Source of the DNA: Victivallales bacterium
GTDB lineage: Bacteria; Verrucomicrobiota; Lentisphaeria; Victivallales; GWF2-38-69
Assembly (NCBI GenBank): GCA_021733985.1
Contig: JAIPJT010000002.1
Coordinates: 50,468 to 114,467, forward strand
Direction: 5' to 3'
DNA: 64,000 nt
A model generated the notes under the pieces. The model did no database searches. It was not told where the DNA came from and saw only the letters and a program-made list of their open reading frames with translations. The first letter of the stretch is position 1; the number at the start of each line of letters is the position of its first letter. The position numbers were made by a program, and so were the translations under genes. Positions 1 to 64,000 of the stretch are shown here, one piece after another.

Positions 1-519
1 ACTCTGCTGATGAAGGAAAACCTGGTTTTAGACCTGCCGTTGAATGATGGAGAGTTATATTATAGTTTTGATACTGAATATTATAAACTTGTTTTTCTTG
101 ATTCTTCTACACAATACTTATCTATGCAGCAGCTTGATTGGCTCTGCGAAATAAATAGAACTTCTGAAAAAAACATAATGCTGTTTGTCCATCATCCTTT
201 AGATTACTGCGGATGCAGATTTATGGATAGAAAATATCCGCTGAAAAATATACCTGAAGTAAAGAAATATATATTGAGCTGTAATAAAATTAAATATATC
301 TTTACGGGGCACTACCATACTGAAAAGAAAATAAAAATCGGCGGTGCTGTTCATTACATTACTCCTTCTACGGTATTTCAGATTTATCAGAAACCGTATA
401 ACTGTGTTATGGATAAAACTAATTTCGGCTGGAGGATTATAGAAATAAAAGACAGTAATAACATAAAAACGAAGGTAAATTATTTAAAAGAAGAGGTGTT
501 GAATGAAAAAGAAAGCTGA
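1..519 (+). CDS. Calcineurin-like metallophosphoesterase, 5' end outside window
   Basis: The frame is open to the window edge, so the N-terminal metal-binding motifs (DxH, GD, GNHD) are outside. What remains shows the late family motifs: a histidine motif FVHHP about 60 residues from the first visible Met (position 10), and a GHYH motif (the GHxH metal ligands) about 100 residues from it. Enzymes of this family use a di-metal centre to hydrolyse phosphate esters; the closest general match is the CpdA/Icc-like cyclic-nucleotide phosphodiesterase group, but the substrate cannot be told. The end overlaps the next gene's start by 17 bases, so the two are probably co-transcribed. Confidence 0.8.
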   Translation, partial: TLLMKENLVLDLPLNDGELYYSFDTEYYKLVFLDSSTQYLSMQQLDWLCEINRTSEKNIMLFVHHPLDYCGCRFMDRKYPLKNIPEVKKYILSCNKIKYIFTGHYHTEKKIKIGGAVHYITPSTVFQIYQKPYNCVMDKTNFGWRIIEIKDSNNIKTKVNYLKEEVLNEKES

Positions 520-1810
520 AGAGTTGGTTGACCTGATTTATAAAAGCCCGACCAGTTTCCATGCTGTGGAAACATGCAGGAGTATTTTGCTGTCCAGTGG
601 CTTTGAAGAAATTAACATTGAAGATTCATGGAGCTTAGATAAAGGCGGCAGGTACTTTACTGTTCAGAACGGATCTTCGCTTTTTGCCTTTCGTATTGGG
701 AAAAAACTTGCAGATGCAAGGTTTAAGATTGTAGGCTGTCATACTGATTCACCAGGGCTTAAAGTTAAACCTAATCCCGAAATGCTGAGTTGCGGTTATT
801 TAAAGATTAATACTGAGATATACGGTGGCGCTGTTTTAAATACCTGGTTTGACAGACCACTTTCTCTTGCCGGCCGGGTTTATATAAAAAACAAGAAAAA
901 GCTGGCTCCACTGTGCAGGCTTGTAAATATAAACAAACCGGTCGCTGTTCTTCCAAACCTTGCAATGCACATGAACAGAGAAGTAAACAAAGGTGTAGCT
1001 ATTGATAATCAGAAAGATATATTGCCGGTCATCAGGACTGTAGAAGCTGATTTTGAAAAGGATAATTTTTTACTTAAGCTTATAGCAGAAAGACTGAGTG
1101 TTGAGGTCGATGATATTATCGATTTCGAACTCTACTTTTATGAATATGAAAAAGGTAGAGTTATCGGCCTGGAAGAAGAATTTATTTCTTCAGGGAGAAT
1201 TGATGACCTTGAGGCGGTTTTTGCCGGCCTTGACGGTATTGTTAATTCCGCAGAGTGTGAGGATTCTGTGAATTTACTGGCCTGTTTTGACAATGAAGAG
1301 GTTGGGAGTAGCTCTAAACAGGGGGCAGATTCTCAGCTGCTTTCGCACTTGATGGAAAGAATCGTATTTGCTGTTTCCGGTGAAGCTTCTAATGCGAGAG
1401 AAAATTTTCTGAGAGCCATACCTAAATCTTTTATTATATCTGTTGACGGTGCACATTCTGTACATCCTAATAAACCCGAAAAGAGCGATCCGCTGAACAG
1501 GCCTGTAATTAATTCGGGGCCTGTAATAAAAATCAGCGCAAACCAGAAATATACCTCCGATGCAGATTCAATTTCAGTTTATAAATGTCTTTCTGAAATA
1601 GCCGGCGTACCTTATCAGATTTTTGTAAATCACTCAAATGAAAAAGGCGGTTCTACCATTGGGCCGATAAACAGTACACATCTGGAAATGAAAGCGATAG
1701 ATGTAGGAGCACCAATGTTCGCAATGCATTCAATAAGAGAAATGTGCGGGGTTAAGGACCACAGTGAGCTTATAAAATTAATAACAAGCTTTTATGAATC
1801 AGAGTTATAA
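503..1810 (+). CDS. apeB: M18 family aminopeptidase (aspartyl aminopeptidase type)
   Basis: 435 aa, normal for family M18. Cytoplasmic di-zinc aminopeptidase that removes N-terminal, often acidic, residues from peptides. Visible motifs: GCHTDSPGLKVKP near residues 78-90 with metal-binding H80 and following D82; FDNEEVGSSSKQGA in the middle (catalytic Glu-Glu and metal ligand region); SVDGAHSVHPN; and a C-terminal NHSNEKGGSTIGP with the last metal-binding histidine. The ATG at 503 is 17 bases inside the upstream phosphoesterase gene, and its own stop overlaps the start of the next gene, giving a tight three-gene unit. Symbol assigned by family; substrate preference is inferred. Confidence 0.9.
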   Translation: MKKKAEELVDLIYKSPTSFHAVETCRSILLSSGFEEINIEDSWSLDKGGRYFTVQNGSSLFAFRIGKKLADARFKIVGCHTDSPGLKVKPNPEMLSCGYLKINTEIYGGAVLNTWFDRPLSLAGRVYIKNKKKLAPLCRLVNINKPVAVLPNLAMHMNREVNKGVAIDNQKDILPVIRTVEADFEKDNFLLKLIAERLSVEVDDIIDFELYFYEYEKGRVIGLEEEFISSGRIDDLEAVFAGLDGIVNSAECEDSVNLLACFDNEEVGSSSKQGADSQLLSHLMERIVFAVSGEASNARENFLRAIPKSFIISVDGAHSVHPNKPEKSDPLNRPVINSGPVIKISANQKYTSDADSISVYKCLSEIAGVPYQIFVNHSNEKGGSTIGPINSTHLEMKAIDVGAPMFAMHSIREMCGVKDHSELIKLITSFYESEL

Positions 1811-3380
1811 TAAAATAATATATTTTTTTATAATCTTCCTGTGTACGTCAGGGTATGCCGGACGTATTGATTTGGGAGAGCGAATAAATTTACCTCAGAT
1901 AGGTATGTCATTTGAATTCTTTGAAGATATGAAGGATAGTCCGGCTGCTATTCCCGATATTTATAAAACAAAAAAATCCGGCCGAAATGTTTATAAATCT
2001 TTAGGAATATGGAAATATAAACAGTTCGCAGGGAGGTGGAGCAATGAATTTTCCGTTATAACTGCAGCTGTTATGCATACTCCATTACCAGCAAATGACA
2101 GTTTATTAACTGTTGACAAGGCTAAGAGAAGATATAATAAGAGAAGTTCCACTGTTAACTGGAAAGAATCTTCTGTTAAGAAATGGCTGAATTTATATTT
2201 TGGTTTAAAAAAAATAAAAAAGCTTATTGAGTTTGATATTACCAAAACAGACTTGGGTGTTCTGTATTATTCTGAGGATAAGAGCTTTAGATATTTTACA
2301 GGGGTAATAAAAGAAAGAAGTAGGTTAAAACGGAATGTGGCTCTATGCTTTAAGACAGTTAAGGATATCAGTAAAAAAAAAGCCGCAAAATATGTATTTG
2401 ATTCTATGAATTCAATTAGATATATAAAAATAGAAAGTGATAATGCCGCTAATATAGTTTTCTTCAATAAGGAAGCCCGACTGGGCTTTAAAAAAGACAG
2501 CTCATTAAAAAAAATACTGATCATATCAAATATAAGAAATTTTGAGAACTGGAAACTAATAGTATCTGAAGATTATTATATCTTGACTGACTGTAAACTG
2601 GATAGAAAAGAAAAAAACTTCCTGCTGAACGTTGCTGAAACACTCGAAAAAAGTAAAATTATCTATGAAAAATTTTATGAAGAGCAGAGGAGCTGCAGGG
2701 ATAAATTTACTGTCAGAATATTTAAAAGCAGAGATGGTTATTCACGTTACTTAGGTAAAGATATGGAATGGTCTGGAGGTGTCTGGATTGCTTCAAAAAG
2801 AGAACTCGTCCTTACTAAATCGGATTACACACGATCTGAAAAAGAAAGATTTATGAGAGTCCTGAGGCATGAAGGGTTCCATCAGTATATTTATTATGCC
2901 CTCGGTGAACTCCGTTCTGCTGCCTGGTTTAATGAAGGGAATGCTGTGTTCTTTGAAAACTGTGAACTTTTCGGAAGTAAAATATATATTAAGCCATCAA
3001 AAAATAAACTGGAGTATTTCAAGAAACATTTGCTGGAAGATTCAAACCTTGCCGACAAAATATCAGTTTTGCTTAAAAAAAATTATCAGGAATTTTATTC
3101 AAGGAAACACTTTAGAAGGGACTACTCTCTTGCATGGGCTCTTGTATATTTTCTTAATACCGAGAACAGGTTTATACGTAACAGATTTCACAGAAATTAT
3201 TCAGGGATTCTACCTCTTTATTATAAAATGTTATGGGATACAAGGAACAGTAAAACAGCAACAAATAAAGCCTGGAAAGGAGTGAATTTTAAATATTTTT
3301 CTGAAGCCATGGCTTTTTATTTCAGAACACAAGTCAGTAGAAACGAAACAAATATCCAGCAGGTTATTCAGCATAATTAG
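1794..3380 (+). CDS. Secreted or periplasmic gluzincin-like metallopeptidase, unassigned
   Basis: 528 aa. The start overlaps the aminopeptidase end by 17 bases. The N-terminus (basic NKxx then about 12 hydrophobic residues, ending TSGYAG) looks like a signal peptide. The body is Lys-rich and not recognised. At residues 359-363 there is HEGFH, an HExxH zinc motif, followed by NEG with E381 as a possible third ligand 17 residues later. This is the arrangement of the gluzincin/peptidase-MA-like group of bacterial secreted proteins. I infer a zinc peptidase of the envelope; the substrate is unknown. The coupling to the M18 aminopeptidase suggests peptide breakdown. It ends next to the oppositely oriented transposase remnant. 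Confidence 0.7.
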   Translation: MNQSYNKIIYFFIIFLCTSGYAGRIDLGERINLPQIGMSFEFFEDMKDSPAAIPDIYKTKKSGRNVYKSLGIWKYKQFAGRWSNEFSVITAAVMHTPLPANDSLLTVDKAKRRYNKRSSTVNWKESSVKKWLNLYFGLKKIKKLIEFDITKTDLGVLYYSEDKSFRYFTGVIKERSRLKRNVALCFKTVKDISKKKAAKYVFDSMNSIRYIKIESDNAANIVFFNKEARLGFKKDSSLKKILIISNIRNFENWKLIVSEDYYILTDCKLDRKEKNFLLNVAETLEKSKIIYEKFYEEQRSCRDKFTVRIFKSRDGYSRYLGKDMEWSGGVWIASKRELVLTKSDYTRSEKERFMRVLRHEGFHQYIYYALGELRSAAWFNEGNAVFFENCELFGSKIYIKPSKNKLEYFKKHLLEDSNLADKISVLLKKNYQEFYSRKHFRRDYSLAWALVYFLNTENRFIRNRFHRNYSGILPLYYKMLWDTRNSKTATNKAWKGVNFKYFSEAMAFYFRTQVSRNETNIQQVIQHN

Positions 3381-3663
3381 ACGGCCCACGAAAAGGGGTT
3401 TCATAGAGCTTTGATTTTTCTTTTTTTTCTCTTTTTATCAAATGAACTAAATTGTATGCAATTACTTTTTCAAGGATTTCAGCGTTTGCAGCGGCAATGC
3501 CTCTTCTTCTTAATCTCGCTAAACTGTGCCGATATTTTAATGTGAACATACTTATTAAATCCTTTATTTGTTCTGAAGCGGCATGATCGCTTATGCTTCC
3601 CCAAATTCCTCTTAATGCAATAAAAAAAAGTATAAGATCTGTCTTAGTCTCGGGCGTCCGCTT
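3364..3663 (-). pseudogene. C-terminal remnant of a DDE-type transposase
   Basis: An open minus-strand frame from about 3663 to a stop at 3364 reads as the end of a transposase: TPETKTDLILFFIALRGIW, then KYRHSLARLRRRGIAAAN, then EKVIAYNLVHLIKR. A stop lies just upstream (TAA at 3666-3664), so the N-terminal catalytic part is gone. The style (basic, Arg-rich block followed by an AYNLVHL helix) is that of the C-terminal part of IS4/IS5-like DDE transposases, but the exact family is uncertain. It abuts MITE copy 1, and its 3' end carries a sequence close to the MITE-flanking motif (see findings). Confidence 0.5.
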
Positions 3664-3664
3664 T

Positions 3665-3687
3665 TAAACGAAAATCCTTTTCGTTTA
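3665..3687. repeat. Perfect hairpin next to MITE copy 1
   Basis: TAAACGAAAA, 3-base spacer, TTTTCGTTTA: a perfect 10-bp stem. It lies 9 bases before the left inverted repeat of MITE copy 1. A related but different hairpin occupies the same relative place at copy 2 (25511-25544). Confidence 0.75.
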
Positions 3688-3692
3688 GCTTT

Positions 3693-3886
3693 TCCCCTGA
3701 AACAAAAAATTACTATACGGTAAAATATTGCATTAAATCGTATAATTTTATTATACATCTAACAATAATGCTGTATTGCGGCGCGCTAAGCCGTCGCCCT
3801 ATGGCTCACACGGTCGGAGATCGCGCCCTACCGTTTTGTTTCAGAAAAGATTAAATTTCGTCGTGCGAAGATCAACGCTAATTAGC
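3693..3886 (+). mobile_element. MITE-like element, copy 1 (medium interior)
   Basis: Bounded by 11-bp perfect inverted repeats CTGAAACAAAA (3697-3707) and TTTTGTTTCAG (3834-3844), with conserved sequence continuing to about 3886 (GATCAACGCTAATTA). The interior is AT-rich and then turns GC-rich in a hairpin with arms GGCGCGCT and ATCGCGCC. In this copy the hairpin tip carries a 27-base segment beginning AAGCCGTCGCCCTATGGCTC. It has no coding capacity. Copies 2 and 3 are at 25548-25710 and 58100-58320. AGATCAACGCT also recurs at 3947-3957, which overlaps the end of the HAD phosphatase gene. Confidence 0.75.
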
Positions 3887-3951
3887 ATTGAATTTCGTTC
3901 GAAAATTCGTGAACCGTCTAATTTAATAGCATTGCTTTTCATATACAAAGA

Positions 3952-4599
3952 TCAACGCTGAATCGAAAGCAGTTCGTCAGGCTTTTCTATAATGAAATCC
4001 GCACCTGCGATTTTAAGTTCTTCAATACTGCCGTAACCGTAAAGAACCCCGCATGTCATCAAACTGTTTTCCTTACCGCCGATTATATCGTGTTTTCTGT
4101 CACCAACCATCAGACTATCTTCAGCTTTGAGTTGCTCCTTTACCAATAGATATTTTAGAAGTTCGGTTTTTTTGCTGTTTGTACCGTCCAGTTCACAGCC
4201 GTAAATACCGTCAAATAAATTCCCGAAACTATGATATTCAATAATCTTTTCTGCCATAACTCCCGGCTTTGAGGTTGCTATAAAAACTTTGAAGTTTTTA
4301 CTTTTCAGCTGTTTTAGAAGCCGAGTTATTCCGCTATACAGTGTATGTTCAAAAATGCCTTTTTTACTGTAGTATTCTCTGTAAACATCTACTGCATGAA
4401 GAATGAAATCACGATCTTTTTTATCGAATAAAATTTGAAAAGATTCATAAAGAGGAGGGCCTATGCACCATAGAAGATCTTCACTATCAGGTGGTTCGTA
4501 GCCGAGTTTTTCCATTGCATACTGAATGGATTTTGTTATACCTTCTTTCGGTTCTATTATCGTTCCGTCCAGATCAAATAGTATATTTTTAAAAATCAA
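3952..4599 (-). CDS. HAD-family hydrolase, phosphoglycolate phosphatase type
   Basis: 215 aa, typical for HAD subfamily IA. Motif I is FDLDGTIIEP at residues 8-17 (nucleophile Asp and the +2 Asp), motif II is ATSKPG, and motif IV is MVGDRKHDIIG. Members dephosphorylate small phosphometabolites (phosphoglycolate, pyrophosphate and others); the substrate here is unproven. The best start is a TTG at 4599, only 3 bases after the gatB stop, so the gene is the tail of the waaA-gatCAB unit. Its last codons lie in a sequence (AGATCAACGCT) that also belongs to the MITE flank, so the C-terminus may have been altered by the element. Confidence 0.8.
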   Translation of the reverse strand: MIFKNILFDLDGTIIEPKEGITKSIQYAMEKLGYEPPDSEDLLWCIGPPLYESFQILFDKKDRDFILHAVDVYREYYSKKGIFEHTLYSGITRLLKQLKSKNFKVFIATSKPGVMAEKIIEYHSFGNLFDGIYGCELDGTNSKKTELLKYLLVKEQLKAEDSLMVGDRKHDIIGGKENSLMTCGVLYGYGSIEELKIAGADFIIEKPDELLSIQR

Positions 4600-4602
4600 T
4601 TC

Positions 4603-6042
4603 TCAACCCAGTTTTTCTTTCAGCAGTTTTATGGCTATTTGAGGATTGGCTTTCCCTCTGCTTTGTTTCATAACCTGGCCGACAAAATACTGAAGTACAT
4701 TTTTCTTACCCGACCTGTATTGTTCTGCCTGTGAAGGATTATCTTCAATTGCCTTATCCACATATTTCTCAATGGAACTCTCATCTGTATCCTGGATAAG
4801 ACCCTTTTCTTTAACAATCACAGAAGGTTTATTTCCTGTTTTAAACATTTCGCTCAAAACAGTTTTTCCTATTTTACCGGAAATGGTTTTTTTATTGATC
4901 ATCTCGATCATTTCCGCAAGGTTTTCTGGAGTAACTCTGATCTCATTTATATTCAGCCCTGAGTCAGAAATTTCTTTTAACAGGTCTGTTATCATCCAGT
5001 TTGCAAGCAGTTTCGGTGATTTTGTGTGTTCAGCCCCCTTTTCAAAGTAATCAGCAACTGCTTTTTCAGCTGTTAATACTTTTGCGTCATATTCTGTAAC
5101 ATTGAACTGACTGATAAATCTTTCTCTTTTAGCTTTAGGAAGTTCAGGTATATCGGCTTTAAAATTATCAATATCGTTTTTTGTAAAAACAACCGGCATT
5201 AAGTCGGGCTCAGGGAAATATCTGTAATCGTGAGCACTTTCTTTTGATCTCATTAGATATGTTTCTCCTCTCTCATCGTTCCAGCCTCTTGTTTCCTGTC
5301 TGAGAGTTACTCCTTCGTCCAGTGCTTCCGCCTGTCTATCTATTTCATATTCAACAGCCCTGTGAACGGCTCTGAAACTGTTCATGTTTTTAAGTTCGAT
5401 TTTTGTACCGAATTCCTTTCGCCCTTTAGGTTTAAGTGATATATTTACATCGCATCTCATTTGTCCTTTTTCCATATCACAGCTACTGATATTCCCGTAC
5501 TGCATAATTTCCTTAAGGTTTGTCAAATATGCATAAGCTTCATCTGCTGACGCAATATCCGGTTCACTTACAATTTCCAGTAAAGGTATTCCGGCTTTAT
5601 TATAATCTACACCGGAGCAGGCGGCATAATGGTTTGATTTAGCTGCATCCTCCTCAAGGTGAATTCTTGTGATACCAATGTTTTTAATCTGAATTTTTTT
5701 TCCTGAAAAGCCTTTTCCTTCGACTTTGATATTTCCTTCAAGACAAAACGGCAGATCATATTGTGATATCTGATAATTCTTAGCCATGTCTGGATAAAAA
5801 TAGCTTTTTCTGTCAAATTTACTGTATTCCGATATGCTGCAGCCACACATCAGTCCCGCAATAACAGCTTTTTCAATTGCTTTTCTGTTAGGGACCGGCA
5901 TAGCGCCCGGATAACCCATACATACCGGGCATGTAAGGGTATTCGGTTCTTCACCGTACCTGTTTGGGCATGAACAGAACATTTTAGATTCTGTTTTTAT
6001 CTGAACATGAACTTCCAATCCTATTACTACATCATATTTCAT
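4603..6042 (-). CDS. gatB: Asp-tRNA(Asn)/Glu-tRNA(Gln) amidotransferase subunit B
   Basis: 479 aa from the ATG at 6042. The frame extends 10 codons further to a TTG, but GatB proteins begin at YDVVIGLEVHVQ, so the ATG is preferred. GatB is the kinase subunit: it phosphorylates the mischarged Glu or Asp on tRNA and receives ammonia from GatA. Seen: the GLEVHVQ start, a zinc-type knuckle (CSCPN near the start and CPVCMGYPG), the catalytic core with DYNKAGIPLLEIVSEPD, and a C-terminal YqeY-like domain ending GKANPQIAIKLLKEKLG. It follows gatA by about 30 bases. Presence of GatCAB means Gln-tRNA and/or Asn-tRNA is made indirectly. Confidence 0.95.
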   Translation of the reverse strand: MKYDVVIGLEVHVQIKTESKMFCSCPNRYGEEPNTLTCPVCMGYPGAMPVPNRKAIEKAVIAGLMCGCSISEYSKFDRKSYFYPDMAKNYQISQYDLPFCLEGNIKVEGKGFSGKKIQIKNIGITRIHLEEDAAKSNHYAACSGVDYNKAGIPLLEIVSEPDIASADEAYAYLTNLKEIMQYGNISSCDMEKGQMRCDVNISLKPKGRKEFGTKIELKNMNSFRAVHRAVEYEIDRQAEALDEGVTLRQETRGWNDERGETYLMRSKESAHDYRYFPEPDLMPVVFTKNDIDNFKADIPELPKAKRERFISQFNVTEYDAKVLTAEKAVADYFEKGAEHTKSPKLLANWMITDLLKEISDSGLNINEIRVTPENLAEMIEMINKKTISGKIGKTVLSEMFKTGNKPSVIVKEKGLIQDTDESSIEKYVDKAIEDNPSQAEQYRSGKKNVLQYFVGQVMKQSRGKANPQIAIKLLKEKLG

Positions 6043-6072
6043 AATTAACTGATACTTATTTAAAATTAACAA

Positions 6073-7554
6073 TTATAAATCTGGAATAAACTCTTTGATC
6101 TCCCTATTATCTTCAAACACTTTGGCTGCCTTTAAAATTTTATCTTCGCCGAGGTGAGGGCCTAAAATTTGAAGACCTACCGGAAGATTATCATCCTTAG
6201 TCAATCCTGAAGGTATATTTATCCCGCATATTCCTGCCAAATTTACAAAGTTTGTAAAGACATCCGCCATATACATTTCTACAGGGCTGGATACTTCACC
6301 GATTTTAAAAGCGGGTGTCGGAGTTGTAGGGCTTAGGAAAACATCACATTTTTGAAAGGTTTCCCTAAAACTATCACTTATGAGCGTCCTTACTTTTTGT
6401 GCTCTAAGATAGTAAGCATCGTAATAACCGCTGCTGAGAACAAATGTCCCGAGTAGAATACGCCTTTTTACCTCATCACCAAGTTTCCTGCCGCGAGTTT
6501 TTAAATAAAGTTCATTGAGGTCCTTATAATCTTTAATTCTGCTTCCGTATCTTATACCGTCAAACCTTGCAAGATTAGCGCTGGCTTCAGCAGTAGCTAT
6601 TATATAATATGCGGCAATAGCATATTTAGTATAGGGAAATGATATATCTATAATTTCTGCTCCCAGTTCACGCATCTGCTCAATAGAATACATGTAGTTC
6701 TCTTTAATTGACTCACTCAGTCCATCCATCTCAAGGTATTTATGGCATACACCGATTTTGAAACCGTCCAGGTTTTCATTGCTTTTTCTGACAATGCTTT
6801 CATGCGAATCATCTCTTTTATCTCTGACTGTAGTTGTATCCATTTTGTCCAGACCGGATATTGTATCAAGCAAAACAGCGGAGTCGAGCACATTCCTGCT
6901 CAAAGGTCCTGCCTGATCTAATGAAGAGGCGAATGCTACAATCCCATACCGTGATACTTTGCCGTATGAAGGTTTCAATCCTACTATACCGCAGAAAGCA
7001 GCAGGTTGACGTACAGACCCTCCGGTATCTGTTCCTAATGAAGCAGGAACTTCACCGGCAGAAACTGCTGCTGCTGAACCTCCGCTCGAACCGCCGGGAA
7101 CCCGCCTTAAATCCCAGGGGTTGGAAGTTGTCTGGTAAGAACTATTTTCGCAGGATGATCCCATCGCGAATTCATCCATATTGTTACGGCCGAAGGGGAT
7201 AAAACCTTTTTCTTTAATTTTTTTTATCACAGTTGCGTCGTAAATTGCAGTGTATGGGGCCAAAATTTTAGATGCACAGTTACAGCTTTGCCCTTTTACG
7301 TTATAAATATCTTTTATAGAAATGGGGATGCCGTCATACCTGCTCAACTGTCTGCCTGCTTTGCGGCGGCTATCTGATTCTTCAGCTTTTTTTGTGATAT
7401 CTTCAGTGTCAAGTTTTATAAAGGCGTTAATCTGAGGTTCTACTTTTTCTATTCTGTCAAAATATTCTGAGCAGATTTCTTCTGAAGTTGTTTCTTTATT
7501 TTCCAGTAAATCTGCAAGCTGAGTTAATGATTTATAAGTTATATTACTGCTCAT
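6073..7554 (-). CDS. gatA: Asp-tRNA(Asn)/Glu-tRNA(Gln) amidotransferase subunit A
   Basis: 493 aa amidase-signature enzyme that hydrolyses glutamine and channels ammonia to GatB. The Ser-cisSer-Lys triad is visible: K81 in SIKDIYNVKG, S156 in PGGSSGGS and S180 in TDTGGSVRQPA. The Gly/Ser-rich amidase signature follows. Length and order are typical. The ATG overlaps the gatC stop by 4 bases (ATGA), a classic coupled start. Confidence 0.97.
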   Translation of the reverse strand: MSSNITYKSLTQLADLLENKETTSEEICSEYFDRIEKVEPQINAFIKLDTEDITKKAEESDSRRKAGRQLSRYDGIPISIKDIYNVKGQSCNCASKILAPYTAIYDATVIKKIKEKGFIPFGRNNMDEFAMGSSCENSSYQTTSNPWDLRRVPGGSSGGSAAAVSAGEVPASLGTDTGGSVRQPAAFCGIVGLKPSYGKVSRYGIVAFASSLDQAGPLSRNVLDSAVLLDTISGLDKMDTTTVRDKRDDSHESIVRKSNENLDGFKIGVCHKYLEMDGLSESIKENYMYSIEQMRELGAEIIDISFPYTKYAIAAYYIIATAEASANLARFDGIRYGSRIKDYKDLNELYLKTRGRKLGDEVKRRILLGTFVLSSGYYDAYYLRAQKVRTLISDSFRETFQKCDVFLSPTTPTPAFKIGEVSSPVEMYMADVFTNFVNLAGICGINIPSGLTKDDNLPVGLQILGPHLGEDKILKAAKVFEDNREIKEFIPDL

Positions 7555-7862
7555 GCCGTGCCCTCCCCGGGTAACACCTGAGGAACTTTAATTGTTCCTT
7601 CGTCAAACAGCTCAGGTGCGTTTTTCAGCATAACTTCTCTGGAAAAATCATTCTCGGAAACATCTTCTCTCCATACATTTTTCATTTGGGCGGCATGGGC
7701 TGTAGGTATTATGTTCTCAACATTAAGTTCTGAAAGAAGGTCAACATAATCTACAATATTCTGCATCTCTTCCTGGAACCTGCTTTTTTTGCTTTCATCG
7801 ATTTCAAGTTTTGCGAGTCCTGCAATATAGTCTACATCGATTGTCTTTTTTTGTTTGTTCAT
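7551..7862 (-). CDS. gatC: Asp-tRNA(Asn)/Glu-tRNA(Gln) amidotransferase subunit C
   Basis: 103 aa, the small clamp subunit that holds GatA and GatB together. Recognised from the N-terminal VDYIAGLAKLEIDE, the helical block EMQNIVDYVDLLSELNVENI with PTAHA, and the C-terminal LKNAPE then IKVPQVL. It sits between waaA (1-base TAATG overlap) and gatA (4-base overlap), so waaA-gatC-gatA-gatB is one unit. Confidence 0.93.
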   Translation of the reverse strand: MNKQKKTIDVDYIAGLAKLEIDESKKSRFQEEMQNIVDYVDLLSELNVENIIPTAHAAQMKNVWREDVSENDFSREVMLKNAPELFDEGTIKVPQVLPGEGTA

Positions 7863-9160
7863 TATTCCCTTTCAGCTTTATGCAGTTTCAATAATTGTTC
7901 TAAATAATTTATGGTTTTTTCTGTCGCGCCTTTCTGCTCCTCAACAGTTTTCTTAGCATTATCTGCAAGTTTATCGCATTTATTTCTGTCGGAAAGCAAA
8001 GTGTCTATTGTTTCCTGTAACTTTTCATCAGAAACAGAAAGTACAGCATTATTATCTTTCATTATTTTAAGGACAAATCTGAAGTTTTTCAAAACCGGGC
8101 CGCACACAACAGGTTTACCAAGTATGGCGGGTTCTATTATGTTATGGCCTTCGTCATGGCCGGCAAAACTTTTGCCCATAATTACGATGTCAGAAAGATT
8201 CATAAATGAAAGCATTTCGCCGGTGGTATCAGCAAGCAGGCAGTCGACCTGAGCTTTTTTATTTATATTTTCTGATCTACGGGTATATGAAATACCGGAT
8301 TCAGTTAACATTTTTGCTATTTCACTTCCGCGTTCGGCATGTCTCGGGATTATAATCAGTCTCAACGATTTATATTTTTCCTTTAATATCATAAAAATTT
8401 CGGATATTAATTTTTCTTCGCCGGGGTGTGTGCTTGCAGCAAGAAGTATCTTTGAATTATTATCAAAAATATTGTCAGTATTCATTTCCGGAATTTTTTC
8501 TGGTATTGCCTGGTCAAATTTCATTGTACCGGTTTTGACAATATTGAGTGATCTGCAGATTTTTTTCAAACGTTCCACATCTGTTTCAGTCTGGGCACAT
8601 GTCAGATTAATTTTTTTCAGGAAGGGAGTTATGAAAAATCTGAACCGGTAGTAACCTTTGAAAGAATGATCTGATATTCTCGCATTTACCTGGGCGACTC
8701 TTACGCCGGCTTTGTGCGATTCGTATATCATGTTCGGCCAGATTTCTGTTTCAAATATAACTACCATTTTTGGACCTATTAGTTTTAAAAGTCTTTTTAC
8801 AGCCCACGAAAAGTCTACAGGATTGAAAATGACTGTTGCATTATCAGTTAATTTTTTCCTCGCCAATTCCTGGCCGGTTGTGGTTGTTGTAGATAAAACA
8901 AACTTTTGTGCTGGACTTCTCCTATGCCACTGTTGTATAAAACCAGCAGCAAGCTGTGTTTCTCCTACAGATACCGAGTGCACCCATATAGGGCTTTCAG
9001 CTCTTAAACTTTTAAGCAGTTTCAGTTTACCCTTAGAATAAATTACAAACCTTTCAAGATAAGTTTTCTTATATCCTCCGCGTTTGATAAGTTTTATAAT
9101 TATTCCCGGAATAAAAAAGACAAATACGAACGGGAATAAAATATTATAAATAAAAATCAT
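7862..9160 (-). CDS. waaA: 3-deoxy-D-manno-octulosonic acid (Kdo) transferase
   Basis: 432 aa family GT30 enzyme. It adds Kdo from CMP-Kdo to the lipid A precursor at the inner face of the inner membrane. Seen: an N-terminal hydrophobic anchor (residues 5-25), the PIWVHSVSVGETQLA block with the likely catalytic base E67, and the C-terminal nucleotide-sugar domain with ASTHPGEE and FAGHDEGHNIIEPA motifs. It shows that the organism makes LPS. First gene of the gatCAB unit. The region upstream of it, shared with the divergent EF-hand gene, must hold its promoter; I could not place it. Confidence 0.93.
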   Translation of the reverse strand: MIFIYNILFPFVFVFFIPGIIIKLIKRGGYKKTYLERFVIYSKGKLKLLKSLRAESPIWVHSVSVGETQLAAGFIQQWHRRSPAQKFVLSTTTTTGQELARKKLTDNATVIFNPVDFSWAVKRLLKLIGPKMVVIFETEIWPNMIYESHKAGVRVAQVNARISDHSFKGYYRFRFFITPFLKKINLTCAQTETDVERLKKICRSLNIVKTGTMKFDQAIPEKIPEMNTDNIFDNNSKILLAASTHPGEEKLISEIFMILKEKYKSLRLIIIPRHAERGSEIAKMLTESGISYTRRSENINKKAQVDCLLADTTGEMLSFMNLSDIVIMGKSFAGHDEGHNIIEPAILGKPVVCGPVLKNFRFVLKIMKDNNAVLSVSDEKLQETIDTLLSDRNKCDKLADNAKKTVEEQKGATEKTINYLEQLLKLHKAERE

Positions 9161-9337
9161 TTTTTAAACTCCTAAGCTAAAGTAATTTTTTGTTTAAGTC
9201 ATTTTCAAACAGGATAATTCCCTTAAATTACCGGAAATTTGAAACTGGTATAATTTAACGCAGATTTTGAAAAAATATACCCTCCCTGTATATTTTAAAA
9301 ATTATTTTAGAAACGATTAAACATTTGTTTTTTTATA

Positions 9338-9366
9338 TTGCATGAATACTCTCACTCCAATATAAT
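9338..9366 (+). promoter_or_regulatory. Likely sigma-70 promoter of the EF-hand gene
   Basis: TTGCAT (9338-9343) and TATAAT (9361-9366) separated by exactly 17 bases, about 70 bases before the ATG at 9439. The match is by eye against the sigma-70 consensus. Confidence 0.55.
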
Positions 9367-9438
9367 TTAAAATAAATTAATATCGCTTCTATGCCTGAAA
9401 GGAATTATTAATATTCAGAAAAGAAAGGAAACTAAAAA

Positions 9439-10176
9439 ATGATAAAATCATTGTTTATTATGGTTTTGAGTATGTTTCTGCTGTCTGTTTCTTTGACTGC
9501 AAGGCCAAATAAAGGAAACAGACCGGTCCCCCGTAAAGCGCCTAAAGGCCGTTACCACAAGGGTCACCACAGGAAAAATATTAGAAAACAGAAAAAACGG
9601 GTTGATAAAAGATGGGAACATCGAGCCGACAGGAATCAGGATAAATACGTTGATGCCCGTGAAGCAAAAAAATACAAACGTTATAATAAAAAGAGGTTCA
9701 AAAGAAAAGTTAATTCTAAATGGGAGCATCATGCAGACAAAGACCATAGCGGTTATGTCGACAAACATGAAATGATGAAGTTAAAAAAACACGGCAGGCC
9801 GGGTAATTATAAAAAAAGAAAGGTCAGCACTAAATGGGAGCAACATGCAGACAGAAACAATGACGGTTATGTCGATAAGCATGAGCTTATGAAGTTGAAA
9901 CAAAAAAGGAAGCGGAAGTATTATAATAAAAGAAAAGTGGATGCTAAGTGGGAACACCATGCGGACAGGAATAAAGATGGCTTTGTCGATAAACACGAAA
10001 TGGTGAAGTTCAAGCATAATAGAATGAAGAATAGAGATTCTTCTGTTCCATCTCAGTCTCACTCAAAAGGAAAATACAGTTCCGGAAAAGGAATTCCCGA
10101 TTTGAACGGTGATGGTTTCGTAGATGGAAAGGAAATACAAATCCACAAAAAGAGAACAGGTAAACACCGTCAATGA
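9439..10176 (+). CDS. Secreted, strongly basic EF-hand repeat protein
   Basis: 245 aa with a signal peptide (KSLFIMVLSMFLLSVSLTA). Five EF-hand-type loops: DRNQDKYVDARE, DKDHSGYVDKHE, DRNNDGYVDKHE, DRNKDGFVDKHE and DLNGDGFVDGKE. The first four sit in near-identical 33-40 residue repeats of the form KWEHHAD-loop-MMKLK, joined by Lys/Arg-rich linkers. The acidic loops should bind Ca2+, while the linkers are very basic, which is unusual for an EF-hand protein. The protein is probably periplasmic or exported; its role is unknown. A sixth degenerate loop, DAGIDNLLSFEE, lies just downstream in the +1 frame (10193-10228), so the C-terminus may have been shortened by a frameshift. Confidence 0.85.
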   Translation: MIKSLFIMVLSMFLLSVSLTARPNKGNRPVPRKAPKGRYHKGHHRKNIRKQKKRVDKRWEHRADRNQDKYVDAREAKKYKRYNKKRFKRKVNSKWEHHADKDHSGYVDKHEMMKLKKHGRPGNYKKRKVSTKWEQHADRNNDGYVDKHELMKLKQKRKRKYYNKRKVDAKWEHHADRNKDGFVDKHEMVKFKHNRMKNRDSSVPSQSHSKGKYSSGKGIPDLNGDGFVDGKEIQIHKKRTGKHRQ

Positions 10177-10231
10177 TTTTGGAAATGAATTTGATGCAGG
10201 GATAGATAATCTTCTTTCGTTCGAAGAGTGG

Positions 10232-10262
10232 GATAAGATAAGATCAATTGACTTATCTTATC
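10232..10262. terminator. AT-rich hairpin between convergent genes
   Basis: GATAAGATAAG, loop ATCAATTGA, CTTATCTTATC: a perfect 11-bp stem between the EF-hand gene (+) and folC (-). The position suits a two-way terminator; the stem is AT-rich with only short T tracts, so strength is doubtful. Confidence 0.5.
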
Positions 10263-10324
10263 TTATTCGATTAGTATCCAACTTTGTTCTTTCTCAGCAA
10301 GCTTTGCGGTTATAAAATCTAATG

Positions 10325-11629
10325 TTAAATATCGATGATTTTATCAAGGGTATAGTACTGCTGCAGTATTTCTCCTGCCAGGTAGAAGGACCCGACAATT
10401 ACGGTTTTACTACCAATATCTTCAGCCAGTTTCAGTGCATCAGAAGAACTGGCGACTTTTTCGGCCGGAATTGTCGGAACAGTCTCGGAGCAGATTTTTA
10501 GTATATTTTCAGGAGGATAAAACGGCCTGATCGTATTTATAGGCACAAAAATAAACCTTTCGGATATTTCCGATAGTATTTTCAGGGCATTAGCGGGATT
10601 TCGCTCTTTCATACAGCCGAAAATGATGGTGAATTTACTCTGAGGACAGCAGCTTTTAACTGTTTGGACAAACTCATCTATCCCCTGTGGATTATGTGCG
10701 CCGTCAAGTATTTTACCATCCGGGAGTAACTGTATTCTTCCGGGCCATCTGAGTTTTTCTATACCTTTCAGGGCAACGTGTAAACTGAAAGAGTATTTCT
10801 CGGATAAATACTTGAGCATAATATAGGAAAGTTTGAGATTCAGCGGCTGAATCGCACCTGACAGCGGCAAAAAATATACATGCTTTTTATTTTTTATTTT
10901 AAAATTCCATCCGGAGATCAAATTTTCTTTATCCAAATGTCTGCTGAAGTCTATCTCCGTGCCTTTTATTGAGAATAGCTGGGCTTTTTTTGTTTCAGCA
11001 GTTCTTTTTATAACGGACAATGATTCAGGGTCCATTTTTCCGACAAATACAGGTACATTTTTTTTAATAATCCCAGCCTTTTCAGATGCTATTTTTTCTA
11101 CTGTTTCTCCCAGGAACTGCTCGTGGTCGAGCCCTATACTTGTTATTGCTGTAATAACAGGCGATACAATATTTGTGCTGTCAAGACGCCCTCCCATGCC
11201 TGTTTCCCATAAGACAAAGTCACATTTAGTGTTTTTAAAATATTTAACTGCTATGGCTACAGTTGCTTCAAAGAATGTTACATAGTCCCGGTTTTCTATC
11301 ATAGTTTTTACTGTAGGCCAAATATCTGTAATTAATGATGAAAGTTCTTTCCAGGAAATTGCTTTTCCGTTAATTCTGAATCTTTCCCTTAGAGATACGA
11401 GGTGAGGGGAACTGTAGAATCCGACTTTAAAACCTGCATTTTCAAGAGCTTTTGCTATAATGGAACAAACGGACCCCTTGCCGTTTGTTCCGGCAATATG
11501 GATGAATTTCAATCCCTTTTCCGGATTGTTTAATTTTCTGAACAGCCTGTTTGTCCTTTCAAGCCCCAGTTTAATTCCGACTTTTTGAAGGCTGTATAAC
11601 TGATTTAATAATTCTGAGTGTTCGTCCAT
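10325..11629 (-). CDS. folC: Folylpolyglutamate / dihydrofolate synthase
   Basis: About 434 aa Mur-ligase-family enzyme that adds glutamate to (dihydro)folate or dihydropteroate using ATP. Seen: P-loop HIAGTNGKGSVC, then GFYSSPHL, then WETGMGGRLDSTN, and the C-terminal ILDGAHNPQG motif. ATG at 11629 is used; a TTG two codons upstream (11635) is possible. The start lies within 3 bases of the stop of the upstream NAD kinase-like gene, so both are co-transcribed. Confidence 0.93.
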   Translation of the reverse strand: MDEHSELLNQLYSLQKVGIKLGLERTNRLFRKLNNPEKGLKFIHIAGTNGKGSVCSIIAKALENAGFKVGFYSSPHLVSLRERFRINGKAISWKELSSLITDIWPTVKTMIENRDYVTFFEATVAIAVKYFKNTKCDFVLWETGMGGRLDSTNIVSPVITAITSIGLDHEQFLGETVEKIASEKAGIIKKNVPVFVGKMDPESLSVIKRTAETKKAQLFSIKGTEIDFSRHLDKENLISGWNFKIKNKKHVYFLPLSGAIQPLNLKLSYIMLKYLSEKYSFSLHVALKGIEKLRWPGRIQLLPDGKILDGAHNPQGIDEFVQTVKSCCPQSKFTIIFGCMKERNPANALKILSEISERFIFVPINTIRPFYPPENILKICSETVPTIPAEKVASSSDALKLAEDIGSKTVIVGSFYLAGEILQQYYTLDKIIDI

Positions 11630-11631
11630 TG

Positions 11632-12363
11632 TCAAATCTTTAAGTGCCTGAGTTTTCTACATTGATTACACATAAATATCTCAAGTCCGTAGACAACAGC
11701 TTTTTTACCGGCACTTGCAATGATTAATTTGCTCCCTTCTTCCAGATTTACTGCTTTCGGATTATTATCTGCAATCATTATTGCCGTCCCTCTTAGAATT
11801 TCTATTTCGATTTTGGAGTTTTCTGTAACAATAATATGGTTAATATGTTCTCTTGAATTGCCCATTGCAATTCCTATCCCCTGACGAAATATACAGTGAG
11901 TAATGCTTTGAAAATAACCGGTGCTGCCATGGGGTGTTGCAAAACCTATACAGTCACTTGCTATCTCATTAAGATACTGCTTACTGTTTATTTTAACTTT
12001 AAACCTGATTGCACTGTTTCTCTTTATATTATGAATAAAAATATCGTTTATTCCGTATAGCTCATCTTTTGTTGTTTTGCTTTTTCCTTTCAGTCTGAGA
12101 ATTTCATGTTTTTCAAGTTCTCCCCGGGTAAAAGCTTTAATAGTGTTTTCTATGCTGTGCTTTTTACATAAAGGGGCTGTTCTTGTATCTCTGATTGGCA
12201 GCTTCGGAAGATCGGGATATTCTCTTTCTGCTTCAAGCAGTGTGCCGTCACCGCCATATGTGATAATAATATCAGGATTTTTGTCTACAGTTTTTATATT
12301 ATATTTTTTTAAAACAGGCTTTATTTCTGTGGTATATCTACCTTTAACTAATGCGTTAACCAT
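11632..12363 (-). CDS. NAD kinase-like protein
   Basis: 243 aa, somewhat short. The NAD kinase fold is indicated by TYGGDGTLLEAE (G37-G38-D39, the GGDG nucleotide motif) and GFATPHGSTGYFQSI, which corresponds to the conserved TPTGSTAY region. NAD kinase makes NADP from NAD and ATP. The usual NAI/NE[V] segment is replaced by YGINDIFIHN. The C-terminus ends in a Cys/Arg-rich tail. It could be a divergent ATP-NAD kinase or another member of the DAGK/NADK clan; if no other nadK exists in the genome it is the sole candidate. Confidence 0.72.
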   Translation of the reverse strand: MVNALVKGRYTTEIKPVLKKYNIKTVDKNPDIIITYGGDGTLLEAEREYPDLPKLPIRDTRTAPLCKKHSIENTIKAFTRGELEKHEILRLKGKSKTTKDELYGINDIFIHNIKRNSAIRFKVKINSKQYLNEIASDCIGFATPHGSTGYFQSITHCIFRQGIGIAMGNSREHINHIIVTENSKIEIEILRGTAIMIADNNPKAVNLEEGSKLIIASAGKKAVVYGLEIFMCNQCRKLRHLKI

Positions 12364-12466
12364 TTAAAAACCTTTTAATAATATGGTTTATATTAGTAAA
12401 ATATTAAATACAAAAGAAGGTACTTTAAAAAGGTTACTTGTATCCTGGATGATTTCAATATATTTT

Positions 12467-12505
12467 TATTACTAATTTTCGAAAATTAAATCGGCTATTG
12501 TATAT
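12467..12505 (+). repeat. Dispersed 40-bp repeat, copy R1
   Basis: TTACTAATTTTCGAAAATTA with its inner palindrome TAATTTTCGAAAATTA, followed by AATCGGCTATTGTATA. It lies in the shared upstream region of the NAD kinase-like gene (-) and kdsD (+). Other copies: 50297-50340, 52439-52520 (split) and 32531-32566 (reverse). Confidence 0.6.
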
Positions 12506-12588
12506 ATCGAAAATTTTAACATATGAGTTATATTATATCGAATAGAAAGTAAGCTTTAAATAAACATAAAATAAAAAGAACCGACAGC

Positions 12589-13563
12589 ATGAATATATTA
12601 GAAAAAGCAAAAGATATTATTGATCTGGAAATATCCGGGTTGCAAAATATTAAAAATGAACTTGACAATAATTTCGAAGAACTTGTTAAGAAAACCGTAG
12701 ATATTCTCAACAATGGAGGAAAGGTGGTGGTGAGCGGTATCGGCAAAAGCGGTCATATCGGTTATAAGATTGCTGCTACACTTGCGAGTACAGGTTCACC
12801 TGCGACTTTTATGCATCCGGTAGAGGCAATGCATGGCGATTTGGGTATATTGCAGAAAAACGATATACTTTTAACACTTAGTTACAGCGGTGAAACAGAT
12901 GAGCTCCTTACAATTCTGCCTTCAGCTAAAAGGCTGAATGTTCCGGTTGTAGCCATAACAGGTAATCCTGAATCAAAACTGGCTAACTGGGCTGACATAA
13001 TTATTGCAATGCCGGTAGGTAAAGAAGCATGTCCATTTAATTTGGCGCCGACTACTTCTACTACTGCTCAGCTGGTAATCGGCGATGCTTTTGCTATGTC
13101 GCTTCTTGAAATCAGAGGCTTTACAAAGGAAGATTACGGGAGACTGCATCCCGGTGGAGCTATTGGCAGATCTGTTACTCTCAAAGTTTCAGATATTATG
13201 CGCTGCATAAACAGCAGGAGGGTAATTAAGGTTGAACCTGATGCCCTGGTTAAAGATACTATTCTTGCTATGACCAGAGGGAAAAGCGGCTGTGCTATTG
13301 TAGTGGATCAGGAAGATAGACTTCTCGGTATTTTTACAGACGGCGATTTTAGACGGCATGCAAATGACTTAACTATTCTTGAAAAACCTGTAGAACAGTA
13401 TATGACTAAAAACCCTATAACTGTTGAGTATGACAGAATGGCTGTTGAGGTTTTGAAGTTGATAGAGAAAAAACGAATTGATGATGTAATTGTTGTCGAT
13501 AGTGACAGAAAAGTACGCGGTATTGTTGACAGTCAGGATCTGCCAGGACTTAAATTACTGTAA
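12589..13563 (+). CDS. kdsD: Arabinose-5-phosphate isomerase
   Basis: 324 aa, the KpsF/KdsD length. It converts ribulose-5-phosphate to arabinose-5-phosphate, the first step toward Kdo. Domains: SIS sugar isomerase (about 30-180) with SGIGKSGHIGYKIAATLAST, HPVEAMHGDLG and LSYSGETDE, then LHPGGAIGR and two CBS domains (from about 200 to the end). It works with waaA and lpxK in this window. Its end overlaps the convergent lpxK end by 9 bases. No strong ribosome-binding site is seen before the ATG. Confidence 0.95.
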   Translation: MNILEKAKDIIDLEISGLQNIKNELDNNFEELVKKTVDILNNGGKVVVSGIGKSGHIGYKIAATLASTGSPATFMHPVEAMHGDLGILQKNDILLTLSYSGETDELLTILPSAKRLNVPVVAITGNPESKLANWADIIIAMPVGKEACPFNLAPTTSTTAQLVIGDAFAMSLLEIRGFTKEDYGRLHPGGAIGRSVTLKVSDIMRCINSRRVIKVEPDALVKDTILAMTRGKSGCAIVVDQEDRLLGIFTDGDFRRHANDLTILEKPVEQYMTKNPITVEYDRMAVEVLKLIEKKRIDDVIVVDSDRKVRGIVDSQDLPGLKLL

Positions 13564-14730
13564 AAAGCAAATCCTTGAAATACACTGTTCAAAGTTTTCG
13601 TGTCCGCTTATTATGTCAATTTCTACTCTCAGAAAATAAACAGGGATATCTATTCTGGCCAGACGGGGAAAGCGCACAGCATCTTTCTCAGTTGTCAGAA
13701 CTATAGCAGCACCGGCTTTCTTTGATTTATTCAGAAAGTCAATAATTTCCTGCTGTGAATAGGAGTGGTGATCAGCATAGCTTTTGGTATGAACTAAATT
13801 TGCGCCGAGATCGGTAATAAAACTTTCAAAACTCCTGGGATTTGCTATAGCACTAATAGCTGCCACCCTTTTTTCTTTAAGGAAAGAGAGCGGTTTTATG
13901 TTTTCTTTATTAAACACGTTCTGCAGGTATCTGGGTTTATGGCAGCATTCAATTATTTCAGCTTTTCTGTTGTGGTGCCTTAAGAATTTTTTAAGATGCC
14001 TGATCTGGTTTCCGCCGTTTGATTTAGTCAGGAAAACATAGTCTGCTTTTTTGATATTTTTAATCGGTTCACGTAGCAGGCCTCTCGGAAGAACATGGTG
14101 GTTGTGAAACGGTTCAGTGGAATCGACTAAAACAATATTAATATGAGATTTAAGAGGAAGATACTGGAAACCATCGTCAAGAATAAGCGTATCTACCCCG
14201 AATTCTGAAATAGCGAATTTGCCTGATTTTACTCTGTCTTTATCTACTATGACTGAAACGTTCTTGAGATTCGAAGCCAGCATATAAGGTTCATCGCCGG
14301 CCATAGAAGAATTTAAAAGTAAATTTTCTCCATCCGAAACTACTCTCGGCGGAATCTCATTTTTTTTAGACTTGTTCTGCATAAGGATTTTTTGCCAGAA
14401 AGGCCGGTCTTTGGATTTATAGCCTCTGCTTAGAATGGCAACATTTCTTCCTTTTTTCGCAAGGTTTCTTGAGAAAATTTCCACAACAGGAGTTTTGCCT
14501 GTACCTCCACATGTAAGGTTTCCTATACTGACTACCAGACATCCCAGGGGACTTCTCCTGTACACTCCCTTGTCGTAAAGCCAGTGCCGCATCTGGACAA
14601 CATGTCTGTAGACTCTTGAGACAGTAAATAGTACTCCTCTCAGGATTTTGTCATGAACGGAATGATTACGTTCATTAACCAGTTCAATTATATATTTTTC
14701 AATTTGTTCGGAGTATTTTCTGAAATTCAT
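13555..14730 (-). CDS. lpxK: Tetraacyldisaccharide 4'-kinase
   Basis: 391 aa. It phosphorylates the lipid A disaccharide at the 4' position at the inner membrane. The Walker A motif is GGTGKT within SIGNLTCGGTGKTPV (about residues 68-83), followed by AILSRGYKSK and the VILDDGFQ block (here LILDDGFQYLPL). Slightly longer than the usual 330-350 aa because of an N-terminal extension with helix-forming residues 1-45. Its ATG overlaps the DUF190 stop by 4 bases. Confidence 0.92.
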   Translation of the reverse strand: MNFRKYSEQIEKYIIELVNERNHSVHDKILRGVLFTVSRVYRHVVQMRHWLYDKGVYRRSPLGCLVVSIGNLTCGGTGKTPVVEIFSRNLAKKGRNVAILSRGYKSKDRPFWQKILMQNKSKKNEIPPRVVSDGENLLLNSSMAGDEPYMLASNLKNVSVIVDKDRVKSGKFAISEFGVDTLILDDGFQYLPLKSHINIVLVDSTEPFHNHHVLPRGLLREPIKNIKKADYVFLTKSNGGNQIRHLKKFLRHHNRKAEIIECCHKPRYLQNVFNKENIKPLSFLKEKRVAAISAIANPRSFESFITDLGANLVHTKSYADHHSYSQQEIIDFLNKSKKAGAAIVLTTEKDAVRFPRLARIDIPVYFLRVEIDIISGHENFEQCISRICFLQ

Positions 14731-15068
14731 TTTCTGTTGTAAACTTTTGCTTTTATTCTTTCTATAGTCACGATACCTTCTTTGATAACATTGTCCAAAA
14801 TATTATCTGAAAAATTACAGATTTTATCACGTTTATCAAATATTTCTATAATCAATGGAAGGTCAATTGAAAGATTTAAAAGCTTAATGGTGTGTAACCT
14901 GTTTTTAAAATCGGTGCCTTCAACGCCTCTCAGTACAGTCACAGAAAGCATTTCCTTTTTTTGTGCTTCATGAAGTATCCATTCATGCAGCGGCATACCC
15001 TCATAGTGTTCTTTTTCGTTGATATAAATTTTAAGAATTCTGTACGTGTAATCCTGCTTTTCCGTCAC
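14727..15068 (-). CDS. DUF190 family protein
   Basis: 113 aa. Recognised by the DUF190 pattern: KIYINEKEHYEGMPLHEWI, VTVLRGVEG, LPLIIEIFDKRDKI, and the final GIVTIERIKAKVY. GTG start with a good AAGGAG site upstream. Proteins of this family are often found beside CrcB/Fluc fluoride channels, as here (13-base gap), and have a PII-like fold. The role is unproven; an accessory or sensing role for the channel is an inference from the neighbourhood. Confidence 0.82.
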   Translation of the reverse strand: MTEKQDYTYRILKIYINEKEHYEGMPLHEWILHEAQKKEMLSVTVLRGVEGTDFKNRLHTIKLLNLSIDLPLIIEIFDKRDKICNFSDNILDNVIKEGIVTIERIKAKVYNRK

Positions 15069-15081
15069 GTTAAATCTCCTT

Positions 15082-15477
15082 TTATTGGATGGTTTTTATG
15101 AAATAAGCAATAACGTATCCCAGCCATACAGCGATAAGCCCGAATATGACCTGTATCCCAACATTGAGCAGAGCTAAAATTATTTCATTATCTCTGATAA
15201 GATCGAATGTTTCATTTCCGAAAGTCGAAAAGGTGGTAAGTGCCCCTAGGAATCCGGTCATTATTAAAAGTTTGGCTCTGGGAGAAAGCATGCCGCCCCA
15301 ATTGAAAGCCACTGCACACAGAAAACCCATAATGAAGCATCCGAGAAGGTTGACAGCAAGTGTCCCGAACGGAAAGAGACTTTTACTGAAAAGATTCTGA
15401 ACAGCAGCTGAGATAAAAAACCTTGAAACTGCCCCCAGAAATCCGCCGATTCCAACTATAATAATATTGATTAACAT
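15082..15477 (-). CDS. crcB: Fluoride channel (CrcB/Fluc)
   Basis: 131 aa, four hydrophobic segments, the usual length. Family marks seen: GGFLGAVSRFF near the N-terminus, GTLAVNLLGCFIMGF and GFLGALTTFSTFGNE, the last containing the TTFSTF track of Fluc channels. These double-barrelled channels export fluoride. I looked for a crcB-type fluoride riboswitch in the 100 bases upstream and did not find one. Forms a pair with the DUF190 gene. Confidence 0.93.
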   Translation of the reverse strand: MLINIIIVGIGGFLGAVSRFFISAAVQNLFSKSLFPFGTLAVNLLGCFIMGFLCAVAFNWGGMLSPRAKLLIMTGFLGALTTFSTFGNETFDLIRDNEIILALLNVGIQVIFGLIAVWLGYVIAYFIKTIQ

Positions 15478-15580
15478 TTTGAATTGTCCTAAATATTTTG
15501 ACTTTGCTAAAAGTCCAACAGCAACAGTTCCTGTAAAGAAGCGGTTCCAGTTTGTTTATGACGAGATTTATCAGTATAAT

Positions 15581-16684
15581 TTACTTATATTCCTCGTATA
15601 TCATATTATGAGCTTCTGCTACGGGTTTGTTTGTTAGTTTACCCTTATAGCAGTTCAGGCCTGAACGTATAGGTGCGCTTTCTTTCAGTGCGGTATCTAC
15701 TCCTTTATCAGCGATCAGTAAACCGTAACGATTTGTAACACTTGTTAATGCATAAGTTGAACTAAGACTAACGGATCCGGGCATATTCGCCACACAGTAA
15801 TGGACGACATCATCGATAATAAAAGTCGGGTCTGAATGGTATGTCGGTTTAGTGGTCTCGATACAGCCGCCCTGATCGACAGAGATATCAACCAGTACAG
15901 TTCCAGGTTTCATTGTTTTTAGGTCTTTTCGTCTGATGAGTTTAGGTGCTGCAGCCCCTGGTATTAATACTGCACCTATAATAAGGTCTGAATCCTTTAT
16001 AGCCTCTTTTATGTTGTAAGGAGTAGAATACAGGGTGGTTATAGAACTACCAAAAATATCGTCAAGCTCAGCGAGACGTTTTGGCGAAATATCCATTATT
16101 GTAACATCCGCTCCCATCCCGACTGCGATTTTGCAGGCATTTGTGCCGGAGATTCCTCCTCCTATTATCAGGACTTTACCGCGTTTGATTCCGGGAACTC
16201 CTCCAAGGAGAACACCTCTTCCCCCGTAAGATTTTTCCAGATACTTGGCACCCTCCTGGGTTGAAAGTCTTCCTGCTATCTGTGACATCGGAATTAGAAG
16301 GGGAAGGCTGCCGTCGGATTCCTGTACTGTTTCATATGCAATGCCTATAACCTTTCTGCTGAGCATAGCCTGTGTTAAAATCTTATCAGCTGCAAGATGA
16401 AGATAAGTATAAAGAATCTGACCTTCATGGAGCAGTTCATATTCTTCCGGCAGAGGTTCTTTCACCTTTATTATCATTTCAGTTTCATCAAAAAGTTTTT
16501 TTCTGCTGGGTTCAATTTTGCAGCCTACTGCCTTGAAATCATTATCGTAAAATCCGGTACCCAGGCCTGCTGTTGATTCAACTATGACTTCATGTCCGTG
16601 ATGAATATATTCCTGAGCTGTAGAAGGTGTTAAACCAATTCTGTATTCTTCCTTTTTAATTTCCTTAACAAGACCAATCTTCAT
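15581..16684 (-). CDS. ald: Alanine dehydrogenase
   Basis: 367 aa NAD-dependent enzyme interconverting alanine and pyruvate plus ammonia. The expected residues sit at the standard positions: R15 and K75 (substrate), H96 (catalytic) and D270 (catalytic), with the nucleotide-binding GGGISG at 175-180. The start has an exceptionally strong AGGGGGGT ribosome site (16689-16696). The 5' leader contains an inverted repeat at 16763-16793. With gdhA in this window it links nitrogen and NADH metabolism. Confidence 0.96.
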
Positions 16685-17080
16685 TTTTTACCCCCCTAAT
16701 TATGAGTTGCTTTTGTCTGTCAAAAATTTGCCGGTTTAAATTTAAATGTTTCAAAAAAGGACTTACCTCTGCTGAGTATGCACATTGAGGTAAATTTGTT
16801 TTTTTTATTCAGCTGCCCAGAGGTTGTTTAAATGCTTGGAAAAGACAGAAAAACGGTCTTATTCTAACCCAGCTGTGATAAAACTTTTTCGTAATACATT
16901 TAATTACAATATAACATTTTCCAATATATTAAAACCCTAATTTGCGAGATTATTTTATAAAACATCTAAACTTTTACCCCAAATTATGCATTTGAAAATA
17001 ATATTTATATTGATTTGTAAAGTTCAAACCGCTGCGGGATTGCATAACCCGCTTTTAGCCCTATTCAAAAAAAGTTCTAA
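16685..17080. other. Non-coding gap between ald and mfd
   Basis: 396 bases, no convincing gene. Holds a 7-bp inverted repeat TTACCTC/GAGGTAA (16763-16793) in the ald leader and a GCGGG-loop-CCCGC hairpin at 17034-17052, 29 bases past the mfd stop, which could end mfd transcription although the T run is on the plus strand. Confidence 0.5.
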
Positions 17081-20000
17081 TCAGCAAATTTTTCTTGAAT
17101 ATTTAAGGATAGATAAAAGTTTTTCTCTGGAAGAACCGGCCTTTAATTTTGGTATTTTTCCGTTAACCTTAAAAATATTTCCTCCATTACCCTCTATGAA
17201 AAGGTGGTCGTTGTGAAAACTTAAGGAATTGTATCCTGCAAGAGCCAGCCTCAGTTTTATTTCCATAACAGTTAAAAAGTTTTCGGCGTTTTTATTTAAT
17301 TTACCAAACCTGTCTATTATTTCCTCTCTAATGCTTTCAATTTCACTGACTGAAGCGGCGGATGATAGCTTTCTGTATAAGTCTATTCTTAAAATTTCCG
17401 ATGGGATATAGTCATCAGTAAAACAGGCCGAAAGTTTGTTTTTATTAACGTGTGTTCCGAATTCAAGGAAATCAAGGGATATATCCACGCTGGGGATGAA
17501 ATTAATTTCTTTTTTTCCTTTGAGGCTGTTTACTGCATTTTTAAGAAGTTGACAGTACAGGTCAAAGCCCACAGAATTGATATGCCCGCTTTGTTTTGAA
17601 CCGAGTATGTTGCCTGTACCTCTTATTTCAAGGTCTTTTACTGCCAGCTTGAAACCGGCGCCCAGCTGAGTATATTTTCTGACTGCGGATAGCCTTTCTC
17701 TTGCTTTGCCCGTTATTATATTATGTTCAGGTAAAAGCAGATATGCATAAGCCTGCCTGGTCCATCGTCCGACTCTTCCTCTCAGCTGGTAAAGTTCAGC
17801 AAGGCCGAACCTGTCTGACCTTTCTACAATAATTGTGTTTGCATTGGGTATATCTACTCCGGATTCGATTATTGTAGTACATATCAGGACATCCGTTTTT
17901 CCCATAATAAAACGTTCCATTACTTCCTCAAGTTCATTTTCAGGCATTTGTCCATGTGCAATAGAAAAAGAAACCTCAGGGAATTCTTCTTTCAGCCGGC
18001 TGTAGCGTCTTTCTATAGTTTTAACTCTGTTGTGAAGGAAGAAAACCTGCCCCCCGCGCCTCTTTTCTCTGTTTATCGCGTTTTTAATGATTTTATTATC
18101 GAATTGACAGACCATCGTCTGAACAGGGTGTCTTTCTACCGGTGCTGTAATTATAGTGCTTAAATCTCTTATTCCGGACATTGCAAGGTAGAGCGTTCTC
18201 GGGATCGGTGTAGCGCTTAAAGTTAAAACATCAACAGTAGCCCTTAATTTTTTTAATTTTTCTTTATGTTCGACACCAAATCGCTGTTCTTCATCAATTA
18301 TAAGAAGACCGAGATTTGACAGTTTTATATCGTTCTGGATTATCCGGTGTGTCCCGATTATAATATCTAAACTTTCCGTATGTAATTTATTAATAATTTC
18401 CTGCTGTTCTTTTTTTGTTTTAAACCTGCTGAGCATTTCAATATTAACAGGAAATTCAGCAAATCTTTCCAAAAAATTATAATAATGCTGCTGTGCCAGG
18501 ATTGTAGTCGGAACTAATACAGCTATCTGTCTACCGCACATAACTGCCCTGAATGCCGCACGCATAGCTATTTCAGTTTTTCCATATCCGGCATCTCCGC
18601 AGATTAATCTGTCCATAGGCTTTTTTTTTATCATATCAGCTTTAACATCCTCATTTGCCTTTAACTGGTCCACAGTTTCATTAAAAGGGAATGATGCTTC
18701 AAAAAATTCCTGTTCTATGGCATCTTCGGAAAATTTAATCCCCTCACAGGATGAACGCATTGCCTGAATCTGAAGCAGCTCAGTAGCCATATATTTGGCT
18801 CCACGTAAAGCCGCAGCCTTATCTTTTGTCCAGCGTGTGCTTCCGAGTTTGCTGAGTTTCGGCATTGTTTTTCTTGAGCCAATATACCTGCTTACTAAAT
18901 TAGCCTGCCAGACAGGAACAAATAGTTTCATTTCATTATCGTATTCTATTTCAATAACTTCTTTAATGCAGTTTTGTGTCTTTATCTCTTTTATACCTCT
19001 GAATATACCGATACCGTAAGTAATGTGAACTACATAATCTCCTAACCTGAAATCACTGGACTTGCTTTCCGGAATGCTATCCGAATATAAACTCATTTTT
19101 GTAGTCGGGGATGTACGTTTTTTTATAGGAAAGCATAATAGTTCTTTTTCAGTTACCAGAACTGTCCCGTTATCCGGTAAAACAAAGCCTGCAGAGAAGT
19201 CAGTTTTTATTATATATATATTTTTTTCATCTGAAAGTTGATTTTCTTTAAGCCAGTTCTTCAGGAAATCTATACCTTTATCGTTCCGGGTTGTAAAGAA
19301 AACATTATAATTAAAATTAAGCCATTGTTTTATCTGCTCAATCCTGGCCTGAACACAGTGTGTCCTGTTGCTAAAATTAATTTCGTCTTTCAATATCCCG
19401 GCAGGGTCAAGGGGCAGCTGGTTTACAATAGGCCGTTCTATATTTTTCGGATCACAGGAAGCGGACTCAAACGGGTCAAAAATAAAATATGAACTGTTTG
19501 ATTTATATGCTTTATTAATTAAACTAACAAAATTTTTTTCAATACCTGAATTAGAATAAATTTTTAAGTTTTCTCGGCATTGTTCAGGATAAATAAAAAT
19601 CTTTTGAGGCTCATCAGGGAAATAATCTAAAAGAGTGTAGGAGGAAGCAGTATCCTGTATTATATTTCTTCCGGTTAATGTGTATGAATCGATTATTTTT
19701 ACTGTTTTCTGGCTGGATGGGGAATAATATCTTATATTATCAATTTCATCACCCCAGAATTCGATTCTTGCAGGATATTCCTGCAGCGGAGAGAATACAT
19801 CTACAATTCCGCCTCTTCTGGAAAACTGAAAAGGTTCAGAAGTTTCAAATTCGTTGTCGTAGTCAAGTTCAGTAAGTTTGTTTAAAAGTTTGTGAAATTC
19901 AATTTTCTCCCCTTTTCTAAGTTTGAAATAGGTTTCATGAAATATTTCCGGTGAAATGAGGGGGGTGAAGCAGCCCGCAGCAGTTACAGAAAATAAATTG

Positions 20001-20341
20001 TTTTCTTTAAAATCAGTTCTGGATATTCTATAAAGAGAACTGATATATTCTTTTTCATTTTCAGGGAAATAGTGATTCATGTCTCCGATTTCGGAGATTT
20101 TTAAAATGCGTTTATTTATATTTAACAGTTTACTCCAAATGTTAAAATCAAAAACAAGGTTTTCAGCATAATTGATGTCAGGCAGAATAAATATTACAGG
20201 CCTTGAAAAATCTAAAGGTAACTGTAAAAGAGATGGTACAAGGACTTTCTTGTCAACATCTTTTACAGCTATTGAATCAGCTTTTCTCTGGTTAAAGATT
20301 GAATTGATTAAATTTTTGAGCTTTTTTAAGTCATTTTTCAT
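17081..20341 (-). CDS. mfd: Transcription-repair coupling factor
   Basis: 1086 aa. Mfd pushes stalled RNA polymerase off DNA lesions and recruits UvrA. Domain order is standard: UvrB-like N-terminal part with SRRGGIVDVF, a CarD/RID RNA polymerase-binding domain (DYVVHITYGIGIFRGIKE), the RecG-like translocase with Walker A GDAGYGKTE, DEEQ box (IIDEEQRFGVEHKE), LSATPIPRTLY, the RecG-type RQ/TRG segment, and a C-terminal UvrA-binding domain. Slightly shorter than E. coli Mfd (1148 aa). It is alone between intergenic regions, with no partner repair gene nearby. Confidence 0.96.
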   Translation of the reverse strand: MKNDLKKLKNLINSIFNQRKADSIAVKDVDKKVLVPSLLQLPLDFSRPVIFILPDINYAENLVFDFNIWSKLLNINKRILKISEIGDMNHYFPENEKEYISSLYRISRTDFKENNLFSVTAAGCFTPLISPEIFHETYFKLRKGEKIEFHKLLNKLTELDYDNEFETSEPFQFSRRGGIVDVFSPLQEYPARIEFWGDEIDNIRYYSPSSQKTVKIIDSYTLTGRNIIQDTASSYTLLDYFPDEPQKIFIYPEQCRENLKIYSNSGIEKNFVSLINKAYKSNSSYFIFDPFESASCDPKNIERPIVNQLPLDPAGILKDEINFSNRTHCVQARIEQIKQWLNFNYNVFFTTRNDKGIDFLKNWLKENQLSDEKNIYIIKTDFSAGFVLPDNGTVLVTEKELLCFPIKKRTSPTTKMSLYSDSIPESKSSDFRLGDYVVHITYGIGIFRGIKEIKTQNCIKEVIEIEYDNEMKLFVPVWQANLVSRYIGSRKTMPKLSKLGSTRWTKDKAAALRGAKYMATELLQIQAMRSSCEGIKFSEDAIEQEFFEASFPFNETVDQLKANEDVKADMIKKKPMDRLICGDAGYGKTEIAMRAAFRAVMCGRQIAVLVPTTILAQQHYYNFLERFAEFPVNIEMLSRFKTKKEQQEIINKLHTESLDIIIGTHRIIQNDIKLSNLGLLIIDEEQRFGVEHKEKLKKLRATVDVLTLSATPIPRTLYLAMSGIRDLSTIITAPVERHPVQTMVCQFDNKIIKNAINREKRRGGQVFFLHNRVKTIERRYSRLKEEFPEVSFSIAHGQMPENELEEVMERFIMGKTDVLICTTIIESGVDIPNANTIIVERSDRFGLAELYQLRGRVGRWTRQAYAYLLLPEHNIITGKARERLSAVRKYTQLGAGFKLAVKDLEIRGTGNILGSKQSGHINSVGFDLYCQLLKNAVNSLKGKKEINFIPSVDISLDFLEFGTHVNKNKLSACFTDDYIPSEILRIDLYRKLSSAASVSEIESIREEIIDRFGKLNKNAENFLTVMEIKLRLALAGYNSLSFHNDHLFIEGNGGNIFKVNGKIPKLKAGSSREKLLSILKYSRKIC

Positions 20342-20466
20342 TTGAAGAATGCTAAATATTATTTATATTTATAATTTTGTTTGATTTTAATGTAGATTTT
20401 TCTACTTCATTATAATATAATTGTAAAAACAAAATTTAACAAATAACCAGGAAATGTTAAAAACCT

Positions 20467-21561
20467 ATGACTGAAAAAAAGGAACAAACGGAAAACAATA
20501 ACAAAAGGGATTTTAAAGGCCTGGAGGATGTTGTAGGTGAGATCAGCGAAAACCAAAATTCAGGTTCAGATAAGAAGTCCGGCTCAGAAGAGCAGAGCAT
20601 CAGTCAGGATAAGAGAATAAAGCAGGGTATGATACGCAAAAAAAATACTTTAAACAGGCTGAAAAATAAAACAGCCAAAACAGATAATAAGCTAAAACAG
20701 GGTATGGATGACCTAAGTGCATTAGGTAAAAACGATACAATGAAAGTTTATATGCAGGATATAGGAAAAATATCCCTTGTAAATAAAAGTGAAGAAATCG
20801 AACTGGCTGATGATATCCACGGGGAAGACGAGGACGCTAAGGAAAGAGCTAGAGCGGTTTTAATAAAAGCAAACCTGAGACTGGTTGTTAAAATCGCACA
20901 CGATTTTAAAGGGCTGGGACTGCCGCTTCTTGACCTTATTTCTGAAGGTAATATCGGGCTTATGAGGGCTGTGGAAAAATTTGATCCGAAAAAAGGAGCA
21001 AAATTCAGTTCTTATGCTGCATGGTGGATTAAACAGTCTATGCGCAGGGCTCTTGCTAATCAAAGCAGAACAATAAGGATTCCTGTACAATCAGCTGGGA
21101 AAATTAATAAAATTAAATCAATGCGGCTGAAACTTGCAGAAGAGCTTGGCAGAGAACCTACAGATGCTGAGATAGCTGAAAGACTTGAGTTTAGTAAACG
21201 TACTGTTTCCGGATTAAGATTGGCGGACCTCAGGACTTTTTCTCTGCATGACCCTATTCAACAGGGGGAAGAAGGTGAGTTTCAGGATATTATCCCTGAT
21301 AATGCTGCACAGACCCCTGAAAGAATCCTTGGTGATTTTGAGTCTATCAAACGACTTCAGCACTTAATTAAAGAACTGGATGAAAGAGAGAAAAGAATTC
21401 TTAAAATGCGTTTCGGGCTTGAAGGTGAAAGGCCGAAAACATTGGAAGAGGTCAGTCAGGAAATCGGAAGAACACGGGAAAGAGTCCGGCAGATTCAAAA
21501 TCAGGCTTTACAGCGGCTAAAAAGTATGCTTTTTGATGAAGCGGGATTTGCACAAGAATAA
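20467..21561 (+). CDS. RNA polymerase sigma factor, sigma-70 group 1/2
   Basis: 364 aa. A Lys/Gln-rich N-terminal 90 residues, then region 1.2 ([16 protein letters not shown]), region 2 with [17 protein letters not shown] and the [11 protein letters not shown] segment, region 3, and region 4 with the [22 protein letters not shown] helix-turn-helix. It lacks the long non-conserved insertion of a classical RpoD, so it is either a compact housekeeping factor or a group 2 factor (RpoS/SigA-like). Located just before rpsU, which resembles the rpsU-rpoD linkage seen in many bacteria. Confidence 0.88.
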
Positions 21562-21619
21562 AATTGAGTTATCTTAAGTAACTTTATTAGGATAATATAA
21601 TTTAGGAGTTAAAAGGAAT

Positions 21620-21787
21620 ATGACAGAAGTAAAAATTAAAAAAGGTGAGCCGGTAGATAGAGCACTGCGCAGATTAAAAAAGAAACTTGACAAAGAAGGA
21701 ACACTGAAAGAGCTTCGCAACAGGCGCCATTATGAAAAACCAAGCGAAGAAAAACGCAGATTAGCCAAATCATCAAGGCGTCGCTAG
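21620..21787 (+). CDS. rpsU: Small ribosomal subunit protein bS21
   Basis: 55 aa, translation begins MTEVKIKKGEPVDRALRRLK and ends KRRLAKSSRRR; basic throughout, with the bS21 pattern of EPVDRALRRLKKK, LRNRRHYEKPSEEKRR. bS21 helps 30S initiation on mRNAs. The start has an AAAAGG site, and the gene follows the sigma factor by 58 bases and ends in a clear terminator at 21825-21851. Confidence 0.95.
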   Translation: MTEVKIKKGEPVDRALRRLKKKLDKEGTLKELRNRRHYEKPSEEKRRLAKSSRRR

Positions 21788-21824
21788 TTTATTAAAATTT
21801 GCAATTGCTGAATGAATTTTTCTG

Positions 21825-21851
21825 GCCTGTTCTTTAAAGAACAGGCTTTTT
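21825..21851 (+). terminator. Rho-independent terminator after rpsU
   Basis: GCCTGTTCTTT directly followed by its complement AAAGAACAGGC, then TTTTT. Perfect 11-bp palindrome with a U tract. Confidence 0.88.
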
Positions 21852-21899
21852 GTTAACAGTTTCAAAATGCTGCTGTAAATAAATTTGTAGGAGGTAAAA

Positions 21900-23126
21900 A
21901 TGAAAAGGACAGTAATTCTTCTAATGGATTCTTTCGGGGTAGGCAGTTCTGCTGACTCAATTAAGTACGGTGATGACGGTTCGAATACTCTTGGGCATAT
22001 TGTCGAGGAGTGTGCCGCTGACAAATGTAATGATGGCAGCAGAAATGGTCCTTTGACATTGCCTAATTTAGCTAAATATGGACTGGAAAAAATCGCTGAA
22101 GAAAGTAAGGGAATAAAGCTGAAACACACACTCGGGTATAATGGCAGCATAAAAGGTGCCTATGGTTTTGCTGTAGAACGCAGCAAAGGAAAAGATACTC
22201 CGAGCGGTCATTGGGAGATTGCCGGTGTACCTGTTATGTTTGAATGGAGGTATTTCCCGAAAACTGTTCCCTGTTTCCCTGAAAAACTAATTAATGACTT
22301 TATAAAAGAATGCGGACTACCGGGTATTTTGGGAAACAAACATGCTTCAGGAACTGTTATAATTAATGAACTTGGTGATGAACATCTAAAAACCGGAAAG
22401 CCTATAGTTTATACTTCCGCGGACAGTGTCTTTCAAATAGCTGCACATGAAGAATATTTTGGGCTGGACAGATTAAATGAAATATGTGAAAAAGCAAGAA
22501 AACTTGTCGATGATTATAATATAGGCAGAGTAATAGCAAGGCCTTTTGTAGGAAAAGGTAATGGAAATTATGTGAGGACAAATAACCGGCATGACTTATC
22601 TGTATCGCCTCCGGAACCCACTTTGCTCGATTTTTTAAAACAGGCCGGGGGAGAGGTTATTTCCATAGGCAAAATTGCAGATATCTTTGCAGAGAATGGT
22701 ATTACAAAAAAAATTAAGGCCGGCGGGATTGACGGGTTATTTGATTCAACATTAAATGAATTGGAAAATGCCGGAGATAACACTTTAATTTTTACAAACT
22801 TTGTTGATTTTGATGCTTCTTATGGGCATAGAAGAAATGTCTGCGGATATGCCGAGGCTCTTGAATATTTTGACAGTCGCCTGCCGGATTTGGAAAAGCT
22901 GCTTCAGCCCGGAGATATGATAGTTATTACTGCTGACCACGGTTGTGATCCGACATGGCAGGGTACTGATCATACAAGAGAGCATATTCCGGTAATATTT
23001 TTCGGCCCGGATATTAAGAATGTAAATATAGGCAGAAGAAATACCTTTTCAGACATTGGACAGACAATAGCTTCGCATATGTGTCTGCCTGAGTTAAAAA
23101 ACGGCGAGGTCTGTAACATATTTTAA
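21900..23126 (+). CDS. deoB: Phosphopentomutase
   Basis: 408 aa alkaline-phosphatase-superfamily enzyme that interconverts (deoxy)ribose 1- and 5-phosphate in nucleoside salvage. Seen: [18 protein letters not shown] with metal Asp, GNTLGHI-like [10 protein letters not shown], the [10 protein letters not shown] motif with the phospho-acceptor Thr, and [20 protein letters not shown] with metal ligands. AGGAGG site 8 bases before the ATG. Stands alone after the rpsU terminator. Confidence 0.96.
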
Positions 23127-23640
23127 CTCTGAAGAAGAATGAAAAACTAAACTTTATAATATATACACCAATGTTGTTGAATTAAGGATTAAGCATTCGG
23201 AATCAAAGGACTGATTTCCCAAAATACAGAATGCGGGGGGTGGAGGATAATTCCATGCTTTTTAGAAAAATATCCATTCAGTGTCTATCTCTGGAAAATC
23301 ATTGAAATCAAATAATAACTGTGATAAAAATGTATTCATTGAATTTTACCTTTCTTTTGTACCTGATTTCTGAATATATTATACAAAATTGGCATTGATG
23401 TACGTACTAAGATTGATTTTTATTTGTTCATGCTGTCTGTATAGCGTGGCGGGATTCTCGAAAAATCAATTGTTTAAGTATGAATGTTAGGGCTTGTCCC
23501 AATAGAGTAGAGAAAGATATGCTATATTATTATCAGCCATTACGGGATAACAGCCCTGTGATGTATGATTATAAAAAAATGCATAATTTGGGTTAAAATC
23601 TTAGCTTGTTTTCGAACAGGCCTTAAATAAATTTCAAATG
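23127..23640. other. Non-coding gap with one arm of an inverted repeat pair
   Basis: 514 bases with no gene I can support on either strand. The stretch 23401-23470 is about 75% identical, in reverse orientation, to 29935-29995 (shared blocks CGCCACGCTATACAG and AAATAAAAAT-AATC). This suggests decayed copies of one mobile element or its ends. Confidence 0.5.
23401..23470 (-). repeat. Dispersed repeat pair, arm A
   Basis: Reverse complement reads ATTGATTTTTCGAGAATCCC, then GCCACGCTATACAG and AAATAAAAATCAATC, matching 29935-29995 in the same blocks. No coding capacity. Confidence 0.5.
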
Positions 23641-25422
23641 TTAATCATTTTCTTCCCATTGCTGAGGGATGAACGTCTGTCTTTTTTTGTAACCCTTTTT
23701 ATTAAAATAATCATAAAGACTGAATATATCCCAGCTATCCCTTCTTGAGCCATCCAGGTTACCCTGAATTTCTTCTTTATTGGATTTATCATAGTTTTTT
23801 ATAGTGTCTATAGACTCTTGAGTGACTTTTTCTGATACTGTGGTATTTGCAATAATTTTTGGGGTAATAATTATTATAAGTTCTGTCTGTTCAGTGACTT
23901 CCTGATAACTTGTGAAAAGCCAGCCTAACATTGGTATATCACCGAGGAAGGGTACCTGATATTTTGCTGTTGTTTTTAGATCTTTAAGCAGGCCGCCCAG
24001 AATCAGAGAGTGATTGTCTTTTACAGTTGAAGTGTTTTCTGTGATTCTCTGCCCGATTACAGGATAATTAGTAAAACTTCCTACATCAATTCTTTCAACT
24101 ATAGAAGTTATTGACATTTTAAAATCAAGCGTAACATCGTTTTTTGAATTAATTCGAGGAGTAATATTTACTTTTACTCCGATCCTTTTCCAGTCGACTG
24201 TTGTTTCCGAAGTAGGAAGGTTTGATGATGAAGTTCCCATATTTGTCTGTGCCTGTTCTATAGGTTCCTGGCTGCCTACATTTATTTCAGCTTTCTGGTT
24301 TTCAGAGGTTAATAGTCTTGGTTGATTTAATATCTTTATATTTGAAACATATTGGCTTGCTTCTATATCAGCAAGAAACTGTTGGTTGTTGTAAATTGCT
24401 CCCAAATAGGGATTGGAGATATTATCAAATTTAGGCTTTGGAACCCAGTAGTTAGGATTTTTATCCGTTCCCATATTGGTTTTCCATTTTGTTGCATTTT
24501 GTCCCATCCCTCCTGTTAAGGCTCCTATATTTGTATCGAAAGCTACTCCGAATCCGAATTTATCTGAATAGGTAATCTCAATTATTTTAATATTTAACAG
24601 TACCTGTTTACGGCGCAGGTCAAGTTTATCAATTGCTTTTTTAATTTCCATCTGTTTGGATTTCGGGGCAAGAACAACCACACAATTGGCATCGTCAAGT
24701 GAATTAATCATAATCCGTTGTGTTTTTCCACCGGCTCTGAAGCTCATTTTGTATATTTCGGAAAGGCTTTTAGCTACATTTTCTGCCTTAAGGTAGTCGA
24801 TTTGGTATACTCTAACTTCAGAAGTAGATTTTTGATAAATCTGCATATATTTACCTGATATATGATATGACAGGCCTCTGGAATCTAACAGCGCTTTAAA
24901 AACTTTCATAAGCCTTTTCAATGTAAGTTTTTTAGGAGTTTTTATCGTTAATTTTCCCTGAAGCTGATTTTCTCCGATCAGTAGTTTTTTGTTCAGCCTC
25001 GCTACAAACCTTGCAAATTCCGATAAAGAAATATTAGGAAAGTCAAATGTGATATTAGGCTTTTTCTTTATATGATTTTTTTTCTCATCATCACTTTTTC
25101 TTTTTTTATATTTTCCGAAAGGCTTTGACTTTTTATTGTCTACTACTTTAACGGTAACCTCTCTGGATATATCATTAAGATAATTATCGATATCATTTTT
25201 TATTAGAACCGGAATTTTATTTAAAATCAGTTCATTAATTGTGGAGTATATCTGAGGATAATTTTTATCAGAGTCTATGAAGGAGTTTATCTTGTCTGAG
25301 CGAAGTGGATTATCGGATGAATTACCTGCAAATGATACAGGGATATTCTGGCCAATAAAAAACATTAATATGAATAGAAATAAATGTAAAAGTTTATTTT
25401 TAGTATATGGCATTAAATACAT
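23641..25422 (-). CDS. Secretin (GspD/PilQ-type outer-membrane pore), orphan
   Basis: 593 aa. A hydrophobic signal segment (residues 9-32) leads into a Lys-rich spacer, then an N0/STN-like domain (ITFDFPNISLSEFARFVARL), an N1-type domain (VRVYQIDYLKAENVAKSLSE), and the C-terminal secretin domain with NQPRLLTSENQKAEINVGSQ, GVKVNITPRI, LILGGLLKD, VPFLGDIPMLGWLF and ELIIIITPKII. Secretins form outer-membrane rings for type II secretion or type IV pili. No other secretion or pilus gene is nearby, so it is either partnered elsewhere or displaced. The ATG at 25422 or the one at 25413 could be used. Confidence 0.88.
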   Translation of the reverse strand: MYLMPYTKNKLLHLFLFILMFFIGQNIPVSFAGNSSDNPLRSDKINSFIDSDKNYPQIYSTINELILNKIPVLIKNDIDNYLNDISREVTVKVVDNKKSKPFGKYKKRKSDDEKKNHIKKKPNITFDFPNISLSEFARFVARLNKKLLIGENQLQGKLTIKTPKKLTLKRLMKVFKALLDSRGLSYHISGKYMQIYQKSTSEVRVYQIDYLKAENVAKSLSEIYKMSFRAGGKTQRIMINSLDDANCVVVLAPKSKQMEIKKAIDKLDLRRKQVLLNIKIIEITYSDKFGFGVAFDTNIGALTGGMGQNATKWKTNMGTDKNPNYWVPKPKFDNISNPYLGAIYNNQQFLADIEASQYVSNIKILNQPRLLTSENQKAEINVGSQEPIEQAQTNMGTSSSNLPTSETTVDWKRIGVKVNITPRINSKNDVTLDFKMSITSIVERIDVGSFTNYPVIGQRITENTSTVKDNHSLILGGLLKDLKTTAKYQVPFLGDIPMLGWLFTSYQEVTEQTELIIIITPKIIANTTVSEKVTQESIDTIKNYDKSNKEEIQGNLDGSRRDSWDIFSLYDYFNKKGYKKRQTFIPQQWEEND

Positions 25423-25847
25423 TGATTAATAATTATTAACATAAAAATATACAGATTAATTTAATAAAAACCTGCTGGATTTTCTACGGGTTTTATTAAT
25501 ATAATTAATTAGATGTTGCATGAAACCTTTTTCGTGTAACATCTCCCCTGAAACAAAAATTACTATACAGTAAAATATTGCATTAAATCGTATAATTTTA
25601 TTATACATTTGACAATAATGCTGTATTGCGGCGCGCTCGGAGATCGCGCCCTACCGTTTTGTTTCAGAAAAGATTAAACTTTGTCGAACAAAGAGCAACG
25701 CTAATTATACTAATAAAAAATAGAGACTTATACATATAATACAATTGCTGAGATAAATAATTTTTTAATAATATATAATTTTAAAAATAATTGCGGGTTA
25801 TTTAAACAGATGTTGTACGAAAAGGTTTCATACACTTCAGGCTGTTA
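25423..25847. other. Gap holding MITE copy 2 and flanking inverted repeats
   Basis: 425 bases without a gene. A near-perfect hairpin at 25511-25544 (AGATGTTGCATGAAA ... TTTCGTGTAACATCT) precedes MITE copy 2, and a reverse-oriented partner AGATGTTGTACGAAAAGG at 25809-25826 followed by TTTCATAC closes it, so the MITE is framed by inverted repeats about 27 bases long. Confidence 0.6.
25548..25710 (+). mobile_element. MITE-like element, copy 2 (shortest interior)
   Basis: Inverted repeats CTGAAACAAAA (25548-25558) and TTTTGTTTCAG (25657-25667). About 90% identical to copy 1 outside the hairpin tip. Here the GC-rich hairpin is GGCGCGCTCGGAGATCGCGCC with no extra segment, so this is the simplest form. 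Homology continues past the right repeat to the GCAACGCTAATTA motif. Confidence 0.75.
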
Positions 25848-26750
25848 TTATGACCTGGGATGGAACTGATTAAATATTGATTTTAGCCGGCTGTTTTCAA
25901 TATGAGTATAAATCTGTGTAGTGCTGATGTCTGAATGTCCCAGCATTTCCTGAATGATCCTGAGGTCGGCGCCATTAGCTAAAAGATGACTGGCAAATGA
26001 ATGTCTTATAGTATGCGGATGAATATTTTTTTTAATACCGGCCATTTTACCGGCAAGTTTAACTATATCCCATACCCTTTTCCTGGTTAATTTATTTCCG
26101 TTGTTCGAAAGAAAAACAAAAGGGCTTTCTGTTTCATATTTAAGGAGCAGAGGACGGATTTTATCAGTATAGCGTTTTAAAATCCTCTGCGCAGGAATAC
26201 CGAGCGGAACAATCCTTTCCTTTTCTCCCTTGCCGTATATTCTTATAATTGCCTCATCGTATTTTATATTATTAAGTTTAAGGTCCACGGTTTCCGAGAC
26301 GCGGAGACCGCAGGAATACATAATCTCAAGAATTGTTCTGTTCCTGGTAATAAGAGGGTCTCTTGATTTATTTGAAAATGCATTTAAAAGTAAGTCAACT
26401 TCGTCTATGGATAAAAACTCCGGAAGAAGACGCCACAGTTTCGGAGAAATCATTATATCTGTAATATCATAAGTGATTAATTTTTCTTGGTAGAGGTATT
26501 TGAAAAATATTTTTATAGAAACTAAGCGCCTTGCAAGTGAGGATGACTCAAGTCCATTCTCAGAACTTTCTTCAAGGAAATCGAGAATATCATCTCTTTT
26601 TATACTGTTGAAATTTTCGTTTTTTTCTTTTTTTAAGAATTCAATAAAAAAATTGATGTCGGAAATATAAGAAGAAACTGTGTTTTCACTGAGACCTTTT
26701 TCCATAAGTAGATAACCGGAAAACTGTTTCAGGATGCTTGGAATATTCAT
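25848..26750 (-). CDS. xerD: Tyrosine recombinase XerC/XerD type
   Basis: 300 aa, full length for Xer recombinases that resolve chromosome dimers at dif. N-terminal SAM-like DNA-binding domain (1-90), catalytic domain with Arg in SCGLRVSETVDL, Lys in GKGEKERIVPLG, HTIRHSFASHLL (His-x-x-Arg), LGHSD, and the nucleophile Tyr in TTQIYTHI. All catalytic residues are present. XerD is favoured over XerC by the RIIQEMLGHSDISTTQIYTH style, but this is not certain. MITE copy 2 lies directly downstream. Whether it acts at dif or on the local elements is unknown. Confidence 0.88.
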   Translation of the reverse strand: MNIPSILKQFSGYLLMEKGLSENTVSSYISDINFFIEFLKKEKNENFNSIKRDDILDFLEESSENGLESSSLARRLVSIKIFFKYLYQEKLITYDITDIMISPKLWRLLPEFLSIDEVDLLLNAFSNKSRDPLITRNRTILEIMYSCGLRVSETVDLKLNNIKYDEAIIRIYGKGEKERIVPLGIPAQRILKRYTDKIRPLLLKYETESPFVFLSNNGNKLTRKRVWDIVKLAGKMAGIKKNIHPHTIRHSFASHLLANGADLRIIQEMLGHSDISTTQIYTHIENSRLKSIFNQFHPRS

Positions 26751-26774
26751 ATTATTAACGATATCCTGTTAAAT

Positions 26775-27848
26775 TTAATTTTTTCTGATAACTAAATAAC
26801 GGCTGAGTTCTAACAATAGTTTTTTGTAATTGCTGTCGGGGAAATCGGAGAGACAATTTTCAGCCTGTTGATGAAGAGTTTTTATTTGTTCGAGTGTAAT
26901 TTTTTCAGCGCCGGATTTTCTAACAAGATTTTTTATAATTTCCATATCTTCAACTGAAATTTTCTCTCTTCCAAGATAGGAACTAAGCAGTTCTCTTTCG
27001 GCTGACTCCAGTTTTTCAAGTGCCATGAGCATAAGGGTTGTTGGTTTTGACGCTTTGATGTCACTGCCGACTGACTTTCCTAATTTATCAGTATCGGAAA
27101 AAATACCAAGCCAATCATCTTTCAACTGGAAGGCTATGCCCAGTGATGAGGCAAAACCTGAAAGTTTTTTTATTCGGTGATCAGAATTATCAGCTGTATT
27201 TAAGGCTATTTTAGCTCCTGCTTTAACGCAGAAAGTAAGCAGAGCACCGGTTTTAAGGTAAATCATTTCTTTAACTTCCTCCGGCGTCACGTTGTTAATT
27301 GTTCTGTAGGACATTTCTACATCTATTGCTTCTCCACTGATAAGTTCTCTGGAAACTGTTTCCGCAAGGTCTCTGCATAATGACAAAGTTACATCAGGTG
27401 ATACACCATTTTCTGTTGATTTCAACAAAAGAGTTAAAGCCCAGGACTGTTGGAGATCGCCTGCTAAAAGTGCAAAATCAACACCAAACTTTTTTGATCC
27501 TGAAGTGTCAAGGGAAAAGGTTTCCGCGGCATAATTTTTCAGGTTAATATGAGTAGAAGGATTACCGCGTCTTAAATCATCATTGTCAATGATATCATCA
27601 TGTACGAGGGTCCAGTTATGATATATCTCAGCCGCTGCAGCAGCATAATATGCCATTTCAATGTTGCCGTTAAGTAAACCGCAGCACCATAAAACCAATG
27701 CCGGGCGAAGCCTTTTTCCCGGGTTTGACGGATATTGCAAAACTGCTTCCCTCAATTGTAACGGAGAAATTTTTGTAGGGTAATCATCAGTTTGTATTAT
27801 TGCATCAATTCCATCTGATACTTTTTTTAACTCATTAAACAGTAACAT
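26775..27848 (-). CDS. Polyprenyl diphosphate synthase (trans-prenyltransferase)
   Basis: 357 aa, isoprenoid chain elongation from IPP and an allylic diphosphate. First Asp motif in LVHDDIIDNDDLRRG; second in FQLKDDWLGIFSD, where the usual DDxxD is DDWLG, a form seen in some short-chain synthases. The LRPALVLWCC segment matches the GKRLRP motif (PGKRLRP). The product length cannot be judged from this. It overlaps rex by one base and so is read with it, which would tie isoprenoid (perhaps quinone) supply to redox state. Confidence 0.85.
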   Translation of the reverse strand: MLLFNELKKVSDGIDAIIQTDDYPTKISPLQLREAVLQYPSNPGKRLRPALVLWCCGLLNGNIEMAYYAAAAAEIYHNWTLVHDDIIDNDDLRRGNPSTHINLKNYAAETFSLDTSGSKKFGVDFALLAGDLQQSWALTLLLKSTENGVSPDVTLSLCRDLAETVSRELISGEAIDVEMSYRTINNVTPEEVKEMIYLKTGALLTFCVKAGAKIALNTADNSDHRIKKLSGFASSLGIAFQLKDDWLGIFSDTDKLGKSVGSDIKASKPTTLMLMALEKLESAERELLSSYLGREKISVEDMEIIKNLVRKSGAEKITLEQIKTLHQQAENCLSDFPDSNYKKLLLELSRYLVIRKN

Positions 27849-28495
27849 TATTTTCCTAATCTGGAATATTCATTTGCAAAATAAGCAACTTTTTCTATTT
27901 CCATTGTTATATCTATTCGCTCGACAAAAACATTATTAGGTACTCTTAATGTAGCGGGAGCAAAATTTAAAATACCTGTAACCCCTGCGCTGACGAGTTT
28001 ATCAGTAACTTTCTGGGCATATACTGACGGTACTGTGATAATTCCGAGCGTAATTCCTAATTCCTTTACCTTTGTTTTCATCTCAGATAATGGATAACAC
28101 TTGCAGCTTGCTATTACTTTACCTATTTTCTCTTCATCAATATCAAAAGCTGCTGCTACAGACGGGGTCGAGCGCTGATAATTAGAATAAGAAAGGATCG
28201 CTTTTCCTAAGTCGCCTACTCCTACCAGGGCTATCTGCCCGGCTTTGTCATTATCGAGTATTGAGTTTATGCTGTTTAAAAGGTAGTCTATACCGTAGCC
28301 CTGTTTTGGGTTCCCTCCTGAACAGCCTATAATCATTAAATCACGCCTGACCTGGGCAGGAGTGTTATTGGCTAATTCTGCTAACTGGTGTGAGTATATA
28401 TGACTTAATCTGTTGGATTTTAATTCAAGTAACTGGCGTCTGTAAATAGCCAGGCGCTCAATCGTTCTTGCAGGTATTTTTTCCTCTCTTTTCAT
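27848..28495 (-). CDS. rex: Redox-sensing transcriptional repressor Rex
   Basis: 215 aa. N-terminal winged helix (RTIERLAIYRRQLLEL, NTPAQVRRDLMIIG), Rossmann domain with GVGDLGKA and a C-terminal swap helix. Rex leaves its DNA site when NADH rises and controls fermentation, hydrogenase and respiratory genes. An inverted repeat resembling a Rex site lies upstream at 28519-28540, pointing to autoregulation. Its presence beside two NAD(H)-linked hydrogenases fits the role. Confidence 0.95.
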   Translation of the reverse strand: MKREEKIPARTIERLAIYRRQLLELKSNRLSHIYSHQLAELANNTPAQVRRDLMIIGCSGGNPKQGYGIDYLLNSINSILDNDKAGQIALVGVGDLGKAILSYSNYQRSTPSVAAAFDIDEEKIGKVIASCKCYPLSEMKTKVKELGITLGIITVPSVYAQKVTDKLVSAGVTGILNFAPATLRVPNNVFVERIDITMEIEKVAYFANEYSRLGK

Positions 28496-28518
28496 ATTAC
28501 TATTCTTTCGGGTATATA

Positions 28519-28540
28519 TAATGTAATCTTATTCACATTA
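28519..28540 (-). promoter_or_regulatory. rex: Candidate Rex operator in the rex promoter
   Basis: On the minus strand TAATGTGAATAAGATTACATTA, 22 bases, arms TAATGT/ACATTA perfect and inner bases partly symmetrical. The core TGTGAAT-N-ATTACA resembles the Rex consensus TTGTGAA-N4-TTCACAA with changes. It sits just upstream of a TATATA -10-like box, 24-45 bases before the rex ATG. Confidence 0.5.
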
Positions 28541-28607
28541 AAGTAGCATTATATAACAGTAGTATCAATGCAGGTATACACTTGTAGTTTAATTTTTTTT
28601 TCTGTAT

Positions 28608-29660
28608 TTAATAATAACTGCCGGGAAGTTTATCGAACTTTGTTATTTTATATATCAGTATTGATATAATCCAGCTGACCACAAAAATTCCAATTAAATA
28701 ATATCCCAGGTTACCGATATTTTCATTTAAAGAAGCAATATAAGTCCAGAAGCTTGATTTCAATTGAAGTTTGTTTCCTATAATAGTCAGTCCTTCAAGA
28801 CCGCCGATAAAAAATGCTATTAAAAAGGAGATTAAAGTTATTGTCATATTATAGAAAAGTTTTCTAGCCGGCTTTACGAAGGCCCATCCGTAAAGACCGA
28901 GCATAAGTATACCGTCGCTTGTATCAATAAGACACATTCCAGCCATAAACAGGAGGGGGAAAGTCATAATAGCCCATATAGTCATTCCTTGTGATGCCTG
29001 TGTAGCAGATATCCCGAGCAGTGCTATTTCTGTTGCTGTGTCAAAGCCGAGACCGAATAGAAAACCTACAATATACATATGATAGCTTTTGGAAACTATT
29101 TTGAACAACGGTTTGAAAATTCTTGCTAAAAAACCTCTGTTATCAAGTATTTCTTCTGCTTCTTCATGATTATAAATTATGCCTTTCCTATAGTTAATGA
29201 ATACTTTAAGGATATCAATGAATATTATTAGATTTATTACAGCAATTATAAGCAGAAACAGTGAAGATACAGAAGTTCCTATTAAACCTCCTATTTTTTG
29301 AAATTCCGGAAGATTGTCCTTCACAAAAATAGTCCCAATGGCAACAAGTATAGACAAAAGAAGTACAACTGATGAATGGCCTAAAGAAAAGAAAAAACCT
29401 GTTGTAACCGGTGTTTTTTTTTCATGTAAAAATTTTCTTGTAACATTATCAATGGCGGCAATATGATCGGCATCTACCGCATGCCTAAGACCAAAACCGT
29501 AGGCTAAAAAAGATAAAGCAAGAAGTTTCGGGCTTCCGGAAAATAATAAATAGGCCAGTCCCCAGCTAAATAAATTAAACAGAATGAGAAATATGTAAAT
29601 CCCGGTTATCCTGTATTTCAAGTTACTGTAACTGCTGCTGTTAAATATATTATTGAACAT
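28608..29660 (-). CDS. NiCoT-family nickel/cobalt permease
   Basis: 350 aa, eight or so membrane segments. The family signature RHAVDADHIAAIDN (HX4DH) is present, as are GFFFSLGHSSVV and LGFDTATEIALL. These high-affinity importers (HoxN/NixA type) bring in Ni2+ or Co2+. A NikR-type operator lies in its leader at 29676-29702, so nickel uptake, feeding the HoxH hydrogenase, is the likely job. AGGAG site before the ATG. Confidence 0.93.
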   Translation of the reverse strand: MFNNIFNSSSYSNLKYRITGIYIFLILFNLFSWGLAYLLFSGSPKLLALSFLAYGFGLRHAVDADHIAAIDNVTRKFLHEKKTPVTTGFFFSLGHSSVVLLLSILVAIGTIFVKDNLPEFQKIGGLIGTSVSSLFLLIIAVINLIIFIDILKVFINYRKGIIYNHEEAEEILDNRGFLARIFKPLFKIVSKSYHMYIVGFLFGLGFDTATEIALLGISATQASQGMTIWAIMTFPLLFMAGMCLIDTSDGILMLGLYGWAFVKPARKLFYNMTITLISFLIAFFIGGLEGLTIIGNKLQLKSSFWTYIASLNENIGNLGYYLIGIFVVSWIISILIYKITKFDKLPGSYY

Positions 29661-29675
29661 AGTAAAGTACTCCTG

Positions 29676-29702
29676 GTATTACGAAATAAAATAACGTAAT
29701 AC
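29676..29702 (-). promoter_or_regulatory. NikR-type operator of the nickel permease
   Basis: Perfect inverted repeat GTATTAC-N13-GTAATAC, 27 bases, 16 bases before the permease ATG. It matches the reported NikR-site form outside enterics (GTRTTAC-N13/14-GTAAYAC). A complete nikR gene is in this window at 50359-50778. Confidence 0.78.
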
Positions 29703-29934
29703 TGGCAAGCTACGTTGCAACCTGTTTTTAAAATTAATATGTAAAATATATTGAAATCATTCAGGATACAATTAACCTTTTTAAGTACAGTCTTTTGTCT
29801 CTAATATTTTTCAAAAATCAGAGATTTTTTCAGTAATATTAAAAGACATTCGGAAAAATTTAGAACCTCACTAACTGAAAATTCCAAATTATTGGAGTGT
29901 AAACGATAAGAATTATATATACACGCGTTAACGA

Positions 29935-29995
29935 TTGATTTTACAAAAATCTCGCCACGCTATACAGTATTGATAAATAAAAATTAATCGTACCG
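29935..29995 (+). repeat. Dispersed repeat pair, arm B
   Basis: ATTGATTTTACAAAAATCTC then GCCACGCTATACAG and AAATAAAAATTAATCGTAC, the inverted partner of 23401-23470, 6.5 kb away. Confidence 0.5.
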
Positions 29996-30058
29996 GGTAT
30001 ATTATATATTTAATGTACAGATAAAAAGTATTTGTCTTTAGGAAAGTAGGAACTTTAA

Positions 30059-32479
30059 ATGAAAAAAGATGAAAAAACTCGATTTGCTTCATTAGTTGCA
30101 CACCAGCTGAAATCACCTGTAGCTGCTGCCGGAACAATGATTAAAACACTGCTGGGAGAGTTTGCAGGTTCTCTTACACCGCAGCAGAAAGATCTTTTAT
30201 TAAGAGTAAATACCAGGTTAACTGAAGCGATTGACACATCGAAAAGAATGATATCTTTGGCAAATCCAAAATCCATATTAGGCGAGGATTCTAATATTAT
30301 TGATATAACTCTTTTATTAAGACACTGCCATGCAAGGTATGAAGAGGAAGCAGCAATTAAGGGAATAACAATAGATGTTGATATTGAAGATGAGCCTTTA
30401 TTTACAAAAGGCAGTGAATCCGCAATAACTGAAATACTCAATTCATTAATAAGTAATTCTTTAAAATACACTCCTGAAAATGGCAGGATAAGACTGAAAA
30501 TATTACAGGATAGAAAAGACAAACATGACATAGTAATATCTTTTGCCGATTCAGGAATAGGTATTCCTGAGGATAAAATAGAGAAAATTTTTGAACCTTT
30601 TTACAGGTCAGCTTCAAATCAGGGATCAACTTTGCCAGGCGCAGGGCTGGGATTATCATTTGTGAAAACTGTGGTTGAAGTTTTAGGCGGCGAAATTACA
30701 GCCTCCAAGTCTGATATGGGGGGTGCTGAGTTTACCGTAAAACTGGATTCAGCTGACGCAAAAAAAGAAACTGAAAATAATAAGAATATAAAAAAACGCA
30801 TGAATGTCGTTATAATAGGCGGCGTAGCTGCCGGTCCTAAAGTAGCCTCAAAAATAGTTAGGTTGGCTCCTGAAACAGATGTTACGATAATTGAAAAAGA
30901 AGACATCCTATCATATTCCGGCTGTGGACTGCCATATTATATATCCGGAATAGTCACAAAAAAATCAGAACTTTTGTCAACTGCTGTAGAGGAAGTCAGA
31001 GATCCGGTTTTCTTTCAGAATATAAAAAATGTGAATATTCTGAACCGCACTGAAGCATTAAGTATAAATAGAGAAAAGAAAGAGGTTGAAATAAGAAATC
31101 TTATAAGCGGGCATAAGTCCTTTTTAGAATATGATAAACTTGTATTAGCTACAGGTGCTAAAGCGGTACTGCCTGAAATTCGCTGTATTGAACTTAAAAA
31201 TATTTTTACTCTTGACGGTGTCCATGATGCTGAAGGTATTAAACATTTTTTATCCGGGAAAAAAGCTAAAGATGTCGTTATTGTCGGTGGCGGTTTAATC
31301 GGATTGGAAATGACCGAGGCACTTGTGATGAAAGGGTGCAGGGTGACAATAATAGAAAAAAGGAAAAATGTTTTTAATATTCTTGATAAAGAAATCTCCC
31401 AACTTCTCCAAATGCACCTGGAGTCCCACGGGGTAAGGGTACTTACTGATACTGAAATTAAAAAATTCGAAGGCTCTGCAGGTAAGGTCACGGGCGTATT
31501 GACAGCTGATGAACTTATTCCGGCCGATATGGCAGTTATTGCCGCCGGTGTATTTCCTTCTACGGATTTAGCTGTGAATGCCGGTTTGGAAATTGGTGTT
31601 TCCGGTGCGATAAAAGTCAACAAAAGGATGGAAACTTCGGATAAAAATATTTTTGCCGCCGGTGACTGTGCTGAATGTTATGATATGGTGACAGGGAAAC
31701 CCTGTTATGTCCCGTTAGGATCTACAGCAAATAAAGAGGGAAGGGTGGCTGCTGTGAATATCTGCAACGGTGATGAAACTTTTCCCGGGGTTAACGGTAC
31801 TGTAGCATGCAAAGTATTCGATTATTATATTTCAAAAACAGGCCTGACTGAAAGAGAAGCTGTCAAAATGGGATATGATACAGTTAAAACTTTAACTGCA
31901 GGCCCCGATAGAGAACATTTCATGCCCAATGTAAAAAATTTGAAACTGAAACTGGTTGTAGACAGAAAAAGCAGGAAAGTTCTTGGTGCTCAGGCCATCG
32001 GAAACAGTAAAGGTTTTAATAAAATCGATATTATATCTGCATGTATGACAGGGAATTTAACAATTGATGATATCGCAAACCTTGATTTATGTTATGCACC
32101 CTCATTTTCTTTAGCTATTGACAATGTTATAACTGCTGCCAATGTAGCAAAAAATAAAATAGACGGTGTTTTTAAAAGCATCACTTCGGAAGAAGTATAT
32201 AGAAAAATAAACAATAGAGAGGACTTTATTCTGCTTGATGTAAGAAGCCATAAAGAATATGAAGAGTTCAGAATTACCGGTTCCAAGATAATTCCCCTTG
32301 GTGTTTTAAGGAACAGGCTTTTTGAACTTCCTAAAGACAAGGAGATTATAACTTTCTGTACTATATCTTTGAGAGGGTACGAAGCCGCACTTATATTGAA
32401 AGCTGCAGGATTTAAGAATGTAAAAGTTATGGACGGCGGTATTCTTATGTGGCCTTATGAAATAATTGAAGGGTTATAG
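30059..32479 (+). CDS. Histidine kinase / CoA-disulfide reductase-like / rhodanese fusion
   Basis: 806 aa in one uninterrupted frame. Residues 1-240: soluble histidine kinase with phospho-acceptor H15 in VAHQLKSPV, N box NSLISNSLKYTPENG, DSGIGIP and GAGLGLSFV; no sensor domain in front. Linker KKETENNKNIKKR. Residues 248-700: FAD/NAD disulfide-oxidoreductase with MNVVIIGGVAAG, the CoA-disulfide-reductase-type active Cys C289 in YSGCGLPYY, a second GGGLIGLEM nucleotide fold and FAAGDCAE. Residues about 710-806: rhodanese domain with DVRSHKEYEE and active C767 in TFCTISLRG. The last two domains resemble known CoADR-Rhd / Npsr sulfur enzymes. I infer a kinase that senses or is regulated by thiol, persulfide or NAD(P)H state. 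Confidence 0.88.
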   Translation: MKKDEKTRFASLVAHQLKSPVAAAGTMIKTLLGEFAGSLTPQQKDLLLRVNTRLTEAIDTSKRMISLANPKSILGEDSNIIDITLLLRHCHARYEEEAAIKGITIDVDIEDEPLFTKGSESAITEILNSLISNSLKYTPENGRIRLKILQDRKDKHDIVISFADSGIGIPEDKIEKIFEPFYRSASNQGSTLPGAGLGLSFVKTVVEVLGGEITASKSDMGGAEFTVKLDSADAKKETENNKNIKKRMNVVIIGGVAAGPKVASKIVRLAPETDVTIIEKEDILSYSGCGLPYYISGIVTKKSELLSTAVEEVRDPVFFQNIKNVNILNRTEALSINREKKEVEIRNLISGHKSFLEYDKLVLATGAKAVLPEIRCIELKNIFTLDGVHDAEGIKHFLSGKKAKDVVIVGGGLIGLEMTEALVMKGCRVTIIEKRKNVFNILDKEISQLLQMHLESHGVRVLTDTEIKKFEGSAGKVTGVLTADELIPADMAVIAAGVFPSTDLAVNAGLEIGVSGAIKVNKRMETSDKNIFAAGDCAECYDMVTGKPCYVPLGSTANKEGRVAAVNICNGDETFPGVNGTVACKVFDYYISKTGLTEREAVKMGYDTVKTLTAGPDREHFMPNVKNLKLKLVVDRKSRKVLGAQAIGNSKGFNKIDIISACMTGNLTIDDIANLDLCYAPSFSLAIDNVITAANVAKNKIDGVFKSITSEEVYRKINNREDFILLDVRSHKEYEEFRITGSKIIPLGVLRNRLFELPKDKEIITFCTISLRGYEAALILKAAGFKNVKVMDGGILMWPYEIIEGL

Positions 32480-32502
32480 AGTAGAAAATTTTCACTGAGG
32501 TC

Positions 32503-32540
32503 GCGAATTTAGCTCAGTTTCGCTCCCGGTTCAAATTTAT
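32503..32540 (+). other. tRNA-like remnant (weak)
   Basis: GCGAATTTAGCTCAGTTT followed directly by CGCTCCCGGTTCAAAT resembles the acceptor/D-arm start and the T-loop of a tRNA with the middle missing. The T stem no longer pairs, so this is at best a decayed fragment. Confidence 0.2.
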
Positions 32541-32566
32541 ACAAAAGCCGATTCAGTAATTTTGCC
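32531..32566 (-). repeat. Dispersed 40-bp repeat, copy R4
   Basis: On the minus strand AATTACTGAATCGGCTTTTG then TATAAAT; shares AATCGGCTTTTGTA with R1-R3 but lacks the TTTTCGAAAA palindrome. Confidence 0.45.
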
Positions 32567-32643
32567 TTAAATCAATAACATTGTTTAGTTAATAATACAA
32601 AGTTCATCTATAAGAAAATTTTTTTAGCATTGAGAGGTTACGT

Positions 32644-33897
32644 TTAGAAGCTCAATTTCCAGGGGGCAAGAGTGCGTTCGAGGATCTCTTTTCCGTGGAT
32701 ATAGGAGAGAAAGATACCGTAATTGGTGTAAGGTATATTCAGTGAGTCTAAATCGCGCAGTCTGGCGCAGAGTTTCTGACGGGTTATCATACAGCCGCCA
32801 CAATGAATTATCAGCTTATATTCTAACAATTTTTTATTTTCCTGGAATTCCCTTCCGAAATTGTGTTCTATAACCGTTCCCGGGTAGTGTTTGTTAATAT
32901 AAGCGGGAATTTGTACAGTGCCGATATCCTCTTTTATTCGGGTATGGTTACATGCTTCGACAATTAAAATTTTATCTCCTTTTTTTATGTGGTCAAGTTG
33001 TTTTATTCCGGCAGCAAATTCTGCCAATTTTCCATTAGTGATATAATTGATCATCATAATGGAAAAAGTAGTAATCTGAATATCTGAAGGTGCCCAGTCT
33101 TTCATAATATCCATTGCCTGTGAATCTGTGATAATAACTTTAGGACGTTTTGAGAAACTGTTCAGGAAATTATCAAAATTCGCTTTTTCCGAGTTATCGA
33201 CGTTTCGGGCTCTTGAAAGCAGCATTCTGTAAGCGACAGGGTATGCCCGGTGACGGGTAATATATTCAACTGCCATCTGCTGAGGACGGAGAAGGCGTCC
33301 ATTGGGAGTTTCTTCATCCATGGGGATGTTAAGTATATAGAATTCACCCTTTTCCAGGAAGGGGAGCAGTTCAGTGTCTGTTTTTGATAAAGTATAGTTT
33401 TTAATTATAAAATCCAGCAGTTTCTGTCTGTTTGAAGATTTAATTGTCGATATTGCGAGTTTTTTATAGAATTTTAAAAGACTGAGTTCAATTTCTATTT
33501 TTTTAATTTTTTCATTATCTGCTTCCGGTTTAAAAAGGTTATATATAATTAGGAGCTGTTTATCAAGTTCCCTTGCATTCTCAATAATAGTTTGTTCTGT
33601 CTTAAAATCGTTGGTATTAATGTCTATAATTAACAGAACAAGATCACACTCCTTCAGAACGGACTGTACTTTTTTTTTCTTTTTTTCTCCGAGAATATTT
33701 CTTTCATCGAACCCTGCTGTATCAAACAATTTTACAGGACCGAGTCCATGTATTTCCTGGAGGGTGATTTTAGTATCTGCTGTTGTGCCGGGAGTATTAT
33801 CAACAATAGAAGTTTCCTGCTGTGTAAGCAAATTCATTACACAGCTTTTACCTGCATTCATTTTTCCGAATATACCAATATGCTCTCTGTTTATCAT
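32644..33897 (-). CDS. hydF: [FeFe] hydrogenase maturation GTPase
   Basis: 417 aa. HydF is the scaffold on which the 2Fe subcluster is assembled before transfer to HydA. GTPase domain with P-loop GKMNAGKS (11-18), PGTT and DTAGFDE; a middle dimer domain; C-terminal cluster-binding CxH ... HCxxC seen in EACNHTRI and IIHCGGCM. Overlaps hydE by 4 bases. Last gene of the hydCBA-hydG-hydE-hydF cluster. Confidence 0.95.
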   Translation of the reverse strand: MINREHIGIFGKMNAGKSCVMNLLTQQETSIVDNTPGTTADTKITLQEIHGLGPVKLFDTAGFDERNILGEKKKKKVQSVLKECDLVLLIIDINTNDFKTEQTIIENARELDKQLLIIYNLFKPEADNEKIKKIEIELSLLKFYKKLAISTIKSSNRQKLLDFIIKNYTLSKTDTELLPFLEKGEFYILNIPMDEETPNGRLLRPQQMAVEYITRHRAYPVAYRMLLSRARNVDNSEKANFDNFLNSFSKRPKVIITDSQAMDIMKDWAPSDIQITTFSIMMINYITNGKLAEFAAGIKQLDHIKKGDKILIVEACNHTRIKEDIGTVQIPAYINKHYPGTVIEHNFGREFQENKKLLEYKLIIHCGGCMITRQKLCARLRDLDSLNIPYTNYGIFLSYIHGKEILERTLAPWKLSF

Positions 33898-35042
33898 TTT
33901 ACTCCATACTGTCTTTGTTTTTTTGTGTAATGTACGGCATCACCGAACACCCCAAAGGCGAGTTCAGAACCGATTTTTTTAATTCGTTTGTTTAAATCTG
34001 ACTGGAAAGATAGTATATCGGATTCAAAACAGGGTTTATTATCATACAGTATATATGATTTTTTATATTTATGATCGTTAATATTTATCATAATTACGTT
34101 TGCACCTGCGAGTACTCCCTGTTCAAGACCTTTAGGGCTGAGTGCTTCCAGTGCTGTTGTAGCAGCGATATTAATATCCGGTAGATAGATTTTTGTGGCG
34201 GCTATCATTTTCAACCCCATAAGGAGTGATTTCTTTCTTGCCTTGTCATCAAAAGTACTGTAAAGATCTTTTCCCATCGGGGTGTCTCTATGAGGTATAT
34301 AAGGTCCCATGCCTATCATATCGACATCGATATCTTTATAAAATTTTATATCTTTAGCAAGGTCTGCTACTGTTTGGCCGGGGAAACCTATGAGAACGCC
34401 GGTACCTAACTGATAACCTGTCTTCTTTAATATTTTAAGGCAGTTTTTTCTGTCTTCAAAGCTTGAGGATTCAGGGTGTATTTCTGCATAAAGTTTCGGG
34501 TTGGAAGTTTCTATTCTGAGCAGATAGCGCCTTGCGCCGGCTTCATACCATTTCCGGTATGTCTCTTCTGTCTGTTCACCAAGCGAAAGAGTAATTCTTA
34601 GATTGCCTTTTGTAAGTTTTCGTGTTTCATGCAGGATATCCGTAACATAGTCTACAAATTTTTTATCCTTACGTTCTCCAGCCTGAATTACTACTGAAGC
34701 GTAATTATTTCTGTAAGCAAAATTTATGCAGTCAACAACTTCTTTCCTGCTTAAAAAATAACGCCTGTATTTTTTGTTGCTTTTTCTTATACCGCAGTAG
34801 TAGCAGTCTTCTGTGCATATATTGCTCAGTTCTATCAGTCCGCGTAAAAAAACCTTATTGCCGGTGGACTGTTTTTTTTTAAGGTATGCTTTTTCAAAAA
34901 GAAGTTTCTGAGCTCTTTCGTCTTCAAGAGAAAGAAGATGTTCCAAATCTTTAACAGAAAGCTTTTCCGCATTATTTATTTTTTTAATAATTGTTTCAAA
35001 CATTGTTGTATTATCGGGAAGTTTGTTATTGATTTTCTGCAT
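33894..35042 (-). CDS. hydE: [FeFe] hydrogenase H-cluster maturation radical SAM protein
   Basis: 382 aa radical SAM enzyme required to build the dithiomethylamine-bridged diiron site. CxxxCxxC cluster motif in ISNICTEDCYYCGIRKSNKK. Followed by the TIM-barrel motifs VIQAGE (GGE-like) and GVLIGFPGQT. Length is normal. Downstream of hydG by 57 bases, 4-base overlap into hydF. Confidence 0.94.
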   Translation of the reverse strand: MQKINNKLPDNTTMFETIIKKINNAEKLSVKDLEHLLSLEDERAQKLLFEKAYLKKKQSTGNKVFLRGLIELSNICTEDCYYCGIRKSNKKYRRYFLSRKEVVDCINFAYRNNYASVVIQAGERKDKKFVDYVTDILHETRKLTKGNLRITLSLGEQTEETYRKWYEAGARRYLLRIETSNPKLYAEIHPESSSFEDRKNCLKILKKTGYQLGTGVLIGFPGQTVADLAKDIKFYKDIDVDMIGMGPYIPHRDTPMGKDLYSTFDDKARKKSLLMGLKMIAATKIYLPDINIAATTALEALSPKGLEQGVLAGANVIMININDHKYKKSYILYDNKPCFESDILSFQSDLNKRIKKIGSELAFGVFGDAVHYTKKQRQYGVK

Positions 35043-35099
35043 AGCTGCTTATTGAGTCAAAACAGGAGGCCTGTCAAAATATAAAGTTCTCCTCCCGGT

Positions 35100-36518
35100 T
35101 TAAAAATATAAATCGCGTTTACCTTTGTTTTCTATTTTTTCGAGCCTGGAGACCAGTTCGTTTTTGATCTTTTCATCGGAAAATTTTGACAGTTCTCTAT
35201 TAATAAGCGCATCGCCAAGATTTATGGTTGCCGGAGAAGCATAATCCATCAGGTACTCTTTCAAGGTTAACAGGGCGTTGGGAGTGCAGTATTTTTCAAT
35301 GAAACCGGGTATTGCGAATTCCATGAAACGTTCTCCTGTCCTGCCTAGTCGGTAGCAGGCTGTGCAGAAACTCGGGAGGTAGCCGTTATCAATAAGTTCA
35401 TAGATAATTTCGTCTATAGGACGCATGTCGCCTAGAGAGAACTGCTCTTTAAGTTTTCTCTCATCAAGCTTTGTATTTGAATATCCTCCAAGTTCGATTC
35501 TGGAGCCCGCATCAATTTGCGATACTCCAAATCCCAATAATTCCCGTCTGATATCAGGATTCTCCCTTGCTGTTAGTATCATTCCGGTATAAGGAACAGC
35601 CAGACGCAAAATAGCTACCAGACGTTTAAAATCATAGTCATTTACAAAGTATTTTTCATCTATTAATGTATTATGGACAGATTTTATTCGCGGGAAGCTT
35701 ATTGTATGTGGGCCCACACCGAATTTTTCCTGTAGAAAGAGAGAATGTTGTACCATTGCAAGGACTTCAAATTTCCAGTCGTAAAGACCGAAAAGTGCTC
35801 CGATTCCGACATCATCGCAACCCGCTTCAAATGCTCTGCTTAAACCATCAAGACGGTACAGATAATCATTTTTACAGGTATTTTCGGGATGTACTTTTTT
35901 ATAGGTTCCATGATGGTATGTTTCCTGAAAAATTTGATAAGTCCCTATTCCTGCTTCCTTAACAGTTTTGTAGTCATTAGTATCAAGTGGTGCTGCGTTA
36001 ATATTTACTCTTCTAATTTCACCGTTGCCATGTTTAACAGAATAAACCTTTTTAACTGTATCTGCGATAAATTCAGGCGAATACTTAGGGTGTTCGCCGA
36101 AAACTAATATTAAACGTTTATGGCCGCTATCTTCAAGTGCCCTAACTTCTGAAATAATTTCCTCCTGAGAAAGAGTTTTTCTCACAGTCGTCCTTAGGCT
36201 TTTGCGGAAACCGCAATATTTGCAGTCGTTAGTGCAGTAATTGCCAATATAGAGGGGGGCAAATATAACAATTCTGTTGCCGTATACAGATCTTTTCAGT
36301 TCACGGGCGGCTTCAAAAATTTCTTCTACCAATTCCGGGCTTTCGGCGGAAAGCAGCATAGCGGTTTCTTTAACCGAAAGAGGTTTTTTAGCCATGCTTT
36401 TAGTTATGATATCCCTGACCTTATACTTGTCTTCCCCGGTATCGTTGATTAAGTCTGTAATATAATCGTCATTTATAAAATCTTCGCATACACTTGAGCG
36501 GTCTTTATAAGTTTTCAT
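35100..36518 (-). CDS. hydG: [FeFe] hydrogenase maturation radical SAM tyrosine lyase
   Basis: 472 aa. HydG splits tyrosine to give CO and CN ligands of the H cluster. Radical SAM motif CTNDCKYCGFRKS, and the C-terminal auxiliary cluster CTACYRLGRTGERFMEFAIP with its third Cys in KYCTPNALLTL. ATG at 36518 is used; an in-frame TTG three codons upstream (36527) is an alternative. It follows the REC-kinase gene, so maturation and signalling genes share one unit. Confidence 0.95.
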   Translation of the reverse strand: MKTYKDRSSVCEDFINDDYITDLINDTGEDKYKVRDIITKSMAKKPLSVKETAMLLSAESPELVEEIFEAARELKRSVYGNRIVIFAPLYIGNYCTNDCKYCGFRKSLRTTVRKTLSQEEIISEVRALEDSGHKRLILVFGEHPKYSPEFIADTVKKVYSVKHGNGEIRRVNINAAPLDTNDYKTVKEAGIGTYQIFQETYHHGTYKKVHPENTCKNDYLYRLDGLSRAFEAGCDDVGIGALFGLYDWKFEVLAMVQHSLFLQEKFGVGPHTISFPRIKSVHNTLIDEKYFVNDYDFKRLVAILRLAVPYTGMILTARENPDIRRELLGFGVSQIDAGSRIELGGYSNTKLDERKLKEQFSLGDMRPIDEIIYELIDNGYLPSFCTACYRLGRTGERFMEFAIPGFIEKYCTPNALLTLKEYLMDYASPATINLGDALINRELSKFSDEKIKNELVSRLEKIENKGKRDLYF

Positions 36519-36547
36519 CTTTTCCAATCCGTAAAGGTTTATCTGTT

Positions 36548-37699
36548 CTATGCACTTTCAGCAGGGGGCGAAGCAGCAGGAAGACTTTTTAATGTTACAA
36601 AAAAAGTAGTTCCTGTTCCGAACTCACTTTTTACTTTTATAGTTCCTTTATATAGTGAAATAAGTTTTTTAAGGATTGATAATCCCAGTCCGCTCCCTTC
36701 AATATTTGCGGTCTTCTCATTTTTAAATCTGACGAATTCGCCGAAAAGACGCTTTTGCTCTTCCGGTTTCATGCCGATCCCGCCATCTTCCACGGTGATA
36801 TATATACTGTCTTCTTCCTGTTCTATTTTTATATTTACATAACCATTTTCTTTATTGTATTTAACGGCATTTGAAATCAGGTTGTTGAACATTATTTCAA
36901 GCTCACTGAGTTCACCGTTCATTAATATTTTTTCCTGAGCATCGAGGTTTATACTTATATTTCTTTCATCTGCTTTCAGTTTATTTGTTTCTATGGAACG
37001 TTCGACTGCTTCAATGAGGTTAATCTGCTTTATCTTTCTTATTTTTTGTCCCGACTCAATTCGAGTGAGGTCAAGAAGGTCAAAAATAAGCTTGCGCATG
37101 CCGTTAATTCTTTCCATTGAGCGCTTAATCATATTGTCATAGCTTTTTATATCATTTCCAGCTACCCTGTCATCGATTACTCGCAAATAGCCGTCAATTG
37201 CGTTTAGAGGAGCTTTCAGCTCGTGAGACAAAACAGAAAGGAACTGAAATCTGACTTTTTTCTTGTCCTCTTCCAGTTTTTTTGCTTTGCGATGAAGAAC
37301 AATATTAGTAGAAGCTTTTTTTACTACTTTTCTGAGTTCTTCAGGGGTAAAGGGCTTAGCCAGGAAATCAAAAGCCCCGCTTTTAGTGGCGCTTATAGCT
37401 ACTTCCAATGAGGCGAACGCAGTCATCATAACTGTATGGGCATCGTACTTCATTTTTTTTAGCCTGTCCAGAATCTCAAGCCCGCTTATATCGTCAAGTT
37501 TATAGTCAAGCAGTATTATGTCAAACTGGGTTTTACTTAATAAATCCAAAGCCTCATTGCCTGTTGTAGCCTGACTTATTTCAAATTCAACAGTGTCATT
37601 AAAATCTCTCAATTCAAATTTATATTTACGAAGAGCCCGGAACGCGCCTCTGCGCATCCCCGGTTCATCGTCTACAACTAAGAGCTTTAAAATTAGCAT
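36548..37699 (-). CDS. Receiver-histidine kinase hybrid (REC-HisKA-HATPase)
   Basis: 383 aa, no membrane segment. REC domain residues 1-130 with acidic VVDDEPG, phospho-acceptor D65 in ILLDYKLDD and FLAKPF; then HisKA with H159 in LSHELKAPLNA, N box LISNAVKYNKENG, EDGGIGM and GSGLGLSILK. A receiver in front of a kinase fits a phosphorelay step. It sits between the REC-only gene and hydG in the [FeFe] hydrogenase cluster, so it may relay a hydrogen or redox signal. No DNA-binding output domain is present. Confidence 0.88.
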   Translation of the reverse strand: MLILKLLVVDDEPGMRRGAFRALRKYKFELRDFNDTVEFEISQATTGNEALDLLSKTQFDIILLDYKLDDISGLEILDRLKKMKYDAHTVMMTAFASLEVAISATKSGAFDFLAKPFTPEELRKVVKKASTNIVLHRKAKKLEEDKKKVRFQFLSVLSHELKAPLNAIDGYLRVIDDRVAGNDIKSYDNMIKRSMERINGMRKLIFDLLDLTRIESGQKIRKIKQINLIEAVERSIETNKLKADERNISINLDAQEKILMNGELSELEIMFNNLISNAVKYNKENGYVNIKIEQEEDSIYITVEDGGIGMKPEEQKRLFGEFVRFKNEKTANIEGSGLGLSILKKLISLYKGTIKVKSEFGTGTTFFVTLKSLPAASPPAESA

Positions 37700-37704
37700 T
37701 TAAT

Positions 37705-38112
37705 TTATCCTAATAATTTATTTATTTCATTATAAAGCTGTTCGTTTCTAATATCTTTATCAAGAATTACATCAGCTTTAATCCATGAACGCATTTCATC
37801 TGTTGATACATCAAAGTGATAGCCTGTTTCGTTTGTCACATTTGTAACTATTATTACCGGGATTTTCGGGTTTGTTTTTTTTAACTTGTAGCTGAGTACA
37901 AAACCGCTGTCACTGTTTTCCATCATAAGGTCAAACACGGCAAGATCAAAATCGGTTTCCTGTATTAGCTTCTCGCCCTCAGCCTGTGAACCTCCAACAA
38001 CAACTTCAAAGCCATAGCTTTTCAGATAGAACGAAATAAGTTCCTGATAATCGAAATCATCATCAACGACCAAAGCTGTTTTCCCAAAATATCTTTTTTC
38101 CTGTTCTGACAT
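37705..38112 (-). CDS. Single-domain response regulator
   Basis: 135 aa receiver only. LVVDDDFDYQE acidic pair, DLAVFDLMMENSDSGF phospho-acceptor, VIIVTNVTNETG, with an insertion before the expected Lys (LDKDI). No output domain, so it may shuttle phosphate between the sensor kinase upstream (38145-40163) and the REC-kinase downstream. Confidence 0.85.
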   Translation of the reverse strand: MSEQEKRYFGKTALVVDDDFDYQELISFYLKSYGFEVVVGGSQAEGEKLIQETDFDLAVFDLMMENSDSGFVLSYKLKKTNPKIPVIIVTNVTNETGYHFDVSTDEMRSWIKADVILDKDIRNEQLYNEINKLLG

Positions 38113-38144
38113 TATTTTCTCCTCTTTTATTCAATTTTAATAGT

Positions 38145-40163
38145 TTAATTTTTTCTTGGCAAAGAAATAGTAAATTCTGTCCAGGTGGGGCCCTTTTCAG
38201 GTTCCGCATTGGTTTTTACTGTAATATTGCCTTTATGTGTTTTTATAATACCGTAAGAAACGGCCAGGCCCAAACCGGTGCCCTTTCCAATCTGCTTAGT
38301 GGTAAAGAGCGGTTCAAAAATTTTATTAATGTATTTTTGCTGAATGCCGCTGCCTTCGTCCTTTATTTTTACATAAATTTTATCTTCATTATCATAGGCC
38401 TGAATATTAATAGTGCCTTTTTCCTGCATTGCGTCAATAGCATTCACAATCAGGTTTACAAGAACCTGAGTAATTTTATCTCCGTGTACTTCCGCAATCG
38501 GGTCATTAAAATTAGAGTCAATTATAATATTGACCTCTTCAGGTTTTATGATTGTCTTAAGAGAATTTTTGATTAACTTATCAATGTTAGTAAGTTCAAT
38601 GTCAAGTGTGTTTTTCCTGGAAAAATTTAGCAGTCCTGAAACAATTTTTTTACATCTTTTAGCCTGTTCCACTATCAAATCAATGTCTTCTTTATACTCT
38701 TCGAGTTCCGGAGTCTCTGAAATCTCTTCCAGCAAACCGGAGGCATTAAGCAGAATGACACCAAGCGGATTATTTATTTCATGGGCAATACCTGCAGAAA
38801 GCTGACCCATGCTGGCAAGCTTTTCCGCATTGAAAAGAGCTTCCTGAGTTTTTTCCAGGCTGGTTTTCGATATTTTAAGATCTTCAAGTGAATTTTTAAG
38901 ACGTTCTATTGTATAGGGAAGGCACATTTCATTTTCAGCAAGACCTGCGTATATTGCCTGCGCATGTTCACGGCAGGTTTCATATCCGCATGCCCCGCAA
39001 TTCAGCTCGTCTTCAATTGTATATTTACCGAGTTTTTCCAGAATAGTTACTATTTTTTTGTTAGGTGGCTCTGTGAACCTTATGTCCGAAGCACGGAAGA
39101 TAGCTTTCATATCCAGTTCCTGATTCAGTAAACCGTGAAACATATCCCTGTTTATATGTAAATCAGAATATTCAAAACGGGATTTAACGTAGTTACTTAC
39201 AGCTGTACGGCGTGCGAAATATGATTGTTTTTCTTCAGAAGGCATGCCTGCGCCCATGATACATCCCTGACAGCATAAAACTTCAAGCAGTTTAGAGTCA
39301 AACTTTTTATTATGATATTCATCTAATGCTCTGACAAAGTCCTCTTTCCCGTCTGCCGTAAGAATATGTGAATTCAGCAGGTTTACTCTCATGTCAGCTG
39401 CCTGAAGCATCCCGCCGCGAAGCGGGAACAGTGCTCCGAGCCCGGGTTTCGGGGGGTCAAAATCCCGGGGAGTAAGTTTTTCACCGTCAATTTCTTCAGC
39501 TTCAAACATTTCAATAAGTTCCTGAAATGTAAGAACGCTTGCAATTTCAGTGGAGCCGTCTTCTGTAGGATACTTCAGAGCTTCTGCCTTTTTGGATATA
39601 CACGGTCCGATAAAAACGGTTTTTATATCGCCGTATATAATTCTCAGGGCCCTTGAAGTAGCTATCATCGGCGACACTATCGGTGCAAGATAGCTGAAAA
39701 GGATAGGGTGATATTTCTCAACAAATGATACAATTCCCGGGCAGGTAGTTGCAATATATGATTTGTCCGGATTATTAAAAACCAGTTCTTTATAGGCATG
39801 GGCTACAAAATCTGCACCGAAAGCGACTTCGCAAACATGATCAAAGCCTAATTCTTTAATCATGCTTACCAGGCGTCCGGCATTTATTCCCTGAAAAGCA
39901 GCCGGAAAACTCGGTGCAACTATTGCAATAGTTTTTATGTCTGATTTCAGAATATCATTTGTTTCATCAATGGACCCGTAATATTTTTTTGCTTTCTGGC
40001 TGCAGACAAGTACACAATGTCCGCAGCCTATGCAGCGTTCGGGTATGACTTCTGCCTGTCCATTGGATACACGTATAGCTTTAGCAGGACAGCTTCGTAT
40101 ACACGTATAGCACATCCTGCATCTTTCCTTAATAGTAGTAACTAATGTTATATTATTATCCAC
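38145..40163 (-). CDS. [FeFe]-hydrogenase-like sensor histidine kinase
   Basis: 672 aa from a GTG start. Two [4Fe-4S] ferredoxin motifs (CRMCYTCIRSCP and CIGCGHCVLVC, residues 15-54). Hydrogenase H-domain (75-350): L1 is changed to IATTCPG (C141), L2 is FIGPCISKK (C188) and L3 is EVLCCQGCIMGAG (C297-C301). FeS domain CGACGYETC with C414 (389-414). Then HisKA with H461 in AGIAHEINNPLG and HATPase with GTGLGLAVSYG. It lies between hydA and the two receiver genes. It is like the putative sensory hydrogenases (HydS) that control bifurcating hydrogenases, but with a fused kinase. I infer H2 or redox sensing, not bulk catalysis. Confidence 0.88.
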   Translation of the reverse strand: MDNNITLVTTIKERCRMCYTCIRSCPAKAIRVSNGQAEVIPERCIGCGHCVLVCSQKAKKYYGSIDETNDILKSDIKTIAIVAPSFPAAFQGINAGRLVSMIKELGFDHVCEVAFGADFVAHAYKELVFNNPDKSYIATTCPGIVSFVEKYHPILFSYLAPIVSPMIATSRALRIIYGDIKTVFIGPCISKKAEALKYPTEDGSTEIASVLTFQELIEMFEAEEIDGEKLTPRDFDPPKPGLGALFPLRGGMLQAADMRVNLLNSHILTADGKEDFVRALDEYHNKKFDSKLLEVLCCQGCIMGAGMPSEEKQSYFARRTAVSNYVKSRFEYSDLHINRDMFHGLLNQELDMKAIFRASDIRFTEPPNKKIVTILEKLGKYTIEDELNCGACGYETCREHAQAIYAGLAENEMCLPYTIERLKNSLEDLKISKTSLEKTQEALFNAEKLASMGQLSAGIAHEINNPLGVILLNASGLLEEISETPELEEYKEDIDLIVEQAKRCKKIVSGLLNFSRKNTLDIELTNIDKLIKNSLKTIIKPEEVNIIIDSNFNDPIAEVHGDKITQVLVNLIVNAIDAMQEKGTINIQAYDNEDKIYVKIKDEGSGIQQKYINKIFEPLFTTKQIGKGTGLGLAVSYGIIKTHKGNITVKTNAEPEKGPTWTEFTISLPRKN

Positions 40164-40207
40164 TTCTGTGACTAATTCCTGTATTGATTTTAAGTTCAGT
40201 TTTAAAA

Positions 40208-41932
40208 TTAAATGAGAACATCTCTTTTAGTATAATTTGTATGAAGAAGTTCATGACTTTTATGACTTAAAGGCTCCCCGAGAAATTCTTTGTATAACTG
40301 CTGAACAGCTTTATTTTTATGAGAGGTTCTCAGTTTTTCACTTTTGTCAATCGAATATAGAGATTTAAGTCTAACCTTTATTTTTTCAATGTCTGTATTC
40401 CTGGGCTGTCCCCCGCCTGCAATACATCCGCCGGGGCATGTCATTACTTCGATGAAATGTAGATCCTTTCTACCTGATTTTATCTGTTCAAGCAGCTGTT
40501 GTGCATTACCTACACCGTTTACTACTGCTATGCCGAGTTCCAGACCGTTAATATTCAGTTTGGCTTCCTTTATGCCTTTTACCCCTCTTACTTCTTCAAT
40601 CTGTAAAGATTTTAACTCACTGCCGGTAAGCATGTGATATGCTGTGCGAACGGCAGCTTCCATTACACCGCCTGTTCCTCCGAAGAGTTTCCCGGCAGAA
40701 CTTCTTATGCCAAAAGGAGTGTCTGCTTTGTCTTCAGGCAGAGAACCAAAATCTATTCCGTATGTTTTTATCATCCTGGCTAACTCTCTGGTGGAAATAG
40801 TTGCATCGATATCCGGGACCTGGTCTCTTCCCATTCCCGGTCTTGCAGCCTCAAATTTTTTAGCAGTACAGGGCATAACAGAAACACTGAATATATTTTC
40901 AGGATCGATTCCTTCTTTTTTCGCAAAATATGTTTTAATTATTGCGCCCAGCATCTGCTGAGGGCTTTTACAGGTTGAAATATTTTCCAGAAATCCAGGA
41001 TAAAACTGTTCAACATATTTAATCCAGCCTGGAGAGCAGCTTGTCATCAACGGGAGTTTTCCGCCTGACTGAATGCGCTGAATCAATTCTGATGCTTCCT
41101 CCATAATAGTCAGGTCGGCAGAAAAACTTGTGTCAAATACACGATCAAATCCCATTCTCCTTAGAGCTGTCACCATTTTGCCGTTGACATCTGTGCCCGG
41201 TTCTATACCGAATTCTTCGGCTATGGATACCGAAATAGCAGGAGCGTGCTGTACAACAACAATTTTTTTCGGGTTATTCAACGCGTCTGTGACCTGCTTT
41301 GTGAAACTGTTTTCACGCAATGCTCCGGTTGGGCAGACCATAATGCATTGGCCGCAATATATACAGCTGGATATATTGAGTCCCTGATTGAAAGCCGGAG
41401 CTATAACAGTGCTGCTGCCTCTGCCTACAAAGTCAATTGCAGAAACATTTTGAATTTCCTCACAGACTCTTACACATTTTCCGCATAGAATACATTTAGA
41501 CTGGTCCCTTACAATAGCAGGACTGGTACAGTCAACTGTATTTCTGGTTTTATGTTTTCCAACAAACCTTCTTTCCCTTATACCATACTGATCAGCCAAA
41601 TTCTGAAGTTGGCAGTTGCCGTTTCTTACGCAGTATAAACAGTCATCAGGATGGTTGGCCAGCAAAAGCTCTATAACGGTTTTTCTTGCCTTTATCACAC
41701 GGGGAGAATTAGTTATAATGTTCATCCCTTCCTGTACAGGATAAGAACAGCTGGGTACCAGTCCGGGCATTCCTTCGACTTCCACGCAGCATATTCTGCA
41801 GGCGCCGCTCGGAAGAAAGTCATCCATATGACAAAGAGTGGGAATGTTTATTCCTGCACGCTTGACAGCTGACAGAATAGTCTCTTCCGGTTTGGCATCT
41901 ATAATTCTATTATTAACTGTAATTTCAAACAT
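40208..41932 (-). CDS. hydA: [FeFe] hydrogenase catalytic subunit HydA (trimeric type)
   Basis: 574 aa. The ATG at 41932 is preceded by AGAGGTG, so a GTG three codons up (41941) is less likely. Order: plant-type [2Fe-2S] domain (CHMDDFLPSGACRICC), His-ligated [4Fe-4S] (HPDDCLYCVRNGNC), two [4Fe-4S] (CILCGKCVRVCEE and CIYCGQCIMVCP), then the H domain with L1 TSCSPGW, L2 VMPCTAKK, L3 EVMTCPGGCIAGGG. These L1-L3 forms are those of the trimeric HydABC hydrogenases that couple NADH and ferredoxin oxidation to H2. A C-terminal small-subunit-like tail is present. HydC and HydB lie upstream. Confidence 0.95.
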   Translation of the reverse strand: MFEITVNNRIIDAKPEETILSAVKRAGINIPTLCHMDDFLPSGACRICCVEVEGMPGLVPSCSYPVQEGMNIITNSPRVIKARKTVIELLLANHPDDCLYCVRNGNCQLQNLADQYGIRERRFVGKHKTRNTVDCTSPAIVRDQSKCILCGKCVRVCEEIQNVSAIDFVGRGSSTVIAPAFNQGLNISSCIYCGQCIMVCPTGALRENSFTKQVTDALNNPKKIVVVQHAPAISVSIAEEFGIEPGTDVNGKMVTALRRMGFDRVFDTSFSADLTIMEEASELIQRIQSGGKLPLMTSCSPGWIKYVEQFYPGFLENISTCKSPQQMLGAIIKTYFAKKEGIDPENIFSVSVMPCTAKKFEAARPGMGRDQVPDIDATISTRELARMIKTYGIDFGSLPEDKADTPFGIRSSAGKLFGGTGGVMEAAVRTAYHMLTGSELKSLQIEEVRGVKGIKEAKLNINGLELGIAVVNGVGNAQQLLEQIKSGRKDLHFIEVMTCPGGCIAGGGQPRNTDIEKIKVRLKSLYSIDKSEKLRTSHKNKAVQQLYKEFLGEPLSHKSHELLHTNYTKRDVLI

Positions 41933-41958
41933 TTTAAACACCTCTATGATTGTAACTT

Positions 41959-43890
41959 TTAATCTATAACTATTGCATCAAACTTGCAGGTTTCTATGCA
42001 GGCTCCGCAACCGATACATAGGTCTGTGACAATATAATGAGGACTTCTTTTAGCGCCTTTTACTGCACCTGTCGGACATTTCTGGGCGCATGCGGTACAA
42101 CCTACACAGTTGGCTTCTATAATTTTGTAATTAATAAGGTCTCTGCATACTCCGGCCGGACATTTTCTTTCATATATGTGGGCTTCATATTCTTCTCTAA
42201 ACCATTTCAAAGTACTTAAAACTGGATTCGGGGCGGTTTGTCCAAGACCGCAGAGACTCGTATCCTGGATGACTTTTGCGAGCCTTTCAAGATACATCAA
42301 ACCTTTGAAACGCTGAAGGGCCTGAGTCGGTGATTCGTCTTTTCTGCCGTGGGTAATATCTTCAAGAATGCCAAGCATATGGCGAGTGCCTTCACGGCAT
42401 GGAATACATTTACCGCAGCTTTCTCTTTGTATAAAGTCCATAAAAAATTTTGCAAGGTCAACCATGCAGGTGCTTTCATCCATTACAACCAATCCGCCGG
42501 AGCCCATCATGGCACCTACGTTTTTCAGTGATTCATAATCTATTTCAATGTCGACGAACTCGGTAGGGATACAGCCGCCTGAAGGGCCTCCGATTTGAAC
42601 AGCCTTATAATTTTTATCATTCGGGATTCCGCCTCCGATTTCAAAAACTATCTCACTTAGTTTTGTGCCCATAGCAACCTCAACGAGACCGGTCCTGTTG
42701 ATCCTGCCTGAAAGTGCAAATACTTTAGTGCCTTTACTGGATTTAGTTCCAATTGAATTAAAAGCAGCACTTCCCGAGTCAATAATTCCGGGAACGTTTG
42801 CATAGGTTTCGACGTTGTTTATTACGGAAGGTTTGCCGAATAAACCTTTTACAGCCGGAAACGGCGGACGGGGACGCGGCATTCCGCGTTTACCTTCAAT
42901 ACTGTGTATAAGGGCAGTTTCTTCGCCGCAGACAAAAGCACCGGCGCCTTTTTTGATAATTATGTCAAGGCTGAAATCGGTATTCATGATGTTACTTCCG
43001 AGAAGACCGTATTCCTTAGCCTGTCTGATTGCTGTTTCAAGTCTTGATATTGCGAGAGGATATTCAGCGCGAATATATATATATGCTTTTGTTGCGCCTA
43101 TGGCATATGCGCCAATCGCCAGTCCTTCAAGCAGTCGATGAGGGTCACCTTCTATTACCGCTCTGTCCATAAAGGCTCCCGGGTCACCTTCATCTGCATT
43201 ACATATCATATATTTCTGGGAACTTTCGGTATTTAAAGCAAATTTCCATTTTCTCCCAGTGAGGAAACCGCCGCCGCCTCTCCCGCGAAGACCGCTTTCT
43301 TCAATAATATTACAGACTTCAGGAGTTTTATATTTATATTCTCTGAGAACTTTTGTAAATGCTCTGTATCCGCCAAAAGCAATATATTCATCGATATTTG
43401 TTGGATCTATAATTCCGCAGTTTTTCAACACTAACCTGGTTTGTCTTTGGAAAAAGGGATGTTCATCAAGGTAAGCTAACCCTTCCCATCCTTCAAAATT
43501 ACTGTTTCTGTGCTGTCCCATAAAATTTTCCGTCTTGATTTCATGTCCCAAGACAGCTTCTATAATATCAACTGCATTTGATTCTGTTACATTTTTAAAT
43601 GTAAGCCTTGTTCTGCCCGGAATCTGTACGTCCATAATAGGCTCTTCCGCGCAAAGTCCGATACAGCCTACTTTTACCAGGTTAATATCTTTGTTTTTGA
43701 TGTATTCTTCCAGTTTTGTTAATACTTTATTCGCCCCGGCACTTAATCCGCATGTCGCTGTACCAAGGAAAACGGTAGGAAGTTTTATTTTGCTTCTTGT
43801 ATTAGATAAAATATAATCTTTTATATAACTGTCATTTATATTTTTTTCATCTTTTTGTGACAGGATATTCTTCAGTATTTCCTTGTTCAT
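41959..43890 (-). CDS. hydB: NADH-binding subunit HydB of the [FeFe] hydrogenase
   Basis: 643 aa NuoF-like flavoprotein. N-terminal thioredoxin-like [2Fe-2S] domain (ATCGLSAGA ... GCIGLCAEEP), FMN/NADH fold with GLRGRGGGGFLTG, NADEGDPGAF, FVCGEETALI, the [4Fe-4S] ESCGKCIPCREG, and two C-terminal ferredoxin [4Fe-4S] sets (CVGCTACAQKCP, CIGCGACIETC). This C-terminal ferredoxin extension distinguishes hydrogenase HydB from NuoF. Bifurcating enzymes use this subunit for NAD and ferredoxin. Tight spacing with hydC (13 bases) and hydA (26). Confidence 0.95.
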   Translation of the reverse strand: MNKEILKNILSQKDEKNINDSYIKDYILSNTRSKIKLPTVFLGTATCGLSAGANKVLTKLEEYIKNKDINLVKVGCIGLCAEEPIMDVQIPGRTRLTFKNVTESNAVDIIEAVLGHEIKTENFMGQHRNSNFEGWEGLAYLDEHPFFQRQTRLVLKNCGIIDPTNIDEYIAFGGYRAFTKVLREYKYKTPEVCNIIEESGLRGRGGGGFLTGRKWKFALNTESSQKYMICNADEGDPGAFMDRAVIEGDPHRLLEGLAIGAYAIGATKAYIYIRAEYPLAISRLETAIRQAKEYGLLGSNIMNTDFSLDIIIKKGAGAFVCGEETALIHSIEGKRGMPRPRPPFPAVKGLFGKPSVINNVETYANVPGIIDSGSAAFNSIGTKSSKGTKVFALSGRINRTGLVEVAMGTKLSEIVFEIGGGIPNDKNYKAVQIGGPSGGCIPTEFVDIEIDYESLKNVGAMMGSGGLVVMDESTCMVDLAKFFMDFIQRESCGKCIPCREGTRHMLGILEDITHGRKDESPTQALQRFKGLMYLERLAKVIQDTSLCGLGQTAPNPVLSTLKWFREEYEAHIYERKCPAGVCRDLINYKIIEANCVGCTACAQKCPTGAVKGAKRSPHYIVTDLCIGCGACIETCKFDAIVID

Positions 43891-43903
43891 AATACCCTCT
43901 TAC

Positions 43904-44380
43904 CTATTCTTCTAAAGTTTTTCTGTTTTTATATGATCCTATAATTTTTTCTATATCTGAAGGGACCAGGTTAGCATGAAATTCACCGTTTATGCTTATC
44001 ACCGGAGCAAGCCCGCAGGCGCCGATACAGGCTACAACCTCAATACTGAACATGCCGTCTCTTGTTGTCTCTCCGGCTTTGATATTCAGCATTGCCTCTA
44101 AAGCCGAAAGTACATTCGCTGAACCTTTTACATGACATGCTGTCCCACGGCAGACCTGAATATGATACTTCCCGTAAGGTTGGAATCTAAACTGGTTATA
44201 AAAGGTGGCGACACCGTATATTTTACTGGTCGGCAGGTTTAAAAGTCCGCCGACTCTGGCAACAGAATCCTTAGATAGGAATCCAAGTTCATGTTGTATT
44301 TCCTGCAGTAAAGGTATTAAGGAATCTCTTTTCGATCCCCGGTATTTACTGAAAATCTTTTTATATATATGCTCTTCCAT
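43904..44380 (-). CDS. hydC: NuoE-like subunit HydC of the [FeFe] hydrogenase
   Basis: 158 aa thioredoxin-like [2Fe-2S] protein, with CRGTACHVKGSANV and ACIGACGLAP supplying the four Cys. It is the first gene of the hyd cluster. Preceded by a candidate operator dyad at 44441-44464. NuoE of complex I is the closest family, but the absence of other nuo genes and the HydBA partners make hydC the better call. Confidence 0.92.
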   Translation of the reverse strand: MEEHIYKKIFSKYRGSKRDSLIPLLQEIQHELGFLSKDSVARVGGLLNLPTSKIYGVATFYNQFRFQPYGKYHIQVCRGTACHVKGSANVLSALEAMLNIKAGETTRDGMFSIEVVACIGACGLAPVISINGEFHANLVPSDIEKIIGSYKNRKTLEE

Positions 44381-44754
44381 TCTACTATACCTTAAATAAG
44401 TTAATAATTACTAAACAATGCAATCAAATTAAGTAAAAAAATTTCAAAGGGATATCCTTGAAATGTCAAAGTACCGGCACGAAAACTTTTTTGTATCCGA
44501 CAAATATATTCCTGTTCAGCTCCGGCTTTAAGGCTTTCCTTAACACCTAAAACCTAATACAAATTGATAAGAAGTATTATCATTAAAAACGAGCTAAAAA
44601 ACCGGCCGGTTAAAAACAGTACTTCAACTGCTTAATCTATAGATACTGACTGTTACTGGAAAATATGAAAATTCCCTTCTGGGTTGAATTAAAGAAAAAT
44701 AAGTTATTTAGGATTATTTGCTGTGAATATGTGTAACTAAAACGTTTTTCCTTT
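44381..44754. other. Regulatory gap between hox and hyd clusters
   Basis: 374 bases without a gene. Contains the dyad at 44441-44464 (hyd promoter side) and AACCGGCCGGTT at 44600-44611 with T and A tracts on either side, which could end the upstream hox transcript. -10-like TATAGT lies very near the hydC ATG. Confidence 0.5.
44441..44464 (-). promoter_or_regulatory. Candidate operator upstream of hydCBA
   Basis: ATTTCAAAGG on the left and CCTTGAAAT on the right, with GATAT between: a near-perfect dyad (9 of 9 arm bases match once one A is skipped). It lies 61-84 bases before the hydC start. The regulator is unknown. Confidence 0.4.
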
Positions 44755-45126
44755 TTATAACTTGTTTTTTATCGTGTTCAGAAGAGTTTGAGGATTAATG
44801 GGTTTCTGGAAAATACCGTTTAAACCGAGTTCCGTATAATTGACTGTGTCATTTAAGTTATCACCAATGGAGCTTAACATGTATACAGGCACATTGTCTG
44901 ATAAAAGCCTTACTTCCTTTACAAAATTTACTCCGGCATCTACTTCTTCCATCATCAAATCCACTATAGTGAGATCGGGACTGCATTGTTTAAATTTTTT
45001 TATACCTTCTTCCGCCGAGGAGGCTTCTTCCATAATATATCCGTTCTGTTCAAGAATAAATTTTAAAGAATTGCGTACATCCTGATCATCGTCTACACAG
45101 AGGATTACATATTTATTGTCTCTCAT
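44755..45126 (-). CDS. Single-domain response regulator at the end of the hox cluster
   Basis: 123 aa receiver: CVDDDQDVRNS, phospho-acceptor in LTIVDLMMEE, MLSSIG and FQKPINP with the conserved Lys. No output domain. Follows the hydrogenase protease by 35 bases in the same direction, so it is probably co-transcribed with hoxFUYH. Partner kinase unknown; the hyd-cluster kinases 10 kb further on are candidates. Confidence 0.85.
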   Translation of the reverse strand: MRDNKYVILCVDDDQDVRNSLKFILEQNGYIMEEASSAEEGIKKFKQCSPDLTIVDLMMEEVDAGVNFVKEVRLLSDNVPVYMLSSIGDNLNDTVNYTELGLNGIFQKPINPQTLLNTIKNKL

Positions 45127-45161
45127 AACAACACCTGGGTTTTGAAATTAATAATATAAAA

Positions 45162-45608
45162 TTAAACTGTATTTTTCTTAATACAATATTTTAAAAAATT
45201 TGCGGCCTTAAATAAATTAGCTTCAGCTTGTTCTGATAAAGCTTCACTGTAACTGTTGAAATCATACCCTCTTATACCAAGGATATAGGCTTCCGGTTTT
45301 CTATTAAAAAGTTTTAATGTTAGCCCGATTAAGTTTTCAGGAGTTATGCTGTGGCTTGAAAATTTTATTTCTTCAGCCGGTTCTATCTTTTTAAAATAAA
45401 AAGGTTTACTGCAGCTTACATCGGCGTCAGCAAAAATTACAGTATCATGTTTGGATATCTCAATGGCATCTTCAACAGTCAACTGGTAATTACTCTCTAC
45501 CGTAAGATTAGGATAATTTCCATTATTAAACAATTCGGCTAATGCAGGCCCCAGACCGTCATCAAGACGGCCCGGATTGCCGTAGCCTATTAATAAAATA
45601 TTGCTCAC
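45162..45608 (-). CDS. hoxW: [NiFe] hydrogenase maturation endopeptidase
   Basis: 148 aa from a GTG with GGAA upstream. N-terminal LLIGYGNPGRLDDGLGP matches the hydrogenase-protease motif with its metal-binding acidic residue, and SSHSITPENL contains the conserved His. It cleaves the C-terminal tail of the large subunit after the last His; HoxH upstream has such a tail (25 residues). Symbol by context and family; hyaD/hybD-type naming is equally possible. Confidence 0.85.
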   Translation of the reverse strand: MSNILLIGYGNPGRLDDGLGPALAELFNNGNYPNLTVESNYQLTVEDAIEISKHDTVIFADADVSCSKPFYFKKIEPAEEIKFSSHSITPENLIGLTLKLFNRKPEAYILGIRGYDFNSYSEALSEQAEANLFKAANFLKYCIKKNTV

Positions 45609-45614
45609 ACTGAC

Positions 45615-47042
45615 TTAGTTCCTTGATTCAGTTTGAATTATATGGCCATCATTGTCAAGCAGTTCAAACTTCAACGGCATTTTGCCTAAAGCGTGTGTAG
45701 CGCATGACAGGCATGGATCATAGGCTCTTATTGCTACTTCCACTTCATTCATAAGCGGTTCAGTAATTTCAGGTTTGCCGGAAATTCTTTCTTCCGCGAC
45801 TTTTTTAACAGCCTGATTCATCGGTTCATTATTACTTGTAGTCGAGACTATAAGATTGGCCATAGTAATCTGATCATTGTCATTGACCTGATAATGATGG
45901 AATAAAGTACCTCTCGGTGCTTCAATAATACCGACACCTTCATTCCTTCTTTCTCCGGAAACGACAAGGTCATTGCCCTGTAAATCGTCATCATTGAGAA
46001 GGCTTTTGATAACTTCAACAGAATGAAGCATTTCAATCATTCTGGCCCAATGGTAAGCCATTGTAATATTATTGGGCTTATTGTCGGTTACAGCCATGAA
46101 CTCTTTTCTTGCTGCTTCCGCTTCAGGAGTGTCAATGTAATCACAAACATTTACTCTTGCAAGGGGACCAACCCTGTACCAGCCGTTTTCATGTCCAATT
46201 TCACGGATAAACGGGAATTTCATATATGACCAGGACTTGACTTCTTCTGCGATATAATGATGATATTTCTGGTTGTCAAGATGGTCAAATATTTTGTTTC
46301 CGTCTTTATCTATTGCGCGGACACCGCCGTCATAGAAGTCCATTGCACCGTCTTTGCGGACAATCCCAAGATGGTTAGAGTCAAAAGAACCGAAAGAAGC
46401 GATCTTATCAAGATTATCTATAGTATAATCTTTTGCTATTTTTAACGCTCCGCGGGACCATTCAAGTATTTGTTCAATATCCTTAAGGAAGTTATCACGC
46501 TCTTCAATAGAAAGATTTTTATTAATGCCGCCCGGGATTGCGCCGGTACCATGTATCTTCTTGCCGGCTGTTGCTTTGATGAGTTCCTGTCCGTATTTAC
46601 GCAGCATAACCCCCTGTACCGCCAAGTCGGGATGTTTTTCTATTACGCCGATAACGTTGCGGATTGCAGGATCAGCATCAAAACCGAAAAGAAGATCCGG
46701 AGAACAGAGATGGAAAAAATGCAGGGCGTGTGACTGCAGCATCTGTCCGTAATGCATTAACCTGCGCATCTTTTCCGCGGTAGGCGTAAGTTTGTCAGCT
46801 CCGACTATTACATCCATTGCTTTAGCCGCTGCAAGATGGTGGCTTACCGGACAGATTCCGCATAGACGCTGTACCAGTACAGGTACTTCCCAGTAGGGAC
46901 GGCCGAGTATGAAACGTTCAAATCCTCTGAACTCGACAATATGCAATCTGCTTTGAGTTACTTTATTATTGTCATCCAGCTGAATGGTCACTTTTCCGTG
47001 CCCTTCAACTCTCGTGACAGGTTCAATAACAATTTTTTTCAT
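45615..47042 (-). CDS. hoxH: NAD-linked [NiFe] hydrogenase large subunit
   Basis: 475 aa, group 3d-like. Active-site Cys pairs RLCGICPVSHH (C61, C64) and DPCLSCATH (C444, C447), followed by a 25-residue tail after H450 that the neighbouring protease would remove. EPVTRVEGHGK opens the protein. It carries out H2 oxidation or evolution, with electrons passing to HoxFU and NAD. Spacing of 6 bases to the protease gene. Confidence 0.95.
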   Translation of the reverse strand: MKKIVIEPVTRVEGHGKVTIQLDDNNKVTQSRLHIVEFRGFERFILGRPYWEVPVLVQRLCGICPVSHHLAAAKAMDVIVGADKLTPTAEKMRRLMHYGQMLQSHALHFFHLCSPDLLFGFDADPAIRNVIGVIEKHPDLAVQGVMLRKYGQELIKATAGKKIHGTGAIPGGINKNLSIEERDNFLKDIEQILEWSRGALKIAKDYTIDNLDKIASFGSFDSNHLGIVRKDGAMDFYDGGVRAIDKDGNKIFDHLDNQKYHHYIAEEVKSWSYMKFPFIREIGHENGWYRVGPLARVNVCDYIDTPEAEAARKEFMAVTDNKPNNITMAYHWARMIEMLHSVEVIKSLLNDDDLQGNDLVVSGERRNEGVGIIEAPRGTLFHHYQVNDNDQITMANLIVSTTSNNEPMNQAVKKVAEERISGKPEITEPLMNEVEVAIRAYDPCLSCATHALGKMPLKFELLDNDGHIIQTESRN

Positions 47043-47088
47043 TATTTTATTCCTCCAATGAAACTTGATATAATTTTAACCCGCTGAA

Positions 47089-47634
47089 CTAATCATACTT
47101 GATCAACTCATAAGGAAGATCCAGCGGTTTATCAGTTAATAATGCAACTAAAGCCTGCCATAGTGTTTCAGCAGGAGGCGGACATCCCGGCAAATGGTAA
47201 TCCATCTTGACGATTTCGCTGCATGGATAAACTTTATCCAGTAGTAAAGGAATATCCGGACCGTTAGGAGCTTTACCTGTAGGATTATATATTGTCGGTC
47301 CTTCGAGGTAAGCCTTTTGCAGGCATTCCTGCAGTGGAATTCCGTTGCGCATAGCCGGGATTCCGCCCATTATAGCGCAGTCACCAACTGAGATCAATAT
47401 ATCGCAGTTTCTACGGAAGTCCTGTAGATTGTGTGCATTTTCCTCGTTTGCACATCCGCCTTCTATGAGTCCTACGGCGCAGCGCTCTGTGAATTTCTTA
47501 ATGTCATCTACCGGTGATTTATTGAATTCAACCAGTTCGACCAGCTTTAAAATTTTATCGTCAATATCAAGCAAAGACATATGACAGCCGAAACAACCGG
47601 CTAATGAAGCTGTAGCAACTTTAGGTTTTCCCAT
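47089..47634 (-). CDS. hoxY: NAD-linked [NiFe] hydrogenase small subunit
   Basis: 181 aa, short form of the small subunit with a single proximal cluster, as in HoxY. Cys-containing segments ASLAGCFGCHMSLLD, IEGGCANEENAHNL, SVGDCAIMGG and LPGCPPPAETLW are all present. Length and order before hoxH are typical. Confidence 0.95.
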   Translation of the reverse strand: MGKPKVATASLAGCFGCHMSLLDIDDKILKLVELVEFNKSPVDDIKKFTERCAVGLIEGGCANEENAHNLQDFRRNCDILISVGDCAIMGGIPAMRNGIPLQECLQKAYLEGPTIYNPTGKAPNGPDIPLLLDKVYPCSEIVKMDYHLPGCPPPAETLWQALVALLTDKPLDLPYELIKYD

Positions 47635-47652
47635 GATTTATATCCTTTGTTT

Positions 47653-48363
47653 TTAGCTTGATTGATTCTTGTTTTCAATTTCGGAACCGATCGGCTTGTT
47701 ATCGTATAAGCGTTCGCCAATAGGTACTGCATAACCTACTCTTTTCTTGAGTAAAGCACCAACCGGGCATACTTCGACCGCTTTGTCGGTGACATCGATT
47801 TCTGTATCGCTGAGTTTGGCTTCAGAATTTACCGCTACTCTCTTATCCGGCCCGCGGTCCACGAACTCAAAAACATTTTTGCCGTCAATATCCTGTGAAG
47901 CCCGAACACATCTGCCGCAGAGTACGCAGCGGTTTCTGTCAATGAAGATATCTTTATGCGAAGCATCAATATCTCTTTTTGGGAACAGGTAAGGGTATTT
48001 AGGAGCGAGTACACCAAGTCTGTATGCCAAAGCCTGCAGCTCGCAGTTACCGCTTTTTTCACAGAACATGCAATAGTGGTTACCTTCTACGAACAGCATT
48101 TCAATAATATCTTTTCTGATCTGCTGTACTTCTTCTGAACTGTTGTCAACAGTGATTCCCTCGGCGATCGGCTGAGTACATGCTGCCTGAGCTCTTCCAT
48201 TGACAAAAACTGTACATACACGGCAGCTTCCGTGCGGCTGCAAACCTTCGTACGTACAAAGACGCGGGATATATATACCGGCAGCATCTGCTGCTTCCAT
48301 TATCGTCTGTCCGGGTTTGCCTTTGATATCAACATTATCAATTTTAAAAGTAATGTCTGCCAT
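47653..48363 (-). CDS. hoxU: Hydrogenase diaphorase subunit HoxU
   Basis: 236 aa NuoG-N-terminal-like protein. [2Fe-2S] CTYEGLQPHGSCRVC, His/Cys [4Fe-4S] in HYCMFCEKSGNCELQ, and a further Cys set RCVLCGRCVRASQD. It connects HoxF to HoxY. Lies between hoxF (11 bases upstream) and hoxY (18 downstream). Confidence 0.93.
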   Translation of the reverse strand: MADITFKIDNVDIKGKPGQTIMEAADAAGIYIPRLCTYEGLQPHGSCRVCTVFVNGRAQAACTQPIAEGITVDNSSEEVQQIRKDIIEMLFVEGNHYCMFCEKSGNCELQALAYRLGVLAPKYPYLFPKRDIDASHKDIFIDRNRCVLCGRCVRASQDIDGKNVFEFVDRGPDKRVAVNSEAKLSDTEIDVTDKAVEVCPVGALLKKRVGYAVPIGERLYDNKPIGSEIENKNQSS

Positions 48364-48374
48364 TATTAATCTCC

Positions 48375-50234
48375 TTATTCTGTAGTATATACAACAGATT
48401 TGCGTTCTGCTATTTTTTCGCTGTCTTTAAGAGCTTTTGAAATATCGAATGACGGATTCATTCCGGTTTCATCTGTTTTGACCAGATTTTCATATAATGT
48501 TCTGAAATTCTGCAATGAAGTAAGGATCGGGTTTGCAGAGGTCTGTCCCAGACCGCATCTGCTTGCTAACTTTACTGTTTTACCTAAAGATTCAAGATTG
48601 CTTATATCTGTAGTCAAACCTTTACCGTTAATTATTTTTTCAAGGGTATCCTTGAGCAGTACATTTCCCACCCTGCATGGTGTACAGTAACCGCAGCTCT
48701 CTTCAATAAAGAATTCCATGAAATAATCTACGACTTCCAGAAGGTTGCGGTCCCTGCTGAATACCATTATTGAACCGCCGGTCGCCAGGTCATCATAACA
48801 TATTTTTCTGCCGAAATCGTTAGCAGCTACCAAAGTACCGGAAGGTCCGCCCATTTGTACGGCGGCAGTGTCTTTGGCTCCGGTTTTTTCCAGTACTTCT
48901 GAAACTGTTGTTCCGAAGGGCAGTTCATAGACTCCGGGTTTTTCGCAGTCGCCTGATATGCTTAAAACTTTAGTTCCCTTGCTGCCTGCTGATCCTCTGG
49001 CGGCAAACCATGCGGCGCCTTTTTCGATAATTTTAACTACGCATGCAAGAGTTTCGACATTATTTACACAGGTCGGAAGGCCGAGATAGCCTTTCTGGGC
49101 AGGGAATGGAGGGCGGGTCTTGGGGTCGCCGCGGCTTCCTTCACAGGAACTTATAAGTGCCGTTTCTTCTCCGCATACATAAGCACCCGCTCCCATTTGA
49201 ATACGAATATCAAAATCAAATGCGGATTTACTTTTCAGGAGTCCGCCTAAACGTTTTTTGGGGGAAATATTTTTCCCGAGTAGACCATTTTCACGCCGTT
49301 TAGCCAGTTTTTCTTCAAGGAATTTTCTCAGATAAGCATACTCACCCCTGAGATAAAGAATACCGGTGTCTGCTCCGATTGCGTATCCGGCAATAGTCAT
49401 TCCCTCAAAAACCATGTCAGGACACTCTGTAAGGATAGCTCTGTCTTTGAACGTTCCGGGTTCGCCTTCATCAGCATTACAGATAATAGCTTTTTTATCT
49501 CCTTCAGCCGCACGGGTGAAATCCCATTTCATTCCTGTTGGAAAGCCTGCTCCTCCACGTCCTCTTAAACTTGCGGCTTTGACATTGCGTATTACTTCTT
49601 TAGGGCTTGAAGATAATGCTTCTTTTAGAGCCGCGCCGGAAACATATTCCGAAAAAACAATTTCACCCTTCTGGTGAATGTTATTCATTACCATGGAATT
49701 AACAAGAGGGTTCCCATTGTTGCCATCACCCGGTTCAGCCACGAGTTTTTTCGGGTCTCCGCTTTCTTTCAAGGTTGATATAATCTGTCCGGCCTTATCA
49801 GCTGTCAGGTTTGTAACAATTTCATCATTTATCATGATTGCAGGTGCCTGATCGCACATACCGATACAAGGTGTTTTTTCCAGCGTAAATTTTCCGTCGG
49901 CTGTTGTTTCCCCGCAATTGATGCCGAGTTCTTTTTCAAAAGCAGAGATAATTGAATCAGATCCGGCCTGCCTGTCTATAATGTCGTCACAGACACGGAT
50001 TACAAAATTACCTTTCTGGTCTTTTGAAAGGAATGCATAAAAAGACACTACACTTTCTACCTCGACTCTGTGTACAGAAACTTCAGAAGCAATTAAATTA
50101 ATCGCTTCATCTGATACACAGCCAAATTTTTCCTGAACATCTCTCACGATATCCATAAGTCTGCTGCGGTCATTTCCGCAGGCCTTGCAGATATCAGCGA
50201 TTTCTTTTTTCAGGTCCTTAGGAGTCGTCGTCAT
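48375..50234 (-). CDS. hoxF: Hydrogenase diaphorase flavoprotein HoxF (NuoE-NuoF fusion)
   Basis: 619 aa. NuoE-like N-terminal domain (about 1-150) followed by a NuoF-like FMN/NADH domain: SLRGRGGAGFPTGMKWDF, NADEGEPGTFKDR, CGEETALISSCEG, and [4Fe-4S] ESCGYCTPCRVGN. In the N-terminal [2Fe-2S] site the first pair is reduced: RVCDDIID keeps one Cys where NuoE has CxGTxC, while TPCIGMCD keeps both. So this cluster is doubtful. The protein passes H2-derived electrons to NAD. The ATG lies just after a dispersed repeat; nikR is 125 bases upstream. Confidence 0.93.
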   Translation of the reverse strand: MTTTPKDLKKEIADICKACGNDRSRLMDIVRDVQEKFGCVSDEAINLIASEVSVHRVEVESVVSFYAFLSKDQKGNFVIRVCDDIIDRQAGSDSIISAFEKELGINCGETTADGKFTLEKTPCIGMCDQAPAIMINDEIVTNLTADKAGQIISTLKESGDPKKLVAEPGDGNNGNPLVNSMVMNNIHQKGEIVFSEYVSGAALKEALSSSPKEVIRNVKAASLRGRGGAGFPTGMKWDFTRAAEGDKKAIICNADEGEPGTFKDRAILTECPDMVFEGMTIAGYAIGADTGILYLRGEYAYLRKFLEEKLAKRRENGLLGKNISPKKRLGGLLKSKSAFDFDIRIQMGAGAYVCGEETALISSCEGSRGDPKTRPPFPAQKGYLGLPTCVNNVETLACVVKIIEKGAAWFAARGSAGSKGTKVLSISGDCEKPGVYELPFGTTVSEVLEKTGAKDTAAVQMGGPSGTLVAANDFGRKICYDDLATGGSIMVFSRDRNLLEVVDYFMEFFIEESCGYCTPCRVGNVLLKDTLEKIINGKGLTTDISNLESLGKTVKLASRCGLGQTSANPILTSLQNFRTLYENLVKTDETGMNPSFDISKALKDSEKIAERKSVVYTTE

Positions 50235-50296
50235 TTACATCGTCCCTTCTGTATTCTTTGTTAATAGTTTAAAAATCACTATTTTAGATTTTATTT

Positions 50297-50340
50297 TAAT
50301 TACTAATTTTAGAAAATTAAATCGGCTTTTGTACAAATCA
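50297..50340 (+). repeat. Dispersed 40-bp repeat, copy R2
   Basis: TTAATTACTAATTTTAGAAA, then ATTAAATCGGCTTTTGTACA and AATCA. Between nikR and hoxF, within the hox promoter region. Confidence 0.6.
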
Positions 50341-50358
50341 TTGAATTAATTGAGAAAA

Positions 50359-50778
50359 TTACTTTAAATTTATTCCGGTTGTTCCCATAATTAATCCGGA
50401 ATGAAGCACCCCCTTCTGCTGCTTCAGCTTGTCTGATAGATGTTTTACTTCTTTCGGGTTTCCTTTTACCATTATCATTTCAGCACAGATTTCATGCGTT
50501 AAATGTACATGAGTTGAGGCAAGGACAATATTATGGCTGGAATGCTGTAGATCAGTAAGTTTTTCACTGAGTTCTCTGCGTTTATGATCATATATAAGTG
50601 TTATAGTTCCGACAGTTTCATCCTGATTATCACGCCATTCCTCTGCTACAATCTGGTCTCTTATCATATCCCTTATAAATTCCGATCTGTTTGCATAACC
50701 GCTTTCCCTGACCATTTTGTCAAGTTTATTAAACAAGCTGTCTTCTATTGAAAAACTTAATCTTGTGAGGCTCGGCAT
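50359..50778 (-). CDS. nikR: Nickel-responsive regulator NikR
   Basis: 139 aa from ATG 50778, which has an AGGGAAAG site; the open frame extends 43 codons further but with no NikR similarity. Ribbon-helix-helix N-terminus (RLSFSIEDSLFNKLDKMVRE) and ACT-like Ni-binding domain with H79, H90, H92 and C98, the four standard ligands offset by three from E. coli NikR. It represses Ni uptake when Ni is sufficient. A matching operator lies before the NiCoT gene at 29676-29702. It precedes hoxF. Confidence 0.95.
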   Translation of the reverse strand: MPSLTRLSFSIEDSLFNKLDKMVRESGYANRSEFIRDMIRDQIVAEEWRDNQDETVGTITLIYDHKRRELSEKLTDLQHSSHNIVLASTHVHLTHEICAEMIMVKGNPKEVKHLSDKLKQQKGVLHSGLIMGTTGINLK

Positions 50779-51147
50779 TATACTTTCCCTTAATATCACG
50801 CTTCTATATTGTATATGCTTATATAATCGGTATTTATCAGTTAGTAAATTTATATCGTTTAATTGAAATGAAAAACCGAAAACCGAAAAAAATAAAAAAA
50901 AATCCAATTAAATTTGAATACACATTTATCTTTATTTCTGAGTTTTTTTTTAGGTTTAAGCGTCCATATAAACTGCTGATGATACTTTTCCGCAGCAGCA
51001 TTTAATTATAATTAACCACATAAAATACAGTTTTTAAAATTTACATGCAGCATATTCGGTTTTTTATTCAGAAAAAATAATTTAAATATGTTGATAATTG
51101 GAAAATTATGGCATATAATGGAAACAAATGGAATAAGGAAATGTTTT

Positions 51148-51618
51148 ATGTTATCCTTTTGCGGACAGGACAGAAGCAGGTTAGATGCTAACGGACGTAT
51201 AAAATTAAGTCCCCGTTTCATTTCTGATTTTCAGAAAAACGGAGGGGGAGAGGTCGTTCTTCACTGTTTGCCGGAAGGAGCGCTGGCGGTTTACCCTGAA
51301 AAAAATTATTTAAAGATGCGTGAAGACGGGAACGAACTGGCGGAAAAAGCAGGATTAAGCATGGTATCCCGGAGAAAGATGAGAAGATTCGGCGCTTTGT
51401 CCAGAACTGAAAAAATAACTTCACAGGGACGGATTACAGTACCGGCACCGTATAGGGAATATGCTTCTTTAACACCGGGTGAGGAGGTAACTGTTGTCGG
51501 GTGTGAAATCGGTGTTGAAATATGGAGTACATCGCAGTGGGCATCAGAGATGGAAATAATCAACTCACATTTTCGTGAAAAAGGCGAACGTGAAATGTCG
51601 TCTGACTTGTTGCATTAA
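51148..51618 (+). CDS. MraZ-like AbrB-fold DNA-binding protein
   Basis: 156 aa from ATG 51148 with AAGGAA 8 bases upstream. Two SpoVT/AbrB-type repeats, each with the MraZ mark: SRLDANGRIKLSPRF and KITSQGRITVPAPYREY. MraZ normally heads the division/cell wall cluster and controls it; here neither rsmH nor fts or mur genes follow. It could be a second MraZ-like regulator. It is followed by a small gene with a strong ribosome site. Confidence 0.75.
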   Translation: MLSFCGQDRSRLDANGRIKLSPRFISDFQKNGGGEVVLHCLPEGALAVYPEKNYLKMREDGNELAEKAGLSMVSRRKMRRFGALSRTEKITSQGRITVPAPYREYASLTPGEEVTVVGCEIGVEIWSTSQWASEMEIINSHFREKGEREMSSDLLH

Positions 51619-51680
51619 AGAAAAGAAACCTGAAATTTATCGGGGAGTAATAATAATATAAACATTATCGGAGGTGGAAA

Positions 51681-51848
51681 ATGAGGACAAAAGAGCATTT
51701 GGAATCTTATTTGTATTCCACGGCAAATGAATTAACTGAACTTAATTCGATAAGCTGGCCCGAGAATAGGAAGAAACTTGAAAGGCGCATAAGTTCATTG
51801 GAATCTTTTATTCAAAAAACTATTTTTGAGTTGAATTTGAATAAATAA
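51681..51848 (+). CDS. Small protein of unknown function, 55 aa
   Basis: MRTKEHLESYLYSTANELTE followed by a WPENRKKLERRISSLESFI stretch: a helical, charged small protein. A very strong GGAGGTG site is placed 7 bases before the ATG. It is in the same direction as the MraZ-like gene, 62 bases after it. I do not recognise a family. Confidence 0.6.
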   Translation: MRTKEHLESYLYSTANELTELNSISWPENRKKLERRISSLESFIQKTIFELNLNK

Positions 51849-51915
51849 CACCCAAATTTTTTAAGTTGTTTTATTTGGATACTTATGTACCGTTCAGCTC
51901 TCTGAATTCTCCTTT

Positions 51916-52281
51916 TTATTCGTTAATTGAATCGTAAGTCTGTCTGATCTGTTTAACATTTTCCTGTATTTTATCCACGTTGTCCAGTGCCTGCACTAAC
52001 TTCTTACTTTTGAACATCTTATTCATCGTCTGTATTTCCCGGTCCAGTGCAATAATTTTTTGGCCGGTTACGTATAGATTATCTGAAAGTGTTTTTATCT
52101 GTTTAGACTCATCGATTGCATTTTGTATATCTTTTGTTACTTCAGTCGTATTTAATTTTAAAGGTTTGCGGGGGCGGTCAAGTTTATTGCTGATTTCTAG
52201 AAGCAATATTATAATAATTACTGATGAAATAATAAGTACGCACGCTGATATCTGGTTGAAGCTAAGTCTGATTTTTTCCAT
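51916..52281 (-). CDS. Single-pass membrane protein with coiled coil
   Basis: 121 aa from ATG 52281 (the frame runs further up without similarity). Residues 10-30 (SACVLIISSVIIIILLL) form one membrane segment, followed by a heptad-rich helical domain to the end. Not recognised. Sequence before the start carries GCACGAAAAAGGTT, related to the hairpins flanking MITE copies. Confidence 0.55.
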   Translation of the reverse strand: MEKIRLSFNQISACVLIISSVIIIILLLEISNKLDRPRKPLKLNTTEVTKDIQNAIDESKQIKTLSDNLYVTGQKIIALDREIQTMNKMFKSKKLVQALDNVDKIQENVKQIRQTYDSINE

Positions 52282-52353
52282 AATTATTCTTCGGTCCTTC
52301 TTTGGATGATGCACGAAAAAGGTTGTCTTCAGTGAGTCCGCATAAGGACGCAA

Positions 52354-52689
52354 TGTGTGGAACCTTTCCGTTTAACATTTAATTATTAATAATATGATTC
52401 CTGGATTTACAGAGATAAATTATAAAGTATATTTTTTTTATTAATTTTCGACCTTATCATTCGATACAGGTCATACCGACGGTATGATGGATAAATAAAT
52501 TAAATCGGATTTTGTATAAAAAGTTAAAAGTTTAACGTTCTGTATAAATCATTATTTTCGAGGTGTTTTAATAAAATATTAAGGAAAATTTATATTTTAT
52601 TAGCTTTACAAAAATAATATATTAAATTAGAATTAATTACCATTAGTTTTTTTAGTTTTTAGAAAAAAATTGTAAAAAGGAGCTAGCAA
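52354..52689. other. Non-coding gap before gdhA with split repeat R3
   Basis: 336 bases, strongly AT-rich, no gene seen. Contains the split dispersed repeat (52439-52520) with a perfect 17-bp dyad TCATACC-GAC-GGTATGA at 52471-52487. AAGGAG site precedes gdhA. Confidence 0.55.
52439..52520 (+). repeat. Dispersed 40-bp repeat, copy R3, split by a 44-46 base insert
   Basis: TATTAATTTTCG (left part) and AAATTAAATCGGATTTTGTA (right part) match R1 and R2, but 44-46 bases separate them. The insert contains TCATACC-GAC-GGTATGA. Confidence 0.55.
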
Positions 52690-54027
52690 ATGTACGAACT
52701 AGACAAATTCATGGCCGAACTTGAGAGGAAGAACCCAGCTCAGCCGGAGTTTATTCAGGCGGCAAAAGAAGTACTTGAAACAGTTATTGACTTTGTTAAC
52801 GAGAATCCACGCTATGTTCAGGGAAAAGTATTAGAGAGAATGACTGAGCCTGACAGAGTTTTCAGTTTTAAAGTTGAGTGGGAAGATGATAATGGAGAGA
52901 TTCAGGTAAATAAAGGCTATCGTGTTCAGTTCAACAATGCTATTGGCCCATACAAAGGCGGACTCAGGTTCCACCCGAGCGTAACTTTAGGCGGATTGAA
53001 GTTTTTAGGCTTTGAACAGACTTTTAAAAACAGCTTAACAACACTTCCGATGGGTGGCGGAAAAGGCGGAACGGATTTCAACCCGAAAGGGAAGTCAGAT
53101 TCTGAAATTCAGAGATTCTGCAGATCCTTTATGACAGAACTTCAGAAATATATCGGACCGAGTACAGATGTACCTGCAGGAGATATTGGAGTCGGAGGTA
53201 GAGAAATTGGTTTCATGTATGGCCAGTATAAAAGGTTGAGAAGCGAAAATACAGGTGTTCTTACAGGTAAAGGTATGAACTGGGGCGGCTCATTAATCAG
53301 ACCTGAAGCTACAGGTTTCGGCGCTGTTTATTACGGCGATGAAATGTTAAAGGTACAGGGCGAATCGTACAAAGGAAAAAGAATATCGGTATCAGGTTTC
53401 GGGAATGTCACCTGGGGTGTATGCATGAAAGCAGCAGAACTTGGTGCTAAAGTTGTGACAATTTCAGGTCCTGACGGCTATATCCTTGACGAAGAAGGTG
53501 TTAATACTCCTGAAAAATGGGAATACCTGTTGGAGCTTAGAGCTTCGAACAACGATGTTGTAGCACCGTATGCAGAAGAATTTGACGCTAAGTTCTTCCC
53601 GGGAGAAAAACCGTGGGGTGTAAAAGTTGATATGGCATTCCCATGTGCTATTCAGAACGAACTTAACAGTGATGATGCTCAGGCTCTCATCGATAACGGC
53701 TGTAAATATGTAGTGGAAACTTCTAATATGGGCTGTACTGCAGATGCTGTCAGCAAATTCCATGAAGCGAAAGTACTCTTTGCTCCGGGTAAAGCTGCTA
53801 ATGCAGGCGGTGTAGCTGTATCAGGACTTGAAATGAGTCAGAATGGTATGAAACTTTCATGGCCGAAAGAAGAAGTAGATGAAAGACTCAAACATATTAT
53901 GTCTTCAATTCACCATGCAGGTATGACTTACGGACAGGATGAGACAGGCTATATAAACTATGTCAAAGGTTCTAATATCGCAGGATTTAAAAAAGTTGCC
54001 GATGCAATGTTAGACCTCGGATTCTAA
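52690..54027 (+). CDS. gdhA: Glutamate dehydrogenase (NADP-type)
   Basis: 445 aa, small homohexameric GdhA family. Substrate segment GGLRFHPSV and LPMGGGKGGTDFNPKGKSD with catalytic Lys, cofactor fold SGFGNVTWGVCMKA. Assimilates ammonia into glutamate. NADP preference is inferred from overall similarity to GdhA rather than a verified fingerprint. Followed by a clear terminator at 54075. Confidence 0.96.
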   Translation: MYELDKFMAELERKNPAQPEFIQAAKEVLETVIDFVNENPRYVQGKVLERMTEPDRVFSFKVEWEDDNGEIQVNKGYRVQFNNAIGPYKGGLRFHPSVTLGGLKFLGFEQTFKNSLTTLPMGGGKGGTDFNPKGKSDSEIQRFCRSFMTELQKYIGPSTDVPAGDIGVGGREIGFMYGQYKRLRSENTGVLTGKGMNWGGSLIRPEATGFGAVYYGDEMLKVQGESYKGKRISVSGFGNVTWGVCMKAAELGAKVVTISGPDGYILDEEGVNTPEKWEYLLELRASNNDVVAPYAEEFDAKFFPGEKPWGVKVDMAFPCAIQNELNSDDAQALIDNGCKYVVETSNMGCTADAVSKFHEAKVLFAPGKAANAGGVAVSGLEMSQNGMKLSWPKEEVDERLKHIMSSIHHAGMTYGQDETGYINYVKGSNIAGFKKVADAMLDLGF

Positions 54028-54074
54028 GTAAGCGCTTAAACGAATGTTTTTTTCGTTCAGTATTTAATTAGAGA

Positions 54075-54106
54075 GGCACCCGGTTTGATTCGGGTGCCTT
54101 ACTTTT
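54075..54106 (+). terminator. Rho-independent terminator after gdhA
   Basis: GGCACCCG, 8-base loop, CGGGTGCC, then TTACTTTT. Strong 8-bp GC stem. Confidence 0.85.
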
Positions 54107-54313
54107 GGGTTTATAGGCTCAAATATGCGTATGTTTTAGAAATCGTGATACTCAAAAGCGTTTTTTTGAATCCTTTTGTGAAAGACATAAGGTGATTAAT
54201 TTTCTATTTTAAGTATCGATATTGAAAAGAATGAAAATTAGATAAAATGAAAAAAAAGTTATTATAAATATTTTCTTAATAACAAATTGTAAATAGTAGA
54301 ATGGAAAAGGGAA

Positions 54314-55330
54314 ATGAAAAAAAAGTTATTAATTTCGTTTGCTTTGCTTTGTTCGCTTTTGTTAAGCGGCCTTCATGCAGAAAACAAAACCAATGATTTT
54401 TATGATGATGCAGAAAAACAGAATTTAAAAACTAACAGCATCAAGGTTACCGGAGAAGTGGAAACTCCTTATACAGTGGATTTTTCCAGGCTTCCCGAAA
54501 GAAGTGTAATTGTAAGAGAAACTGTTTTAAAGGATGGAAAAGCCAAATTCATTGGTGCATACAAATATACAGGCTATTCTCTTTATGATATAATGAATTC
54601 AGCAGGAATAAAAAAAGCAAAAGGCAACACTTATAATCCGTTCATAGAATTATACCTTGTAATAGAAAATGCTGTAGGCGAAAAAACAGTAGTTACCTGG
54701 GCTGAGATATATTATGCGAATAACAGATATAAAAATATTATAGCCACAGAAGTTACCCCTGTGCTACCTTCATTTTCCGATGCTGAATGGCCTATACCGG
54801 AAAAAATGAAACTTGTCATAGGAAAGGATCTGCTGTCTGAAAGAAACATTGATTCTCCAAACAAAATTACACTTAAGTCATTAAATATACAGGATGTAGA
54901 TACTTCTAAAAAGCCTTCCTCTTTCTGCCCGGCTTTCAAAATAAGAAAAGACGGTAAACAAATTGGTAATATAACACAATTTCCTTCATACTACAGCCAA
55001 TACAATTATCCAACAGTATTTTTCGGACATGGGAGGGGTTTCCACGGGATACACGGATTTTCAGGTGTACCGCTTCAATATGTGCTAAAACCGTTTTTCC
55101 CTGTGAATAAAGAAAATATTAAAACAGGCCTGTTTTCTATTGTAGCAGCAGATGGCTATTACGCTGCATTTTCCTATAGCGAAATAGTAAACCGCAATGA
55201 CCAGTCCTACATACTGCTTATTGATGAAGGTAAAACAAAAATAGGAAAATTCAGGCTCTTCCCGAGCTGTGATTTTTTCGCGGACAGATCAATTAAATGT
55301 CTATCAGAAATTCGTTTTAAAAACAATTGA
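54314..55330 (+). CDS. Secreted protein, possible sulfite-oxidase-like fold
   Basis: 338 aa with a signal peptide (KKLLISFALLCSLLLSGLHA). The block IKVTGEVETPYTVDFSRLPE, then GAYKYTGYSLYDIMNSAGIK, then AEIYYANNRY resembles the start of molybdopterin-binding SUOX-type domains, and a second such block (FHGIHGFSGVPLQYVLKPFF, GYYAAFSYSEIV) occurs later. I see no sure cofactor-binding Cys. Function unknown; redox or scaffold role in the periplasm is possible. Ribosome site AAGGGA. A strong hairpin follows. Confidence 0.6.
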   Translation: MKKKLLISFALLCSLLLSGLHAENKTNDFYDDAEKQNLKTNSIKVTGEVETPYTVDFSRLPERSVIVRETVLKDGKAKFIGAYKYTGYSLYDIMNSAGIKKAKGNTYNPFIELYLVIENAVGEKTVVTWAEIYYANNRYKNIIATEVTPVLPSFSDAEWPIPEKMKLVIGKDLLSERNIDSPNKITLKSLNIQDVDTSKKPSSFCPAFKIRKDGKQIGNITQFPSYYSQYNYPTVFFGHGRGFHGIHGFSGVPLQYVLKPFFPVNKENIKTGLFSIVAADGYYAAFSYSEIVNRNDQSYILLIDEGKTKIGKFRLFPSCDFFADRSIKCLSEIRFKNN

Positions 55331-55388
55331 GCTTATGGAAAATTTTAATTCGCCAAATAGCTCTTTTATTTAAAGGCATGGGGGACAG

Positions 55389-55427
55389 ACCTTCGGGCGG
55401 GCCGGCCTCCCATACCGGACCGAAGGT
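55389..55427 (+). terminator. Terminator hairpin after the secreted protein gene
   Basis: ACCTTCGG ... CCGAAGGT outer stem with inner CCGG pairing, then ACATAAGAATTTT. It would stop transcription from either side; the gene at 55457 (-) points toward it. Confidence 0.65.
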
Positions 55428-55456
55428 TACATAAGAATTTTAATTTTAAACCAGCA

Positions 55457-55561
55457 TTATGCAATAACCATCTGACTAATTGAGCGATTATTTATTTTAG
55501 CCTTTTTCCCTAAATGTTCGTATAGCTTATCGTCAATTGATCTAACCTGTAATGTAACCAT
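55457..55561 (-). CDS. Mini ribbon-helix-helix (antitoxin-like) protein, 34 aa
   Basis: MVTLQVRSIDDKLYEHLGKK, then AKINNRSISQMVIA and a stop. This is the beta strand and first helices of FitA/VapB-type RHH antitoxins, but full antitoxins continue another 30-40 residues to bind the toxin. Strong AAGGAGG site and a TATAAT-like box upstream suggest it is expressed. No toxin gene is adjacent. It may be a truncated antitoxin or a stand-alone DNA-binding peptide. Confidence 0.6.
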   Translation of the reverse strand: MVTLQVRSIDDKLYEHLGKKAKINNRSISQMVIA

Positions 55562-55863
55562 TACAAATCCTCCTTCATAAAATGACTTATAATTATATGG
55601 ATGAACAACAAGCGGTCTTCTTTTGTAAATACATAGAATAACAATTTTTTAAACAAAAAGATATTGAATTAATGAATATGCTGATTTGTTTTGTTATAGT
55701 TAAATACGGGGGGTATGGGAATTAATACGCCATGAAGCTTATGTAAGATAGGAAGTTTTTTTACAGAACTATTTTTGCATTTTTGTTACAAAAAAGCAAA
55801 AACTTCATGAATTTAATGCTCTTCATGGTAAAAATAAATGAACAACAGAAAAGCCGGTTTTTT

Positions 55864-58092
55864 ATGACAAAAAATAAAATATTAACAAAGATTAGAGTAA
55901 ACACATTTTTTTCAATATGTTTGTTTGTTATCATCTCCGCACTGATTTTATTCCTTTTTTATGTTTCAATTAAAAACATTAATGAAGCAGAGACTTTCAC
56001 GGAAAAAAATGCTTTTAATAATATTTCCATGCTTGTTGACAGGGTTTTTATGGATGATATCAAGAGGGAAGTATCTATCATTAATAAAGAGTTCAAGGAA
56101 ATTGCAGACCAGGGGAAACATCTGTCGCTTCTGATGAGTATGGGCAGGTTCAATTATGAAAGTAAATTCAATGGTAATGAATTTGATTATGACAGTAAAA
56201 AAGGCTTGTACTATCATTTTAATAAAGATAAAAAAGATCACATAAAATTTTATGGTATTGGTGAAACTGAACTCGGTTTTTTTTCAATATACTCAAACAA
56301 AAGTAATTCGCCTCCTGATAAGAATATATATGCTGAGTTTTATAACTTTTATCGTTTTTTACCTCTGCTGAAAGAAGTTATTGAACTAAATAAAAGTATT
56401 TTAGGATTTAACGCATATTATTTTAGCGGATTATTGCTTTTCTATATTGTTGAACCTGAATATAATTTTAAAAGTATAAACGGCAGCGAAGACTTATTGA
56501 AGGAGAAAACAGAAATTATAAAAAGCCTGCAGAATAATAAGCATGATCCTGTTTTCGGGCTTTTCAGAGGTGCAGGATTTGAAAATTTTACAGCTATTCT
56601 TGCACTATTTCCATTGAAAGATGCTGATAAGAAGATTACGGGTGCTCTGATGCTGTTTATAAGTTATGATATTCTTGTATCAAATTTATCTGCAGTCTCT
56701 TCGCCTGATTCCGGTAACAGTTATAATACTTTAAGAATTGTTCTTGATGATCAAGGCCATATTGCTTATCTTCCTAAGGATAAGTACAGTTTGTTGTCAA
56801 TTCCACTTGATAAGGCTAAATTAAATTACAGCCCGGAGGTAGATAATTTTATTAAAACAAAGCTCAAAGATTCTGATAATCCTGATGTGGTAAGAATGCA
56901 GAAACAACTGTTTCGTAATAGTGAGGGTAAGTTTGAAGTTATACTGAGAAACGAGATATATATTGTAATATTCAAAACACTTCCGATAAATAACTGGAAA
57001 GTTGCACTTTTGGTTAAGAAAAATGATTTATATCAGCCACTGATAAAAACTGAAAGTAAATTCAAAACTATCTATAAGCATATTTATGAAAACTATTTAA
57101 TAGCTTTTCTTATTGCTTTGATAGCCGGTTTTATTTTTTCATACTTTATTTTTAAAAAGTTTTTTATCAAGCCTATTGAGAATGTCATGAGTGATGCATC
57201 CAGGTTGGGTAAAGGAGATTTTGATGCTAATGTAAATGAATCCGGCTTAAAAGAAATTTATGAGCTTTCAAGTACCTTTAATAACCTGGGAGAGCAATTA
57301 AAGAATTACACTGAAAATTTAAAAAATGAGATTGAAACAAGGCAGAAAATTGAGACTGAACTGAAGATTGCCGGAGATCTGCAAAGATCGGTTCTTCCCG
57401 GAATTACCTCAAAGTTTAAATCTGAAAATTTCGAATTATACGCAAGACTTATCCCTGCAAAGGAAATGTCCGGTGATTTTTATGATTTTTTCTATATTAA
57501 TGATGAGAAAACATTGGTTCTTGTTCTGGCTGATGTTTCAGGAAAAGGCCTCAGGGCCGCATTCTATATGAGTATGGCTAAAGCTTTAATAAGAGAAACA
57601 TCTCTTTCTATTAAAGAAAATGTGACTCCTGGGAAAGTCTTTTATAGAGTCAATAATATATTAAGCAGGAATAATGAATCGTGCATGTTTCTTACAGCTT
57701 ATCTGATTTTTTATGATTTGCAGACAGGGAAGTTTTTATTTTCAAATGCGGGGCATCACAATTTTATATGTACAGATAAATTAAAAAATATAAAGCTTGC
57801 CGGAGAAAGTAATAATCCTGTATTGGGAATCATCGAAAATTCAGAATTTATTACATCCGAATACAAATTGGAAAAAGGTGAAGTTTTAGCATTATTTACA
57901 GACGGAATTATTGAAGCTCCTGACCAGTACGGGATTGAATACGGTATGGAGCGTATAGTGGATATTTATAAAAATAAATATAACGGCCACATCGAAGAAA
58001 TAGGGAATTATATTATTGAAGATTTACTGGATTATCAGAGCGGGAAAAAATTCGATGACATTACACTTTTTATGTTGAAAAGAAAAACTTAA
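55864..58092 (+). CDS. Membrane sensor protein phosphatase (HAMP-SpoIIE/RsbU type)
   Basis: 742 aa from ATG 55864; the frame runs 27 codons further upstream to a TTG but without a clear site. Membrane segments near 14-40 and about 405-430 (counted from 55864) enclose a periplasmic sensor domain. A HAMP follows (KKFFIKPIENVMSDASRLGKGD), then a short coiled coil and a PP2C-type SpoIIE domain: ELKIAGDLQRSVLP, AKEMSGDFYDFF with metal-binding Asp, LADVSGKGLRAAFYM, FSNAGHHN, LFTDGIIEA. Such proteins dephosphorylate anti-sigma antagonists. No partner kinase or STAS gene is beside it. Confidence 0.88.
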   Translation: MTKNKILTKIRVNTFFSICLFVIISALILFLFYVSIKNINEAETFTEKNAFNNISMLVDRVFMDDIKREVSIINKEFKEIADQGKHLSLLMSMGRFNYESKFNGNEFDYDSKKGLYYHFNKDKKDHIKFYGIGETELGFFSIYSNKSNSPPDKNIYAEFYNFYRFLPLLKEVIELNKSILGFNAYYFSGLLLFYIVEPEYNFKSINGSEDLLKEKTEIIKSLQNNKHDPVFGLFRGAGFENFTAILALFPLKDADKKITGALMLFISYDILVSNLSAVSSPDSGNSYNTLRIVLDDQGHIAYLPKDKYSLLSIPLDKAKLNYSPEVDNFIKTKLKDSDNPDVVRMQKQLFRNSEGKFEVILRNEIYIVIFKTLPINNWKVALLVKKNDLYQPLIKTESKFKTIYKHIYENYLIAFLIALIAGFIFSYFIFKKFFIKPIENVMSDASRLGKGDFDANVNESGLKEIYELSSTFNNLGEQLKNYTENLKNEIETRQKIETELKIAGDLQRSVLPGITSKFKSENFELYARLIPAKEMSGDFYDFFYINDEKTLVLVLADVSGKGLRAAFYMSMAKALIRETSLSIKENVTPGKVFYRVNNILSRNNESCMFLTAYLIFYDLQTGKFLFSNAGHHNFICTDKLKNIKLAGESNNPVLGIIENSEFITSEYKLEKGEVLALFTDGIIEAPDQYGIEYGMERIVDIYKNKYNGHIEEIGNYIIEDLLDYQSGKKFDDITLFMLKRKT

Positions 58093-58099
58093 TTAGAGT

Positions 58100-58320
58100 T
58101 GATCTTCGTGATGAAGTTTAATCCTATTTGAAACAAATTGGTAGGGCGCGATAATTCGCCGTAATATTCGATAATAGTTAAGACTAAAAAACTGCCTGCC
58201 CTGAGTAGTGCCTAAACGGTACGAAGCAGGGTGAGCCATAGCCCCGCTACTCCGGGGCGACGGCTTAGCGCGCCGTAAATACAGCACTGTCTATAAATGT
58301 GTTATATTTTTACTATCAAA
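58100..58320 (-). mobile_element. MITE-like element, copy 3 (long interior, reverse)
   Basis: Reverse orientation. Shares GATTAAACTT, the GATCAACxCTAATTA flank and GGTAGGGCGCGAT with copies 1-2, and GGCGACGGCTTAGCGCGCC with copy 1. Between the two GC-rich arms lie about 114 bases instead of none (copy 2) or 27 (copy 1), including a nested GCCCCG ... CGGGGC hairpin placed within sequence that copy 1 has intact. The TIR ends are degraded (TTGAAACAAATTGG). Confidence 0.65.
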
Positions 58321-58347
58321 TAGAAAATTTACCCTGGAATAATAATT

Positions 58348-58812
58348 ATGTTTTTATTTACTGATGGAAGTGTTAATACAAAAACTAAAATAGGCTGTGG
58401 CGCATATCTTCTAATTAATGAACTTGAATTTTCTGCAGACCTGAAAGATATGGTTAAAATAAACGTCTTTAATAATACTTCCTCTTCCAGTTTAGAGGTA
58501 GAAACACTGCTATGGGCTTTAAAAGAAATTAATATTTTCAATCAAACTCTTACCATTTATACTGACTCACAAAATATAATAGGTTTGCCTGAAAGACGAA
58601 AACATTTAGAAGATAATAATTATTATACTAAAAAAGGTATACTAATAAGAAATCATAGTCTATATAAAGAGTTCTATTCATTGATTGATAGAATAGATTG
58701 TGAGTTCATCAAAATACCAGGCCATAGACCAAAAGATAAACTGGATACGGCTGGGAGAATATTCAGTCTGGTTGACAAAGCTTCAAGAAAAGCATTAAGG
58801 AATATTAGCTAA
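58348..58812 (+). CDS. RNase H-like protein
   Basis: 154 aa. RNase HI pattern: FLFTDGSVNTKTKIG with D6, LEVETLLWALKE with E50, TIYTDSQN with D73, IPGHRP His, and SLVDKASRKAL with a final Asp: all four acidic positions and the His are recognisable. Sequence is divergent and notably AT-rich; it lies directly after MITE copy 3. It could be a housekeeping RNase H, but placement suggests a laterally moved gene. Weak ribosome site. Confidence 0.75.
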   Translation: MFLFTDGSVNTKTKIGCGAYLLINELEFSADLKDMVKINVFNNTSSSSLEVETLLWALKEINIFNQTLTIYTDSQNIIGLPERRKHLEDNNYYTKKGILIRNHSLYKEFYSLIDRIDCEFIKIPGHRPKDKLDTAGRIFSLVDKASRKALRNIS

Positions 58813-59054
58813 TTCTCCAAAATAACGGGATGTTTACAACATACATTAATGTAAACTTCTGAGTTTGAGGACTATTTTAATGTTCTGGGTAACATTCTCG
58901 AAAAAGAATGTATTATGCTGTCTCTCGTTAGGAATGTTCGGACTGCGGCTATATTCCCAAATACAACAATGATATACATTATAAATTATTTATTTTTTTG
59001 ATTATGAAGCACTTATCAGCTATTTATTAAATCAGAAAGTTTAGTTATAATAGG

Positions 59055-60599
59055 TCAGGCATGTTCGATATCTGTGAAACTTGCTACCTCCAGGCTTGTA
59101 GTGCAAAGATCAGTTAGTGACAGATCTGACAGGTCACGGTTTCCTGTAATTCTTGCAAAGATTTTCATTTCCTCAATAGAACATTTTAGAAAATTAGCTA
59201 TGCGCTCAGAGGACTTAACAATGTTTAGTCTTTTTCTCAGTTCAGGATCCTGGGTTGCAATTCCAACCGGGCATTTCCCTGAATTACAGATTCTATACTG
59301 CTGACACCCACAGGCTATTAATGCAGCTGTAGATATAGCCACAGCATCCGCTCCCAGAGCAATGGCTTTAGCAAAATCTGAGGAAATACGTAAACCGCCT
59401 GTAATTATCAAGGTTACTTTTGAGTTAGCGGAATCAAGAAATTTTCTTGCTCTTGCGAGCGCAAAGAGAGTGGGAACTGTTGTAGAGTCCTTAATGAATT
59501 TAGGAGCTGCGCCCGTAGCTCCAGGCCTTCCATCCAATGTAATAAAATCAGGTTCAGAATGTAAAATAAATTCCAGATCCTTTTCAACATGACCGGCAGC
59601 AATTTTTACACCGACCGGTTTTCCTCCGGTTTTTCTTTTCAGCATTGCCACCATGTTTTTAAGGTCTTCCCGACAGTTTAACCCGGGAAATTTTGATGGA
59701 CTGACGATATCCTGTCCTAACGGTTTATTTCGTATTCTGCCAATTTCTTCGGTTACTTTATTGCCAGGAAGTTGACCGCCCATGCCGGGTTTGGCTGACT
59801 GTCCAATTTTGATTTCGACAGCATCAACCTTACTCAGCAGTTCATTTGTCGCACTGTATTTATTCGGTACATACTCAAAAATATATTTATGAGAATTTGT
59901 AAGTGAATCAGAGAGAACTCCGCCCTCTCCTGAACACATAGCGGTCTTAACTTTGGCACTCCCCCTCGCCAATGCTGTTTTAGCCTCTTTTGAAACAGCC
60001 CCGAAAGACATATGTGAAATTATCAGCGGTGCAGATATTACCAGAGGAAATTTAACATCTCTACCTATAATAAGCTCTGTTTTGACCTCTTCATTATCAT
60101 TTAGCGGGAATCTATGCAGCTGTGAACCTTTAAAAAAAATCTTATCCCAGAACGATTCCGCATTTCTGCTTCTCATAGGCTCAATAATAGAATTACCTGT
60201 CTCTGCAATTTTATGTATATTTAAAAAATCATTTTCAATATCATCGCTTCCTCTTGACCATTCTCCAAGATATTTATCTTTGTCAGAGGGTAGCTTAATC
60301 TCAGTGCTTATATCCCTGTTTAAAACTTCTGATTTATTTTTAAGGTTGAAGTAGAATTTTTTGGAGCTGCATACGGGACAAAGCCAGTTCTCATCCAAAT
60401 CTTCCCATTTCTCATTTTCTTTAGATTCGTCATAAACGTAGGCACAAACGCTGCATTCATATACTTTTGAAGTTGTAAAATAGCTTTTGTCGGAGTCGCA
60501 GGTAGGACATTTCCAGTTTTCAGGCAGTTCTCTCCAGGTTTTTCCTTCTTTTTCCTCATCGTAAATATATCCGCAAACTTTGCATTTATATAAAGCCAT
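59055..60599 (-). CDS. Di-rubredoxin / glutamate-synthase-domain fusion
   Basis: 514 aa. Two rubredoxin domains: C6, C9, C31, C34 (YKCKVCGYIYD ... WKCPTCDSD) and C49, C52, C74, C77 (YECSVCAYVYD ... WLCPVCSSK). From about residue 95 a GltB-type FMN domain: VVxx-type ISHMSFGAVSKEAKTA, GMGGQLPGNKVT, FITLDGRPGATGAAP, and the 3Fe-4S-like CGCQQYRICNSGKCPVGIATQ. It lacks the glutaminase and ammonia-channel domains of full glutamate synthase. I infer an FMN oxidoreductase fed electrons by its own rubredoxins. It lies beside rubrerythrin, same strand. Confidence 0.85.
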   Translation of the reverse strand: MALYKCKVCGYIYDEEKEGKTWRELPENWKCPTCDSDKSYFTTSKVYECSVCAYVYDESKENEKWEDLDENWLCPVCSSKKFYFNLKNKSEVLNRDISTEIKLPSDKDKYLGEWSRGSDDIENDFLNIHKIAETGNSIIEPMRSRNAESFWDKIFFKGSQLHRFPLNDNEEVKTELIIGRDVKFPLVISAPLIISHMSFGAVSKEAKTALARGSAKVKTAMCSGEGGVLSDSLTNSHKYIFEYVPNKYSATNELLSKVDAVEIKIGQSAKPGMGGQLPGNKVTEEIGRIRNKPLGQDIVSPSKFPGLNCREDLKNMVAMLKRKTGGKPVGVKIAAGHVEKDLEFILHSEPDFITLDGRPGATGAAPKFIKDSTTVPTLFALARARKFLDSANSKVTLIITGGLRISSDFAKAIALGADAVAISTAALIACGCQQYRICNSGKCPVGIATQDPELRKRLNIVKSSERIANFLKCSIEEMKIFARITGNRDLSDLSLTDLCTTSLEVASFTDIEHA

Positions 60600-60670
60600 T
60601 ATTATTCACCAAATTTTATATGATTAAAACATTACCTGACAAATACAGTCCATAGAAATGATATTGGTCA

Positions 60671-60689
60671 GAAAGTCATAATGACTTTC
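60671..60689. promoter_or_regulatory. Perfect 19-bp palindrome upstream of the rubredoxin fusion
   Basis: GAAAGTCAT-A-ATGACTTTC, centred 80 bases before the start of the gene at 60599 and 74 bases after the rubrerythrin stop. It has no T tract, so an operator is more likely than a terminator. Confidence 0.5.
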
Positions 60690-60762
60690 CAACCATCTGT
60701 GTACAGGCTTTTCAATTACGTTAAAATGATTGTCGTAAAAGATCAAATTGACACTTCGCAGT

Positions 60763-61284
60763 TCAGAAGTCCATGTTTGCAGGCTCATAGTATTCCCTTG
60801 GATGCTGGCAGCACGGGCATTTAACAGGAGGCTCAGTACCGTTTACAACATAACCGCATACGCTGCATTTCCATTCAATAGGCTCTTCTCTTGTAAAAAC
60901 AGTACCGTTTTTTACCATATCAAGAAGCTTCTTATATCTGTCTCTGTGATGTGCCTCAACTTTGGCTATCTGTGCAAACAGACGAGCCGCCTCTTTGTTG
61001 CCTTCCTCTTCGGCTTCTCTGGCAAATTGAGGATACATTTCGGTTGTTTCATAATTTTCACCGTTAACAGCTTCCTGCAGATTAGCTGCTGTATCACCAA
61101 TACCGTTGAGAAGTTTGAATTCATCATTTGCGTGTCTTTTTTCATTTTCTGCGGTTTCTTCAAAAATCTTAGCTATGTAATGATATCCCTCTTTCTTTGC
61201 AGCTTTGGCAAAATAAGTATATTTGTTTCTTGCCTGGGATTCACCGGCAAATGCCGCCATTAAATTTTCTTTGGTCTTGCTCAT
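60763..61284 (-). CDS. rbr: Rubrerythrin
   Basis: 173 aa from ATG 61284 with an AGAGGTGG site (the frame runs 20 codons further). Ferritin-like di-iron domain with AGESQARNKYTYFA, EETAENEKRHA and KVEAHHRDRY, and C-terminal rubredoxin domain (WKCSVCGYVV, VKCPCCQHP). Rubrerythrin reduces H2O2 in anaerobes. The adjacent rubredoxin fusion could be its electron supply. Confidence 0.94.
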   Translation of the reverse strand: MSKTKENLMAAFAGESQARNKYTYFAKAAKKEGYHYIAKIFEETAENEKRHANDEFKLLNGIGDTAANLQEAVNGENYETTEMYPQFAREAEEEGNKEAARLFAQIAKVEAHHRDRYKKLLDMVKNGTVFTREEPIEWKCSVCGYVVNGTEPPVKCPCCQHPREYYEPANMDF

Positions 61285-61374
61285 TTGTAACCACCTCTCT
61301 ATGTATTGATTAGAAACCGCACGAAAAGAATTTGTAAATAACAAAACCTAATTCGTGCTTATCTTTATTTTAAG

Positions 61375-61902
61375 TTAAAAATTCTGGTCCAGATGACCTT
61401 CTCTTATTACTTTATATCTACCTGATTTTACATCAAGATCATATATATTAAAGTTAGTTCTAATATCAAAACCCTCAAATCTTACAGCAAAATTAATAGA
61501 CGCGGAGCCCTGTACAGGGCAGCTTTTTATTCGGTGGAAAACATTTCTCGGCCACACAAGCATTGCGGCACCGTTATAACATACCTTATTACCTTTGCAG
61601 ACTTTATCAGCAGTAACTGTAAACTTTTCCACACTGCCGTGTTCCGGTGTGTATATCTCTATGTATCTGGTGCCATGCAGAACCATCAGGTTATCTTCCT
61701 GATGCGGATGCATATACCAGGGCTGTTTTACAGCATGGACTGTACCGGGAGAAATAGCTCCCGGTTCGTGTATCACTCTGTCAAAACCTTCCGCATGAGG
61801 AATAAGACTTACATCAAGCGCATCGAATGTGACCTTATTTGTTTTACGGATTTTTTTTAGAGTTATTATTCTGTATAGCCCCTTGACTTCTTCCAGTATC
61901 AT
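61375..61902 (-). CDS. Cupin-domain protein
   Basis: 175 aa from ATG 61902 with GAGGT before it. A double-stranded beta-helix is suggested by WYMHPHQEDNLMVLHGTRYI (HxH metal site and downstream Glu-like E) and the second motif region near AAMLVWPRNVFHRI. The function is unknown; sugar-isomerase-like and dioxygenase-like cupins both fit. It precedes rubrerythrin with a GCACGAA/TTCGTGC hairpin at 61319-61358 between them. Confidence 0.65.
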   Translation of the reverse strand: MILEEVKGLYRIITLKKIRKTNKVTFDALDVSLIPHAEGFDRVIHEPGAISPGTVHAVKQPWYMHPHQEDNLMVLHGTRYIEIYTPEHGSVEKFTVTADKVCKGNKVCYNGAAMLVWPRNVFHRIKSCPVQGSASINFAVRFEGFDIRTNFNIYDLDVKSGRYKVIREGHLDQNF

Positions 61903-62008
61903 AAATTTTACCTCGAGTTTGCAGACTGATGCTTGATACGACAATAATATCCTATATTAAAGATAGTTTAAAAATTCGTAAAGATAAAATCATTATAGGG
62001 ATTGAGTC

Positions 62009-62206
62009 TTAGATTGAAAGAGGTCTTTTGAAATTATTTTTTGAATCCTGAATTTCTTTCCACTTATCAGGCAAGAGCTCATGAAGCTTTTTGTGCGGGT
62101 ATGACATTAGATTGTCTGTTTGCAATTCATCTATGGCGGAAAAAAAGAGAGCGTTTAACTTGTGATTCTCGAATTTTGGATTAGACTCAAAAGTCGGAAC
62201 CCTGAA
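62009..62206 (-). pseudogene. Fragment of a transposase-like reading frame
   Basis: An open frame on the minus strand reads VPTFESNPKFENHKLNALFF, SAIDELQTDNLMSYPHKKLH, ELLPDKWKEIQDSKNNFKRP, LSI and a stop. The LHELLPDKW end is like the C-terminus of IS66-type transposases (xELLPWxW), at low certainty. No start or N-terminal part remains; it abuts the next remnant at about 62200, in the opposite direction. Confidence 0.35.
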
Positions 62207-62336
62207 TAATATAAGAACTCATCAGGGTAAAATGTGCTGCGGTAGAATACCGATGGAAACTTTCCTTGATGGTAAAAAAATATGGGATGAAAAAGTAAAC
62301 ACTATCAATCAGGATGAGAAAGGAGGACAGTTATAA
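62202..62336 (+). pseudogene. 3' remnant of an IS481/IS3-type transposase
   Basis: LNNIRTHQGKMCCGRIPMET followed by FLDGKKIWDEKVNTI and a stop at 62334-62336. The NNIRTHQGKMCCGRxPMET motif is the familiar C-terminal end of rve-type transposases. Upstream the frame is closed. The region downstream to about 62390 contains CTGACA/TGTCAG, compatible with a terminal repeat. Confidence 0.65.
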
Positions 62337-62445
62337 GCAGCCTGACAACTATTGCAGTCGTATAGGGGGAACTGTCAGGTCAAGTCTTGTCTTCTGCATT
62401 GCCGGCTGAAGACGAGTTTGGCTTTCTTTCAAACTTTTTTAAAGA

Positions 62446-63339
62446 TTATCCAATAGATAGCCTGTCTCTTCCTTCAGACTTGCTTTTATACATGAGCTTG
62501 TCTGCCCGAGCAATTATACTGTCAACACTATCTCTTTCTTGGGATATTGTCCCCCCCATTGAGGCAGAAACATTCAAGTTTTGTCCCTTATGTACAATCA
62601 TTGATTTTTTTATTAAAATCCTAAAGCGTTCCCCTAATTTAAATAACTGTTCCCTGTTTGTGTTATGAAGAATAACTATAAATTCTTCACCGCCCCATCT
62701 TCCTATTGTATCAAACGGGCGGGAATTACTTTTTAGCGTATTAGCAACTGTATACAGGACCTTGTCGCCGATCTCATGCCCATAATTATCATTGAATATT
62801 TTAAAATGATCAATATCAAAAAACAGTATACCGAAGCGGTTATTATGCTGTTTTGCTTCAAAAAATTTATTTTCTAATTCGAGGTTTATATAATTTCTAT
62901 TAGCTACCCGGGTTAAAGTATCTATAAATGCCAAATTCTGAAGTTCTTTGAGTTTAGTATCCTTGATTTTCTGATCTGATATATCGGAAAAAAGTTCAGC
63001 TCCCCCTATAATTTTTCCTTCCAGGTTTTTTAAGCTGATGACCTTAATGCTAACCGGCAAGCGGTGACCTTTTTTATGGTGTAAGTATACATTTGCAGTG
63101 CGTGGTTTTCCATCTTCCATTGTTTTAGCAAGAGGACACATTCCACGGCACAAATTATTTCCTTTATCATCAACATGGACTAAAATATTGTCTGCGCAAC
63201 TTGAACCAGTTACTTCTTTGCTGGCATATCCGGTTATATTTTTCGCAGCATTGTTCCAAAAATTTATTTTACGGTTTGTATCAACTATATACAAACCTTC
63301 AGATAAATTTGTCACCAAATCTTTATAATCGAATTCCAT
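62446..63339 (-). CDS. PAS-GGDEF diguanylate cyclase
   Basis: 297 aa, soluble. PAS domain 1-130 with a Cys-containing LCRGMCPLAKTM and a VSIKVISL core, followed by GGDEF: DTLTRVANRNY, FFDIDHFKIFNDNYGHE, RWGGEEFIVIL with the signature GGEEF, and the product-inhibition I-site RPFD placed 5 residues before it. It makes c-di-GMP from GTP. AAAGGAG site at the start. The Cys pair in PAS could hold a cofactor or sense redox; this is inference. Confidence 0.92.
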   Translation of the reverse strand: MEFDYKDLVTNLSEGLYIVDTNRKINFWNNAAKNITGYASKEVTGSSCADNILVHVDDKGNNLCRGMCPLAKTMEDGKPRTANVYLHHKKGHRLPVSIKVISLKNLEGKIIGGAELFSDISDQKIKDTKLKELQNLAFIDTLTRVANRNYINLELENKFFEAKQHNNRFGILFFDIDHFKIFNDNYGHEIGDKVLYTVANTLKSNSRPFDTIGRWGGEEFIVILHNTNREQLFKLGERFRILIKKSMIVHKGQNLNVSASMGGTISQERDSVDSIIARADKLMYKSKSEGRDRLSIG

Positions 63340-63366
63340 AAGTCTCCTTTAACTGTTCTGTTACCA

Positions 63367-63582
63367 TTACAGCAGCCGGCTGCTATCTATCTTTTTGCTT
63401 GTTGTTTCCAAAACTTTATGAATTTTTTTAAATTTGCCTGGAAAGCCTTCCGGCCTATTGCCTATATCCTTGTTTAACTTGCCAAGTTGAGCATTAGCCA
63501 GGTTTAATGCTTTATTTATTTCCCGGAGAGAATAAGCCAAATTATTTATAAAAGTATTAGTTCTTTTTAATCTTTTGTCCAC
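63367..63582 (-). CDS. Small helical protein, unassigned
   Basis: 71 aa from a GTG: KRTNTFINNLAYSLREINKA and following residues form a charged, coiled-coil-like protein. The start has no ribosome site and a TATAAT box 10 bases upstream, so it might be leaderless or not expressed. Same strand as the cyclase, 27 bases before it. No family recognised. Confidence 0.4.
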   Translation of the reverse strand: MDKRLKRTNTFINNLAYSLREINKALNLANAQLGKLNKDIGNRPEGFPGKFKKIHKVLETTSKKIDSSRLL

Positions 63583-63751
63583 TTCAATAAAATTATAGCA
63601 TAAACCTTATTCGATTACATCTTTAAATAACTATTAATATATGTAAACAGATGGTTACTTTAGTTGCGCCCTTCGTCAAGACCAATTTTAATATTTTATA
63701 AGGATAAATATTTCATAACCTCCAAACCACCACCCAAGGTGGTGAACGTCG

Positions 63752-64000
63752 CTAAGCTGCCTTTCTCTTTTTATTTTCATAATAAATTTTATCCGGAGTT
63801 TTATATGCTAAACTCTGATGGAATCTTTCTGAATTATAGAACTCAAAATATTTTTCTATATCTTGCTTGAGCTCTTTCAGACAATTGTATTCATTGATAA
63901 AAATATTCTCGTATTTCAAGCTTCTCCAAAGCCTTTCAATATAGATATTATCAGTTGCCCGTCCTTTAGAGTCCATGCTTACTTTTATATTCTTGGACTC
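63752..64000 (-). CDS. IS3-family transposase (rve core), continues past window
   Basis: The frame reads ESKNIKVSMDSKGRATDNIY, then IERLWRSLKYENIF and YFEFYNSERFHQSLAYKTPD, the C-terminal half of an IS3/IS150-type orfB with the third catalytic Glu region. The N-terminal half is beyond base 64000. A hairpin (CCACC/GGTGG) at about 63728-63745 lies just past the stop. Confidence 0.85.
   Translation of the reverse strand, partial: ESKNIKVSMDSKGRATDNIYIERLWRSLKYENIFINEYNCLKELKQDIEKYFEFYNSERFHQSLAYKTPDKIYYENKKRKAA

What the first reader, a model, noticed from the sequence alone, without database searches (positions are those of the whole stretch)
36548..40163. Candidate H2-sensing phosphorelay within the [FeFe] hydrogenase cluster
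A hydrogenase-like protein with fused kinase (H461), a receiver-only protein and a receiver-kinase are packed between hydA and hydG. The H-domain keeps Cys in L1, L2 and L3 but L1 is shortened to TTCPG. This is consistent with sensory hydrogenases (HydS) that are poor catalysts. The architecture gives the full path signal-kinase-receiver-kinase but no DNA-binding protein, so the output regulator must lie elsewhere.
Basis: partly seen in the sequence, partly recalled or inferred. Interest (0 to 1): 0.75.

Follow-up and report, generated by a model that had tools for sequence, protein, structure and literature searches.

The report
Hydrogen-sensor kinase cassette beside hydrogenase genes
A bacterial operon for a hydrogen-handling enzyme also encodes a hydrogen-sensor-like protein fused to a signalling kinase, a small receiver protein and a second kinase, a set kept together in many distant bacteria but with no obvious gene switch at its end.

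Summary
The trio is real: HydS-like sensor–histidine kinase (38145-40163), receiver-only protein (37705-38112) and receiver–kinase (36548-37699), gaps of 5-44 nt, between hydA and hydG. The H-domain groups with sensory HydS proteins, not HydA. L1 is not shortened: Thr140 replaces CpI Cys299. The one-residue deletion is in L3 (Cx3C to Cx2C). The C-terminal Cx2Cx4Cx16C motif runs straight into the kinase helix, without a PAS domain.

Comparison: in 387 genomes of the window's phylum 16 have this HydS–kinase; the receiver–kinase is its neighbour in 15 of 15 assessable loci. In 395 Bacteroidota-group genomes 25 have it, and 25 of 25 carry the whole trio. No DNA-binding protein belongs to the trio in either group. 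In the window's genome all six DNA-binding response regulators sit beside their own kinases. Rex, with Rex-like operators, heads the operon in relatives.

A sensor HydS fused to a kinase beside a bifurcating hydrogenase is already in print (Hydrogenedentota, 2024); the receiver plus second kinase I did not find described. Most likely an H2/redox-responsive two-kinase cassette adjusting hydrogenase; topology and output are inferred. A related receiver (44755-45126) ends the [NiFe] hox operon.

The parts
38145..40163 (-). HydS-like [FeFe]-hydrogenase sensor fused to a histidine kinase (672 aa); H461 codon 38781-38783
   Evidence: Pfam; alignments of 5 and 40 homologues; tree; model mean pLDDT 86.0
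39249..39935 (-). H-domain, residues 77-305: L1 A-T-T140-C141-P, L2 G186-P-C188-x-x-K, L3 L296-C-C298-Q-G-C301 (one residue shorter than CpI)
38916..39005 (-). C-terminal Fe-S motif Cx2Cx4Cx16C, residues 387-416 (C389, C392, C397, C414), running straight into the helix of the kinase
   Evidence: Pfam PF04060; invariant in 40 of 40; helix 415-483 in the model
38151..38810 (-). HisKA + HATPase_c kinase core, residues 452-671, motif H461-E-I-N-N-P
37705..38112 (-). REC1, receiver-only protein (135 aa), phospho-Asp D61 in DLMMENSDSGF; altered alpha-4 region
   Evidence: Pfam; D17-D19, D61, T90, K119 invariant in 31 aligned; model
36548..37699 (-). REC-HK, receiver-histidine kinase (383 aa), D65 and H159, motif H-E-L-K-A-P
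   Evidence: Pfam; D65, T93, K115, H159 invariant in 19 aligned
40208..41941 (-). hydA, group A6 catalytic subunit
   Evidence: NCBIfam over cut-off
41959..43890 (-). hydB (NuoF-like, FMN and Fe-S)
   Evidence: Pfam
43904..44380 (-). hydC (NuoE-like)
   Evidence: Pfam
35100..36527 (-). hydG maturase
   Evidence: NCBIfam over cut-off
33894..35042 (-). hydE maturase
   Evidence: NCBIfam over cut-off
32644..33897 (-). hydF maturase
   Evidence: NCBIfam over cut-off
44755..45126 (-). receiver-only protein at the end of the hox [NiFe] operon (DLMMEEVDAGV); possible further member of the system
   Evidence: Pfam; motif; same position after hoxYHW in relative G002
27848..28495 (-). Rex-family regulator; heads the hyd operon in relatives, lies apart here
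   Evidence: Pfam

Best explanation
A conserved H2/redox-responsive two-kinase cassette of the bifurcating hydrogenase operon. A sensory-type [FeFe] H-domain (poor proton transfer, so not a bulk catalyst) reads H2 or redox poise. Electrons or a conformational change reach the C-terminal [4Fe-4S] cluster, whose last ligand C414 is at the first turn of the helix that leads to His461, and so set the kinase/phosphatase balance of HydS-HK. HydS-HK exchanges phosphoryl groups with the receiver of REC-HK (D65) and, where present, with the single-domain REC1 (D61). REC-HK acts as a second, receiver-gated kinase. Output: adjustment of the hydrogenase(s), through the single-domain receivers acting on partner proteins and/or through a regulator encoded elsewhere; Rex regulates transcription of the operon in parallel in relatives. 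Shown by sequence: the domains, the intact phospho-sites and ligands, the sensory-type active site, the conserved gene association. Inferred: H2 as signal, direction of phosphoryl flow, output.
For: Domains. H-domain groups with HydS-PAS and HydS-MCP and apart from 20 of 20 group-A HydA rows; HydA 99*, sensor set 98*. C299->T140 (A/P/S/T across the family), M353->G186, M497->L296; ligand cysteines and L2 lysine invariant. Cx2Cx4Cx16C as in Tm and Tam HydS (motif read in PMC8163306). One helix 415-483 from C414 through H461. REC-HK next to HydS-HK in 15 of 15 assessable loci of the phylum and 25 of 25 in the Bacteroidota group, including 6 phylum loci with no hydA nearby. REC1 present in 8 of 8 phylum loci with hydA adjacent and in 25 of 25 Bacteroidota-group loci. 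No receiver gene at 13 of 13 other HydABC loci or at 5 of 5 HydS-PAS loci; the same scan found the receivers in 9 of 9 control loci. HydA in 16 of 16 and the HydG maturase in 15 of 16 HydS-HK genomes.
Against: No experiment. One HydS-HK genome (G358) shows no HydG, so a [2Fe] subcluster is not assured there (incomplete assemblies possible). L3 is one residue short, which could alter or weaken H-cluster binding; related Bacillota-group sensors share it. REC1 is missing in one family, so it is not an obligatory relay step. Nothing in the sequences fixes the direction of phosphotransfer or the output.
Confidence: 0.68

Rival explanations
1. Ordinary transcriptional two-component output: HydS-HK (and REC-HK) phosphorylate a sigma-54 (NtrC-type) or other DNA-binding response regulator encoded elsewhere, which controls hyd and hox genes.
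For: In the Bacillota group the same sensor is wired to sigma-54: HydS-kinase beside a REC-sigma54-Fis regulator in 4 loci and beside a REC-LuxR regulator in 1, and HydS fused directly to a sigma-54 activator domain in 12 of the 20 loci I fetched (4 checked by Pfam; the other 8 by the sequence after the Fe-S motif). The fused domain is 60-63% identical to those regulators. The window's genome has 4 NtrC-type regulators, and all 16 HydS-HK genomes hold sigma-54 activator domains.
Against: All 6 DNA-binding response regulators of the genome lie beside their own histidine kinase. None belongs to the cassette in the 15 phylum and 25 Bacteroidota-group loci. No -24/-12-like site with 2 or fewer mismatches in the 380 nt before hydC. 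The nearest own regulator is 39-43% identical to the Bacillota-group ones (48% in the sigma-54 part), which need not exceed ordinary family resemblance.
Confidence: 0.3
2. The H-domain no longer works as a hydrogenase-type H2 sensor but senses redox state, CO, O2 or Fe-S supply through its Fe-S clusters, with the kinase relay as described.
For: L3 lost one residue and the proton-path residues are changed. HydG not found in 1 of 16 HydS-HK genomes. Three Fe-S motifs besides the H-cluster could sense redox alone.
Against: The four H-cluster ligand cysteines and the L2 lysine (K191) are invariant in 40 of 40; maturases in 15 of 16 genomes; the cassette usually sits in the hydrogenase operon. TmHydS and TamHydS, with similar replacements, still bind the cluster and turn over H2 (passages of PMC8163306 and PMC10055695).
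Confidence: 0.2
3. HydS-HK is mainly a regulatory or accessory subunit of the HydABC complex; the kinase parts serve an unrelated input.
For: Gene beside hydA in 28 of 40 assessable loci (8 of 15 in the phylum, 20 of 25 in the Bacteroidota group).
Against: In 6 of 6 assessable loci of one family the HydS-HK + REC-HK pair stands alone, away from hydABC. The kinase core is intact and conserved.
Confidence: 0.07

Closest known systems
BfuT of sub-type V BfuABC clusters (group C3 HydS with a histidine kinase domain; Hydrogenedentota, Calditrichota, some Bacteroidota; PMC11406978, section 7 part 1 and passages read)
   Same: Sensory-type [FeFe] hydrogenase fused to a histidine kinase, next to the genes of a bifurcating hydrogenase.
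   Different: The text I read does not mention the receiver-only protein or the receiver-kinase, the L3 deletion or the single-domain receiver at other hydrogenases; its figures and supplements were not seen.
[FeFe] hydrogenase group C1, 'histidine kinase-linked (putative)' of HydDB (PMC5037454, passages read)
   Same: Putative H2 sensor linked to histidine kinases.
   Different: C1 and C3 could not be told apart here; no HydDB classifier was at hand. The Hydrogenedentota paper says H-cluster motifs were hardly found in their C1 proteins, whereas they are intact here.
[quoted passage not shown] passages read)
   Same: N-terminal 4Fe-4S clusters, H-domain without C299/M353/M497, C-terminal Cx2Cx4Cx16C cluster, gene near a bifurcating hydrogenase.
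   Different: TmHydS ends in PAS and TamHydS has no PAS; here the cluster is joined directly to a HisKA kinase.
Multi-step phosphorelays with a single-domain receiver (Spo0F-like; recalled)
   Same: A kinase, a free receiver and a second kinase.
   Different: No HPt protein and no known terminal regulator; the free receiver is dispensable and the fixed pair is kinase + receiver-kinase.

Membership tests
Sensory [FeFe] hydrogenase (HydS; groups C/D) | N-terminal [4Fe-4S] motifs plus H-domain with ligand cysteines in L1-L3 | tested here: met
Sensory [FeFe] hydrogenase (HydS; groups C/D) | Cys299, Met353 and Met497 (CpI) replaced | tested here: met
   T140, G186, L296
Sensory [FeFe] hydrogenase (HydS; groups C/D) | C-terminal Cx2Cx4Cx16C cluster motif | tested here: met
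   C389, C392, C397, C414
Sensory [FeFe] hydrogenase (HydS; groups C/D) | H-domain groups with sensory proteins, not HydA | tested here: met
   the tree holds HydS proteins defined here by architecture, no named TmHydS or TamHydS
Sensory [FeFe] hydrogenase (HydS; groups C/D) | Low turnover and H2-dependent signalling | not testable with these tools
   needs matured protein
Group C as typified by TmHydS (M2f) | PAS domain after the C-terminal cluster | tested here: not met
   no PAS in Pfam; residues 415-451 lie in one helix in the model
HydDB group C1 versus C3 | assignment by the HydDB classifier | not testable with these tools
   no HydDB reference sequences at hand
BfuT sub-type V | HydS with histidine kinase domain encoded beside bfuA/hydA | tested here: met
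BfuT sub-type V | sequence clusters with the published BfuT proteins | not tested
   published sequences not fetched
Multi-step phosphorelay | intact phospho-acceptor His and Asp in each member | tested here: met
   H461, D61, D65, H159 invariant
Multi-step phosphorelay | phosphotransfer between the members and a terminal regulator | not testable with these tools
   no orphan DNA-binding regulator seen
Rex regulon | Rex operator before the operon in this genome | tested here: inconclusive
   hydC: best site 3 mismatches, matched by 119 of 1000 shuffles; hox: 1 mismatch, 2 of 1000; six rex-headed relatives: 0-9 of 1000

The most novel reading that the evidence does not exclude
The end of the pathway is not a transcription factor: the single-domain receivers are the output. 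The HydS-kinase / receiver-kinase pair phosphorylates hydrogenase-dedicated receivers (REC1 in the [FeFe] hyd operon, a relative at the end of the [NiFe] hox operon, another before a second NuoEF-HydA hydrogenase in the Bacteroidota group), and the phosphorylated receivers act directly on the hydrogenase complexes or their maturation. That would be H2 feedback on both kinds of hydrogenase at the protein level.
Probability: 0.2. Interest if true: 0.85.

Novelty: new variant of a known kind. Interest (0 to 1): 0.6.

Why it matters
How sensory [FeFe] hydrogenases pass on their signal is openly stated as unknown (PMC8163306 asks how signal transduction is achieved). This cassette supplies conserved, soluble, co-encoded partners (sensor-kinase, receiver, receiver-kinase) with intact phospho-sites, so the question can be tested in a tube: does H2 change phosphorylation of H461 and of D61/D65? 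The comparison also shows one sensor domain plugged into different outputs: a SpoIIE-type phosphatase neighbour, a chemotaxis domain, a histidine kinase, and directly a sigma-54 activator.

Tried and rejected
Rejected: 'L1 is shortened'. I first took the L3 Cx2C as a mark of HydS-kinases alone; in the Bacillota group the sigma-54 fusions and HydS-kinases have it too (19 of 20 fetched loci, the exception being the PAS-type L201), so it marks a wider set, while 12 of 12 HydS-PAS and 2 of 2 HydS-MCP of the own-phylum set keep Cx3C. I first thought that each hydrogenase complex carries its own receiver; 13 of 13 further HydABC loci have none, so the claim is limited to HydS-HK-linked hyd operons, hox in 2 genomes, NuoEF-HydA2 operons (Bacteroidota group and G004) and one HydCBA locus in G335. 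REC-HK as kinase-only: residue H+4 is Ala or Ser in 15 of 15 in the phylum, but Thr in 12 of 25 in the Bacteroidota group, so not general; that this residue matters for phosphatase activity is recalled.

Led nowhere: the genome-contig scan with the full protein found only kinases. A sigma-54 site before hydC: none. Asking whether some HydS-HK genomes lack NtrC-type proteins: all 16 have them, so that output cannot be excluded. Whether the phylum and Bacteroidota-group HydS-kinases form one clade: unresolved in the tree.

Limits: the receiver motif was written after looking at the receivers, so its counts (34 of 34 near, 22 of 25 far, 0 of 20 other regulators) describe and do not test. Of the 20 other receiver proteins of the genome, 11 were checked by Pfam and 9 judged by eye. 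The Rex and sigma-54 consensus patterns are recalled. Of 140 Bacillota-group genomes with a hit I fetched 20 loci; L198 and L203 of those could not be assigned with certainty. L101 was left out of neighbour counts (contig ends inside HydS). The tree used 15 phylum and 9 of 25 Bacteroidota-group HydS-kinases, 14 other HydS and 23 HydA rows (3 of them a divergent kind). Phylum names for the two outside groups follow from the record titles of L001 and L003 and general knowledge. Not-in-print statements rest on paper searches, in an open-licence library; Greening 2016 and Zheng 2014 were not held.
Full report
What is there. On the minus strand the genes hydC-hydB-hydA-HydS/kinase-receiver-receiver/kinase-hydG-hydE-hydF run from 44380 to 32644 with gaps of -4 to 57 nt. 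HydA is a group A6 NADH-dependent [FeFe] hydrogenase and HydG, HydE and HydF exceed their NCBIfam cut-offs. The 672-aa protein at 38145-40163 has N-terminal 4Fe-4S motifs, an H-domain, a C-terminal Fe-S motif, HisKA with His461 and HATPase_c; its partners are a 135-aa receiver and a 383-aa receiver-kinase.

The sensor. Alignment with C. pasteurianum CpI shows no gap in L1. The first of the two L1 cysteines, the proton-transfer Cys299 (identified by the C299A crystal row, 6gly), lies over Thr140; the ligand Cys300 is Cys141. Met353 and Met497 are Gly186 and Leu296. In L3 a residue is missing: C298-x2-C301 instead of Cx3C, in 40 of 41 HydS-kinases of the set (the exception is L105). Papers on TmHydS and TamHydS report the same three positions as altered in sensory enzymes (passages of PMC10055695 and PMC8163306). 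A maximum-likelihood tree of 61 H-domains puts 20 of 20 HydA (group A) rows on one side (99*) and all HydS-kinases, HydS-PAS and HydS-MCP rows in another set (98*); the tool warns that some long branches meet, so deep joins are to be read with care.

Coupling to the kinase. Residues 389/392/397/414 form Cx2Cx4Cx16C, the motif described for Tm and Tam HydS, here invariant in 40 of 40. In TmHydS a PAS domain follows; here none is found. The AlphaFold2 model (mean pLDDT 86.0, pTM 0.65) has one helix from 415 to 483, beginning right after the last ligand and carrying His461, with low confidence at 439-452. Foldseek finds [FeFe] hydrogenases as best matches. This suggests, without proving, that the state of the C-terminal cluster is felt directly by the dimerisation helix of the kinase.

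Conservation in the phylum. A profile of five H-parts found 16 of 387 genomes with a score of 571 bits or more, then a gap to 350 bits, where the other HydS kinds begin. In the 15 assessable loci (own included) the receiver-kinase is the neighbour in 15; the sixteenth (L101) is cut by its contig end inside the sensor gene. Eight loci have hydA beside the cassette and all eight have REC1; in L105 and L108 REC1 precedes the sensor. L098 has a more distant single receiver between the two kinases. In one family six of six assessable loci have only the pair, with no hydA near and no conserved DNA neighbours, and in all seven of its genomes no REC1 relative was found at 1e-15. HydA is present in 16 of 16 and HydG in 15 of 16 of these genomes.

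Conservation outside. In 395 genomes of the phylum of a Chitinophagaceae MAG (Bacteroidota), 25 have a full-length relative and 25 of 25 have sensor-kinase, REC1 and receiver-kinase in that order. There the second kinase has a PAS domain between receiver and HisKA (two proteins checked). Twenty of 25 have hydCBA (or, at a contig edge, hydA) directly upstream and 21 of 25 a second NuoE/NuoF-HydA set downstream, all 21 with a further single-domain receiver before it. In 398 genomes of the phylum of Pygmaiobacter (Bacillota), 140 have a hit at 1e-90; of 20 loci fetched, 12 are HydS fused to a sigma-54 activator (four checked by Pfam; eight judged from the sequence after the Fe-S motif), five are HydS-kinases beside a DNA-binding response regulator (four sigma-54, one LuxR type), and no receiver-kinase partner was seen beside HydS. 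The fused sigma-54 part is 60-63% identical to the sigma-54 regulators that stand beside HydS-kinases.

Receivers. The single-domain receivers near the sensor mostly share D-L-[MI]-M-E-x-x-D-x-G-F at the phospho-Asp, one residue longer than the usual DxxMPxxxG (that usual form is recalled): the pattern used matched 34 of 34 near ones and 22 of 25 more distant ones, against 0 of 20 other response regulators of the genome (pattern chosen after inspection). Receivers are absent from 13 of 13 other HydABC loci and 5 of 5 HydS-PAS loci by a scan that found them in 9 of 9 controls. The REC1 model (mean pLDDT 86.5) is a complete receiver fold with an irregular, low-confidence alpha-4 region at about 91-110.

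Output. The genome (95.9% complete) has 28 receiver matches. Of the proteins carrying them six have a DNA-binding domain (one PhoB-like, four NtrC-like, one NarL-like) and each lies beside a histidine kinase gene. So no orphan regulator is at hand, but cross-talk cannot be excluded. Rex heads the operon in L035, L036, L037, L107 and L108 and precedes the sensor gene in L098; all six have a Rex-like palindrome (2 or fewer mismatches; 0 to 9 of 1000 shuffles as good). In the window's own genome hydC has no significant site (119 of 1000), hox has one (2 of 1000) and rex itself none (481 of 1000); L034, whose hydC has no rex before it, has none (446 of 1000). Rex control of [FeFe] and [NiFe] hydrogenase genes and hydG is reported in Caldicellulosiruptor (passages of PMC6391272). 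I take Rex as a parallel input, not the end of this relay.

Known or new. Sensory hydrogenases linked to kinases are a named, putative class (HydDB C1, PMC5037454), and HydS with a kinase domain beside a bifurcating hydrogenase is described in Hydrogenedentota, Calditrichota and Bacteroidota (PMC11406978). I did not find the receiver and receiver-kinase partners, or HydS fused to sigma-54 activators, in the searches listed under Tried and rejected; the supplements of those papers were not read. Hence 'new variant of a known kind'.

Noticed in passing
window 30059-32479 (+): An open frame of 806 aa joins a HATPase_c kinase module (with an H-box AHQLKSP by eye) to a pyridine nucleotide-disulphide oxidoreductase and a rhodanese domain. 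The same full-length fusion is in G002 (58% identity); most other relatives found have only the oxidoreductase-rhodanese part.
   Followed up: partly
L184:7081-9360, L186:7592-9841, L193:6604-8814, L200:2013-4214: Bacillota-group proteins in which a HydS sensor with Cx2Cx4Cx16C is fused to a sigma-54 activator domain and Fis helix: candidate one-protein H2-responsive transcription activators.
   Followed up: partly
L052:6365-8869 and L053:6422-8230: HydS fused to a methyl-accepting chemotaxis domain (Pfam MCPsignal for L052; L053 judged by eye), the HydDB C2 kind.
   Followed up: no
window 40208-41941 (hydA): L1 of the catalytic HydA reads TSCSPGW: Ser stands where CpI has the second L1 cysteine, Cys300. 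The Hydrogenedentota paper notes Ser as common at this place in most group A3 sub-types.
   Followed up: no
window 50258-50275 (-): Rex-like palindrome TTTTTAAACTATTAACAA, 1 mismatch, 23 nt before the hox operon start.
   Followed up: partly
window 50359-50907 (-): NikR-like regulator by eye (not tested), just upstream of the [NiFe] hox operon.
   Followed up: no
L059:4375-7132: TPR-histidine kinase and NarL-type regulator pair next to an apparent second [NiFe]-hydrogenase-like gene set in the window's own genome.
   Followed up: no
L141, L143-L145, L147-L149, L151-L164: In 21 of 25 Bacteroidota-group loci a second NuoE/NuoF-HydA hydrogenase follows the cassette, after a receiver with a DVMMDEPDDGF-like motif.
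   Followed up: partly
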